Positions 1-43,507 of a stretch of 43,507 bases of DNA are shown here, in pieces (the stretch's first letter is position 1; each line of letters starts with the position of its first letter). A program made the translations under genes and the position numbers. The notes beneath the pieces were generated by a model, which did not search any database, had not been told where the DNA came from, and saw only the letters and a program-made list of their open reading frames with translations. Origin of the DNA: Microcaldota archaeon (GTDB lineage: Archaea > Micrarchaeota > Micrarchaeia > Norongarragalinales > Norongarragalinaceae); assembly GCA_013360305.1 (NCBI GenBank), contig JABWCK010000003.1:1-43507 (forward strand), written 5' to 3'.

Positions 1-1185
1 TCCATGGACTGGGTCAAAAGCGGCGAAGGACTGCCTGAATTACTAGTATTCTTGTCCGGATTGGCTCAAAAATTCTTGCAAAACAAGATTGAATTGCACG
101 AAAACACTACCGGCAAAGCCAGCATTCTTGAAGTACGCGAAGAAACCGGTTTGGGAAAAACACTAGACGTGATTTTGTACGACGGAGTAATCAGGGAAGG
201 CGATCGTATAGCGTTCGCTACTTTTTCAGGGCCAGTTGTTTCTAAAGTCAAAGCATTACTCAAACCAAAGCCGTTGAACGACATGCGTGATCCCAAGCAA
301 AAATTCTTGCCAGTAGAAAGCGTTATCGCGGCTAGCGGAGTAAAAATTAGTTGCGAGCACGCTGACGAAGCAATCGCTGGTTCTTCACTAATAGTAGTTG
401 AAGGCGATGACGCGGATGAATTAAAAGAAATCAGTGAAGAAGTAAAAGAAATCGTCCACGAGTCTGAAGAAGACGGAGTAATAGTGAAAGCAGATACGCT
501 CGGTAGTTTGGAAGCGATAGTAAAATTGTTTACAGCTGAAGGAATACCAGTTAAAGTAGCAGGAATAGGCAATCCTAGCATTAGTGAAGTCATTAAAGCA
601 GCTTCAATTAAAGCCAAAAATCCCTTGTTGGGAGTAGTCTTCGCGTTTCACTTGAGTGTTCCTCAAGAAGCGAAAGCAAAAGCCGAAGAAGAAGACGTCA
701 AATTGTTTGATGAAAAAATAATTTACAACTTAATCGAAGGATACAAGCAATGGAAGCAAGAAATGCTCGACAAAGAAAAAAAAGAAGCATTCTCCAATTT
801 GAATTACCCATGCAAAATACTATTAATTCCAGGAATGTGCTTCCGCGCAAGCAATCCAGCGATTTTTGGAGTTGAAGTGCTTGAAGGAAAAATCAAGCCA
901 GGCATCAAGCTAGTCAAAGAAGACGGAACTGAAGTCGGAACAGTAAAAAACGTTCAAGACAAGAAAGAAACCCTACAAGAAGCCAAGAAAGGAATGCAAA
1001 TCGCAATATCAATGAACGAACCATTCTATGGACGACAAATCAAAGAAAAAGACGAATTGTACTCCGTATTATACAAAAACGACTTTAAAGCATTCGAAGG
1101 CAAATACTCTCAGTCCTTGAACGAGGACGAAAAAGAATTATTAAAGAAAATAAAGGCAATAACCGGAAAAACAACCGGTTTTTAA
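1..1185 (+). CDS. infB: Translation initiation factor aIF5B, C-terminal part (5' truncated by window edge)
   Basis: This is the C-terminal part of the archaeal IF2/eIF5B-type GTPase, which promotes ribosomal subunit joining. The frame is open to the left edge, so the GTPase domain lies outside the window. The 393 visible residues start with the end of the G domain and the beta-barrel domain II (GKASILEVREETGLGKTLDV). Domain III follows (DGVIVKADTLGSLEAIVKLF), then the long connecting helix and the C-terminal barrel domain IV (PGMCFRASNPAIFGVEVLEG). The ATG at position 4 is internal to the family, not a true start. eS6 follows 88 bases downstream on the same strand. The family assignment is firm; only the N-terminus is missing. 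Confidence 0.95.
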   Translation, partial: SMDWVKSGEGLPELLVFLSGLAQKFLQNKIELHENTTGKASILEVREETGLGKTLDVILYDGVIREGDRIAFATFSGPVVSKVKALLKPKPLNDMRDPKQKFLPVESVIAASGVKISCEHADEAIAGSSLIVVEGDDADELKEISEEVKEIVHESEEDGVIVKADTLGSLEAIVKLFTAEGIPVKVAGIGNPSISEVIKAASIKAKNPLLGVVFAFHLSVPQEAKAKAEEEDVKLFDEKIIYNLIEGYKQWKQEMLDKEKKEAFSNLNYPCKILLIPGMCFRASNPAIFGVEVLEGKIKPGIKLVKEDGTEVGTVKNVQDKKETLQEAKKGMQIAISMNEPFYGRQIKEKDELYSVLYKNDFKAFEGKYSQSLNEDEKELLKKIKAITGKTTGF

Positions 1186-1273
1186 GCGTACAGAAGGAAT
1201 TAAAAAGCCTTGAACGAAAAATATTATTCCTTGTTTTAAGCAAAAATTTTTACATTTAATAGGTGATTGAGTT

Positions 1274-1669
1274 TTGAAGATTGTATTTTCAGAGAAAGGA
1301 CAAACTTTCCAGAAAGAAGTAGAGAAAGGAAAAGAAAACCAACTAGTAGGCAAGAAAATTGGCGACGTAATTGAAGGCGGAATCATTGGCTTGACTGGTT
1401 ACAAACTAAAAATAACCGGCGGTTCAAACACTGAAGGAACACCAATGAGAGCAGAAATTGCTAGCAGTTCCAAAACTAAAGCATTGGTTTCAGGCGGACC
1501 AGGAATCAAACACTTAATCAAAGGAGAACGCAGGAAAAAGAGCGTTGCAGGAAACACTGTATCCGAAAGAACCGCTCAAATAAACACTAACATTGCTGAA
1601 AAAGGATCCCAAAGCCTAGCAGACTTAGGCTTTACTCCAAAAGCCAAGGAAGAAAAGAAAGCAGAATAA
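1274..1669 (+). CDS. rps6e: 30S ribosomal protein eS6
   Basis: This is eS6, a small-subunit ribosomal protein of archaea and eukaryotes. The 131 residues carry the family core: a beta-rich N-terminus (MKIVFSEKGQTFQKEVE), the GYKLKITGGSNTEGTPMR motif and GPGIKHLIKGERRKKSVAGNTVS. The C-terminal tail is basic and short, as in other archaea. The start is TTG at 1274, chosen because an AGGTGA ribosome-binding site lies at 1261-1266 and the protein then begins exactly where the family does. It stands downstream of aIF5B, a common archaeal translation-gene pairing. A T-rich tract follows the stop. Confidence 0.96.
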   Translation: MKIVFSEKGQTFQKEVEKGKENQLVGKKIGDVIEGGIIGLTGYKLKITGGSNTEGTPMRAEIASSSKTKALVSGGPGIKHLIKGERRKKSVAGNTVSERTAQINTNIAEKGSQSLADLGFTPKAKEEKKAE

Positions 1670-1675
1670 TTCACC

Positions 1676-1697
1676 CTACCTCTAATTTTTTTTTTCA
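1676..1697 (+). terminator. T-rich terminator after eS6
   Basis: A pyrimidine-rich tract with a run of ten T directly follows the eS6 stop codon. Archaeal RNA polymerase terminates on such T-runs. The same kind of tract (T5-8, AA, T5-9) follows both protease genes and the gene ending at 38652, so it appears to be a habitual terminator form here. Confidence 0.5.
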
Positions 1698-1701
1698 AAA
1701 A

Positions 1702-1752
1702 GCTTTTAAGTTTCTAGTTCTTACTCCTATTCGAATATTTTTATCGAGGTGG
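1702..1752 (+). promoter_or_regulatory. Promoter and strong RBS of the first secreted protease
   Basis: An A/T-rich TATA-like element (GCTTTTAAGTTT at 1702-1713) lies about 50 bases before the ATG at 1763. GAGGTGG at 1746-1752 is a strong match to the archaeal anti-Shine-Dalgarno sequence with about 10 bases of spacing. The second protease gene has an equally strong GAGGGGG site, suggesting both are well translated. The TATA call is by eye only. Confidence 0.45.
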
Positions 1753-1762
1753 AGCTTTTATA

Positions 1763-3772
1763 ATGAATGGAAAACTAGTTGCTTTAGTCTTATTTACCTT
1801 ATTATTACTACCCATAATGGTAGATGCCAGCACTAATACTCGCCCGAGTGTACGCTACACTCAAGGCAACGTGAAAGTATTAGTATTATTAGGAAATATT
1901 GAAGGGACTGCTCCTTCAGTGACAACAACCCAAATTCAAAACGCCATTAATACGGTTAAAAATAATTACGCCGGTTACAGTTACGGCAAAATGAATATTG
2001 AATTCAACCCTTCAACAGACATTAAAACAGTAAACGTAGACTTAGACTTACCCTTATACCAAAACGTTGCACAAGTATTCGTCAGCTGGAATAATTTAGA
2101 CAAGAAAATGAGAGAATTATTCTGGTGTTCACTAGGCGCTAACGGAATTACTCAAATCGTCGCATCACAAGCATTCAAGACAGGCGTCTTAACTCCAACA
2201 CAAGCAAGCGAGTACGAACACGTAATAGTAATCGTTCCATATGCTTACTGGAACAATCCAGACGGAAGCAAGTGTTCATCTGCACCAGGATTCGGAAGCA
2301 GGGGAACTAGCGAAATAATCAACCCCTCAACCGACAGAGGTTACGAAATGGGAACAATAACCGGAGCAGATACTTTATTATTAAGCGGAAACACGTTGAA
2401 CCATGAATTCAGCCACGTAATTGGTTTATGGCACTCACACGGACTAGTTTGTTCTGGCGCAACCACCGACTCTCCAGTAACGGCTAATTGCATATACCAA
2501 GCTAATGCACAACCAGGCGGAGGAGTAGGAATTGGCTTCATTAGCGAAGCAGGTTCTCCACCAGCAAGCAGTCCTTCAAGATATCAACAAACGTTTACTG
2601 CTGATGCTCAAGGAACTCAAACGTATTTTGGTTCTAAACTAGTTTACTTAAAGTACTTGAACACCGGTAACATGGGTTCAGCTTCAGCGACTAGCGTACA
2701 ATCATATACTTTAACCCCAATACAAAACACTCCAACAAGCACTAGCGAGAATAAAGTAGTAAAAATAACTAAACAAATACCATGCACTCTAAGCAGTTGC
2801 CCTTCAATAAGACATTACTACTACGTCGAGTATAGAAGCGATGGAAAAGTATACGTTTATGCAGGAAATGATGGAGGAATGGCTGAAACCAGCACGGACA
2901 CTATTGACGTAAACAGCTTTTTAGTAAAAGGATACACTGCTGGACAATTATTCAGAGATACGATTACAGGAGTAGACGTATTAGTTGAAAGTATTTCAAA
3001 CGGACAAGCAGTAGTAAAAGTAGGCCCAGCAGGATCATTAAACAGTGGTTCAAGCAGCGGCGGAATTGGTTTTGATTTAACTCAAGCAAATCCATCACCA
3101 AACCCAGTAAAACCAGGAAGCAATATTATTTACCAAGCACAATGGACTCAAACTAACACCAACGCTAAAGTATTCAGAGTATGCGCTAGCAACAGCGTAA
3201 CTTCAACTGGAAGTTGTACTGGAACAAGCATTTGTGAAAGCGGAGCTACTACATCCACTATCGCAGCATGCAGTGATACGGCTTCACTAAGCGAAGGAAC
3301 ATACACTAGATACGGATTTACGTGCTTAACTGGAAGCGGAACTTGTACTCCGGCTAAAACAATCACGATAACTGTTAGTTACGGTCTAAATCCTACTCCA
3401 ACCGCAACACCCACTCCAACCCCAACGCCTACTGCGACTCCAACACCCACGCCAACAGCTACTCCAACGCCAACTATAACGATCAGTGAAGCAATGGTCT
3501 TCCCAACCAACATACAAGGCGGAAGGCTAGCGGCTATAACTGCAGCATGGACTTCAAGCGGAAGAACTAGAATCAAAGTATGCGATTCAACAGTATTAAA
3601 CGGAGTAAACTGCGCGGGTACAACGATTTGTTCTGGACAACTTAATTCTAACGGGTTAGGATTCTGCTACAAGACTGCTCCAACTACTCCAGGAACATAC
3701 ACGTACTATGCATACGCTTGCACTGGAAGCGCTTGCAGTAGTCCAAAAACAATTACAATGAAAGTAAACTAA
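1763..3772 (+). CDS. Secreted metzincin-type metalloprotease with Pro-Thr linker and C-terminal beta domains
   Basis: A 669-residue secreted protein. Residues 1-22 form a classical signal peptide (KLVALVLFTLLLLPIMVDA). The catalytic zinc motif HEFSHVIGLWH spans residues 214-224 and fits HExxHxxGxxH, with H214, H218 and H224 as ligands and E215 as the base. The motif and the later YYYVEYRS segment resemble gametolysin-like (M11) peptidases, but I see no clear YGDxxDxMG-type Met-turn as in the neighbouring paralog, so activity is less certain. A Cys-containing beta-sandwich-like module lies at about 435-540. A Pro-Thr-Ala linker follows, then a second module of the same type. The substrate is unknown; the location is extracellular or on the cell surface. 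The start is fixed by a strong RBS. Confidence 0.8.
   Translation: MNGKLVALVLFTLLLLPIMVDASTNTRPSVRYTQGNVKVLVLLGNIEGTAPSVTTTQIQNAINTVKNNYAGYSYGKMNIEFNPSTDIKTVNVDLDLPLYQNVAQVFVSWNNLDKKMRELFWCSLGANGITQIVASQAFKTGVLTPTQASEYEHVIVIVPYAYWNNPDGSKCSSAPGFGSRGTSEIINPSTDRGYEMGTITGADTLLLSGNTLNHEFSHVIGLWHSHGLVCSGATTDSPVTANCIYQANAQPGGGVGIGFISEAGSPPASSPSRYQQTFTADAQGTQTYFGSKLVYLKYLNTGNMGSASATSVQSYTLTPIQNTPTSTSENKVVKITKQIPCTLSSCPSIRHYYYVEYRSDGKVYVYAGNDGGMAETSTDTIDVNSFLVKGYTAGQLFRDTITGVDVLVESISNGQAVVKVGPAGSLNSGSSSGGIGFDLTQANPSPNPVKPGSNIIYQAQWTQTNTNAKVFRVCASNSVTSTGSCTGTSICESGATTSTIAACSDTASLSEGTYTRYGFTCLTGSGTCTPAKTITITVSYGLNPTPTATPTPTPTPTATPTPTPTATPTPTITISEAMVFPTNIQGGRLAAITAAWTSSGRTRIKVCDSTVLNGVNCAGTTICSGQLNSNGLGFCYKTAPTTPGTYTYYAYACTGSACSSPKTITMKVN
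3390..3477 (+). repeat. Pro-Thr coding minisatellite, protease 1 linker
   Basis: Degenerate 6-base units of the CCAACN/CCTACN type encode alternating Pro-Thr with some Ala. The tract separates two folded modules and is a probable extended, O-glycosylatable linker. The antisense frame reads as Val-Gly repeats and is not a gene. Confidence 0.8.
3599..3674 (+). repeat. 76-base exact repeat shared by both protease genes, copy 1
   Basis: Positions 3599-3674 are identical to 6738-6813 in the next gene. They encode the core of the last C-terminal module ([15 protein letters not shown] and following residues). Flanking sequence is only similar, so this looks like a patch of recent gene conversion or recombination. 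Confidence 0.9.
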
Positions 3773-3809
3773 CTTCTTCCCGTTTTTTCCTCTTTTTAAT
3801 TTTTTTTTA
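3773..3809 (+). terminator. T-rich terminator after protease 1
   Basis: A pyrimidine-rich stretch ending in a nine-T run immediately follows the stop. It is similar in form to the tracts after eS6 and protease 2. No hairpin is evident. Confidence 0.45.
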
Positions 3810-3890
3810 CCTCGACAAACTAAAGAAAGCTTTATTAATTTTTTAACTGTTAAAATTCTGATCATAATTTTGACGAGGGGGATTCATTAA

Positions 3891-6800
3891 ATGAAAAAAA
3901 TATTCTTACTAGCTGTAGCGTTATTGTTTTTAGGTGCTTTAAGCGTGCAAGCACACGTTTTGCCGGTTGATTATACTAACGAGTTAACCGCAGAAAATAG
4001 AGTTATTACTCAAGACAATACACTATCAACAAGTATTGATTCATACGTAACTGCGCCATCTAGCCAAAAAACTGAAATGGCTAAAGAACTTAAAAGAAAG
4101 GCACAAGACCGAATTAACAAATTAGAGGAATTAATGAAAAAGAACCCCAAGAGGGCAGCTAATTTATTAAACAGATTACGCGCATCAACTAAAACATCCC
4201 AATTGCCGCCTCAAGTAACTGCTTGGATGGAAAAACAAGCTACTTTGAAAGGACGAACGATAGTAATGGATACTGGCGAAGTAATTCTTCAAACAACTGA
4301 ACAACAAGGAAACTACCCACAAGGATTCTTTATAGCAATGTACTTAGACAAGAATGATTACCCTAACGCAGAATTACCTTTCGACAATGATGACGAAGTA
4401 ACTGTTTCAGGCACTTTAGTTGGAAACGTAATGGCATTAAGCAACGCCAATAATCAAATCAGAATTACAGGAAGAAACAAGTACGCTAACGAGCCAGACT
4501 TGAGTTTTGCAACGAAACCATCAACCGCATACACTACAGGCACTAACAGAATTCTAGGCGCAATCGTTACTACTACCGGCAACACTCAAATAACTAACCC
4601 TACTTCAATAGCTAGTTTAGGAACTCAATTAAATGATTTCTTCAAGCAAAATTCTTACGACAAACTAGACATGAAACTAGAATCAGGCGACATTTACCAA
4701 TTAGTAGTCGACTTGAACGAACCACTAGTGCCAAAATACTATTCTATTTACGGTGACCCCACTGCAACCGTCGGAGACGTATTTACTTGCGGAGCAGGAG
4801 GAAGCGGAATTTACCACGTTTCAGGAAAGAACGCTCCAGCAGGAATAAACTTCAACAATTACGACTTTATTCAAGTATATTTAGGAAAAATTGGTGACGG
4901 CACTGGCCAATACCAATGCAACGTTGGAGGAATTGGATCTATCGGAACAGGAAACGTACTAACCAACGCACCAGTAGGAAGTTATACTACTCGCGAAATG
5001 GGAATGAGTATAATCAAAAGCGTCAGCCTTGGCGTAACTGGACACGAGTTAGGACACAACATGGGATTCCAACACTCTAATGCAATCAAATGCGGAACTT
5101 CAACAATGACTGACACTTGCTTGACTTCAAACAACTTCCAAAACGGTCAAGGAACTGTCGGAACAGAATACGGCGACAGATTTGACACTATGGGCAACGC
5201 AGGTTCAGCAAGACACTACAATTCTTTACACAAGTACTACATTGGATGGATGCCTGCAGGCAACAAAGCAATTGCTGCAAGCGGAACTAACATCTACAAC
5301 TTGAAGCAAATGGAAAACGCTGCTACAGGAACTCAAATACTAGAAATACCAAAAACATTGACTTGCACTGGCTGCAGTTCTCCAACCTACAAATACTACT
5401 TAGAATACAGGTATCCTAGCGGAAGAGATTCAAGCGTTCCAGCAGGAGTACAATTAAGAATCGGAACACTAACCGGCTCTGGATCGGGTTCTAACTCTAT
5501 AGAACACAAGCCAGCATTACTAGACTTGAAACCATCTACCAGCACCTTCGATGATGCTTACTTAGCAGCAGGAGAAACTTACTACGATACTAGAACTAAT
5601 TGGGGTTTCAGAGTAGATTCAATAAACAACCAAGAAGCAGTAATCACACTAAATTTAGACGGCCCAGTTACAGGCGGAACACCCACTCCAACGCCTACAC
5701 CTACTCCGACTCCAACACCTACGCCAACCCCGACTCCTACACCCACTCCTGTACCAGCACCAACAGTTAATACCGCGAGTGCTCAACCAAACCCAGTAAT
5801 TACTGGACAAAACGTTCAATTCAGTGGTTCATGGACTAACCCTTCAGGAAACGGAGTAGTATTCAAGATTTGCTCAACTAACTCAGTAATACCAAGCGGG
5901 TCATGTGCTGGAACGAATATTTGCACAGTTACTTCGCCATCAAGTCCATCATCATGCACTGCTTCAGCGCCAACCCCTGGTAGTTACAACTACTATGCAT
6001 TCGCTTGTGACTCAATAGAACCAGGTAAATGCTCTACTGGAAGATTAGTTAGCTTTACAGTAAATCCTGCACCTACTCCAACGCCTACACCCACTCCGAC
6101 ACCAACCCCAACGCCTACACCCACTCCAACACCGACACCAACCCCAACTGCAACACCTACTCCAACGCCAACAGCAATACCAAAACCAAGCATTAACACT
6201 CTAACCGGATTGCCAAACCCTGCTAAGACTGGAGAAACAGTCAACTACCAAGCACAATGGACTCAATCAACTAACGAAAACAAGTTGTTGAGAATTTGCT
6301 CAAGCAACGCAGTAACCAGTTCAGGTTTATGCAATGCAGTGCAAATATGTGAATCTTCACAAACCACAGGAACACAAGCAGGTTGTTCAGACGAAGCACC
6401 ATTAAGCGTAGGAACATACACTTACTACGGATTTGTTTGCAACACTGCAAACCCTGCAAGTTGTTCTAACGGCAAATCAGTTACTCTAACCGTAGAATTA
6501 ACCCCAACACCCACTCCAACTCCAACGGCTACACCAACTCCAACACCCACTCCGATTCCAACGGCTACGCCAACTCCAACGCCTACTGCGACTCCAACTC
6601 CTACACCAACTGGACCAAAATTAAATGAAGCAGTAGTATTCCCCTCAAGCGTTAGTCCAGGTAAGCTAAACATCTACTACGCAGCATGGGACTCTAACGT
6701 TAGAACGAGAATACGTGTTTGCGCAACTCAAGGATTGAACGGAGTAAACTGCGCGGGTACAACGATTTGTTCTGGACAACTTAATTCTAACGGGTTAGGA

Positions 6801-6911
6801 TTCTGCTACAAGAACGCGCCAACTATAAGCGGAACGTACAATTACTACGTGTATGCTTGCACTGGAAGCGCTTGTAGTAGTCCAAAACAAGTAACGCTAC
6901 GCGTAAACTAA
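3891..6911 (+). CDS. Large secreted gametolysin-like metalloprotease with three Pro-Thr linkers
   Basis: A 1006-residue secreted protein and paralog of the preceding gene. It has a signal peptide (residues 1-22), then a charged helical segment (about 60-110) that may be a propeptide. The zinc motif [11 protein letters not shown] lies at 385-395 (H385, E386, H389, H395). A downstream [10 protein letters not shown] matches the metzincin Met-turn, and [12 protein letters not shown] and YYLEYR match the gametolysin (M11) pattern. Two homologous Cys-containing beta modules follow, then a terminal module. All are separated by Pro-Thr linkers. The terminal module shares 76 identical bases with the upstream gene. 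A GAGGGGGAT ribosome site precedes the ATG. Function is inferred as degradation of extracellular or host-surface protein; the substrate is unknown. Confidence 0.85.
5679..5750 (+). repeat. Pro-Thr coding minisatellite, protease 2 linker 1
   Basis: Near-perfect 6-base units encode an uninterrupted Pro-Thr run, marking the boundary between the catalytic region and the first C-terminal module. Unit variants differ mostly at third codon positions. Confidence 0.8.
6070..6180 (+). repeat. Pro-Thr coding minisatellite, protease 2 linker 2
   Basis: This is the longest of the linkers, about 110 bases of Pro-Thr units with one or two Ala replacements. Long runs of this kind can change length by slippage, which would alter spacer length without frameshift when whole 6-base units are lost or gained. 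Confidence 0.8.
6500..6611 (+). repeat. Pro-Thr coding minisatellite, protease 2 linker 3
   Basis: Pro-Thr units with interspersed Ala and Ile precede the last module. The composition matches the single linker of the upstream paralog more closely than the other two linkers here, consistent with the shared C-terminal module having been copied together with its linker. Confidence 0.8.
6738..6813 (+). repeat. 76-base exact repeat shared by both protease genes, copy 2
   Basis: Identical to 3599-3674, direct orientation, 3139 bases apart. Recombination between the two copies would delete one protease and leave a fusion with an intact reading frame. Confidence 0.9.
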
Positions 6912-6951
6912 AAAAAAAACCTCTTTCTTTTTTCCTTCCTTTTTTTAATTT
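6912..6951. terminator. T-rich terminator of protease 2 (plus strand)
   Basis: A pyrimidine tract with runs of six and seven T follows the protease 2 stop codon and sits between two convergent genes. On the minus strand it is A-rich and lies just downstream of the dehydratase stop. Confidence 0.4.
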
Positions 6952-7287
6952 TTATAACGAGTCTATTTTCGAAGCTAGAATAAAGTCATTCTCATGCAAG
7001 CCGTTGATTTTATGAGTATACAACTCTAGTTTTAACTTGTTCCAGTCATGCAAATAAAAATTAGCGTGGTGTCCTTGCTCTTCACAAACTAGAGCTAAGT
7101 TATTAATGAAAACAATAGCTTTAGCAAAGTTTTCGAAAACTAATTCGTTAACTAAAACTAGTACGTCTTTCTTTTCTTCTATCTTCCAGCCTGGCTTTAA
7201 TTGCTTCAACAATTCCTTAGCTTCAGAAAGAGACAGTTTCGGCGCGCCGACTTTGCAAGGAACACACGATTTGTCAGACAAACTCAC
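6952..7287 (-). CDS. Pterin-4a-carbinolamine dehydratase (PCD/DCoH family)
   Basis: The family dehydrates 4a-hydroxytetrahydropterin, recycling pterin cofactor. The 111-residue product has the usual small size, a typical start (SLSDKSCVPC), and the active-site region EEQGHHANFYLHDW with the conserved His pair and a following Trp. I set the start at GTG 7287, because GTGA overlaps the TGA stop of the upstream GalT-like gene and the protein then begins like other family members. The longer frame to 7362 would read through unrelated GalT coding sequence. A GGAAG motif lies 8 bases before the GTG. Translation is probably coupled to the upstream gene. The hydroxylase partner is not visible in the window. 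Confidence 0.85.
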   Translation of the reverse strand: MSLSDKSCVPCKVGAPKLSLSEAKELLKQLKPGWKIEEKKDVLVLVNELVFENFAKAIVFINNLALVCEEQGHHANFYLHDWNKLKLELYTHKINGLHENDFILASKIDSL

Positions 7288-8141
7288 TTTAACAACTTCC
7301 GCGTTTGTTTTGTTGAAGTGCTTCGCACGATTACTCCAGCACCGTACTCTAAACCAGCCCACACGTTGCTGCGTGGGTATACTTCTACATGCAGTCGAAA
7401 ATCTCCGTCAATTCTTTGATGGAAGGCAAAAATATAGTCTTGGCAAAAACTCCACAGCTTGGAAACTCCTTTTTGAAGCAATTGAACTAACGCTAGTCCT
7501 TCTTCATCGCTTAATTCAAGCAAGTTTCGCTTTTTTTTCTTGGAAATAACCCAAAACTCGTGAGGAAAACGACCATACTTGGCAGGAACTAACGCAAAAA
7601 ACTTGTTTTCAAGAACTGCATCCTTCAATAAAGAATCATAAAAACCAGGATGCAAGTCAAAATGAGCATACTCGCTTTCAATTAACGAAGGAAGAAACGG
7701 CAATGCAATGATTTGAGAATGCTCGTGAGGAATACTAGCGCCAGCAAGCTTGCCGTGATTCTTGAACAAAAACACGCTTCGCACTCCCTTCTTTTTACTT
7801 AACTCTGAGAAACGATTCTTCCATGCTTTGAATACTAGCAAACATTGTTCTTTCGAATAGTCTTGAAACAATTCTGTTTCCTTGGGCGTTTCAACAATTA
7901 CTTCATGATGCCCGAAAGCTTTTTGTTTAGGCGAAACTATCGGAAACGCGTTCTCAAAACAACGCACACGCCAATTCTTTACATTCGGCAACGCATGCGT
8001 TGTTTCCGGAGTCATTTTCTCGTTTCCTTTAGCAAACGGATTCGGTTTTTTCTCTCCGTGCGTTATTTTAGGACGCTTTGCACGCTTGGGAGCTGAAATA
8101 ATCACTGCATCCTTACTCGAATCAACAACAAACTCGTTCAT
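7284..8141 (-). CDS. GalT-like nucleotidyltransferase (HIT superfamily)
   Basis: A 285-residue relative of galactose-1-phosphate uridylyltransferase. The N-terminal IISAPKRAKRP, the RCFENAFPIVSP motif and GHHEVIVETP match the family. The catalytic HIT motif is HEHSQ in GASIPHEHSQIIALP, whose His would carry the nucleotidyl intermediate. The family's zinc motif CPFCPGNE reads NPFAKGNE here, so both cysteines are missing and no metal site is expected there. The C-terminal half is shorter than in most GalT proteins. It may act on a different sugar phosphate or nucleotide. Its stop overlaps the GTG start of the pterin dehydratase. It is divergent from the AlkD-like gene across 44 bases. Confidence 0.8.
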   Translation of the reverse strand: MNEFVVDSSKDAVIISAPKRAKRPKITHGEKKPNPFAKGNEKMTPETTHALPNVKNWRVRCFENAFPIVSPKQKAFGHHEVIVETPKETELFQDYSKEQCLLVFKAWKNRFSELSKKKGVRSVFLFKNHGKLAGASIPHEHSQIIALPFLPSLIESEYAHFDLHPGFYDSLLKDAVLENKFFALVPAKYGRFPHEFWVISKKKKRNLLELSDEEGLALVQLLQKGVSKLWSFCQDYIFAFHQRIDGDFRLHVEVYPRSNVWAGLEYGAGVIVRSTSTKQTRKLLK

Positions 8142-8185
8142 TTTACTAGAATAACTATTTAGTAGTTAATTAAAGTAATTTACAA

Positions 8186-8842
8186 ATGAATGTGAGAGAA
8201 ATTGTTCTGGAATTAAAAAAACACGCTTCAGAAAAAAATCGTTTAGGCATGGCTAGGTTCGGCATTAACCCAACCAGCGCACTAGGCGTGAGTATTCCAG
8301 TACTGAGAGAAATCGCTAAAAAGCACAAGCGACAGCACCTTCTAGCAGCCGAGTTGTGGGCTACGCAAATACATGAAGCTAGGATCTTAGCTGCATTAAT
8401 TGATGACCCTAAACAAGTTACCGAAAAGCAAATGGAGGAATGGGTTGAGGAATTTAATTCTTGGGACTTGTGCGACCAAGCTTGCGGAAACTTGTTCGAT
8501 AAAACAGCATTCGCTTACGAAAAAGCAATAGAGTGGTCTTCAAGCAAGAAAGAATTCGTGAAGCGAGCTGGTTTTGCGTTAATGGCTTGTTTAGCAGTGC
8601 ATGACAAGAAAGCTAGCAATACCGTGTTTGAAAGTTTCTTGCCACTAATTGAACGCGAGTCAAGTGATGAGCGAAATTTCGTGAAGAAAGCAGTGAATTG
8701 GTCGTTGCGACAAATAGGTAAACGCAATCCTGAATTAAACAAGAAAGCGCTTAAGCTAGCTAGGAAATTAAAAGAATCTGACAGCAAGCCGGCTAGGTGG
8801 ATTGGTTCTGATGCAGTGCGTGAGCTAGAAAAAAAGTTTTAA
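8186..8842 (+). CDS. AlkD-like DNA alkylation repair protein
   Basis: A 218-residue HEAT-repeat-like DNA alkylation repair protein that removes positively charged alkylated bases. Family features include the N-terminal RLGMARFGINPTSALGVSIPVLREIAK, the central SWDLCDQACGNLF, and the characteristic NFVKKAVNWSLRQIGKRN. The WDLCD segment corresponds to the region holding the catalytic Trp and Asp. The ATG lies close behind an A/T-rich stretch and no ribosome site is obvious, so a leaderless transcript is likely. The gene stands alone between divergent and convergent neighbours. Confidence 0.92.
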   Translation: MNVREIVLELKKHASEKNRLGMARFGINPTSALGVSIPVLREIAKKHKRQHLLAAELWATQIHEARILAALIDDPKQVTEKQMEEWVEEFNSWDLCDQACGNLFDKTAFAYEKAIEWSSSKKEFVKRAGFALMACLAVHDKKASNTVFESFLPLIERESSDERNFVKKAVNWSLRQIGKRNPELNKKALKLARKLKESDSKPARWIGSDAVRELEKKF

Positions 8843-8882
8843 AAAAAAAAATTAGAAGGAAAAAAAAAAGGAAAGAATGTGC

Positions 8883-9347
8883 TTATGCGCATCTTCCTGC
8901 TAGGGTTCCTGAATCAGTTTTTCCAGTGATTCCGGTTGCTAGGTTGTCGTAAGTAAAGATTACTTGTACGTCACTATAAGCATCTCCAGCAGCACCACAG
9001 TCAGCAACACTGTCTAATATCATTGTTGCTTGTCTTCCTGCAGCCAATCCAGTTGATACTGAATAACCACGGTCAGTTATTGTTACGCCAGCACCAGATA
9101 CGGTTACTGAAGTAATGTTGATGGTGTTTCCTACAGTGTTACCGAACGACATGGTTAAGGTAGTGTCGTTGTATTTTTGGTCTAAAACGTTAAAGGTGAA
9201 TCCTTTAGCAGAGTTTCCTGACCCAACCAAGTTTCCTGGGTTGAATATTCCTAAATACCATAACAAAGCAGCTACGATTACGATGGCCAAAATAGCCCAA
9301 CCGTAAGTAACTAAGTACTCTAAAGCAGACTGTCCTCTTCTCAACAT
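8883..9347 (-). CDS. Type IV pilin-like protein with class III signal peptide
   Basis: A 154-residue archaeal type IV pilin. The N-terminus MLRRGQSALEYLVTYGW is a canonical class III signal: prepilin peptidase would cut after the RRG, leaving QSALEYL with the conserved Glu at +5 and a hydrophobic helix (AILAIVIVAALLWYLGIF). The rest is a beta-rich Thr/Gly/Asn-rich head with two Cys that could form a disulfide (positions near 117 and 153). It has its own promoter and lies downstream of, but separated by a hairpin from, the first pilus locus. It is the best candidate for a major pilin because it is monocistronic. That role is inference. Confidence 0.9.
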   Translation of the reverse strand: MLRRGQSALEYLVTYGWAILAIVIVAALLWYLGIFNPGNLVGSGNSAKGFTFNVLDQKYNDTTLTMSFGNTVGNTINITSVTVSGAGVTITDRGYSVSTGLAAGRQATMILDSVADCGAAGDAYSDVQVIFTYDNLATGITGKTDSGTLAGRCA

Positions 9348-9360
9348 TTCTTAAATCAAT

Positions 9361-9417
9361 CCTCCAAGATTCGAAGTATATATTCTAATCAAGATAACCG
9401 AATAGTTATTTAAAAAG
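9361..9417 (-). promoter_or_regulatory. Promoter region of the monocistronic pilin
   Basis: On the minus strand CTTTTTAAATAAC (9406-9418) is a good TATA element about 60 bases before the ATG, predicting a leader of about 35 bases that contains GGAGG (9361-9365). A second TATA-like motif (GAATATATAC near 9375-9385) lies closer, flanked by TTCGAA. The terminator-like hairpin at 9412-9438 overlaps the distal TATA element. Confidence 0.5.
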
Positions 9418-9438
9418 CTTGCGAGGAAGAAGCTTTTT
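9412..9438 (-). terminator. Hairpin between the pilus locus and the downstream pilin gene
   Basis: AAAAAGCTT (9412-9420) and AAGCTTTTT (9430-9438) form a perfect 9-bp stem around a 9-base loop. On the minus strand it comes 9 bases after the stop of the adhesin-pilin gene and ends in TTTTT, so it can close the pilus transcript. Its end also overlaps the TATA of the next gene. Confidence 0.55.
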
Positions 9439-9446
9439 GAAAAAAC

Positions 9447-10802
9447 TCAAGAAGTAAAGTACCATACCGTGACTTGAACAAAATTGTTTCTAGTAAAACG
9501 ATTAGTATTAGATGGATTACGAGCTAAAAAGCGCAATCTAATTGAAGCGAAGTCAGCGTAATCAAAGTTTTTACTCAAGTTAGCGGTAACAGTAACATCT
9601 GAATTAGTTGAGACTGGTAAAGGTATAGCGTAATTCAACCAAGTCGAGTTACTTCCTTTAAATGCTTCTAGCTTGGCTTCAGCTATTTGGTTGTGGTTTT
9701 TCTGGTAAACTAGAGTAGCGCTTGAATTGATTACTACCGCGCCAGCCGGCAAGTTATAACTAAACTCGTACTGTTGATAAACGCCCTCATCAAAGGTTAC
9801 CGCATTTTTCGGAACAGCATAATTATCTCGATTATTATCTATAGTCCACAAGTTAGAAGCTGCAAAACTTCCATCAGAAGTATCTGAACCTGCAAAGACA
9901 AGTTTAGAGTCAGGTATTCCTTGCAAGCTGAATGACCTAGAAGCAGAACCAGTGTTTCCAGCTAAGTCATTACAATAGAAGACAACATTATGCGAACCAA
10001 TTCCTCCAATCGTAAACAGTGAATTCCAATTGCCAGTTGAGTTAGTTAACGATTGGTTGGATCCAGAATCAATGCTTACACTACAAGACGAAACTAATTC
10101 ATTCGCAGTAGCATTAAACCAAATCATTCTGCCAAAATAAGTAATCGCAGAAGGCGATTGAATCGACACTACAGGCGGAGTAGTATCCGGAATAGGAGTA
10201 GCAGTTGGTGTAGGCGTTGGCGTAGCAGTGGGAGTAGGAGTTGTAGTAGGAGTGGGCGTAGGAGTATTGCTTACTATTGCGTTGCCGGTTATTTTTCCAG
10301 TAATGAAGCCAGATTCAACGTAATCGTATCCAGTTTCTAAGTCGACGTATTTAATCAACAAAGACATTTCGTAGTAATCGTTATAATTCAACTGAGGCAT
10401 TCCATTCACGGCCAATAAGCCTTTAGCTCCTTGTAATAGTAAGAAACTAGTTGATGCAGTGCCTTGTTGTTGGTCTATTTTACCGCTTATTTCATTGATT
10501 CTTATTTTAGTTCCGGCATTGTTTTTCAAGCTTAAAGCTAGTTCTCCATTAACATCAAGAGACCAATCTAAAGGAACAACGTTCGCGAATCCTTTTCGAG
10601 TCGATCCTTGCAAGGATTTTAAATCAAACACGCCCAAGTAAAACATTGCGCCTAGTACTACTATTAACGCTAAAAAAGCGAATCCGTAAATCGTCAAAAA
10701 CTCCATTGACGCTTGTGCACGCCTAGGGGAGTGGGTCGACCAGTGAGAGGCGCTCCTCTTGGTGGTCGTCAAGAATTTCATTGACGCTTGTGCTTTCTTC
10801 AT
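9447..10802 (-). CDS. Adhesin-like pilin with duplicated prepilin signal region
   Basis: A 451-residue surface protein on a pilin stem. The functional class III signal is RRAQASMEFLTIYG followed by a hydrophobic helix (FAFLALIVVLGAMFYLGVF). It is preceded by a degenerate copy, MKKAQASMKFLTTT, created by an in-frame 75-base duplication/insertion; in the first copy the conserved Glu is Lys. After the pilin-like N-terminal domain comes a Pro-Thr linker (about residues 180-205). Next is an Ig/Big-like domain (TTPPVVSIQSPSAIT onward), then a Ser/Asn-rich beta domain that looks like an adhesin head. ATG 10802 overlaps the TGA of the upstream membrane gene (ATGA), so translation is coupled. It is probably a tip or minor pilin; its ligand is unknown. 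Confidence 0.85.
   Translation of the reverse strand: MKKAQASMKFLTTTKRSASHWSTHSPRRAQASMEFLTIYGFAFLALIVVLGAMFYLGVFDLKSLQGSTRKGFANVVPLDWSLDVNGELALSLKNNAGTKIRINEISGKIDQQQGTASTSFLLLQGAKGLLAVNGMPQLNYNDYYEMSLLIKYVDLETGYDYVESGFITGKITGNAIVSNTPTPTPTTTPTPTATPTPTPTATPIPDTTPPVVSIQSPSAITYFGRMIWFNATANELVSSCSVSIDSGSNQSLTNSTGNWNSLFTIGGIGSHNVVFYCNDLAGNTGSASRSFSLQGIPDSKLVFAGSDTSDGSFAASNLWTIDNNRDNYAVPKNAVTFDEGVYQQYEFSYNLPAGAVVINSSATLVYQKNHNQIAEAKLEAFKGSNSTWLNYAIPLPVSTNSDVTVTANLSKNFDYADFASIRLRFLARNPSNTNRFTRNNFVQVTVWYFTS
10196..10263 (-). repeat. Pro-Thr coding minisatellite in the adhesin-pilin
   Basis: The same degenerate 6-base Pro-Thr unit seen in the proteases, here on the minus strand, separates the pilin stem domain from the Ig-like domain. 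Confidence 0.75.
10691..10793 (-). repeat. 28-base direct duplication flanking the insertion in the pilin gene
   Basis: Positions 10691-10718 and 10766-10793 match at 25 of 28 bases in direct orientation, 75 bases apart (25 codons). Both encode AQASM(E/K)FLT. Between them lie 47 bases of unrelated GC-rich sequence. The arrangement is that of an insertion with target duplication or a replication slip carrying foreign sequence. Confidence 0.85.
10722..10767 (-). repeat. GC-rich hairpin element, copy 1 (inside pilin gene)
   Basis: Read on the minus strand, the element begins GACCACCAAGAGGA, has the stem AGAGG/CCTCT with loop AGCG inside an outer GACCA/TGGTC pairing, then ACTGGTCGACC, and ends CCCCTAGG. 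The same ordered motifs occur after tRNA-Lys at 36812-36858. It is much richer in G+C than its surroundings. Confidence 0.7.
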
Positions 10803-11746
10803 GCTAGTAATCCTCCGAGGAAGCTAGTCATCAAGAACCTAACTGCAAAAAATAATAGCAAGCCAATTACGAGCATTATTGGGAAGTATTTTAGTCCTTC
10901 AACTTTTTTGCCTGAACGAATAACGCCCATAGCCATTGAACCGAATAAGGTAGTAACAAAGATTGAAGCAACTGAAAACAATATTAGCAAATCGGGTGAA
11001 AAATTAATTCCTTGAGAAACGCTGGCGGAAAAAGGAGTGAATGATACTGCTTGAGTAGGTATTTCAGTAGCGCCATGCAAGCGACCAATGGTTTGGACTA
11101 AGAAAGTGGAAATTCCGTACAATACTGGCGCTCCAATCGTAGTCGCGAAGAAAATAAAGATTTCATAAACCATTACTGTAGCTTGAACTTCTTTTCGTAC
11201 TGAAGCGAATCTCTTCAAGTCAAACGAAGTTTGGTCGAGTAATGAATCCAAGTCTCCTCCAGAACGAAGTCCTTCGACAATCAAGTAAATAGTCTTTTCG
11301 AAGATTTTAGAGTCAACGTGTTTAGTCATTGATGCGAGTGACTCGTCTAAAGGAACGCCGGTCAAGGATTGTTTTGCTGCTCGATCGATTTCTTTAGCTA
11401 GTGGCCCGAATTCTTTTCTAGCAGATAAAAGCAACGCTCTGTCAGGAGTCAATCCTGAACGAATGTTAGCTGCCATTAAAGACAAGAAATCAGGAAGTAA
11501 TTCTTCTATTACTAATGCTCGGCGAGAAGAAATTAAAGACAAAACGAAAAAGAAAAATAAAGGCACGGAAAGCAATCCAAACAAGAAAGCAAACACGGCA
11601 AGCAAAAGGTAATCTCTAGCTAAGAACAAGAATAACGCTATTCCAAACAACAAACTATAAGATAAGATCCTGATAGTGAATTTCCTAGGACTAATCTCTA
11701 GGTCTGACGTTTTCAACAATTTTGCGAAAGTTTTTTCTATAAACAC
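10799..11746 (-). CDS. TadC/T2SF-family pilus assembly membrane protein
   Basis: A 315-residue type II secretion F-domain protein, the membrane platform that works with a TadA/GspE-type ATPase in type IV pilus assembly. The pattern is typical: paired membrane segments at about 27-70, a cytoplasmic helical F domain (ELLPDFLSLMAANIRSGLTPDRALLLSA ... GLRSGGDLDSLLDQ), and further membrane segments at about 195-225, 245-270 and 290-312. It is the second of two F-domain genes in this locus, directly upstream of the adhesin-pilin with a 4-base overlap. The counterpart in the second locus is at 19627-20670. Confidence 0.9.
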   Translation of the reverse strand: MFIEKTFAKLLKTSDLEISPRKFTIRILSYSLLFGIALFLFLARDYLLLAVFAFLFGLLSVPLFFFFVLSLISSRRALVIEELLPDFLSLMAANIRSGLTPDRALLLSARKEFGPLAKEIDRAAKQSLTGVPLDESLASMTKHVDSKIFEKTIYLIVEGLRSGGDLDSLLDQTSFDLKRFASVRKEVQATVMVYEIFIFFATTIGAPVLYGISTFLVQTIGRLHGATEIPTQAVSFTPFSASVSQGINFSPDLLILFSVASIFVTTLFGSMAMGVIRSGKKVEGLKYFPIMLVIGLLLFFAVRFLMTSFLGGLLA

Positions 11747-11748
11747 TT

Positions 11749-12633
11749 TTAAATCAACACGCTCGGACGCCTGCTTGAAATTAATCCAATGAAGAAAAAT
11801 TGTATTAAAATCATGAAGAACAAAATCAATGCTAAAACGAATTCATTCAGAGAGATAGGAACGAATGAAACTAAAACGATCAAGAAAACTAAACCAAGAG
11901 TGGGGCCAATTATAGTCAACAACAAGTACATTAAAGCTAGGGGGGATAATTGGCTGCCGAATTTTTTGAAAGCTATTTTTTGTTCTTCAGTCAAGTTAGA
12001 AACTACTGAATTCAATACGCTGGTTAATTCTACTCCTGCCTTTACTGCGTTGGACAACTGCCATATTACGCGCCGGTAGTGGATTGATGGATTCTTTAAA
12101 GCGCTTTTTTCAAGCGAGTCAGCGAAACTCATTCCTCCTTGAACGTCTTTAATAACTATTTCGAATTCTTTAGAAACCGAACCAAATCCTTTCGTCAAGG
12201 AAGTTAATGAATTAAACAAAGGAACGCCAGCAGATGACTGAATGTACAATTGTCTTAACGCAAACAATAAGTCTGCTTCCAACTCGTTGTTTTTTCGTTC
12301 AAGCAATAATTTAGGGTATAACAAAATTAATCCAAAAATAGATAACGCCGCCAAAAAGCTAGTTAATACTCCAACTATTCCTGCTTCGAAGGACAACTTG
12401 TCAAGAACTAACAACACTACTCCAAAGAAAAAACCGAATACTATAAAGTAAAAGAAAAAAGCCAGCAATCCAATCGAAGTAAACTCCCAATCATCGTATT
12501 CACTTTCTAATTGAGCTAGTTCAGTAGACAAGCTAGGGAATGCTTTAGATAACGGTTTTCCCAAGAAGTAAAACAAGTGCATTAATCGCTTGGAAACGCG
12601 TTCTGGAAACGGAAGAAACAATACCGACTTCAC
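11749..12633 (-). CDS. TadB/T2SF-family pilus assembly membrane protein
   Basis: A 294-residue F-domain membrane protein partnering the preceding one. The cytoplasmic domain shows ELEADLLFALRQLYIQSSAGVPLFNSLTSLTKGFGSVSKEFEIVIKDVQGG and VIWQLSNAVKAGVELTSVL. Membrane segments lie near 55-80, 88-110, 230-255 and 262-285. ATGA overlap with the ATPase gene upstream (12630-12633) indicates coupled translation. Archaeal pilus loci often encode two F-domain proteins or one fused protein. The closest relative in the window is the 296-residue protein at 20667-21557. Confidence 0.9.
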   Translation of the reverse strand: MKSVLFLPFPERVSKRLMHLFYFLGKPLSKAFPSLSTELAQLESEYDDWEFTSIGLLAFFFYFIVFGFFFGVVLLVLDKLSFEAGIVGVLTSFLAALSIFGLILLYPKLLLERKNNELEADLLFALRQLYIQSSAGVPLFNSLTSLTKGFGSVSKEFEIVIKDVQGGMSFADSLEKSALKNPSIHYRRVIWQLSNAVKAGVELTSVLNSVVSNLTEEQKIAFKKFGSQLSPLALMYLLLTIIGPTLGLVFLIVLVSFVPISLNEFVLALILFFMILIQFFFIGLISSRRPSVLI

Positions 12634-14099
12634 TTCTTCCTCACTCTCTTCAATAATTCTTCCTTGTCGCTATAATACAACGCGAATACTTCACCTACTC
12701 CGTCAACAGTGTTAACGTCTTGTTTGACTAGCCAGTCGAGAATTTTTTGCTTTTCCTTCAAATCGTCAGCTACTTGTTCTTCATTCATTCTAGTAAAAGT
12801 CATTAACGACTCCATTAAACGAATGCTAGGCTGGTCTGGTTCGAATGAGTCTTTAAACGCCTTCCACTTGTATAAAATGCTTGCAGAAACGTGTTCTCCT
12901 TTTTCCGAAGGAATCAACTCGCCAACTTCAAAAACTCTTCGAATTCCTGAACGCTTGTCTCGATACATTGCTACGACTAAATGCAAGCTTTCAAGCATTA
13001 CTCCAGGCAAATCAATAGGCGGATTATTCAACCTGCGCAGTGTTTCTGAAACAGTTTCAGCATGCAAAGTAGCATAAACAGAGTGTCCAGTGTGCATGGC
13101 TTCAAACAATACTTGAGCTTCTTCTGCACGGCGGACTTCGCCGACGATTATCCTATCCGGCCTCATTCTCAACGAGTTAACCATTAAGTCAAGCATTTCC
13201 ACCTTGCCGTGTTCTTCAGCGCCTGTTTCTCTAACTACTAACGGAACCCACTGTAAGTGTTTTGGTAAAGTAATTTCTCGAGTTTGTTCAATGCTGATGA
13301 CTCTTTGGTTTTGAGGAATGAATGCAGTCAAAACATTCAAGAAACTAGTTTTTCCCGAACCAGTGCCTCCAGAAACCAGTACGTTCATTTCGTACTGCAT
13401 TGCTAGCCACAACAAGGCAGCTAGTTCTGAAGAAATAGTATTGTTCTTAATCAAGTCAGTAATAGTCCATGGTTTTCTAGCGAATTTACGAATAGTAATC
13501 GTATTACCAAACATGCTTATGGGAAACAAAGTAGCGTTTACACGATCGCCAGTAATCAAGTAAGCATCAAGCAACGGGTTTTGAATATTGATTTGCCTGC
13601 CAACGCGTCGTCCAATCAATCCAGCGTAATTGGAAACAACCGAGTCTGAAGGCAAGTTAATGTTAGTTTTAACCCAGCCGTGTTTTCGATGAAAAACCCA
13701 AATGGGTTCAGTGGATGAATTAATGCAGATTTCTTCAATCCAATCATCCTTCAACAAGAACTCGATCTTGTCTAAACCAAACATTTCTTGAAGCAATCTT
13801 CCCGCAATAATAGTTTTCTCGCGATCGGACAAGCTAGGGAATTTTGAATTTACTAAGGATTTCCCTTCGTCAGAAAATTTCTTTTTTAACTCCTTCAAGT
13901 TTCGGGGATCTAAAATTTCTTGATTGTTGAAAACCAAGTTCTTCAACAAGGTTTGTTTTAATACATTCAAGTAATTCTCAGTAGCTTCACCCAAGAAGGG
14001 AATTTCTAGAGAATAAATCGGAACGTATTCTCCTTCCTTGTTGGAAATAACTACTCTAGCAGGAACGCCGTCTGCTTCAATACTGTAAGAATCACTCAA
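12630..14099 (-). CDS. Pilus assembly ATPase (TadA/GspE/VirB11 family), locus 1
   Basis: A 489-residue secretion ATPase that powers pilus extension. It has an N-terminal regulatory domain, then the Walker A motif GGTGSGKTS near residue 243. An Asp-box-like VISIEQTREITLP, a Walker B region RPDRIIVGEVRRAEEAQVLFEAMHTGH and a His box TLHAE follow. It closely resembles the ATPase at 21533-23032, with blocks of identical DNA. It overlaps the small winged-helix-like gene upstream (14096-14099) and the F-domain gene downstream, so it is the centre of an overlapping operon. Specificity (adhesion pilus or other appendage) cannot be read from the sequence. Confidence 0.93.
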   Translation of the reverse strand: MSDSYSIEADGVPARVVISNKEGEYVPIYSLEIPFLGEATENYLNVLKQTLLKNLVFNNQEILDPRNLKELKKKFSDEGKSLVNSKFPSLSDREKTIIAGRLLQEMFGLDKIEFLLKDDWIEEICINSSTEPIWVFHRKHGWVKTNINLPSDSVVSNYAGLIGRRVGRQINIQNPLLDAYLITGDRVNATLFPISMFGNTITIRKFARKPWTITDLIKNNTISSELAALLWLAMQYEMNVLVSGGTGSGKTSFLNVLTAFIPQNQRVISIEQTREITLPKHLQWVPLVVRETGAEEHGKVEMLDLMVNSLRMRPDRIIVGEVRRAEEAQVLFEAMHTGHSVYATLHAETVSETLRRLNNPPIDLPGVMLESLHLVVAMYRDKRSGIRRVFEVGELIPSEKGEHVSASILYKWKAFKDSFEPDQPSIRLMESLMTFTRMNEEQVADDLKEKQKILDWLVKQDVNTVDGVGEVFALYYSDKEELLKRVRKK

Positions 14100-14365
14100 G
14101 ACTTATCCCTCAAAATCAATTCACCAAACAACGAGTAAGAAACAACAACCAAGCCAGCATCTTGCAAAGCAGACGCCCATTCTTCTATTTTTTCTTTCGA
14201 CACTCTACAATGTTTAGCCGCTTCAGAACCGGAAACTTTCTTCTTTTTTTGAATTAACGAATACAATTCATCAATACCCGTAACGACTCGATCAACCATT
14301 TGAGCCGGCAAAACATTAGTTGTTTTGTGTTCCTTCTTTTTTGAAACAACTTTCTTTTTCTTCAT
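14096..14365 (-). CDS. Small winged-helix-like protein of pilus locus 1
   Basis: An 89-residue basic protein. After a Lys-rich N-terminus, residues about 35-85 read as a winged-helix-like domain (SGSEAAKHCRVSKEKIEEWASALQDAGLVVVSY, ending in a short beta hairpin). This matches in pattern the N-terminus of the 293-residue protein at 23029-23910, which holds the same place next to the second ATPase. It overlaps its neighbours by 4 bases on both sides. It could be a regulator of the ATPase rather than of DNA; this is inference. No exact family is recognised. Confidence 0.75.
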   Translation of the reverse strand: MKKKKVVSKKKEHKTTNVLPAQMVDRVVTGIDELYSLIQKKKKVSGSEAAKHCRVSKEKIEEWASALQDAGLVVVSYSLFGELILRDKS

Positions 14366-15072
14366 CTAGAAATCCTCACTGAACCAGTACGGTTCGCGAC
14401 AATACTAAAAACGCTTAACACATTAATTAACTCTACTGGAGACGCGTCAAAAGAAGATTCGACTACTGCAGAAACCTTAGTCGAATAACGACATTCAACT
14501 CCGCAAGAAACAACCAACAAACCGCTAGTAGAATTGAAAACAAACGTGTTGTCAAAACTCTTGTCTACTAGCGATTCAAAAACGAGCGGAGTAGACGAAT
14601 TAACCAATAACTTCAACAACAAAGCATTCTCACCTAAAGCCGGAGTAATTTGTTCAGAAACTAGATTCATTTCTTCAACAGGGTAAACCCGCAAGTCGAC
14701 TTCACTTAAAGCAGTAGAATCGAAAACTACATCTCCACCAGAATGCTTGTAAATGCCTTTCCCGAAATAAAACTCCGGCTCAATAACTTGCTTGCTTAAT
14801 TCAACGTTTTTGAAGAAAGAATTTTCAAACTCTACGTAACTAGCAACGTTATCGAAAGAACTTGCAGGCAACGCATCCCTAAAGACGACTCTGCCAGAGT
14901 TATATGAAACAACTAGGCCTTTTGAGGCATACAAATCGCGCAAGTTGTCTTCAATTCCAGAATACTGGTATTGGATAGAATAATCAATTAAACTCGTTTT
15001 TTGAGTAGTTGAAGCAAGCAAGTACAGCAACGAAAACAACAAAGCCAGTGCCACAGAATAAAAGCCCTTCAT
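14362..15072 (-). CDS. Membrane-anchored extracytoplasmic protein of pilus locus 1
   Basis: A 236-residue protein with an N-terminal hydrophobic segment (FYSVALALLFSLLYLLAS) preceded by MKG. It is followed by a beta-rich soluble domain rich in Ser, Val and Asn with one close Cys pair (near 190-194). It corresponds in position to the 310-residue protein at 24532-25464, which has a similar KGFFYSLIVLLLLIP start. No known family is recognised. It lies between the small winged-helix-like gene and prepilin-like genes, with 4-base overlaps, and is probably a structural or anchoring component of the pilus. Confidence 0.7.
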   Translation of the reverse strand: MKGFYSVALALLFSLLYLLASTTQKTSLIDYSIQYQYSGIEDNLRDLYASKGLVVSYNSGRVVFRDALPASSFDNVASYVEFENSFFKNVELSKQVIEPEFYFGKGIYKHSGGDVVFDSTALSEVDLRVYPVEEMNLVSEQITPALGENALLLKLLVNSSTPLVFESLVDKSFDNTFVFNSTSGLLVVSCGVECRYSTKVSAVVESSFDASPVELINVLSVFSIVANRTGSVRISR

Positions 15073-15449
15073 TCGAACACCCTTAATTCAAACACGCCGT
15101 AAACCGGCAGTCCGTTTTCAATAAAGACAAACGATTGTCTTACTGCAGACTTAGTAAAGCCTTCGTTACTTCCTAAAAGTAATTCATTAGTTAGCGAAAG
15201 ATTTTCGTCATAGTAAGAAACGTTAGCGTAATAATTATCACCAACCAACAGTTTCAATTCTTCATTTAATGAATCAGGCTGTGCAAACAAGTTTTTTTGT
15301 TTTAACACCAAGAAAACATCTTGAGCTTGGAATGAATCCACGTTGTGAACATACATCAAGCTAGACAAAGCAAAAAAGAACAAACCAACTAACAATACCG
15401 AAAACAACGCGTCAATGGAAAAAATTATGCCTTTACTCAAGAACAACAA
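15069..15449 (-). CDS. Small prepilin-like protein (KGxxFSxDA type), locus 1
   Basis: A 126-residue protein whose N-terminus SKGIIFSIDALFSVLLVGLFFF resembles a prepilin signal with Asp in place of the usual Glu. The remainder is a small domain without cysteines. The same N-terminal pattern opens the 1175-residue VWA protein (KGLVFSLDALFALLLV) at the same position in the second locus, so the two are positional counterparts with very different heads. Overlaps 4 bases with the downstream gene and 17 bases with the upstream gene. Probably a minor pilin; processing is inferred. Confidence 0.75.
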   Translation of the reverse strand: MLFLSKGIIFSIDALFSVLLVGLFFFALSSLMYVHNVDSFQAQDVFLVLKQKNLFAQPDSLNEELKLLVGDNYYANVSYYDENLSLTNELLLGSNEGFTKSAVRQSFVFIENGLPVYGVFELRVFE

Positions 15450-15855
15450 CCCTCAAGTTTATTTCCTCGCCATCCAACAACGCTAGCCGGTTGAAGGCTA
15501 TTCCTCTCGAATAATTTCCTTTACTGAAAGCAATTGATCCGTTAAGCCATTTTGCTTGAACGAAGTAATCAAAACCCACGAAACGCTTTGATTCTTCATA
15601 ATCGAGATTAAGGAAAGAATCGATTTTAGAGTAATTCAATACTCCTGAAGACTCTACTAGTGAAAAACTAGAATCTTCAAACAATAACGCATTTGAAAAC
15701 CGTTGTCCTGCAGCGTTCATTTTAGATTGTTGCGTTTTATAATAAACGGAATCGTACTCTGAATCCCAGTAAGCTAGGAAAACTGAAAGCAACGCAATAA
15801 AGAAAGCAGTAGCAATCAAGAAGTCTATAGAGAATAATTGGCCTTTACGATACAA
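15433..15855 (-). CDS. Small prepilin-like protein (RKGQxFSxD type), locus 1
   Basis: A 140-residue protein starting MYRKGQLFSIDFLIATAFFIALLSVFLAYW. The charged leader, Gly-Gln, and Asp before a hydrophobic helix suggest a variant class III prepilin signal. The counterpart in locus 2 is the 368-residue protein starting with KRRGQVFSGDAVL. The head is small and contains several Asn-X-Ser/Thr sites, including NGS and NYS. It overlaps the upstream gene by 11 bases and the downstream gene by 17 bases. Confidence 0.75.
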   Translation of the reverse strand: MYRKGQLFSIDFLIATAFFIALLSVFLAYWDSEYDSVYYKTQQSKMNAAGQRFSNALLFEDSSFSLVESSGVLNYSKIDSFLNLDYEESKRFVGFDYFVQAKWLNGSIAFSKGNYSRGIAFNRLALLDGEEINLRVVVLE

Positions 15856-16249
15856 TTACTACCCCCCCTTGATTTGAAACAGTAAATGAATAATTAGCAG
15901 TAAAGTTTTCTGAACCCGAATAAACGCTAGGCGCAGTAATTCTGCACGAAACTATCCTTTCCCCATATCTTACTTGAACTAGCGAAGAATTACCGAAAAC
16001 AAGTATTTCGTAACCAATACCATTACTCAAAGTAGCCGGCAAGTCAACGCTTGAAGAATACCCATCTCCCGAAACGAAAGCATTAGAAAATGAATCTGCA
16101 ACTACGTCGCAAATACTGCTAGCTTCAGAGTAATTTTTCAATAATGCTAAGTCTGATTGCTTGGAAAAATACAAGCCAAAAGCTATAGCAAGCAATAACA
16201 AGAACAAACCGATTACTGAAATGAACTCTACAGAAGCTTGAGCGCGCAT
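15845..16249 (-). CDS. Minor pilin with class III signal peptide, locus 1
   Basis: A 134-residue protein beginning MRAQASVEFISVIGLFLLLLAIAFGLYF. This is a textbook class III signal (cut after Ala, Glu at +5). The head shows SSICDVVADSFSNAFVSGDGYSSSVDLPATL, which aligns well with RLCRLVRAEADSAFSAGSGYSGLFVLPDSL in the protein at 30054-30446. The two Cys are conserved in both (one near 47, one near 100), suggesting a disulfide. It is the first minus-strand gene of locus 1 and is divergent from another pilin at 16328. Confidence 0.88.
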   Translation of the reverse strand: MRAQASVEFISVIGLFLLLLAIAFGLYFSKQSDLALLKNYSEASSICDVVADSFSNAFVSGDGYSSSVDLPATLSNGIGYEILVFGNSSLVQVRYGERIVSCRITAPSVYSGSENFTANYSFTVSNQGGVVIVS

Positions 16250-16327
16250 GTTGAAAGAAATAAATCAAGAGCGCTTAAAACTAGTTTCGAATCTTTTAAA
16301 TTCAGCGTTAGAGTGGTTAATACGAAA

Positions 16328-16717
16328 ATGAAAGCCCAAGTAGCTTTAGAATACGTAGTCTTAATCATAATCAGTCTAGCGATAATAATTCCCGCATATT
16401 ATTTTTACTACAGCGACGCATCTGAACAAATACGCGTATTCCAAACAAAAAAACTAGTAAATGACGTAGCCGAAGAAGCAAACCACGCTTTTTTGCTGGG
16501 TCCGGGAACCATCACTAGACTAAACACGTTCATTCCACAAGGAATAGCCACTCAAGTGAAAAACCACACGATTATAGCCAACTTTAGTACTCGCGCGGGA
16601 GATAACCAGCTTTTTGCTAACACTATACCCTCAATAAACGGGTCCCTGCCGACAAGCCCGGGGGCATACCAAGTAACGCTTATTGTTCATGAAGACGAAA
16701 CCGTCGAAATAAGCTAA
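16328..16717 (+). CDS. Minor pilin with class III signal peptide, divergently transcribed
   Basis: A 129-residue pilin. I chose ATG 16328 rather than the longer frame from 16238 because the protein then begins MKAQVALEYVVLIIISLAIIIP, a standard class III signal with Glu at +5, and a TATA-like CTTTTAAATT lies about 30 bases upstream. The head has NHT, NFS and NGS glycosylation sites. By sequence pattern and position it is the counterpart of the pilin at 30476-30907, but here it is transcribed away from the locus, so an inversion separates the two arrangements. The KaiC-like ATPase gene follows 27 bases downstream. Confidence 0.85.
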   Translation: MKAQVALEYVVLIIISLAIIIPAYYFYYSDASEQIRVFQTKKLVNDVAEEANHAFLLGPGTITRLNTFIPQGIATQVKNHTIIANFSTRAGDNQLFANTIPSINGSLPTSPGAYQVTLIVHEDETVEIS

Positions 16718-16744
16718 TAAACAACCCTAGAGTAATGTAAAAAA

Positions 16745-17518
16745 ATGAAAAAAAAGAAATCTAAAATAGATTTTTCTAAAATAAAAGAAAAAATCAAGAA
16801 CGCGACAAAACCAGAAAAAACGAAAACTAACGTTGACGCGGTTTCAAGCGGAGTACCAGGCTTAGATGAAGCGCTAGGCGGCGGAATACCTAAGAACAGC
16901 TTCGTATTATTGTCAGGTTCAGCAGGAGCAGGCAAAAGCACTCTAGCAATGCAGTTCTTGCTTAACGGCTACGAAAGCGGCGAAAAAACAGTTTACGTTT
17001 CTCTAGAAGAAGACCCCGCTAAATTAATTAAAGATTTTAAAAACTTTAATTGGCCAATTCAAAAAGCAATTGATGAAAAAAAACTAATGATAGTAAAACC
17101 AGCAATATACAAGTTCGAGCCATTGCTTGAATCAATAAAAAACGTCGTGGAACGAAACAACGCAACTAGGCTAGTAATTGATTCTTCTTCACTACTAAGC
17201 ATGTATTTCGAGAAAGCATACGAAGTGCGCCGAGGCTTGGCGGAGCTAGACAGAAACATCAAGCGTTTAGGAGTAACTACTTTCGCTATTTCTGAAATAA
17301 TGGAAGGATCAAAATGGCTGTCCACTACAGGCGTTGAAGAATTCATTGCTGATGGAGTAATCATTTTACACATTACTAAAAACGAGAACGAATACACTCG
17401 AGCGTTAAGCGTTAGGAAAATGCGTTCGGCCAAGCACTCTTTGAAGATAATGCCGATGCAAATAAACAAGGAAGGAATCGTCGTCTACCCAGAAGAAGAA
17501 GTCTTTTCACAAGTTTAA
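16745..17518 (+). CDS. KaiC/RadA-like RecA-superfamily ATPase
   Basis: A 257-residue single-domain KaiC-type ATPase. After a Lys-rich tail (1-30), VSSGVPGLDEALGGGIP leads into Walker A GSAGAGKS at 58-65. VSLEEDP and a Walker B strand RLVIDSSSLL follow, with the ISEIMEGSKWLSTTGVEEFIADGVI segment typical of the family. KaiC-like proteins of archaea include ArlH, the archaellum ATPase, and various signalling proteins. Its placement directly after a pilin gene, on the same strand, suggests a role with the pilus apparatus. There is no other archaellum gene in the window to make ArlH the natural name. Confidence 0.88.
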   Translation: MKKKKSKIDFSKIKEKIKNATKPEKTKTNVDAVSSGVPGLDEALGGGIPKNSFVLLSGSAGAGKSTLAMQFLLNGYESGEKTVYVSLEEDPAKLIKDFKNFNWPIQKAIDEKKLMIVKPAIYKFEPLLESIKNVVERNNATRLVIDSSSLLSMYFEKAYEVRRGLAELDRNIKRLGVTTFAISEIMEGSKWLSTTGVEEFIADGVIILHITKNENEYTRALSVRKMRSAKHSLKIMPMQINKEGIVVYPEEEVFSQV

Positions 17519-17586
17519 ATTACCTAAAAATAACGAAATTGCGCGTTTTAAAAAAGTATTTTTTTGAATACCAAACAAATATGGAC

Positions 17587-18330
17587 CTAAAGTTCTTTTC
17601 TTGCTTTACAGAACAATAATTGTTGCGCGTACCCCGCATGCTTGCCCCATTTTTCGCTTGCGAACTCTTGCACTTGTTTTTCAGGCACGCCGTACCACTC
17701 AAGCATTGCTTTGTTTACCCAAACGTCAGCAGGAAAAACATCATTTCTCCCAAAACCATACAACAAAACGCAATCCGCCACTTTCCTACCAACACCCGGC
17801 AACTCACACAATTGTTCGCGTGCGTCTTCAGCGTTTTTTCTTTTTATTTTTTCCAAGTTAAAACCGTTTTCGACAATTAACCTAGCTGTTTCAACCAAGT
17901 ATTTTTCTCTATAACCTAACTTCAATGGCGTCAAGTTTGTTCGTAATAATTGTTCAGGCGTTAAGAAACTCGAGTCGGAATACAATTTCGAGACTATACC
18001 TTGGATTCTCTTGATGTTGTTGTTTTGGCTTATTAGAAAACAACAAAGCGTTTCCCACTCGTTGCTTTTAGTTAGCCTCAATCCATTAAATTGATTTATT
18101 GCTTGACTCAGTATATCGTCATCTTCAATTATTTTTGAGTGAATTTTTTTCAAGTCATCTTTTAATTTAAAGAATGCTGCAACATCAAATCCTTCACTGT
18201 ATTCTAAACCGCTTAATTGCTTTAAGTAATGCTTGCCGTCTAAACTAACGTAATGGTTTTCGCCTTGTTTTTTCCAAGTAAAAGTAGGAGTTTGACCGCT
18301 ATCCATTGTTAAAGACAAATCTAGCTGCAT
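17587..18330 (-). CDS. ogg: 8-oxoguanine DNA glycosylase/AP lyase (OGG1 family)
   Basis: A 247-residue HhH-GPD base-excision enzyme that removes 8-oxoguanine. The N-terminal beta domain (SLTMDSGQTPTFTWKKQGENHYV) is the OGG1 type. The helix-hairpin-helix is ELPGVGRKVADC with catalytic Lys183, and VFPADVW supplies catalytic Asp202. LISQNNNIKRIQGIVSKL is also typical of the family. It lies 30 bases downstream of the last gene of pilus locus 2 on the same strand and may be co-transcribed, but no functional link to pili is implied. The gene ends convergently with the KaiC-like gene. Confidence 0.93.
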   Translation of the reverse strand: MQLDLSLTMDSGQTPTFTWKKQGENHYVSLDGKHYLKQLSGLEYSEGFDVAAFFKLKDDLKKIHSKIIEDDDILSQAINQFNGLRLTKSNEWETLCCFLISQNNNIKRIQGIVSKLYSDSSFLTPEQLLRTNLTPLKLGYREKYLVETARLIVENGFNLEKIKRKNAEDAREQLCELPGVGRKVADCVLLYGFGRNDVFPADVWVNKAMLEWYGVPEKQVQEFASEKWGKHAGYAQQLLFCKARKEL

Positions 18331-18360
18331 TAGTAAAAAAAAACTTGAATTACTCGAGTT

Positions 18361-19095
18361 TTAACGCTTTTTGTTTTGTACTCCAAATACTTTAGCGAAC
18401 GAATTGTCGCTGCAGCAAAAATGGGAAGAACTTTCCCATAACAAGAACATGAACACTAAAACTAACAATACTAACAAAGAATACAATTCTTGATAGCGGG
18501 AAAACGAGTATAAAATGAATGACTGAACTAAGAAGCTGAATACCGCAAATGCGTAAAGCATGGTGTTGTACCCTGAAACAAGCAATTCTTCCGATAATTT
18601 TTCCTTAATGGTTTTAGACCAATAAAGCAGGTTTAATGAAACTAGAGAATAAATGCCAAACAAAAACACGAGCATTTTGTCGTTTACGGATTCTAAAGAA
18701 ATGCGAATATTTACTAGATTCATTACTGCAAAAACTATTAACGACAAGACGACTAGAGATAGTATAAAGCTCAATGGTTTGAACTTTTCTTGTTTCTCAA
18801 TGAACCCGAATTCCTTCATTACTCCGACGTAGTAATACAGCGTTTTGTATTGGAGTAGTGCTACGACTAACGCAGTCAAATACAATAGCAAGTAGTATAA
18901 ATCGCTTACAGGGAAAGCTAATTGGTAAACGCCCAACAGTACTAAAAGAGTTGAAGCGATTATTGCGTATTTAGTCCAAGTAAACGATTTGCGAATGGTT
19001 TTTTCAAAAATAGTTTTTTTAGCATACCAAAACTTTAAGTAAACACTCGTAGCAAAAATCAAGAACGCCAACAAGAATAATAATACTTCAATCAA
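18361..19095 (-). CDS. Polytopic membrane protein at the end of pilus locus 2
   Basis: A 244-residue protein with about seven hydrophobic segments (near 3-22, 42-62, 65-87, 107-128, 140-160, 175-195 and 203-222), spaced by short charged loops. The C-terminus is hydrophilic, with a CC pair (HFCCSDN). It overlaps the degenerate KaiC-like gene by 4 bases (ATGA), so the two are translationally coupled. No family is recognised. The pairing of a polytopic membrane protein with a KaiC-like protein suggests a membrane sensor or docking partner for the pilus machinery; that is inference only. Confidence 0.7.
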   Translation of the reverse strand: MIEVLLFLLAFLIFATSVYLKFWYAKKTIFEKTIRKSFTWTKYAIIASTLLVLLGVYQLAFPVSDLYYLLLYLTALVVALLQYKTLYYYVGVMKEFGFIEKQEKFKPLSFILSLVVLSLIVFAVMNLVNIRISLESVNDKMLVFLFGIYSLVSLNLLYWSKTIKEKLSEELLVSGYNTMLYAFAVFSFLVQSFILYSFSRYQELYSLLVLLVLVFMFLLWESSSHFCCSDNSFAKVFGVQNKKR

Positions 19096-19622
19096 AGAGT
19101 AATCACCTTGTCTGAAAAGCGGGAAATAGCACTAATTAGCGATGGATTTGAATCATCTTCTAAAGATAAGAAGATGGAAGTAACGCCATTTATCCTGAAC
19201 CGGTTTATTAAAAAGTGAACGAATTTTTCCATAGAGCTCGAATTATTATAAATCAATAAAGTAGTTACTGAATCAAAGAAAACGAATTTACTGCCGGTTA
19301 TTCCATTGATTGCTTCGTTTATAGCAATGCTTATGCCCGTCAAGTTTTTAGGCGATACGAACAAAGCATTTTCATCTCTAGTAGAAGATCCTTTTACTAA
19401 AGAAGAAACGCAGTCAATGAAAAACAAGTTTTCTGAATTGATTTTTTTGCTGGAAAATAATTCTTCAAAATAAGAAAATGGCTTGTTCGTGGTAACGAAT
19501 ACGCCTGCATCGTTTTTAGAAAGCAATTGCTTTACTAAGTCGACGTTAGCTTCTAAGTACTTGCTTCTAGGAACTAGAACTAAGACGATTTTGTCACTTA
19601 CTAGTAAACTAGCGTTTTTCAT
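19092..19622 (-). CDS. Degenerate KaiC-like (RecA-fold) protein without a P-loop
   Basis: A 176-residue protein whose strands read like a KaiC domain: IVLVLVPRSKYLEANVDLVKQLL, GVFVTTNKPFSYFEELF, LFFIDCVSSL, SPKNLTGISIAINEAI, KFVFFDSVTTLLIYN, FLINRFRINGVTSIFLSLE. I find no Walker A motif, so ATP hydrolysis is unlikely. I place the start at ATG 19622, four bases after the F-domain gene stop. A longer start at 19673 would overlap that gene by 47 bases and add a hydrophobic stretch without a family match. It may be a regulatory partner of the pilus ATPase or of the intact KaiC-like protein at 16745. Confidence 0.7.
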   Translation of the reverse strand: MKNASLLVSDKIVLVLVPRSKYLEANVDLVKQLLSKNDAGVFVTTNKPFSYFEELFSSKKINSENLFFIDCVSSLVKGSSTRDENALFVSPKNLTGISIAINEAINGITGSKFVFFDSVTTLLIYNNSSSMEKFVHFLINRFRINGVTSIFLSLEDDSNPSLISAISRFSDKVITL

Positions 19623-19626
19623 TTTT

Positions 19627-20670
19627 TTAACCAAAGAATGAACCAAGCAAGCCGTTAATAGCGCTGTAAGCAAAGAAGAATATTCCGAGCGAACTAATTA
19701 CGAATACTGGCGCCAGCTTTACTCCAGCAGTCCATCTACCGTTGCGTATTACGCCCAGAATTAAAGCGCCAAAAAAGTTAGTAAAGAATATGCTGGCCAC
19801 CGCGAACCAGTAAATATCTTGAGAACTGATTTTTTCTTCATTATTCTGGCCAGGTTTTACAGTAAACAAACCTCCAGGAACTCGTCCGCCTTGTACTTGA
19901 CTAGTATCGATATTTGAAGTAGCAGCTGCTTGTTTTTCAGTAACACTCTCGTTAACTCCCGAGTAAAAAGTACTAACCGCAAACAAAACAGGCGAAACGA
20001 GCACTGAAGCAAAAATAATGAATATAACGTAAGTAATTGTTGAACGAGAAATTTCTCGCTTGATGTTTTGAGAATTTCTAATATCATCCGCTACTTCATC
20101 AAGCAATTGAACCATTTCTCCACCTAAGCGAATGCCTTGAGTGATCAACTTGATAGACCGGTCTAGTGTTTCCGAACGAACGCGTTTAGTCATTTTTTGC
20201 AGTGAATCAGAAATAGTAACTCCAGAAAACGTGTCTGCACTAACTCTGCTTATTTCATCTCTGAAAACGCCGAATTCTGGGCGTGCTGCACTCCAAAAAG
20301 CGTTTTCTAAAGTCATTCCTGCTTTCAAGTTTGAAGAAATAATCTGCAATGCTGACGGCAGAATGTCTTCTATTGCTTTAGCTTTTTTTTCGGCAGCATC
20401 AACTAAGATAAAGTAAAACAAGAATAGTGAAACAACGAAGCCCATTACTGCAGCTAAGACGTGGAATAATTGTTGTTCAGGCGGCAAGTACAATGGCGCT
20501 AAAAAGAACAATAATAAAGAAATTGACGATGAAAAGAACAATACGAATCCTAAGAATAATCGCGCATCCATCGTATAACCAGCTTGCACTAGCAAGTCAG
20601 ATATTCTATCAGTTAGTTTCTTTGGAAATATTTTAGACAAGACATAATAGAAACGATTGAAGGAATTCAT
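19627..20670 (-). CDS. TadC/T2SF-family pilus assembly membrane protein, locus 2
   Basis: A 347-residue F-domain protein, the positional counterpart of 10799-11746. It has two N-terminal membrane segments (about 35-60 and 65-95). The cytoplasmic domain reads IEDILPSALQIISSNLKAGMTLENAFWSAARPEFG and ITQGIRLGGEMVQLLDEVADDIRN. Distal membrane segments lie at 215-240, 290-310 and 320-342. An extra loop of about 35 residues rich in Gly/Gln/Ser separates the last membrane pairs and is absent from the locus 1 protein. A 4-base overlap couples it with the gene upstream. Confidence 0.9.
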   Translation of the reverse strand: MNSFNRFYYVLSKIFPKKLTDRISDLLVQAGYTMDARLFLGFVLFFSSSISLLLFFLAPLYLPPEQQLFHVLAAVMGFVVSLFLFYFILVDAAEKKAKAIEDILPSALQIISSNLKAGMTLENAFWSAARPEFGVFRDEISRVSADTFSGVTISDSLQKMTKRVRSETLDRSIKLITQGIRLGGEMVQLLDEVADDIRNSQNIKREISRSTITYVIFIIFASVLVSPVLFAVSTFYSGVNESVTEKQAAATSNIDTSQVQGGRVPGGLFTVKPGQNNEEKISSQDIYWFAVASIFFTNFFGALILGVIRNGRWTAGVKLAPVFVISSLGIFFFAYSAINGLLGSFFG

Positions 20671-21557
20671 GTGAAAGGCCTCCTGCTTCCTACAAAGTTC
20701 ATGAAGAACAATTGGAACCCAATTATTCCAACTATTACAAATACCAAGAACAATTTAGGAATCGAAATATTCAAGAAAGAAGTAATTACTATCAACATAG
20801 TGATTCCTAAGCTGGGAACTATTACTGCCGCCATCATGTACATCATAGTCCAGGGAGATAATTCTTGACCATAAGAGTGAATTTTATCAATTTGTTCAGT
20901 AGTAATATCGTCGAGAATGGTTCCGAGGGCGTCTGAGACATCTGATCCTACTTTAATTGCGTTAGCTACTTGCCACAATACTTTCTGGAATGACCTGGAA
21001 GGAACGCTTCTAGAAGCGTCAGACAACGCGTCTACTTCGGGAGTTCCTGCATTGATTTTTTGGACGATTTTCTTGAATTCCTTGCTTACTTCACCGTAAT
21101 CATCAGCTACTGAAGCCATAGCATCGAATAAAGTGACGCCAGACCTTAATTGTATTAATAATTGCCTTACTGCTGGAATCAAGTTTTTTTCATAGGCTCG
21201 GCCTTTGCGTCTAGCAACGATTTTAGGATAAATCAAAATAGTACCAAACGAAGCTAAACCAATAACGATTACTCCAACCAGTACGAAAAGCAAGGGAATT
21301 TTTATCGCTATAGCGACTATTGAAAACAAGAATCCGGAGAAGAAGGAATTAGCCATAGCAACAGCCAAAGCAATTCCGTAGTATTCTTGCGCTGAGTAAG
21401 TGTAATCCGCTTGAACTAAATCTTCCTGCAATGAATCGAAGTGTTTTGAAAAAACAGTCGTTAACCCGAGCATTCGTTTTGACAATGCCACTACTACCTT
21501 AGGAGGCAGGAAACTGAACGGAATTACTTGCTTCATTTCTTCAATAAGTCCTCGCAC
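20667..21557 (-). CDS. TadB/T2SF-family pilus assembly membrane protein, locus 2
   Basis: A 296-residue F-domain protein, the counterpart of 11749-12633. Diagnostic segments are KNLIPAVRQLLIQLRSGVTLFDAMASVADDYGEVSKEFKKIVQKINAG and VLWQVANAIKVGSDVSDALGTIL. These align well with the locus 1 protein. Membrane segments lie near 62-85, 90-115, 235-260 and 265-290. The 5' end overlaps the ATPase gene by 25 bases, longer than the 4-base overlap in locus 1. The start may therefore be at Met8 instead (21536), which would reduce the overlap to 4 bases. Confidence 0.9.
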   Translation of the reverse strand: MRGLIEEMKQVIPFSFLPPKVVVALSKRMLGLTTVFSKHFDSLQEDLVQADYTYSAQEYYGIALAVAMANSFFSGFLFSIVAIAIKIPLLFVLVGVIVIGLASFGTILIYPKIVARRKGRAYEKNLIPAVRQLLIQLRSGVTLFDAMASVADDYGEVSKEFKKIVQKINAGTPEVDALSDASRSVPSRSFQKVLWQVANAIKVGSDVSDALGTILDDITTEQIDKIHSYGQELSPWTMMYMMAAVIVPSLGITMLIVITSFLNISIPKLFLVFVIVGIIGFQLFFMNFVGSRRPFT

Positions 21558-23032
21558 TTGTTACTCTTAACACAGTTCAACACGTAATCCTTATCTCTAT
21601 AATACCAAGCGACTACTCGGCCTACAGAATTTACGTCCCTAATGTTGTTTTTCAACATGAAGTCTAGAATGCTTTCTTTTTCCTTCAAGTCTTGAGCGAT
21701 TTCCTTTTGACTAAAACCAGTGTGAAGCGTAAGCTCGTTAGTCATTCTAACAAAATCGCCTACTTTTTGAAGCCTATCCGTCCTAGGATCCCACTTGTAA
21801 ATCAAGTTTAATGATACTTTGTCATCGCCTGGAACTATTTCTGCCACTTCATAAGTGCGTCTAATACCCGTTCTCCTTTGACGATATTGCACTACCATTA
21901 ATTGAAGAGAACTCAAAACCGTTTCAGGAACATTAATCGGAGGAGAAATCAAACGAGTTCTTGCTTGAGACGCGTCATCAGCGTGCAGCGTGGAGTAAAC
22001 AGAGTGTCCAGTGTGCATGGCTTCGAATAATACTTCTGCTTCTTTTTGTCTACGCGTTTCACCTAAGACTATACGGTCAGGCCTCATTCTCAACGAGTTA
22101 ACCATTAAGTCAAGCATTTCTACGCCTCCTTTTCCTTCAGGGTTTGGTTGGCGAGTAGTCATAGGAACCCAGTGAAGGAAGTCAGGCAATACTAACTCGC
22201 GAGTGTCTTCAATGCTTAAAATTCTTTGAGTTGGAGGACAGAATAATAATATAGCGTTCAAGAAACTAGTTTTTCCTGAACCCGTTCCTCCAGCAACAAT
22301 CATGCTCATTTCGTACTGCATTGCCAGCCAAAACAAGGCTGCTGCTTCAGAAGTCAAAGTATTTAGTTTAGGATCAATCAAGTTGACTATCGTCCACGGG
22401 TCTTTAGCGAATTTCCTGACAGTAATAGTGTTTCCCTTGCTGCTGATAGGCATTAAAGTAGCGTTTACTCTAGAACCACTCAACAAGTGAGCATCCATTA
22501 ATGGATTCAAGTTGGTTATTTGCTTCCCGACGCGGCGGCCAATAATTGAAGAATAATTGTGTATTTGTTCTTCGCTTTTGAAGAAGACGTTAGTCTTTAA
22601 CCAACCGTATTTTTTGTGGTAAACCATTGCAGGTTGAGTGCTTCCGTTGACTACTACTTCTTCGAGAAAATCGTCAGCAAACAAGAATTCTAACTCGCCT
22701 AAACCAAGCATGTCTTGGATTAACCTGCCGACTAAGACGTCTTTCTCTGAATCAGTCATTCCTTGAAATTCGGAGTTAATTAGTTGGTAAGTTCGCGAAA
22801 CTATTTTCTTTTTTACTTCTTCAGCTTGTCTCGGATCCAATAATTCAGAGATTTTTACGTCAACGGTTTCAATGATTTTTTCCTTCAAGTAATCCAAAAC
22901 CAACCTAGTTGGTTCCTTGATGGTAGTGTGAATTACTTCATAAGAATCAATATACTCTTCATCTTTTCTGCTTACTATTATTTTTGCAGGAACATTTTCG
23001 CTTACTACAGAATACTCGCCTAAAACCTTCAT
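21533..23032 (-). CDS. Pilus assembly ATPase (TadA/GspE/VirB11 family), locus 2
   Basis: A 499-residue secretion ATPase, clearly paralogous to 12630-14099 along its length. Walker A is GGTGSGKTS near residue 250. The Asp box is ILSIEDTRELVLP, the Walker B region RPDRIVLGETRRQKEAEVLFEAMHTGH, and the His box TLHAD. Unlike the locus 1 enzyme it has an extended C-terminal tail with Cys (NCVKSNKCEDLLKK). Overlaps 4 bases with the upstream winged-helix-like gene. It would energise assembly of the appendage made by the locus 2 prepilin-like proteins. Confidence 0.94.
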   Translation of the reverse strand: MKVLGEYSVVSENVPAKIIVSRKDEEYIDSYEVIHTTIKEPTRLVLDYLKEKIIETVDVKISELLDPRQAEEVKKKIVSRTYQLINSEFQGMTDSEKDVLVGRLIQDMLGLGELEFLFADDFLEEVVVNGSTQPAMVYHKKYGWLKTNVFFKSEEQIHNYSSIIGRRVGKQITNLNPLMDAHLLSGSRVNATLMPISSKGNTITVRKFAKDPWTIVNLIDPKLNTLTSEAAALFWLAMQYEMSMIVAGGTGSGKTSFLNAILLFCPPTQRILSIEDTRELVLPDFLHWVPMTTRQPNPEGKGGVEMLDLMVNSLRMRPDRIVLGETRRQKEAEVLFEAMHTGHSVYSTLHADDASQARTRLISPPINVPETVLSSLQLMVVQYRQRRTGIRRTYEVAEIVPGDDKVSLNLIYKWDPRTDRLQKVGDFVRMTNELTLHTGFSQKEIAQDLKEKESILDFMLKNNIRDVNSVGRVVAWYYRDKDYVLNCVKSNKCEDLLKK

Positions 23033-23910
23033 GAATCATTCACCCGCTTGGAGCTTTTTAACGAATCCCTCAACAAGAATTTAGAATACCGCTTCTTTTT
23101 CTTTGAAGGTTTTCTCGATTTTTTCTTGTTAGCCGCAATTTTAACCAGCAATGAATTAAGAGTAGTCTTAATTTGCTTGGCGGTAGACAAATTGGAGTCG
23201 CTTAATATTTTATTCAAGTTAGGCATTGATTCGTTAGGTGTAGAAATCAATTCATCTTCTTCAAGAATACTTGGTTCTGGTTTTACCGGAACGGGAGTTG
23301 ATTCTTTGACGGGTTTACGTTTGCGAGTGAATGCGCCGGATACTACTTCTTTGAGTTTATGAATCAAGCCTTTCTTTTTAGGTGCAGAAACATTACTGAA
23401 CCTCGCCTTCAAATTAGACAACCGCGTTTCGACTGCTTTTTCTTGTTCTAAGAATTTTTTCTCTTCAACGACGAAAGAAGTTATTTCATTATTCAAACGA
23501 TCTATAGTCGAGAGTATTTTTTGCCTCTCGTTTGGAGACAAGTCTTCTTTTTCTAGCTTTGAAATAAGCATTTCAGCAGCATTTACTTTCCATAAAAAGT
23601 CTTTTCGTGCAAAATCCACGACTTTAACACTGCTATCCACTAAGGAATTTAATTCATCGATCCTGTTTTTAGAAACCAGTACGTCTTGGCTTTTTTCCTT
23701 GCCTTTTTCTTCCTTATAGCTTAAAAATACTTCATTTAAGCCGTAAGAAACATCGATTAGCTTACTTGCTTCGAGAATTTTAACGAGTTTTTCTATCTGC
23801 GCAGGCGAAATAGACATGGCTTTAGATAACTGGTTTATAGTGACTTTCTTGTTAGACTTTATAAAGTCAAAAACATTATCTACGCTGGTCTGAAATTCTT
23901 GGTCTTCCAT
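23029..23910 (-). CDS. Winged-helix-like protein with coiled coil, pilus locus 2
   Basis: A 293-residue cytoplasmic protein. Residues 1-70 read as a winged helix (VDNVFDFIKSNKKVTINQLSKAMSISPAQIEKLVKILEASKLIDVSYG). A charged, probably coiled-coil region follows at about 80-170. A basic and Pro-rich segment (KRKPVKESTPVPVKPEPSILEEDE) and a strongly basic C-terminus (NKKKSRKPSKKKKR) complete it. The small locus 1 protein at 14096 matches only the winged-helix part. It may link the ATPase to regulation or to DNA/RNA. It is the last gene before a 34-base gap to a lipoprotein gene. No exact family is recognised. Confidence 0.75.
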   Translation of the reverse strand: MEDQEFQTSVDNVFDFIKSNKKVTINQLSKAMSISPAQIEKLVKILEASKLIDVSYGLNEVFLSYKEEKGKEKSQDVLVSKNRIDELNSLVDSSVKVVDFARKDFLWKVNAAEMLISKLEKEDLSPNERQKILSTIDRLNNEITSFVVEEKKFLEQEKAVETRLSNLKARFSNVSAPKKKGLIHKLKEVVSGAFTRKRKPVKESTPVPVKPEPSILEEDELISTPNESMPNLNKILSDSNLSTAKQIKTTLNSLLVKIAANKKKSRKPSKKKKRYSKFLLRDSLKSSKRVNDS

Positions 23911-23944
23911 CGAGAAAGATTACTCAAAACAAGTTTAAAATCAC

Positions 23945-24535
23945 TCACCTGCAGGCATATGAAAACAATCTTTTGATTCTTCCCTGGTTGACCATGGAAA
24001 TAGTTAAAACCAAGGGATTATTGTCTCTTACAGTTGAAGTAAATTTTTCTGCTTTGTTAGAGTAAAAAACGCATTTTTCGCCTTGAACCCACTTATCGCA
24101 TTCAAAGCTTAAAGAAATTTTTTCTTCAGCCCAATCAGGGTTTCCAGAATAAAGAGACGCATCGATTACTTGAGAATAGCCTTGAACGTTGTTAGTGAAC
24201 TCAAACGAAAAAGAACCATCGTAATAGACAGAATTCAAATCAAGGAAGTCGAAACCGCTTATTTGCTTGCACAAGCTGAAGAATTCTCCAGCATGGCAGT
24301 ACCCGTATTGGCTTACTTTTTCATTAATTAAAGGAGTTATTAGTTGATTGAATGAATTAGCTACCGACAACGCCAAGTAATCATCGCCCAAGCAAGCGTT
24401 AGCATTCACAGTAGGAGACGGAGTTGGAGTAATAGTTGAAATAGGAGTAGGCGTCAACGTAGGCAGAGTAAAAGAATCTTGTTGTTCGACGCATCCAACG
24501 CAAAACAAAGCCAGCAAGACTAATAATTTTTTCAA
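23945..24535 (-). CDS. Putative lipoprotein with Thr-Pro linker, pilus locus 2
   Basis: A 196-residue exported protein. The N-terminus KKLLVLLALFCVGCVEQQDS ends in a lipobox-like VGC, so Cys15 is the likely lipidated residue. A short Thr-Pro linker (about 27-44) leads to a domain with six or so Cys (NACLGDD, YGYCHAGEFFSLCKQ, SFECDKW, GEKCVFY, FSYACR), suggesting disulfides and an extracytoplasmic location. There is no counterpart in locus 1, so it is an accessory gene of locus 2. Overlaps 4 bases with the upstream gene. Function unknown. Confidence 0.7.
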   Translation of the reverse strand: MKKLLVLLALFCVGCVEQQDSFTLPTLTPTPISTITPTPSPTVNANACLGDDYLALSVANSFNQLITPLINEKVSQYGYCHAGEFFSLCKQISGFDFLDLNSVYYDGSFSFEFTNNVQGYSQVIDASLYSGNPDWAEEKISLSFECDKWVQGEKCVFYSNKAEKFTSTVRDNNPLVLTISMVNQGRIKRLFSYACR

Positions 24536-25464
24536 TCAAGGTCAACTCCGTACTTAAAAGCATTAGTAGGATCGATTTTAAATAAGGGGTGATTGAACTC
24601 GGAAGAATTTACAGAATAACCTGCAGGCGTAGTGTCATTGAAATAATAATAATCAACATGACTCTGGTTGGCTTTGATTATCAATCCTTGTGAAATAAAT
24701 TCGTCAACATCAACAAAAGACTCTAACCCTTGGGAAGAATAAACCAAGTGCGTTTTTCCTTCAAGTCTCTCTAAAAATCCCGGTCCAGAAACAGAAGGCA
24801 AATAAACCTTAGTCGAAACCGCTTGATCTAACGCTTCAGGTCCGTAAATAATTGACTGGTTTAAAGACACTTGCCTCTTTACTAAACCAAACGAACTCAA
24901 AGTATACAACGGGTCTTCAATACCATCGGTAGAAACTCTAGATTCAGTAGAAAAAGTCCTAGAATAATTAATTCCTTCATACTTGCTTACTAAATCTACT
25001 TGAAGCGTAGCGTTGAACAATACTTCAAAACCACTTCGTTGCGAAATACTCAAGTTAACTAGTGAAACGTTAGAATCAAACCCAAAAAACTTGCTTTTAG
25101 CCTCCAAACGAGTAATCCATTCCGATAAAGAATTATTTCCCATTAATTGAGAAACGTTTCCGCCATAAGTCTTATTCAACAACAAACTCTCCAAGGCAAT
25201 GGTAGAGTTAACTGCAGGTTGACCGGTTGAAACTATTTCAGCAACTAAAGCAATTACCGCGCTTTTAGAACTAATTTCTAATGCTCTAGGAAAGTCATTA
25301 TCTACTGAAGCAGCATAATTAGCTAACTCTCTACCAACTAGTTTCCTAGTCAAGTCTTTTTCATTAGCAGAAGTAAATTCATTAGAAGTTAAAACTAACA
25401 ACACTATTGGAATCAACAAAAGCAAAACTATCAACGAATAAAAAAATCCTTTTTTCAATTCCAC
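24532..25464 (-). CDS. Membrane-anchored extracytoplasmic protein, pilus locus 2
   Basis: A 310-residue protein with one N-terminal membrane anchor (KKGFFYSLIVLLLLIPIVLLVL) and a large beta-rich exported domain rich in Ser, Asn and Val. Several Asn-X-Ser/Thr sites occur (NST, NKT, NVS, NNS, NLS, NAT, NQS, NDT), which could be N-glycosylated. Position and N-terminal pattern pair it with the 236-residue protein of locus 1. It overlaps the VWA gene by 10 bases and the lipoprotein gene by 4. No known family is recognised. Confidence 0.7.
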   Translation of the reverse strand: MELKKGFFYSLIVLLLLIPIVLLVLTSNEFTSANEKDLTRKLVGRELANYAASVDNDFPRALEISSKSAVIALVAEIVSTGQPAVNSTIALESLLLNKTYGGNVSQLMGNNSLSEWITRLEAKSKFFGFDSNVSLVNLSISQRSGFEVLFNATLQVDLVSKYEGINYSRTFSTESRVSTDGIEDPLYTLSSFGLVKRQVSLNQSIIYGPEALDQAVSTKVYLPSVSGPGFLERLEGKTHLVYSSQGLESFVDVDEFISQGLIIKANQSHVDYYYFNDTTPAGYSVNSSEFNHPLFKIDPTNAFKYGVDLD

Positions 25465-28400
25465 ACCACTACAGTTACTTCAGTCGGCCCCCAAAAGAAC
25501 GGGACTTGCTGGCCAGACAATACATCTATTGAAACGCTTTCGCTCAATTGAACATCAATTGGGTTGCTGAAACTACCCGGCAAACCAGAACCGCTCGCAT
25601 TAACTAAATTAAGCAATGAAAGCAACCTCAACAAAGCATCATCCACCGCGTTCGAAGAAGTATTTAGTTGGTCTACTCCGACGTAACTAGAACCCGCGGA
25701 CTGTAATCCGTCACCAACAGTCAAGTCAACCGAACCGTCTGGAACGCCATCAAAATCAGAATCGTAAAAGACAGTAGCATTTCTCGCCTTGCATTCTGAG
25801 AAAATAGACGAATATCCTACTACCGCCTTGACTCGCAAACCATAAATCACACGATTATCTTGAGAACACAAATTGCTTACCGAAGTAGAATTAGACCCCA
25901 ACTTAACAGTTAACACGTTGTTTTCATCATTCGCTACAAAACTAGCCGGGAACTCCACCAAGAACGGGTCTCCTAGTTTAGAGTAAACCGCGCCGTAATC
26001 ACCTAAATAAAACACGTTGTTGTCACCCAACGAATTAGAAATAGTTACGTTTGAAGTCCATAAGTCTGCAGAGTAAGAAGTTACTTTGACGGATTCAACG
26101 CTTAATTGAGGCGGAACGAAGAAAGATCCCTGACAAGATGGAAACTTGTTGGTTTCTTGAGTTAATAGTATTTCATTAAACTCGTAATCTGGATTAACTG
26201 GATCAAAAGAAACTTCAATATACGAGTCAGGATACAAACTAGTAACCACGTCACCAGTAGCAATGACTGTTTGAGAAGCAGTGCTTTGCTGAATAATTTT
26301 TTCAGCAATGTTCTGGAAAGCGAATTGAAGCTCGGTGGCGTTATTGCTTAAATAGACGCTTCCATTACCGCAGCTAGCTATAGCATTTAAAGTAGAGTTA
26401 GCTAAACCACAAGTAGTTATTGGACCAAAACCTACAGAGTAAACAGTACCGTTTTGTTCATTGTGAACACGGCATGAACTATAATTCGCGTTAAGCATCG
26501 GAATGTTTTGAGTTAGTGAACAAGAATCGTCATCACTACAAGTCAAACCACTAGTAGAATTACCAGAATACAAGTAAGCAGGGAACGTTTGAGTCCATGA
26601 CGCGCCGTTCCATTCAACTACCCCGCCTCGAGAATTTCCTAAAGCAAAACCAAGCGTAGAATTAATTATCCTAATAGTATTCAACGCATAGCTTCCGGAG
26701 TAAACTTGACTCCAAGTAGAACCAGTCCAACGATAAATTCTGCCATCATCAGTTGTAACGAATGCTAAAGTAGAGTTAAAAATGTGGACATCGGTTACAG
26801 TCATGCTTCCCAAGTCTTGGTGAAGCGTCCATGTTGTTCCAGTCCAGCGATAAATTTGTCCACTGCCACCAACAGCAAAACCTAAACTCGAATTGAAAAC
26901 ATCCACCGAATAAAAATTAGTGTTTCCCACATCTTGATATAAGGACCAAGTGTTTCCGTTCCAACGATAAATTTCTCCACTGCTTCCAACAGCAAAAGCA
27001 AGAGTCGAATTATACACTTTAACTCCACGCAAGTTTGAATTTCCTACATCTGTTTGTTCGCTCCAAGTAGTTCCAAACCACCTAACAATTTTACCCGAAG
27101 CGCCTACAGCAAATCCTAGCGTAACATTATACAAGTCAACATCATACAAGTCTTGGCTGCCTAAGTCTTGGGACTCGCTCCAAGAAACGCCATTCCAACT
27201 AAATATTTTATAAGAAGCGCCAACCGCATAAGCAACGCTTGAATTCAAAGCATCAACTCCATAAATAGAATTGCTAGTAGTTGAAGTCGCCGCGCTCCAG
27301 AACGCGTTGTAGTGCACAAACGCTCCAGACTCTCCGCCTTGAATAGTAAATGAAGAATTACTGGCTAAAGCGTTTGAATCAAAACAATAATCAGTACTTC
27401 GATAGTTAGGCACTCCGTCAGTCATCATTACCACGAACCTATTCCTACCTTCAGAGGGCCATTGTGCTAAAATGTTGTAAGCATCATTGATAGCGCAAGA
27501 AATACACGTGCCACCGCCAGTCGAATAAGCATCAACAGCCGCCTTTAATGAAGTAGCATCAGTGCTTAAGTTTACTGCACTGGTTGAAGTGCTGAATGAA
27601 ACTAAACCAATCCTGTTGCCAGGTGTTGCTAAAATAGTGTCAATGAAGTCTTTGTCTACACATTTAGCCACGCTTATTCTTGAAGTAGTTCCCAAGTTAA
27701 TGTTTGAAGAAGAACAATTAGTTACAGTAGTACCAGTAGTTCCATCTTGGTTTACTCTCCAAGCCATAGAACCAGAAACATCTGTTACTAGAATAATATC
27801 TGCATTACCAATGTCGCCACCAGTAATGTTTGCTTCCAAACCTAGTCTCAAAGGAATAGTCTTCAAGCTCAAGTCATCAAAAGAAAAAACGTTAGTGAAA
27901 TTACTGGAATCAACGAAGATTACTCTATCAGAAGAAGTGCTGCCCGAGTCATTTAAAATAGTATAATTACCAACAGTCAAGAAAGTAGTATAATTATTCT
28001 TCAAGTGAAGACTCGCCGAAATATTCGTCACAGTACCAGGAACATAAAGAGAGGAATACTCGTTAACTAACCCATCAACGCCAGTAAAGTAAAAGCGAGT
28101 CGTGTTTTCATTTCCAGGATTGAAGGAATTAGTATCGTAAGTGACTCTGACAAAACCACCGCCAATAAACTGGTTTTTCACATTGCTTCCAGTAAAGTTT
28201 AATTTAAACAAGTTGCTGGAACCCAAGTTTAAAGCACTCAAACAACTTGCATCCGAAACCGTCCACGAATCAACTGACGCGTTGCCTGCAGTCTTGTTGA
28301 ATAAACCGCAATCATAATTATTAACGAACAAAGTAAAGTTGTCGCCTGCATTAAACTCTAAATAAATGTTTGACACATTAGCATCAGCAGGAATATCCGT

Positions 28401-28982
28401 CAAATAAAAGGACAAATTACCCTGTCCGATAAAACCACCCATGAAATAAAAACTCTTTTCTTGTTTTCCGCCTATTTTTTTCAAAGAAGCCCTAGAAACA
28501 CACCCCGTAGCAGGAAGCCCTTTAGCAACGCCAGAAACAAGCCTACGGCTTAAAGCTAATGCATCGTTAGTTCCAGGCTCGCTAGTGTTAAAAACAACAT
28601 CAGTAGAATAATACAAAGCATAATGCAAGCTGGGATTCATTACTTTGCCAAAAAAGTATTGGGATAAGTTTCTAGCAATAGACAAATTCCCCGAGTCACC
28701 AGACGCCCAAAAACCACCAATTAATTCCATCATGGTTTTGTTCACGTCAGTAGAATCCAAAACGCCTTGATTGAACAAGTCTTTAACATACGGGTCAGTT
28801 AACAAGTCCGAAACCTTTGTTTCTGCAAGCAAGTTTACAGACTCCACTGCCGTAGAATGCAAGTTTTCATTATAAACCGCAGGATTAAGCAAATTGTTTG
28901 AAGCTAAATACAAAGCAGGCAAAGCGATTAACACTAGCAATAACGCAAACAAAGCGTCTAAACTGAAAACTAAACCCTTCAC
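25455..28982 (-). CDS. Giant prepilin-like surface protein: VWA domain split by a beta-propeller
   Basis: A 1175-residue exported protein. The N-terminus MKGLVFSLDALFALLLVLIALPAL is prepilin-like. Residues about 160-390 form beta-rich domains. A von Willebrand A domain starts near 395 with the MIDAS motif DVSGS (Asp401, Ser403, Ser405) and continues to MMTDGVPN near 520. Then comes an insert (572-800) of six repeats of about 39 residues, each with a glycosylation site, FAVGxSGxIxRW and a Gly-x-x-Trp; this looks like a beta-propeller. The VWA fold resumes at TVYSVGFG (about 847) and ends NIAEKIIQQ (about 890-898). A C-terminal domain with DSDFDGVPDG follows, possibly calcium binding. Probably a metal-dependent pilus-tip adhesin. 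It holds the place of a 126-residue protein in locus 1. Confidence 0.88.
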   Translation of the reverse strand: MKGLVFSLDALFALLLVLIALPALYLASNNLLNPAVYNENLHSTAVESVNLLAETKVSDLLTDPYVKDLFNQGVLDSTDVNKTMMELIGGFWASGDSGNLSIARNLSQYFFGKVMNPSLHYALYYSTDVVFNTSEPGTNDALALSRRLVSGVAKGLPATGCVSRASLKKIGGKQEKSFYFMGGFIGQGNLSFYLTDIPADANVSNIYLEFNAGDNFTLFVNNYDCGLFNKTAGNASVDSWTVSDASCLSALNLGSSNLFKLNFTGSNVKNQFIGGGFVRVTYDTNSFNPGNENTTRFYFTGVDGLVNEYSSLYVPGTVTNISASLHLKNNYTTFLTVGNYTILNDSGSTSSDRVIFVDSSNFTNVFSFDDLSLKTIPLRLGLEANITGGDIGNADIILVTDVSGSMAWRVNQDGTTGTTVTNCSSSNINLGTTSRISVAKCVDKDFIDTILATPGNRIGLVSFSTSTSAVNLSTDATSLKAAVDAYSTGGGTCISCAINDAYNILAQWPSEGRNRFVVMMTDGVPNYRSTDYCFDSNALASNSSFTIQGGESGAFVHYNAFWSAATSTTSNSIYGVDALNSSVAYAVGASYKIFSWNGVSWSESQDLGSQDLYDVDLYNVTLGFAVGASGKIVRWFGTTWSEQTDVGNSNLRGVKVYNSTLAFAVGSSGEIYRWNGNTWSLYQDVGNTNFYSVDVFNSSLGFAVGGSGQIYRWTGTTWTLHQDLGSMTVTDVHIFNSTLAFVTTDDGRIYRWTGSTWSQVYSGSYALNTIRIINSTLGFALGNSRGGVVEWNGASWTQTFPAYLYSGNSTSGLTCSDDDSCSLTQNIPMLNANYSSCRVHNEQNGTVYSVGFGPITTCGLANSTLNAIASCGNGSVYLSNNATELQFAFQNIAEKIIQQSTASQTVIATGDVVTSLYPDSYIEVSFDPVNPDYEFNEILLTQETNKFPSCQGSFFVPPQLSVESVKVTSYSADLWTSNVTISNSLGDNNVFYLGDYGAVYSKLGDPFLVEFPASFVANDENNVLTVKLGSNSTSVSNLCSQDNRVIYGLRVKAVVGYSSIFSECKARNATVFYDSDFDGVPDGSVDLTVGDGLQSAGSSYVGVDQLNTSSNAVDDALLRLLSLLNLVNASGSGLPGSFSNPIDVQLSESVSIDVLSGQQVPFFWGPTEVTVVVWN

Positions 28983-30061
28983 CTTACTGCCACCAACAAC
29001 TGCATTACTGCAAGCCTATTCTTACCTACCCCGATCAAAACAGGGCGTTTTACTAGAAAAACATCTTTTTCAGAAACAACATCTTCTCCGAATGACATTT
29101 CTTTACCTATTAAATTAAAGAATTCTTTAGATGTTTTTCCTTGAGACGTCATAGAGTAATCACTCAAGAAGAAAACAAAACCATTGCGTACACGAGAAAA
29201 ACCTGCAAGAGAATGATTCTCGCTGGAAATAACTGAAACAAAACCAGGCTGAGTAGAATTAACAGCCCATTCTTCACCTGAAAAAGACACTTCATCTCCT
29301 ACACTGGCATTGAATACTAAAAAGCTTTTTTGAGATATTTCGGCATTAAAAGAGTTGATTTTTTCTAAAGCAAAAAAAGCACTAGCCGCGTTTTCAGAGC
29401 CGCCTCCTTCGAAAACAATTACTCCCCCATTGTCAAGGAAAACATTCAACAAAGAAGAATTAATTGATGCATTCAAGTCTTCAAAAACAATAGTCGAGTA
29501 AGAATTAATATTGCTAAACAAGTTAGACAAAACTGTTGATTCATCTCCCGAAAAATACTGGCCTTCGCCGTGACTGCTTCCTTCGCCCGCCGCGTCATAA
29601 AAATCCCAATCTAAACCACTATCCGATAAATCCGTTAACAAGCTCGAATCAGTTCCAGCAAAATAAGCAATTTTTTCAAACAATACTCCTGAACGAATAG
29701 GCGTAGACTCATTTGAAAAAACTAGTTGGTAATCATAATTACCCAACCCAAGCAATTCACGACTCGAATCATAATCCAACAAAGTCAATTCTAAAAACTT
29801 AGCAGGATTAATCGATTTACCGTCACTTAAGCCAATACCGGAAACATCATTCTTACTCCAATCAATCGGAACGCCTTGAGTTCTAATCAACGAGTCAGCT
29901 GCACTAGTAGCGTCAACAACTAAAGCACTCCTTTGCTTGAATGCGCCAATCTTTGCATTAGACTCGTTCCAAGCAACACTAACTAAAGACACCGCCAGCA
30001 AGAAAACAACTACGCTTAACACTGCATCGCCGGAAAAAACTTGCCCGCGGCGCTTACACAT
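28979..30061 (-). CDS. Prepilin-like protein with large exported domain (RRGQxFSxD type), locus 2
   Basis: I set the start at ATG 30061, giving 360 residues beginning MCKRRGQVFSGDAVLSVVVFLLAVSLVSVAW. A longer start at 30085 is open but would overlap the upstream gene by 32 instead of 8 bases. The variant prepilin-like signal is as in the 140-residue locus 1 protein. The exported domain contains a Rossmann-like stretch (STIVFEDLNASINSSLLNVFLDNGGVIVFEGGGSENAASAFFA), reminiscent of ThuA/GATase-like folds, and ends with FVFFLSDYSMTSQGKTSKEFFNLI. The function is unknown. A 4-base overlap couples it with the VWA gene. Confidence 0.75.
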   Translation of the reverse strand: MCKRRGQVFSGDAVLSVVVFLLAVSLVSVAWNESNAKIGAFKQRSALVVDATSAADSLIRTQGVPIDWSKNDVSGIGLSDGKSINPAKFLELTLLDYDSSRELLGLGNYDYQLVFSNESTPIRSGVLFEKIAYFAGTDSSLLTDLSDSGLDWDFYDAAGEGSSHGEGQYFSGDESTVLSNLFSNINSYSTIVFEDLNASINSSLLNVFLDNGGVIVFEGGGSENAASAFFALEKINSFNAEISQKSFLVFNASVGDEVSFSGEEWAVNSTQPGFVSVISSENHSLAGFSRVRNGFVFFLSDYSMTSQGKTSKEFFNLIGKEMSFGEDVVSEKDVFLVKRPVLIGVGKNRLAVMQLLVAVR

Positions 30062-30446
30062 TAAAGAACAAGAACCCGTCAACATTATTCACCAAGTTTT
30101 CTCCTTTTACTAAAATACCACCAAACGCGTCAGACTGAAGAATAGCCTCGCAATGATTATTAAACCACTCAAAACGCACCCTGCTTTCGCCCGGAATTAG
30201 AGTAGCATTATAGGATTGCCCAAGCAACGAATCAGGCAATACAAACAATCCCGAATAACCAGAACCAGCTGAAAAAGCAGAATCGGCCTCAGCACGAACT
30301 AACCGACACAAGCGCTCTCCCTCTAAGCTAACGCGAGAATCAAGCAAGTCTGTTTGCCTCTCGAAGTAAACGAAAGTAAAAGCTACAAACATCAATAACA
30401 AGATTGTTACTATAGCCATTAATTCAATTGAAACTTGCGCTCGCAT
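30054..30446 (-). CDS. Minor pilin with class III signal peptide, locus 2
   Basis: A 130-residue protein starting MRAQVSIELMAIVTILLLMFVAFTFVYF, a standard class III prepilin signal with Glu at +5. The head RLCRLVRAEADSAFSAGSGYSGLFVLPDSL aligns with the locus 1 pilin at 15845, including two Cys (CRLVR; NNHCEAIL). This pair gives some of the clearest evidence that the two loci are paralogous. It lies 29 bases downstream of the next pilin gene. Confidence 0.87.
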   Translation of the reverse strand: MRAQVSIELMAIVTILLLMFVAFTFVYFERQTDLLDSRVSLEGERLCRLVRAEADSAFSAGSGYSGLFVLPDSLLGQSYNATLIPGESRVRFEWFNNHCEAILQSDAFGGILVKGENLVNNVDGFLFFNV

Positions 30447-30475
30447 CGCAAGAAATTACAATAAAAGCATATAAA

Positions 30476-30907
30476 CTAGTTCGCTTGAGTCAAGTTCACG
30501 ACAGTATAATCAGCAAAAGGAACTGCCTTTACTAAAACTCTTTTTACGCCAGGAGTCCTGAATACGTCATCCAAGTCTCCAGTCAAGTTTCCATTAGTAA
30601 CGTAAAAAACATCAGACAAGCCTTCCTTCTTCGACACTCGAACAGACAATTCATTCGCTTGAATAGAAACCGACTCTATATTAGAAGGAACTCTTACTTC
30701 AACCAATAATTGAGCAGGATAACCTTGAGAAAAAACTAAGTCCGCCGACTCGCCAATGTGACGCACTGCTTGCTTAGCGTAACCCAAGTTCAACTCTCCC
30801 TGAACATCAGTGTTGATATTGTTAACAAAAAGCCATACGGGAACTAAAATCAACAAGCTCAAAGCTATAATAGACAAGTATTCTACAGAAGCTTGAGCCT
30901 TTCGCAT
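30476..30907 (-). CDS. Minor pilin with class III signal peptide, first gene of locus 2
   Basis: A 143-residue pilin if started at ATG 30907, giving MRKAQASVEYLSIIALSLLILVPVWLF; an alternative ATG at 30916 adds three residues. The class III signal is canonical. The head has LNLGYAKQAVRHIGESADLVFSQGYPAQLLVEVRVPSNIESV, similar in layout to the divergent pilin of locus 1. It is the first gene of the locus 2 minus-strand run, divergent from the tRNA-splicing endonuclease over about 60 A/T-rich bases. A TATA-like GTTTTAATC about 30 bases upstream suggests a leaderless or very short leader. Confidence 0.85.
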   Translation of the reverse strand: MRKAQASVEYLSIIALSLLILVPVWLFVNNINTDVQGELNLGYAKQAVRHIGESADLVFSQGYPAQLLVEVRVPSNIESVSIQANELSVRVSKKEGLSDVFYVTNGNLTGDLDDVFRTPGVKRVLVKAVPFADYTVVNLTQAN

Positions 30908-30975
30908 ACAAGACATTAAACAACTCTGAGATTAAAACAATTACTCTTAAAATAAACAAAAAACTTGATATTCAA

Positions 30976-32130
30976 ATGGCGTTGAAAATACTAAAAACAA
31001 AGCAAGGATTCCTAGCAGAAGACGATTCAACAGTACAATCACTACTGAAAGGATTTTTCGGCGAGCCATACCAAGGCAAAAAAAACAAACTAGTACTCCA
31101 ACCAGAAGAAGTTCTTTACTTAATGGACGTACGCAACGCAGAATGCACTGAAAACGGAGTAAAAAAAACATTCAACGAAATCGCTTTACCATTCGTAAAA
31201 GAAAAAAAATTCTTAGCCAAATACTTCTGCTATAGAGACTGGCGAGACCGAGGAATAATCGCAGTAAAAATAACTAAAAACGAGAATTACGGACGCAACC
31301 CAATCATAAAATATCCATCTCAAGAAACGCACTACGCCAAAACTAATCAAACCGCGTTATTTTTTCAAGACGACTTAATGTCAATAATCGACTCCGAAGA
31401 AGCCAAAGACTTGTACGAAAACCATTGGTTCGGCCAGTGGGGAACATACAAAGCCAAAAAACACGGCAGCTTCTTGAAACTAGACGCTTTCGAAACAATC
31501 TTCCTAGGAAAGCATTGCTCGCTTAAAACCAATTACTCAATCGACGCAATACAAAAGAAAGCTCGTTCACGCAGGAAAGAATTCAACCAATTATACGACG
31601 TATACGAAGACTTACGCTTAAGGGGATTCGTCGTTAAAACCGGATTCAAATTCGGAACGCATTTTCGCTTATATTTTCCAGGCGCTTCCCCATCAAGAGA
31701 AGGCGACGAATGGATGCACTCCAAACACGTAATCCACGTCTTTCCACGCGAAAGCAGGCTATTAATCTCTGAATGGAGTCGAGCTATTCGCGTCGCCCAC
31801 GGAGTCAAGAAAACATTTATCCTAGCAATTCCTGGAAAAAAACGAGTAGAAAAAACAAGCCTAGACTACTTGTTATACCACCGAGAAAAAGGCTCGCCTG
31901 AAACGCCTTCCACTGGAAAACCCAAGTACGTAATGCTTGCGTTAAGCGAAGAAGAAGAAATAGGCGGAGCAGAACTAGCCGCTGCAATAACCGAAGCAAC
32001 ACACCTAGGCCTAGACTTAGTTATAGCAATATGCGATAGAGAAACCTCAGTAACTTACTACCGAATCAAAAGAATCGACTTGCCAAAAAGTCGTTTTGAA
32101 TATTACGAAATCGAATGGGAACAACCCTGA
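30976..32130 (+). CDS. endA: tRNA-splicing endonuclease, three-unit (epsilon-type) form
   Basis: A 384-residue endonuclease that cuts introns at bulge-helix-bulge sites in pre-tRNA. The central catalytic unit reads YEDLRLRGFVVKTGFKFGTHFRLYF, with Tyr233, and MHSKHVIHVF, with His248; the Lys is 278 or 279 in HGVKKTF. A degenerate N-terminal unit (1-180) precedes it. A C-terminal unit of the structural beta type follows (KYVMLALSEEEEIGGAELAAAITEATHLGLDLVIAICD). The length exceeds one-unit (about 180) and two-unit (about 300) archaeal enzymes and fits the three-unit homodimeric type known from ARMAN-related archaea, which accepts relaxed substrates. The tRNA-Lys here has no intron. A small unknown gene follows 13 bases downstream. 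Confidence 0.92.
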   Translation: MALKILKTKQGFLAEDDSTVQSLLKGFFGEPYQGKKNKLVLQPEEVLYLMDVRNAECTENGVKKTFNEIALPFVKEKKFLAKYFCYRDWRDRGIIAVKITKNENYGRNPIIKYPSQETHYAKTNQTALFFQDDLMSIIDSEEAKDLYENHWFGQWGTYKAKKHGSFLKLDAFETIFLGKHCSLKTNYSIDAIQKKARSRRKEFNQLYDVYEDLRLRGFVVKTGFKFGTHFRLYFPGASPSREGDEWMHSKHVIHVFPRESRLLISEWSRAIRVAHGVKKTFILAIPGKKRVEKTSLDYLLYHREKGSPETPSTGKPKYVMLALSEEEEIGGAELAAAITEATHLGLDLVIAICDRETSVTYYRIKRIDLPKSRFEYYEIEWEQP

Positions 32131-32143
32131 AAAGGTGAAAAAA

Positions 32144-32401
32144 ATGGAATTATTAACTGAAGAACAAGTTTGGAACCAAATACACGAACACTTAGGTGCT
32201 AAATCCCCCGGAATAGATGAATTAAAAAAACACACACTAAAAGGGCTAGTAGGCGACTTACACATGTTCCAAAGAGGCGACAAGTACGCAGCCCAAGTAG
32301 TAACACTAGCAGCAAAAGAAGCACTAAGGAAAAAAAAATCAGAAAAAATAAGAGACTCGTTCGAGAAAGAAAGATACGGCCAGTTTAAAAACAAAAAATA
32401 A
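32144..32401 (+). CDS. Small conserved-looking protein downstream of endA, function unknown
   Basis: An 85-residue hydrophilic protein (MELLTEEQVWNQIHEHLGAKSPGIDELKKHTLKGLVGDLHMF and a basic tail). I chose ATG 32144 because AAAGGTGA lies 5-10 bases upstream; the longer frame from 32096 overlaps the endA end with no RBS. It appears helical and has no membrane segment or cysteine. Position suggests co-transcription with endA. I do not recognise the family. It ends convergently six bases from the Lrp gene. Confidence 0.65.
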   Translation: MELLTEEQVWNQIHEHLGAKSPGIDELKKHTLKGLVGDLHMFQRGDKYAAQVVTLAAKEALRKKKSEKIRDSFEKERYGQFKNKK

Positions 32402-32406
32402 CAACC

Positions 32407-32814
32407 CTAAACCGCGTCTAAAACAATCAAGCTCTCGGTTGAAACGACTCCATCTATTGCTCTAACTTTTTCTACTAATTCATTATACTCGTGTGCAGTA
32501 AAACAATTGCACCTCGCAATCAAGTCATAGTTTCCTGCTACTTCGTAAACGATCCTTATTTGCGGTAGTTTTGATAATTTTTGGGACAGCTGTGAGGTGG
32601 GTTTTTTCGCCTCGCTCTTTATTAAAAGAATTGCTCGAAAAGCCTGAGCAGAAGAATAATCTACCCTCAAGAGAATCTTTCCTCCATCAAGCATTTTCTT
32701 CACTCTATTTCTGACTGTCCCTTCAGAAATTTTCAGCTCCCTCGCTAGCGAAGACTTGGATACGAAAGGATTTTTTTCAAGCAGCGTAAGTAGCCGCAAG
32801 TCAATCTCATCCAT
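32407..32814 (-). CDS. Lrp/AsnC-family transcriptional regulator
   Basis: A 135-residue regulator. The N-terminal helix-turn-helix is MDEIDLRLLTLLEKNPFVSKSSLARELKISEGTVRNRVKKM. The RAM ligand-binding domain follows, ending with YDLIARCNCFTAHEYNELVEKVRAIDGVVSTESLIVL. I start at ATG 32814 (MDEIDL), the usual family start; 32826 would add four residues. A TATA element centred about 28 bases upstream predicts a leaderless mRNA. It is divergent from lysS, and its promoter region holds two inverted repeats, so autoregulation and control of lysS are plausible. Relatives sense amino acids; the ligand here is unknown. Confidence 0.92.
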   Translation of the reverse strand: MDEIDLRLLTLLEKNPFVSKSSLARELKISEGTVRNRVKKMLDGGKILLRVDYSSAQAFRAILLIKSEAKKPTSQLSQKLSKLPQIRIVYEVAGNYDLIARCNCFTAHEYNELVEKVRAIDGVVSTESLIVLDAV

Positions 32815-32829
32815 ACCAAAAAACAATGC

Positions 32830-32901
32830 TTCGAAAGTATATAAACTTATTTCGAATTTCGTAATAAAAACTGCGATTTGTTACGAAAACCAATATATAT
32901 A
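32830..32901. promoter_or_regulatory. Divergent promoter with two inverted repeats (Lrp gene / lysS)
   Basis: TTCGAAA (32830-32836) and TTTCGAA (32850-32856) bracket TATATAAA (32838-32845), which is the TATA for the minus-strand Lrp gene. TTTCGTAA (32857-32864) and TTACGAAA (32881-32888) form a second perfect inverted repeat directly beside ATATATATA (32893-32901), the likely lysS-side TATA. Each TATA box is thus next to a palindrome that could be an Lrp operator. Operator function is inferred. Confidence 0.6.
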
Positions 32902-32947
32902 CAATTAGCCAAAAAAAATAAGAGGCAAACTAAGAGAGGCAATCCCA

Positions 32948-33027
32948 CAAACTTTTTCACAAAAAGTTTGATCAAAAGAAACTTTTCACAAAAGTTTCAC
33001 TAAAAAAAATTGATTCTTCACAGAATC
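32948..33027 (+). repeat. Three tandem perfect hairpins upstream of lysS
   Basis: Stems are 32948-32957/32961-32970 (CAAACTTTTT, 10 bp), 32978-32986/32990-32998 (GAAACTTTT, 9 bp) and 33012-33017/33022-33027 (GATTCT, 6 bp). All three have CAC (or TCAC) in the loop and centres about 30 bases apart. If lysS starts from the upstream TATA they lie in its mRNA leader. A weaker TATA-like TATTTTTAG at 33034-33042 could instead give a nearly leaderless lysS mRNA. Confidence 0.8.
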
Positions 33028-33069
33028 CCAAAGTATTTTTAGATTCCTAGTGCAACTAATTGAGTTAAA

Positions 33070-34632
33070 ATGGATTATTCAAAATCAATGTTTTGGGCAG
33101 ACCAGCTTGCGAGAAGCGTTTCAGGTAAACAAATAGTTCACGACGCTAAAACTCCATCCGGAAGAGTTCACGTAGGAGCTTTGAGAGGAGTAGTTATTCA
33201 CGACGTAATCTACAAGACGCTTAAAGACCACTCTATTAAGGCAGAGTTTTATTACGGCGACGACGATTACGACCCAATGGATTCATTGCCAAGCTACTTA
33301 GATGAAGCCAAGTGGAAGCAATACATGGGAATGCCTTTGAGTGAAATTCCTTCTCCAGACGGAAGCGGAAGCTACGCCGACTATTTCATGAACGAATTCA
33401 TTACTGCTTATGAAAAGCTAGATGCTAAGCCAAAAATATACAAAACGAGCGAGCTTTACAAGACGGGAAAATTCAACGACGCTATAAAGGCGATTCTTTC
33501 AAATGCTGAAAAAATTCGAGGAATATACAAGAAAGTTTCCGGTTCAGAAAAGAAAGAAGGATGGTTGCCGTTCAACGTAGTGTGTGAAAAATGCGGAAAA
33601 ATTGGGACGACTCACGTTTACGAATTCAATGGAGAAACAGTGAAATACAAATGCGAGCCCGAAATGGTCAAGTGGGCTAAAGGTTGTGGACACAGCGGAG
33701 AAACATCTCCTTACAACGGCAATGGAAAACTGCCTTGGAAAGTAGAATGGCCTTCTGTATGGAGCATTATGGGAGTAACTATTGAAGGAGCTGGAAAAGA
33801 CCACTCTACGCCGGGAGGAGCTAGAGACATAGCTGACGCAGTATTGAAAGAAGTCTTTCAATTAAACCCGCCGTTAGAAGTTCCTTACGAGTGGTTTTTA
33901 GTTGGAGGCAAGAAAATGTCTTCATCGAAAGGCGTTGGAGTATCAGCAAAAGAAGTTAGTGAATTAATTCCGCCAGAATTATTGCGTTTCTTAATGGCTC
34001 GATATAAGCCTCAAACAGCAATCAACTTTAGTCCAGATGGAGACTATATTCCTAAATTGTTTGACGACTTTGACTCGTTTGCTAAAGCATTTTATCATCC
34101 TGAAAACTTGCGCGATCCAGACATGCCGCGTATTTACGAGTTAAGCAGAATAAAAGAAACAAGCGAAGCTTACTTGCCTCAGTTCTCGCTAGTAGCATTC
34201 GTTTTACAAGTTCCTTCAGTTAACGAAGAAGAATTCTTCGAACAACAAAAAGGATCTGCTTTGACGCAGGAAGAGAAGGAAATACTAAAAGAAAGAATTC
34301 ACTACGCTAAAATATGGTTGGATAAATTCGCCGACGAAGACAGTAAATTAAAACAATTAAGCTTGGAAGAAAGCAAGAAAGAATTTGATTCTTTAAGCGA
34401 AGCGCAACAAAACGCGTTGAGAGAATTTTCTAACCAACTAGGGTTAAGCGACTTTGACCAGCAAGGTAAAGCGAAAGAAATTTCTTTAAGCAATGGTTTG
34501 AAGATTCAAGAATTTTTTGCAGCTAGCTATAAAGTATTAATCGGAAAAGAACGAGGACCTAAACTAATGCCATTAATGCGCGCTTTAGGAAAAGAATTCG
34601 TTTCCAAAAGATTCAATCCCAGCAACTTTTAG
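33070..34632 (+). CDS. lysS: Class I lysyl-tRNA synthetase
   Basis: A 520-residue class I LysRS, the form found in most archaea, which charges tRNA-Lys. Signature motifs are HVGALRG (HIGH equivalent, about residue 35) and KMSSSK at 282-287. DAKTPSGRVH, YYGDDDYDPMDSLP and the Cys-containing zinc region (CEKCGKIGTTHV ... CEPEMVKWAKGCGH) also fit. The length is typical. It lies about 2.1 kb from the tRNA-Lys(UUU) gene on the same strand, with aIF2-gamma and adenylate kinase between. The leader region contains three hairpins. It ends before a hairpin-rich gap. Confidence 0.97.
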   Translation: MDYSKSMFWADQLARSVSGKQIVHDAKTPSGRVHVGALRGVVIHDVIYKTLKDHSIKAEFYYGDDDYDPMDSLPSYLDEAKWKQYMGMPLSEIPSPDGSGSYADYFMNEFITAYEKLDAKPKIYKTSELYKTGKFNDAIKAILSNAEKIRGIYKKVSGSEKKEGWLPFNVVCEKCGKIGTTHVYEFNGETVKYKCEPEMVKWAKGCGHSGETSPYNGNGKLPWKVEWPSVWSIMGVTIEGAGKDHSTPGGARDIADAVLKEVFQLNPPLEVPYEWFLVGGKKMSSSKGVGVSAKEVSELIPPELLRFLMARYKPQTAINFSPDGDYIPKLFDDFDSFAKAFYHPENLRDPDMPRIYELSRIKETSEAYLPQFSLVAFVLQVPSVNEEEFFEQQKGSALTQEEKEILKERIHYAKIWLDKFADEDSKLKQLSLEESKKEFDSLSEAQQNALREFSNQLGLSDFDQQGKAKEISLSNGLKIQEFFAASYKVLIGKERGPKLMPLMRALGKEFVSKRFNPSNF

Positions 34633-34638
34633 AAAACA

Positions 34639-34662
34639 AACGAAAAAACAAAGCTTTTCGTT
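34639..34662 (+). terminator. Inverted repeat directly after lysS
   Basis: AACGAAAA (34639-34646) and TTTTCGTT (34655-34662) form a perfect 8-bp stem seven bases after the lysS stop. It may terminate or stabilise the lysS mRNA 3' end. No long T-run follows, so processing is as likely as termination. Confidence 0.4.
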
Positions 34663-34667
34663 GCGCC

Positions 34668-34737
34668 AAAGTTCCAAAGAACTTTATGCGAGTTGCATCA
34701 AAACGCGAATCAATTTTTGAAAAAAGTTGCATCAAAA
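34668..34737 (+). repeat. Hairpin and 13-base direct repeats in the lysS-aIF2-gamma gap
   Basis: AAAGTTC (34668-34674) and GAACTTT (34679-34685) form a 7-bp hairpin. AGTTGCATCAAAA then occurs twice, at 34691-34703 and 34725-34737, with a 34-base period. The second copy sits just upstream of the TATA-like TTTTATTAAAC (34750-34760) of aIF2-gamma, so the repeats could be regulator sites. Confidence 0.6.
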
Positions 34738-34799
34738 AGGAAAGAAAGCGTTTTATTAAACGGTATTCAATCAATTAATGCTCTTTTTTTGGTGTTAAA

Positions 34800-35999
34800 A
34801 TGCAACCTGAATTAAATATTGGTACAATCGGACACGTGGACCACGGTAAAACCACGCTCACTCAAGCCTTAAGCGGCAAGTGGGCCGACACGCATTCTGA
34901 AGAATTAAAGAGAGGAATTACGATAAAACTAGGTTACGCTGACGTAATGGTTTACAAAGCAACCGACGCTGCAGGAAAAACTTTTTACACCACTAACGAA
35001 AAAGACGCTAAAGCTAAGAAAATCGAGCCAGCAAGAAAAATCAGCTTGATTGACGCGCCAGGGCACGAAACCTTAATGGCTACAGTCATCGCGGCTTCAA
35101 GCATTATGGATGGAGCATTGTTCGTAATAGCTGCAAACGAAGACTGCCCGCAGCCTCAAACAATCGAGCACTTGACGATCCTAGAAGCGTCTGGAATAAA
35201 AAACGTAATAATCGTTCAAAACAAAGTCGACTTAGTATCTAAAGAAAAAGCCTTGACGCATTACAAGCAAATCAAACAATTCTTGAAAGGAACTTCAATC
35301 GAAGAAGCACCAATCATTCCAATCGCTGCAAACGTAGGCGTAAACTTAGACTCATTACTTCAAGCAATCCAGGAACACATTCAAACCCCAAAGAGGGATG
35401 AAAAAAAACCACCAAAACTATTAGTCGCTAGAAGCTTTGACGTAAACAAGCCAGGCACGCCAATCGACAAGTTGAAAGGCGGAATCCTAGGCGGTTCGCT
35501 AGTGCACGGCGTTTTAAAAATAGGCGACGAAATAAGCATTTTGCCAGGCGCTTATCGAAAAAAGAAAAACAAAGACTATTACGAACCATTGAAGACTAAA
35601 ATAATTGGTTTAGCAACTGGAAGCGAGAAACTAACCGAAGCCAAACCCGGCGGATTGATAGCAATCTTAACCGAACTAGACCCTGCTTTAGCACATTCAG
35701 ACTTCCTAGTTGGTAATGTCGCCGGCAAAAACTTGCCAGAAACACTAACAGAAATAACAGTAGAAGTAACTCCACTCAAGAGAACAATGCACAACTTTAA
35801 GGACGCATTAAAACAAAACGAGCCAGTCATTTTAGGAGCGGGAACTACTACTACCGTCGGATTCGTTGAATCAATCAAGAAGAAAAACGCTAAAATCATG
35901 CTCAAAAAACCATTATGCATAGACGGAACCGACCAAATCGCTATCTTAAAGAAAGCAGATAACGGCTGGAGACTATACGGCACTGCAAAACTAACGTGA
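34800..35999 (+). CDS. eif2g: Translation initiation factor aIF2, gamma subunit
   Basis: A 399-residue GTPase that delivers initiator tRNA to the ribosome. G1 is GHVDHGKTT (11-19), G3 DAPGHE, G4 NKVD. The archaeal/eukaryotic gamma pattern is clear: SIMDGALFVIAANEDCPQPQTIEHL. The family often has a zinc knuckle with CxxC motifs before DAPGH; here that region (YKATDAAGKTFYTTNEK) contains no Cys, so the knuckle is absent. Domains II and III follow in order (GGILGGSLVHGVLKIGDEI; LVGNVAGKNLPE). It starts the archaeal aIF2-gamma/PIN/rpoE1/spt4/rps24e/rps27ae neighbourhood, here interrupted by adk and tRNA-Lys. Confidence 0.96.
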   Translation: MQPELNIGTIGHVDHGKTTLTQALSGKWADTHSEELKRGITIKLGYADVMVYKATDAAGKTFYTTNEKDAKAKKIEPARKISLIDAPGHETLMATVIAASSIMDGALFVIAANEDCPQPQTIEHLTILEASGIKNVIIVQNKVDLVSKEKALTHYKQIKQFLKGTSIEEAPIIPIAANVGVNLDSLLQAIQEHIQTPKRDEKKPPKLLVARSFDVNKPGTPIDKLKGGILGGSLVHGVLKIGDEISILPGAYRKKKNKDYYEPLKTKIIGLATGSEKLTEAKPGGLIAILTELDPALAHSDFLVGNVAGKNLPETLTEITVEVTPLKRTMHNFKDALKQNEPVILGAGTTTTVGFVESIKKKNAKIMLKKPLCIDGTDQIAILKKADNGWRLYGTAKLT

Positions 36000-36006
36000 A
36001 AAAAAG

Positions 36007-36636
36007 ATGCGCATATTATTACTCGGACCTCCAGGTGCAGGCAAGGGAACGCAAGCTAAACTCTTAAAAGAAAAACTAAGCATTCCCCACATTTCAACTG
36101 GACAAATATTCAGGAAAGAAATGGCAGACAAAACTGAACTAGGATTATTCGCTAAACAATTCATCGACAAAGGAGAACTAGTACCAGACCAAATAGTAGT
36201 AGACATCGTCCGGGAAAGACTAGGACACGACGACTGCAACGAAGGATTCATACTCGACGGTTTCCCCAGAACAGAAACCCAAGCAGTCGAGTTAGATGCT
36301 CTACTAACTGAAATGAACTTGAAGCTTCAAGCAGTAATAAACATATCCATACCAGAAGAAGTACTAGTACACAGGTTAAGCGACCGTTTTACTTGCAAGG
36401 AATGCGACGCAATATACAACGAAAAAGTCGATAAATGCATAAAGTGCGGAGGAGACATTTACACTCGCGCAGACGACTCACCTCAAGTAGTCAGAGAAAG
36501 ACTGCAAGTATACAACAACCGCACTCAACCAATCCTCAACTACTACGCCAGGCAAAACCGCCTGCAAGAAGTAAACGGCAACCAAACCGTTGAAGAAGTA
36601 CTGCAAGAAATAATGAAGATAATAACAAAACATTGA
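36007..36636 (+). CDS. adk: Adenylate kinase, bacterial-type with zinc LID
   Basis: A 209-residue adenylate kinase interconverting ATP, ADP and AMP. P-loop GPPGAGKGT at 7-15, AMP-binding STGQIFRKEM, and FILDGFPRT are typical. The LID carries two CxxC pairs (CKEC and CIKC) forming a zinc ribbon, as in many bacterial long-type enzymes. Most methanogen-type archaeal AdkA enzymes are short and unrelated in detail, so this form suggests old transfer; similar enzymes occur in some other archaeal lineages. It starts seven bases after the aIF2-gamma stop and is probably co-transcribed with it. Confidence 0.96.
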   Translation: MRILLLGPPGAGKGTQAKLLKEKLSIPHISTGQIFRKEMADKTELGLFAKQFIDKGELVPDQIVVDIVRERLGHDDCNEGFILDGFPRTETQAVELDALLTEMNLKLQAVINISIPEEVLVHRLSDRFTCKECDAIYNEKVDKCIKCGGDIYTRADDSPQVVRERLQVYNNRTQPILNYYARQNRLQEVNGNQTVEEVLQEIMKIITKH

Positions 36637-36708
36637 TTAACGAAAAAAACCAGTAAATATTTTTCATTCCCCTAAAACCTTTTTGGTAAAAAAAAAAAGT
36701 TCTTTGAT

Positions 36709-36733
36709 AAAACTTTCTTGTTAAGAAAGTTTT
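36709..36733 (+). repeat. Perfect 11-bp hairpin abutting the tRNA-Lys 5' end
   Basis: AAAACTTTCTT (36709-36719), loop GTT, AAGAAAGTTTT (36723-36733). The stem ends on the base before the tRNA. It resembles the hairpins upstream of lysS in composition. It occupies the place where a tRNA promoter-proximal region would be transcribed, so it may act in 5' processing or be a small inserted element. Confidence 0.75.
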
Positions 36734-36808
36734 GGGCCCTTAGCTCAGCTTGGCCAGAGCGCCTGACTTTTAATCAGGATGTCAGGGGTTCAAATCCCCT
36801 AGGGCCCG
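36734..36808 (+). tRNA. trnK: tRNA-Lys (UUU)
   Basis: A 75-base gene without intron and without encoded CCA. Acceptor stem GGGCCCT/AGGGCCC is fully paired. The D-arm is GCTC/GAGC, anticodon stem CCTGA/TCAGG with loop CTTTTAA, and the T-arm AGGGG/CCCCT with loop TTCAAAT. The anticodon TTT is at 36769-36771 and reads Lys AAA/AAG. The discriminator is G at 36808. It lies downstream of lysS, aIF2-gamma and adk on the same strand. Its 3' end (36792-36811) is duplicated downstream. Confidence 0.98.
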
Positions 36809-36811
36809 TTT

Positions 36812-36858
36812 GCCCACCTAAGAGGAAAGCGTTCCTCCTAACTGGTCGACCTACCTCC
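36812..36858 (+). repeat. GC-rich hairpin element, copy 2 (after tRNA-Lys)
   Basis: The ordered motifs CCACC, AAGAGGA, GCG, CTC and ACTGGTCGACC match the element in the pilin gene at 10722-10767 (minus strand). The central stem here is GAGGAA/TTCCTC (36822-36827/36832-36837) with loop AGCG; in the other copy it is AGAGG/CCTCT with the same loop. Stem sequence changes that keep pairing hint at selection for structure. Confidence 0.7.
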
Positions 36859-36878
36859 TTCAATTAGTTTTTGGGGTT

Positions 36879-36903
36879 GAAAGCCTTTTAGAAAAAGGCT
36901 TTC
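36879..36903 (+). repeat. Perfect 11-bp hairpin in the tRNA-flanking insert
   Basis: GAAAGCCTTTT (36879-36889), loop AGA, AAAAGGCTTTC (36893-36903). It lies between the GC-rich element and the second copy of the tRNA 3' end. The architecture (11-bp stem, 3-base loop) equals that of the hairpin before the tRNA. Confidence 0.8.
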
Positions 36904-36961
36904 GTTCTAAATCCCCCCCCTAGGGCCCGTTTTTAACTCCACTCCAACTAATAGTATTATT

Positions 36962-37321
36962 GTGAAGATTGTTTTGGATTCTAGCGCGTTGATTTCGGTT
37001 ATTCAGGAAAAAACCGATGTTATCGAGTTAGTTTCGGATTTGGTTGATGAAGCGGAATTCTTGGCGTTAAAGCAATCTTTAGACGAAATCAAGACTAAAA
37101 GCAATCCCTTGTTTGAAGCTATTTCTATGTACTTGCAGAAAAAAAACGTTGAAATCATTACCGGCACTGAAAAAAAGCCGGATGATTGTGTTTTGAAGTT
37201 AGCTGAGAAAGAAAAAGCGTTAGTAGTTACTAACGATTTGCGGTTGAAAGCAAGGTTAAAAAAGCTAGGAATACAAGTTATTACGTTGCGCGAGAAGCGT
37301 TTTCCTCGCTTGTCGCAATAA
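36962..37321 (+). CDS. PIN-domain protein (Fcf1/Nob1-like single-domain type)
   Basis: A 119-residue PIN-fold putative nuclease. It starts KIVLDSSALISVIQ, where the usual first acidic residue is Asp5, and ends with VVTNDLRLKARLKKLGIQVITLRE, the standard C-terminal pattern with an acidic residue. KKPDDCVLKLAEKEKA provides another acidic pair. The start is GTG 36962. Proteins of this type lie between aIF2-gamma and rpoE1 in many archaea and are thought to act in rRNA processing rather than as toxins; no antitoxin gene is adjacent. It follows the tRNA-Lys duplication by 29 bases. Confidence 0.88.
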   Translation: MKIVLDSSALISVIQEKTDVIELVSDLVDEAEFLALKQSLDEIKTKSNPLFEAISMYLQKKNVEIITGTEKKPDDCVLKLAEKEKALVVTNDLRLKARLKKLGIQVITLREKRFPRLSQ

Positions 37322-37362
37322 AAAAAGAGAAAGACTATTTTTTTTATAAAAGGTGATTTGTT

Positions 37363-37911
37363 TTGTATCAGTTAACTACTTTCCATCAATCAGTTAGAGT
37401 TCCTCCAAACTTGTTTGGTTTGAAATTAGAAGAAGCAGCCTTAAAGATTTTACGAGAACAAAAAGAAAGAACTATCGATAAAGAAAACGGCGTAATCATT
37501 ACTATTCAAAACGTTGAAGTAAAATCATCAGGCAAAGTATTGCAAGGAGACGGAGCTGCTTATTTTGATGTAAACTACGAAGCACTAGTCTTCAAGCCAA
37601 TTGTTAACGAAATTGTTTCAGGCGATGTTTCTGAAATAGTAGAATTCGGAGCATTCGTTAGAATGGGACCCATTGACGGGTTAGTTCACGTTTCACAAGT
37701 AGCTAATGACTTCTTTAGCTTCGACAAGAAAACCGGAAACTTAGTTGGTCGCGAAAGCAAGAAGTCATTAAAGAAAGGAGATGTAGTTAAAGCAAAAGTA
37801 GCTACCGTCAGCTTGAAAGATACTGTAGCGAATTCAAAGATTGCTTTGACTATGAGGCCTTTAGCCAAGCAAAGTGCAGGAAAGAAAACAGAAAGAAAGA
37901 AAAAAGCCTGA
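37363..37911 (+). CDS. rpoE1: DNA-directed RNA polymerase subunit Rpo7 (RpoE1)
   Basis: A 182-residue Rpb7 homolog forming the polymerase stalk with Rpo4. The N-terminal domain (YQLTTFHQSVRVPPNLFGLKLEEAALKILREQ) and S1-type OB fold (GDVSEIVEFGAFVRMGPIDGLVHVSQV) are clear. The C-terminus is extended and basic (KKTERKKKA). The TTG start at 37363 is supported by AGGTGAT at 37351-37357 and by the exact family start; eS6 uses the same TTG arrangement. Spt4 follows 31 bases downstream. Confidence 0.96.
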   Translation: MYQLTTFHQSVRVPPNLFGLKLEEAALKILREQKERTIDKENGVIITIQNVEVKSSGKVLQGDGAAYFDVNYEALVFKPIVNEIVSGDVSEIVEFGAFVRMGPIDGLVHVSQVANDFFSFDKKTGNLVGRESKKSLKKGDVVKAKVATVSLKDTVANSKIALTMRPLAKQSAGKKTERKKKA

Positions 37912-37942
37912 ATAGTAAACATTTAAAAGGAGTGCGTTAGAA

Positions 37943-38125
37943 ATGGTTGAAAAAGCATGTAAAAAATGCAGGACGATAGTTAATGGTGAAGTTTGCCCCG
38001 CTTGTGGTGGGACTGACTTGACTAAGAATTGGGAGGGATATATTTTATTATTCAATCCCTCTGAAGACATTGGAAAAGCCTTGAATGCCAAGGTTCCAGG
38101 CAAGTACGCTTTGAAAATAAAGTGA
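37943..38125 (+). CDS. spt4: Transcription elongation factor Spt4 (RpoE2)
   Basis: A 60-residue zinc-binding partner of Spt5 that increases polymerase processivity. Two CxxC motifs (CKKC at about 6-9 and CPAC at about 19-22) form the zinc site, and WEGYILLFNPSEDIGKAL is the Spt5-binding signature. It starts after GGAGTG at 37929-37934. Its TGA overlaps the GTG start of the next gene. Confidence 0.96.
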   Translation: MVEKACKKCRTIVNGEVCPACGGTDLTKNWEGYILLFNPSEDIGKALNAKVPGKYALKIK

Positions 38126-38652
38126 GGTTGAGGGAAAAAGTGATTTTTGACAAGACGACTCGAATAACGACGACTATAGCAGCATTCCTATTTGGATTGC
38201 TTTCGCTGTATTCAATATGGCCTTTTTACAAGGGAATAGAATACGCATTGTTTCCATCATTCGTCGAGGGAGTAGTACTAATTGCTACAGTCTTGTTGTT
38301 GGGATTAGCTTGCTTGTGGGCTTCATGGGCAATGTATTCGTCACTAAACTCGCCATTATTCCCTAAATTAAGCGAAGACAACTTGATTTTAGGAGGAATA
38401 GCATTCTTTGGAATTGGATTCACTGCAGTGCTTCAATTGATTGACTTTATTTGGTTGTCGGAAAACGGTTTCGTTTACGACTTGTCATTCAGTATTATAG
38501 TATTCATGGGATTCCTCGGATTTATTGGAGGAAGGCTATTAATGAACGCTGGATTGAACTTGAAGCCTCACGAGAACGCGACGCGCCACTTGTTGAAGAG
38601 GTACGGCTTCATTAAAGAGCACAAAACAGCTGCAAAGAAGAAAAGGAAATAG
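38122..38652 (+). CDS. Four-helix membrane protein between spt4 and rps24e
   Basis: A 176-residue membrane protein of unknown function. Four hydrophobic segments are near 17-35, 45-70, 90-110 and 122-142, followed by a basic C-terminal tail (HLLKRYGFIKEHKTAAKKKRK). The GTG start at 38122 overlaps the spt4 stop, GTGA, so translation is coupled. Many archaea have a soluble DUF359 dephospho-CoA kinase gene in this place; this protein does not look like that. Function is not inferable from context. Confidence 0.75.
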   Translation: MRLREKVIFDKTTRITTTIAAFLFGLLSLYSIWPFYKGIEYALFPSFVEGVVLIATVLLLGLACLWASWAMYSSLNSPLFPKLSEDNLILGGIAFFGIGFTAVLQLIDFIWLSENGFVYDLSFSIIVFMGFLGFIGGRLLMNAGLNLKPHENATRHLLKRYGFIKEHKTAAKKKRK

Positions 38653-38669
38653 TTAAAAAAACCAAACAA

Positions 38670-38700
38670 CACTATTTTCTTTTCCTCGTTTTTAATTTTT
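38670..38700 (+). terminator. T-rich tract before eS24
   Basis: Pyrimidine-rich sequence ending TTTTTAATTTTTAC lies in the 71-base gap. It can end the rpoE1-spt4 transcript, and its A/T-rich end could also serve as a TATA region for eS24, whose AGGTGA ribosome site is at 38708-38713. Confidence 0.4.
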
Positions 38701-38723
38701 ACAAGACAGGTGAATTTTAAGTC

Positions 38724-38999
38724 ATGAAAGTAATTAATGAAGCTCAAAACGCTTTGTACGATAGAAAAGAAGTAGAAGCAGAATTTGACTCTACTAAAGG
38801 AACTACAACTAGGCAACACGCGTTGCAGGAATTAAAAACAAAATACGGAGAGAACATAGTAATAGTCAGCATCAACCAATCATCTGGTTCTAAAAAATGC
38901 ACGGTAATGGCTAGAGTTTACTCTGACAAAGCTAAAATGGAAAAACTAGAACCAGCATACAGGTTCAAGAGAAGCGAACCAAAGGAGGCTAAGAAATAA
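38724..38999 (+). CDS. rps24e: 30S ribosomal protein eS24
   Basis: A 91-residue eS24. Recognisable segments are [36 protein letters not shown] and [30 protein letters not shown]. The length is slightly below the average for the family. An AGGTGA site precedes the ATG. eS27 begins two bases after its stop codon, the normal archaeal pair. Confidence 0.96.
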
Positions 39000-39001
39000 A
39001 A

Positions 39002-39157
39002 ATGGCTGAAAAAAAAACTGACGCTAAACAAAAAAAGACAACTAAGTACGAAAAGAAAAAATACTGCCCCAAGTGCGGTCCAGGAACTAGCTTAGCAGAA
39101 CACAAGGACAGGCGTTCATGCGGAAAATGCGGTTACTTGGAAAAAAAGAATGATTGA
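39002..39157 (+). CDS. rps27ae: 30S ribosomal protein eS27 (S27ae type)
   Basis: A 51-residue zinc-ribbon ribosomal protein. After a Lys-rich start ([20 protein letters not shown]) come [24 protein letters not shown] with four Cys in two CxxC pairs, the family signature. Its location directly after eS24 confirms it. The stop codon overlaps the next gene by eight bases. Small size is normal for archaeal S27ae. Confidence 0.95.
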
Positions 39158-39671
39158 AACACTAATTACAGTCCTATCAATCGCTTTCATCCCAATATTT
39201 TTACTCTTGTTTTTTGAAAAAACTAGCTTGAAGCAAGTTCCTAGAAAACTAGGTTTTGTTTACAACAAAAACACGCTTTTCAACTCGCTTAAACTATTTT
39301 TGTACCTACTAATAGCATTATTCCTAGTCAACGCAATACTAGCATTTTTAGGATTGAGCGATGAAGGCAAAATAATCGACTTCATTAAAACCAAAAGCAT
39401 CTTGACTTTACTAATAGCGATTACGCTGTCGCCAATAGTTGAAGAAATGCTTTTCAGAGGATACTTAGTTCCAAGAATAGGCGTAGTGTTTTCATCACTG
39501 GTTTTTGGTGGACTGCATTACGCTTATGGAAGCACTACTCAAATTATTGGAACAATAATAGCAGGAATAATACTGGGATTGAATTACCGCAAAAACAAGG
39601 ACTTGACTTCATGCATTATTGCACACGCGTTGTACAACGCAACTAGCTTAATGTTGTTTTTCTACTTATAG
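39150..39671 (+). CDS. CPBP-family intramembrane metalloprotease
   Basis: A 173-residue integral membrane protease of the CAAX/ABI family. The motifs are [10 protein letters not shown] (Glu-Glu and Arg), FGGLHYAYG (His), and HALYNATS (His and Asn), which line the intramembrane active site. Hydrophobic segments are near 5-20, 48-68, 85-100, 108-125, 133-150 and 158-172. The ATG at 39150 overlaps eS27 by 8 bases, suggesting coupled translation. The substrate is unknown. Its 3' end overlaps the minus-strand SEC-C gene by 10 bases. Confidence 0.9.
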
Positions 39672-39784
39672 CAGCATTGCTTGGCTTGTTTGCCTGAACC
39701 ACACTCGCAAGGAGAACAGCAGTGGTTGAATGGCTTGCCTGAACCGCAGTAACAATTAGGCTTGCTTGGCAAGGCAGAATCCAT
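39662..39784 (-). CDS. Tandem SEC-C zinc miniprotein
   Basis: A 40-residue protein that consists almost entirely of two SEC-C motifs: CYCGSGKPFNHCC and [13 protein letters not shown], each matching CxCxSGxxxxxCC. The SEC-C motif at the SecA C-terminus binds zinc and contacts SecB or the ribosome. Here it stands alone. The start ATG 39784 (or 39790, two residues longer) lies about 25 bases after CTTAAAA on the minus strand, so the mRNA may be leaderless. The codons show no disruption. It converges with the CPBP protease gene. Function unknown; the ORF is short but the exact double motif makes chance unlikely. Confidence 0.85.
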   Translation of the reverse strand: MDSALPSKPNCYCGSGKPFNHCCSPCECGSGKQAKQCCYK

Positions 39785-39835
39785 AAACATATCAAAAAAA
39801 AGAAGGTTTTAAGCTAAATTAAAGCCATTCGTTTG

Positions 39836-39844
39836 AATTTAAAA
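39836..39844 (+). promoter_or_regulatory. TATA-like element of kae1
   Basis: AATTTAAAAG lies about 30 bases upstream of the kae1 ATG (39871), which predicts transcription starting at or just before the start codon (leaderless mRNA). No Shine-Dalgarno-like sequence is present at the usual distance, supporting this. Confidence 0.45.
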
Positions 39845-39870
39845 GAAACAGGAATGAAATATTTAACGCA

Positions 39871-40839
39871 ATGTTTTACTTAGGAATAGAATCAACTGCT
39901 CACACGCTAGGAATAGGCGTTTTCGATTCTGGAAAGCAAAAAATACTAGCCAACGCTCTAGACCGGTACGATTTGGGAAAGAAAGGGTTTATTCCTAGAA
40001 AACTAGCCGAACACCATGAGAAAGTCTTCAGCAAAGTCTTAAAACAAGCCTTGACGGAAAGTAAAGTTAAGCTAAGCGATTTTGACGCTATTGCTTACAG
40101 CCAAGGACCCGGAATCGGCCACTGCCTGCACGTTGGGCTAATTGCAGCTAAGAGCTTGAGCGAGTTGACTGGAAAACCGTTAATTCCAGTAAACCACTGC
40201 GTTTCGCATATCGAAGTAACTCGCTTCTTTACTAAACTAAAAGACCCGGTGATAGTTTACGTTTCAGGCGGAAACACTCAAATAATTGCGAGAAAAGGAG
40301 ATTCGTATAAAGTATTAGGCGAAACTCTCGACTTGGGTTTGGGTAATTTTTTAGACAATTTGGGAAGAACTCTAAATTTAACCCCGCCTAATGCGATTGG
40401 AGTAATGAATTCTGCAAAAGGCGAGTTAATAGACTTGCCTTACTCGATTAAAGGAATGAATGTTTCTTTCACAGGATTATTGACCAAGTGCGAGAAACTA
40501 ATGACTGAAGTCAGCAAAAAAGACTTGTGTTATTCGGCTCAAGAAACGAGTTTCGCAATGATTGTAGAAGCAACCGAACGAGCATTAAAACACTTAAACA
40601 AAAAAGAAGTCATAGTATGCGGAGGAGTAGCGTGCAATACTCGCTTGCAAGAAATGCTTGCAATAATGAGCAAAGAAAACCACTGTCGCTTCGGCGTAGC
40701 AAAAGACGAATTTAATCGCGATAACGGCGCAATGATTGCTTTAACTGGATCTAAAGCGTTTGAAGCAAACTGTGTTTCTAAAGAGGAAGGAGTAAACCAA
40801 AAACAACGAACGGATTCAGTTAAAATTTGCTGGGACTAA
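39871..40839 (+). CDS. kae1: tRNA N6-adenosine threonylcarbamoyltransferase Kae1
   Basis: A 322-residue ASKHA-fold enzyme that transfers the threonylcarbamoyl group to A37 of ANN-reading tRNAs in the KEOPS complex. The metal-binding NHCVSHIEV gives His109 and His113. Other signatures are GIESTAHTLGIGV, SQGPGIGHCL, VYVSGGNTQI, and CGGVACNTRLQEM. The length is normal for the single-domain Kae1. The substrate set includes tRNA-Lys(UUU) encoded in this window. The sua5 and bud32 genes follow. Confidence 0.96.
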   Translation: MFYLGIESTAHTLGIGVFDSGKQKILANALDRYDLGKKGFIPRKLAEHHEKVFSKVLKQALTESKVKLSDFDAIAYSQGPGIGHCLHVGLIAAKSLSELTGKPLIPVNHCVSHIEVTRFFTKLKDPVIVYVSGGNTQIIARKGDSYKVLGETLDLGLGNFLDNLGRTLNLTPPNAIGVMNSAKGELIDLPYSIKGMNVSFTGLLTKCEKLMTEVSKKDLCYSAQETSFAMIVEATERALKHLNKKEVIVCGGVACNTRLQEMLAIMSKENHCRFGVAKDEFNRDNGAMIALTGSKAFEANCVSKEEGVNQKQRTDSVKICWD

Positions 40840-40888
40840 AAGGTTTAAATTCTATACGAAACCAAATTCTTTCAGGAGGCAATCGAGA

Positions 40889-41530
40889 ATGAAGACTAGA
40901 ATCGTTAAACTAGAGTCTAAAATGGAAAAAATGGGGAAGGCTGTAGACTTAATAGTCAAAGCCATCCACAACAAAGGAGTCGTAGTATTCCCAACTGAAT
41001 CAAGCTACGGAATAGGCTGCGACGCTACTAATGAAGAAGCTTTGAGAAAAGTATTCGAATTGAAAGGCAGAGGCGAACAAAAATCATTTCCAATACTAGT
41101 CAGCGACAAGCGCATGGCTAAAGAATACGGAGAATTCAGCCAAGAAGGCGAGTTCTTAATGGAAAAATACATGCCTGGACCACTCACGTTGGTTGTCAAC
41201 AAGAAAAACAACTTGCCCGACTTGCTAAGCAAGGAAGGAATAGCTATACGAATTCCTTCACGCGAAGTATGCCGCATAATAGTACAAGAAGCAGGCTTGC
41301 CTTTAGTTGGAACGAGCGCTACTACTACTGAATCAGACCAGCCATTATACAAAATAATCGACGTAATAGAAGCATTTAGAGACAAAGTCGATGTAATTTT
41401 AGACGCTGGAGACTTGCCGCCACTACACCCGTCAACAGTCATAGACGTTAGAACTAACCCGCCTAAAGTATTAAGAGATGGACAACTAGCTTCTAAAGAC
41501 TTGCTTAGAGATTTGGAAAAATTTAAATGA
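40889..41530 (+). CDS. sua5: L-threonylcarbamoyladenylate synthase (Sua5/YrdC family)
   Basis: A 213-residue enzyme that makes threonylcarbamoyl-AMP from threonine, bicarbonate and ATP, the first t6A step. Signature segments: GVVVFPTESSYGIGCDA, RGEQKSFPILVSD, MPGPLTLVV, IAIRIP, GLPLVGTSATTT and HPSTVIDV. It corresponds to the YrdC domain alone, without the extra Sua5 domain. The first ATG at 40889 is supported by GGAGG at 40875-40879. Its stop overlaps the bud32 start (ATGA). Confidence 0.95.
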   Translation: MKTRIVKLESKMEKMGKAVDLIVKAIHNKGVVVFPTESSYGIGCDATNEEALRKVFELKGRGEQKSFPILVSDKRMAKEYGEFSQEGEFLMEKYMPGPLTLVVNKKNNLPDLLSKEGIAIRIPSREVCRIIVQEAGLPLVGTSATTTESDQPLYKIIDVIEAFRDKVDVILDAGDLPPLHPSTVIDVRTNPPKVLRDGQLASKDLLRDLEKFK

Positions 41531-42090
41531 AAGTCTTAAGTGAAGGCGCTGAAGCAGTCATTTACGCTAAAGGCAAACACTTAGTCAAGAAACGCTTGGC
41601 AAAAAAGTACAGGGACTCCAAGCTAGACTCTAAACTCAGAAGCGAACGCACTCGAAGAGAAGCGAAAGTACTTGAAAAAGCTGCATTATTACGCGTGCCT
41701 AAACTAATTACTTATAACGAATACGAGATTGAGTTCAGTAAAGAACCTGGCGTTTTAGCTAGCAGTACAAAATTAAGCAATAAAACACTTGAAGAAATAG
41801 GCAAAAACTTGGCTTTGCTTCACCAAGCAGGAATTACTCACGGAGACTTTACTACCAGCAATATTTTAGTTCACGAAAGCAACCCAGTCATTATCGACTT
41901 TGGTTTGAGTGTTTTTTCTCACGCAGCCGAAGAACAAGCAACGGATTTATTATTGTTTGAGAAAAGCGTTTCTGAAAAAGAATTCTTAGTATTCATAAAA
42001 GCTTACGAGAAACACTTCAAGAACGCTAAACACGCATTGAACCGACTAGAAATAATCAAGCAAAGAGCACGCTATACTGAAAAAAACTAG
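41527..42090 (+). CDS. bud32: KEOPS complex kinase/ATPase Bud32
   Basis: A 187-residue atypical small kinase of the KEOPS complex that works with Kae1. Motifs are GAEAVIY (nucleotide loop), the catalytic HGDFTTSNILVH, and IIDFGLS (DFG). It lacks the large activation region of normal protein kinases, as expected. In many archaea Kae1 and Bud32 are fused; here they are separate genes with sua5 between them. It converges by four bases with the unknown minus-strand gene. Confidence 0.95.
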   Translation: MKVLSEGAEAVIYAKGKHLVKKRLAKKYRDSKLDSKLRSERTRREAKVLEKAALLRVPKLITYNEYEIEFSKEPGVLASSTKLSNKTLEEIGKNLALLHQAGITHGDFTTSNILVHESNPVIIDFGLSVFSHAAEEQATDLLLFEKSVSEKEFLVFIKAYEKHFKNAKHALNRLEIIKQRARYTEKN

Positions 42091-42620
42091 TTCTTACGAG
42101 GCGCGTATAATTCTAGTTCTAAAGCATAATTATTATCAAAACCCTTCTCGTTTGCAGCATGCTTATACGCACGATAAATCAAGTCGCTAGCGTCTCTACT
42201 TATTTGCAGTTCTATTCTACGCCTGGCTTCTTTGTTTCGAATTCGCATTGTTTGAGAAAGCCTTTCCCTGACTTTCGCTTCAACTAATTGCTTGAATTTT
42301 TCTAGCCTGGCTTTTTCAACGCCTTGAGCTTTTAACGCATTCCACTGTTGCGTTAACTGCATTCGGTCCCCATTCCAACGCAAGACTGCATCGCGATTAT
42401 CAGGCAAACGATACGAATCTGGTTTGTACTTGTAAGTTATTACTACACTTGGACGCCTTATTTTTTCAACGTAATCAAAATAAGTACTCAACAAATTGTT
42501 TGATTTTCTTTCGAACGCGCGTTTGAAAAAACCATTTAATAAAGAAAAATTAGAAGCAGCACGCTCATAAGTAGTCCTAGAGGCATGCATTCGATCTCTT
42601 AAAACAAATTCTCTCGGCAT
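42087..42620 (-). CDS. Basic, mostly helical protein of unknown function
   Basis: A 177-residue hydrophilic protein with strongly basic stretches (FFKRAFERKSNN, KVRERLSQTMRIRNKEARRRIEL). No Cys or membrane segments are evident, and no family is recognised. It could bind nucleic acid, on charge alone. It lies downstream of the MIP18-family gene, separated by three bases on the minus strand, so it is probably part of a three-gene operon. Confidence 0.65.
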   Translation of the reverse strand: MPREFVLRDRMHASRTTYERAASNFSLLNGFFKRAFERKSNNLLSTYFDYVEKIRRPSVVITYKYKPDSYRLPDNRDAVLRWNGDRMQLTQQWNALKAQGVEKARLEKFKQLVEAKVRERLSQTMRIRNKEARRRIELQISRDASDLIYRAYKHAANEKGFDNNYALELELYAPRKN

Positions 42621-42623
42621 TTC

Positions 42624-42917
42624 TTACATTCCTAATGCTGCTTTTGCTTCTTCGCTCATTTTTTCAGGAGTCCAAGCTGGTTCCCAAACAATATCAACTT
42701 CAACGTGCGTAAAACCAGTTGCGTCCTGAACTGCTTTAATTGCGTCTCTTTGAATAGTCGCCGCCAGCGGGCAACCTGGCGAAGTGAGAGTCATTGAGAC
42801 TAGTATTTTTTCTCCCTCGAACTTTACGTCATAAACTAAACCCAAGTTCACTACATCAATGCCTATTTCTGGGTCGACTACTTTCTTCAACGCATTCAAA
42901 ACTAATTCCTTGTTCAT
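42624..42917 (-). CDS. MIP18/DUF59-family protein (iron-sulfur assembly type)
   Basis: A 97-residue DUF59 protein. The family signature is complete: VVDPEIGIDVVNLGLVYDV, LTSPGCPLAATI with a conserved Cys, and VDIVWEPAWTPEKMS. Relatives such as SufT and CIA2 help Fe-S cluster delivery. I set the start at ATG 42917, behind AGTGAT; a GTG at 42926 that overlaps the stop of the upstream gene would add three residues. No other Fe-S genes are in the window. Confidence 0.93.
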   Translation of the reverse strand: MNKELVLNALKKVVDPEIGIDVVNLGLVYDVKFEGEKILVSMTLTSPGCPLAATIQRDAIKAVQDATGFTHVEVDIVWEPAWTPEKMSEEAKAALGM

Positions 42918-42922
42918 AAAAA

Positions 42923-43330
42923 TCACTTTAGTAAAAACTCTATAGACAACCTAGCCAATAAAGCCACCCATGCTACGACAGCCATTCCCGTAAGCATTGG
43001 AACGCGCTTGGATTTTTTAAAGAACGCGTTAGTGTAAAAGAACACAGTCATTACCAGCACTACGCCAGAATAAGCGATAGAAATCCAGTACGGCAAGCCT
43101 AAAGCAGTGAAAACTAACTCCACTGCTGCCGAAAACAATAACCCAAGCACGAAGTAGTAAAACCAGTTGGCTTTCTCGTCGAAAGCCACGCCATAATACA
43201 ACTCGTAAACTTCACTCTTGCTTAAACCAGCTTCCATTAGTTTTACTTCAATCCACTCGTAACTACGATTCTCGTCCTTCCATTTTTGAACTATCTCGTG
43301 AAGAGTAAAGTAATCTGCTTCTCCAGCCAT
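42923..43330 (-). CDS. Small membrane protein with helical N-terminal domain
   Basis: A 135-residue protein. Residues 1-55 form a soluble, probably helical domain (FTLHEIVQKWKDENRSYEWIEVKLMEAGLSKSEVYELYYGVAF), reading like a small helix-turn-helix. Three membrane segments follow at about 57-78, 82-102 and 110-132. The family is not recognised. It is the first gene of a minus-strand run with DUF59 and the basic unknown protein. Its stop TGA overlaps a possible GTG start of the DUF59 gene. Confidence 0.7.
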   Translation of the reverse strand: MAGEADYFTLHEIVQKWKDENRSYEWIEVKLMEAGLSKSEVYELYYGVAFDEKANWFYYFVLGLLFSAAVELVFTALGLPYWISIAYSGVVLVMTVFFYTNAFFKKSKRVPMLTGMAVVAWVALLARLSIEFLLK

Positions 43331-43399
43331 ATGTAAAAAGAATGCAAGAATGAAATAAAAAACGACAAGCTAACCGCTAAACACAATAAAAGAAAGAAA

Positions 43400-43452
43400 A
43401 CCCAAAAAAAAATCAAAAAGAAAAAAAAAAAAGAAAAAAAAGCCAATAGGCT
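43400..43452 (-). terminator. Hairpin and T-rich terminator of the gene at the right edge
   Basis: On the minus strand AGCC/GGCT (43449-43452 with 43441-43444) forms a short hairpin, followed downstream by about 40 bases made almost only of T. It would terminate a minus-strand gene entering from the right, whose last codons lie in 43453-43507. The reading frame there cannot be decided: one frame ends SARSESRSAE at 43469, another ends KRKQKRRVGEL at 43458. Confidence 0.5.
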
Positions 43453-43507
43453 AAAGCTTAAAGCTCGCCTACTCTGCGCTTCTGCTTTCGCTTCTGGCGC
43501 TTCCTGC

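Follow-up and report, generated by a model that had tools for sequence, protein, structure and literature searches.

A VWA domain split by a beta-propeller in a candidate tip adhesin of an archaeal type IV filament

The locus

The window (the whole stretch of 43,507 nucleotides of archaeal DNA that we analysed) contains ten genes in a row on its minus strand, between 30085 and 18361, that overlap or almost touch. Several of these genes encode the assembly machinery of a type IV filament, and one encodes a protein of 1175 amino acids with a VWA domain (Table 1). The best NCBIfam relative of the assembly ATPase is FlaI, although its score against that family (288 bits) is under the family's cut-off. 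In related genomes, filament operon genes adjoin most of the relatives of the VWA protein whose contigs are long enough. The conserved genes that flank the VWA gene, on both sides, encode proteins with pilin-like N-termini.

Table 1. Features of the VWA gene and of the filament operon, in window coordinates.
Feature	Position	Strand	Extent or content	Basis or remark
VWA gene, whole	25455..28982	(-)	1175 aa: carrier N-half, VWA split by propeller, carrier C-half	ORF
N-terminal (K/R)(G/A/S)-xxF(S/T)LDA and hydrophobic helix	28890..28982	(-)		resembles pilin-type class III signal
Carrier N-half	27801..28982	(-)	residues 1-394	no Pfam family; kept in relatives
VWA part 1	27381..27800	(-)	residues 395-534, beta-1 to beta-4	Pfam VWA and VWA_2 above cut-off
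MIDAS motif DVSGS	27768..27782	(-)	residues 401-405
Thr521-Asp522 of TDG motif	27417..27422	(-)	shortly before insert	D522 is the last MIDAS residue
Inserted propeller	26571..27380	(-)	residues 535-804	blade HMM; best Foldseek match YCF48
Probable degenerate first blade	27267..27377	(-)	residues 536-572	aligns with repeat 1 of L032 and L033
Six clear 39-residue blades	26583..27266	(-)	residues 573-800	sequon between first two strands of each
VWA part 2	26289..26570	(-)	residues 805-898: helix, beta-5 TVYSVGFG, beta-6, last helix	completes Pfam match when joined to part 1
Carrier C-half	25458..26270	(-)	residues 905-1175	no Pfam family
Operon gene upstream	28979..30085	(-)	368 aa, RRGQVFSGDA N-terminus	overlaps VWA gene by 4 bases; homologue beside relatives
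Operon gene downstream	24532..25464	(-)	310 aa, KKGFFYSLIVLLLL N-terminus, sequon-rich	conserved neighbour
Filament assembly ATPase	21533..23032	(-)	T2SSE	best NCBIfam relative FlaI
Membrane platform protein 1	20667..21557	(-)	T2SSF
Membrane platform protein 2	19627..20670	(-)	T2SSF
Candidate pilin	16238..16717	(+)	Pfam Class_IIIsignal 19.7 bits, below cut-off	homologue near some relatives

Full-length relatives can be aligned to the 1175-residue protein over its whole length. The N-terminal pattern is present throughout the family, and F6, D9, and A10 are invariant in 12 aligned members. A Pfam scan of the protein gave no Class_IIIsignal match, and if it is cleaved after the G/A/S residue, then its acidic residue would be Asp at +6, where +5 is usual. 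We consider this N-terminus to be pilin-like, which is not decisive for assigning the protein to the pilin class. In one relative (L045), the N-terminal half of the carrier joins the C-terminal half directly and the VWA domain is absent, so the VWA domain is nested within the carrier. Pfam matched no Ig-like family in the 1175-residue protein.

The protein has 37 N-glycosylation sequons, or 3.15 per 100 residues (the mean after shuffling was 21 sequons). The neighboring gene at 24532 has 3.87 per 100 residues, while the filament ATPase, one of the platform proteins, EndA, and LysRS have 0.2-0.6. Such richness in sequons compared to those four fits an exported protein that is probably N-glycosylated.

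The filament genes are not the only ones of their kind in the vicinity. T2SSE ATPase and T2SSF genes occur again at 9447-14099, a few kilobases from the first set, and there are six places with T2SSE in the whole genome, which is many for 0.8 Mb. KaiC-like ATPase domains are encoded beside the filament operon (16745-17518 and 19092-19673), and one of these (DUF7504) is inside the operon.

The VWA domain resumes after the insertion

In the native protein, the Pfam model for VWA (PF00092) covers residues 395-531 only, which corresponds to positions 1-119 of the 174 in the profile. As judged from the columns of the MIDAS alignment, all five MIDAS residues are present (D401, S403, S405, T492, and D522). 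An earlier note, made by a model from the sequence of the window, had claimed that the last strands and helix of the domain come only after a series of repeats. The motifs that it named are all where it had placed them (DVSGS at 401-405, TDGVPN at 521, the repeats from 572 to about 800, TVYSVGFG at 846, and IAEKI at 892-896, with residue 395 at nucleotide 27800).

When we joined residues 394-532 to residues 821-923 and rescanned the result with Pfam, the VWA match extended over positions 1-170 of 174 and scored 45.7 bits (the cut-off is 23.8). In contrast, three controls in which the C-terminal part had been shuffled scored 33.9-34.3 bits, and their matches ended at profile positions 119-128. 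Excision likewise lengthened the VWA match in four relatives (L033, L035, L037, and L039), to position 171-173 of 174; the native matches in L033 and L037 end at 117 and 115. Since excision extends the match beyond that of the shuffled controls, and does so in relatives as well, we place the tail of the VWA domain after the insert, and at the level of sequence the splitting of the domain is well supported. In an AlphaFold model of residues 373-930 from the single sequence, the propeller is visible and the VWA domain has pLDDT of 20-45. An assembly artefact was considered and rejected, as the same junction is found in several genomes from six family-level groups.

A propeller of probably seven blades

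The insert starts about 13 residues past the MIDAS Asp522, in the stretch that leads from beta-4 to the helix after it. To recognize its repeats, we used a blade HMM that was derived from 31 repeats from relatives, with the window's own protein excluded. It found six blades at residues 573-799 with scores of 27-59 bits, and a weak further blade at 550-572 with only 4.0 bits. In four relatives (L032, L033, L038, and L039), the same HMM found seven repeats. Because these four have seven and residues 536-572 align with the first of these repeats, we read the insert as a propeller that probably has seven blades, the first of them degenerate. The six repeats of the earlier note are thus well supported as blades, but its count for the whole propeller is probably one too low.

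An AlphaFold model of residues 527-840, again from the single sequence, has 24 strands and a pTM of 0.70, with block means of pLDDT of 56-90 across 577-796; over the strands of the six clear blades, pLDDT is mostly 60-90. Against the PDB, Foldseek matched the model best to YCF48 propellers. The corresponding Pfam family (PSII_BNR) scores 22.9 bits in the 1175-residue protein, below its cut-off of 27, and is above the cut-off in L039 (56.4 bits) and L037 (33.0 bits). YCF48 resembles the insert in the sequence of its blades as well as in structure, but it is a stand-alone assembly factor for photosystems, whereas here the propeller is inserted in the VWA domain of a protein from a pilus locus. 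Tectonin-2 is among the Foldseek matches with the highest TM-score to the target (0.69 over 237 columns), and a Trp is conserved in the propeller repeats.

The earlier note had also described a glycan-rich platform. There is indeed an N-x-S/T sequon in each of the six clear blades, always at position 8 of the repeat and between the first two strands; given the general topology of propellers, these six sites would share one face. But this is nothing special to the propeller: its density of sequons (2.6 per 100 residues) is no higher than that of the protein as a whole, which is sequon-rich throughout, so we rejected the idea that glycans are enriched there.

The insert varies among relatives

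We searched 301 genomes of the class (the same 301 make up the phylum in this survey) and considered a match with E ≤ 1e-20 to be a clear relative. Clear relatives of the 1175-residue protein are present in 17 of the 301 genomes. In 11 of the 301, from six family-level groups (f1, f4, f7, f17, f19, and f21), the propeller lies within the VWA domain (G000, G005, G007, G009, G013, G016, G022, G047, and G072, along with G077 and G079, where the gene is on split contigs). No relatives were found in viral contigs, and among named genome contigs the search gave only a weak match from Acidobacteria, over the propeller.

Two relatives, L042 (from genome G066) and L043 (from G019), have an uninterrupted VWA domain and lack the propeller. 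There, 53-54 residues separate the DG motif from the beta-5 motif, versus about 325 in the 1175-residue protein. The relative without any VWA domain (L045) is from G017. L044 (G011), L046 (G072), and L049 (G057) have, instead of the propeller, an insert with CARDB domains that follows beta-2 of the VWA domain; L047 (G072) is similar, but the end of the contig cuts its sequence off. The insert after beta-2 in these four is about 600-1150 residues long, with L047 truncated as just described. Yet another insertion site is used by L040 and L041, two gene copies in one genome (G003), which have at least about 340 residues between beta-4 and the helix after the MIDAS Thr.

Genome G013 carries the gene for a VWA domain with a propeller twice in tandem (L037, 3258-8339 and 8473-12375). 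The first copy (1693 amino acids) has at least nine recognizable blades at the same loop of the VWA domain, which might be two propellers. In this copy, the MIDAS motif reads DLSAS in place of DxSGS.

All five MIDAS residues are kept in the nine propeller-bearing VWA domains that we aligned (9/9), and DVSGSM is retained in the CARDB-bearing L044, L046, and L049. At the same positions, the propeller-free VWA domains have E, A, S, P, D (L042) and A, S, S, S, D (L043). Both of these genes (L042 at 361-3066 and L043 at 2828-5653) lack D401 and have a change at T492. This would fit a joint loss of the insert and of metal binding, a lead that comes from these two propeller-free cases only.

In trees of the two halves of the carrier, the states of the insert are intermixed. 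The propeller-free L043 is sister to the propeller-bearing L034 and L035; in the tree of the N-terminal half, L042, also propeller-free, clusters with L050 and L011; and the copies from G003 are placed among propeller-bearing members. Well-supported pairs in the tree of the propeller are concordant with the tree of the carrier. Comparing these trees by eye suggests that the propeller is old and has been lost or replaced several times.

Arms at this loop are known from pilus tip proteins

Searching the PDB with the single native sequence gave weak matches only, so we used a profile of the excised VWA domain instead. Among the best matches were Mfa5 (6.1e-14), GBS104 (3tvy and 3txa), RrgA (2ww8), and PilB of Streptococcus sanguinis (7b7p). 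The best match, Mfa5 of Porphyromonas gingivalis (6tnj and 6to1), is the tip protein of Mfa1 fimbriae. Its alignment has a gap from profile position 135 to 150 that holds about 100 residues of Mfa5 and then resumes. In Mfa5 this insert is ARM2, which lies between the fourth strand and the fourth helix, a position that is common to RrgA and GBS104, and the extra loops form a lid above the MIDAS cleft (PMC7835359). Mfa5 is like our protein in having its VWA domain nested in another domain, an intact MIDAS, and an arm at the beta-4/alpha-4 junction. It differs in that ARM2 is a small, proline-rich, calcium-binding subdomain and not a propeller, and in belonging to a type V fimbria of a bacterium with type IX secretion. 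RrgA and GBS104, the tip adhesins of sortase pili, also have inserts around the MIDAS (ARM1 and, at this same position, an ARM2 that is 123 residues long), but their ARM2 is no propeller either, and they are Gram-positive proteins. The earlier note's claim that a single VWA fold is interrupted by a propeller on its metal-binding side is supported at the level of sequence by the excision test, by the uninterrupted relatives, and by a homologue of solved structure whose own insert sits at this junction (PMC7835359).

Other tip proteins share part of this arrangement. PilB is a type IV pilin that carries a VWA domain with two arms (PMC8179133). In PilB, as may also hold for our protein, a carrier of the type IV pilin type bears the VWA domain; the two arms of PilB flank the MIDAS, and its adhesive role has been shown. 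But its VWA domain comes after the pilin module and is not nested in a carrier, and its second arm is a four-stranded sheet. The type IVa pilus tip adhesins PilY1, PilC, and ComC combine a VWA domain and a beta-propeller in one protein, but the propeller in these comes after the VWA domain, at the C-terminal side, belongs to a different family (IPR008707), and has the role of a carrier; none is inserted in the VWA domain. Pfam finds no match to the IPR008707 (Neisseria PilC-type) propeller in the 1175-residue protein, whose own propeller is internal and PSII_BNR-like. The VWA domain of ComC from Acinetobacter has lineage-specific inserts that are important for function (PMC10374093). CpaL of the Caulobacter Tad pilus has a pilin-like N-terminus, a VWA domain that is split by a beta-rich domain, and a predicted position at the tip, but its insert consists of two beta-barrels between the DxTxS of the MIDAS and the Thr, and these point away from the metal site.

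Among pilus-tip proteins, an arm at this loop of the VWA domain is thus an already known design. The earlier note knew of no standard VWA family with such a layout, and this needs correcting: close precedents are the arms that PilB has (PMC8179133) and the ARM2 inserts in RrgA, GBS104, and Mfa5 (PMC7835359). Our literature search found no description of a propeller inserted in the VWA domain of a pilus protein, or of a propeller as ARM2, and encountered no archaeal case of an arm at this loop.

Proposed role of the split VWA protein

We propose that this protein is probably the adhesin at the tip of a type IV filament in this archaeon, and that in it the propeller is an ARM2-like arm beside the MIDAS that sets the ligand. 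The hydrophobic pilin-type helix at the N-terminus and the two-part carrier would hold the VWA domain outward in a position like that of a minor pilin; we place it at the tip because of the filament operon around its gene. The VWA domain would bind a divalent metal at the MIDAS. The YCF48-type propeller, which replaces the loop after the MIDAS Asp, would act as an oversized ARM2 next to the metal site, and the two together would form the cleft that binds the ligand. If the insert is swapped, lost, or moved, then the ligand may change, with no alteration to the carrier or to the assembly machine.

A VWA domain can serve in pilus priming or force sensing without being part of an adhesin, and this counts against a role in adhesion. 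The protein might mainly be a force sensor or an assembly primer, as has been proposed for PilY1 and CpaL, in which case the VWA domain would deform under tension and the propeller, rather than being a ligand platform, would act as a stiff lever or as a point of contact with minor pilins. CpaL is a VWA minor pilin with a beta-rich insert, a proposed position at the tip, and a candidate role as a mechanosensor (PMC12607857), and the conserved genes with pilin-like N-termini on either side of our VWA gene would suit such a function, as would the retention of the carrier in relatives whose insert varies or is absent, as would follow if the essential function lay with the carrier. We nevertheless think this unlikely, since an insert that sits beside an intact MIDAS and is exchanged among relatives fits ligand specificity better, and since deleting just the VWA insert of ComC gives the phenotypes of losing the whole protein, in adhesion, twitching, and DNA uptake (PMC10374093).

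It is less plausible still that the propeller acts as a lectin for carbohydrates, of the tectonin type or another, that the VWA domain only happens to host, with no part for the MIDAS in binding. Tectonin-2 is a sugar-binding propeller lectin, and both its structural similarity to the insert and the conserved Trp of the repeats are what one would expect of a lectin, but the best matches by sequence and by E-value are to YCF48, which is not one. Neither the retention of the MIDAS in every aligned propeller-bearing member nor the non-propeller inserts of other relatives would be expected either. As for the reading that there is no insertion at all, so that the VWA domain would be complete before residue 535 and residues 805-898 would be an independent fold, it accords with the end of the native Pfam match at residue 531. 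But the comparison of the excised protein to its shuffled controls, the relatives with an uninterrupted VWA domain, and the alignment to Mfa5, which picks up again after that protein's own insert, make it very improbable, and on the strength of the excision test and the relatives we rejected the idea that the VWA domain is not completed after the insert.

If the tip-adhesin proposal is right, then a design seen in tip adhesins of very different bacteria extends to an archaeal filament. The loop beside the metal site is able to hold a complete beta-propeller. The tip of the pilus looks like a holder of exchangeable gripping parts. More tentatively, the VWA domain may serve as a socket across one archaeal (probably DPANN) phylum: unrelated modules at three of its loops (the propeller after beta-4, chains of CARDB domains after beta-2, and another domain before beta-4) might be exchanged among close relatives and so change which partner cell or surface is gripped. 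Archaea with genomes as small as this one probably rely on partner cells, and few of the proteins with which they recognize their partners are known. A tip adhesin with a swappable arm would be a concrete and testable candidate for this recognition. Relatives that bear the propeller, a different insert, or no insert at all, and the one that lacks the VWA domain, provide a natural series for comparison.

Other genes in the window

The DNA is archaeal as judged by aIF2-gamma, KEOPS, and a LysRS of the archaeal type. The genome size of 0.82 Mb and the domain layout of the tRNA intron endonuclease described below hint at a DPANN lineage akin to Micrarchaeota. Two large proteins (669 and 1006 amino acids) are encoded at 1763-6911 and have no sequons at all. 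One of the pair has no Pfam match at E of 0.1 and the other has none at E of 0.001. The tRNA intron endonuclease at 30976-32130 (384 amino acids) contains two stretches that match the N-terminal domain in Pfam and two that match the C-terminal domain; in this it resembles the three-unit epsilon-2 type of the ARMAN (Micrarchaeota) lineages.
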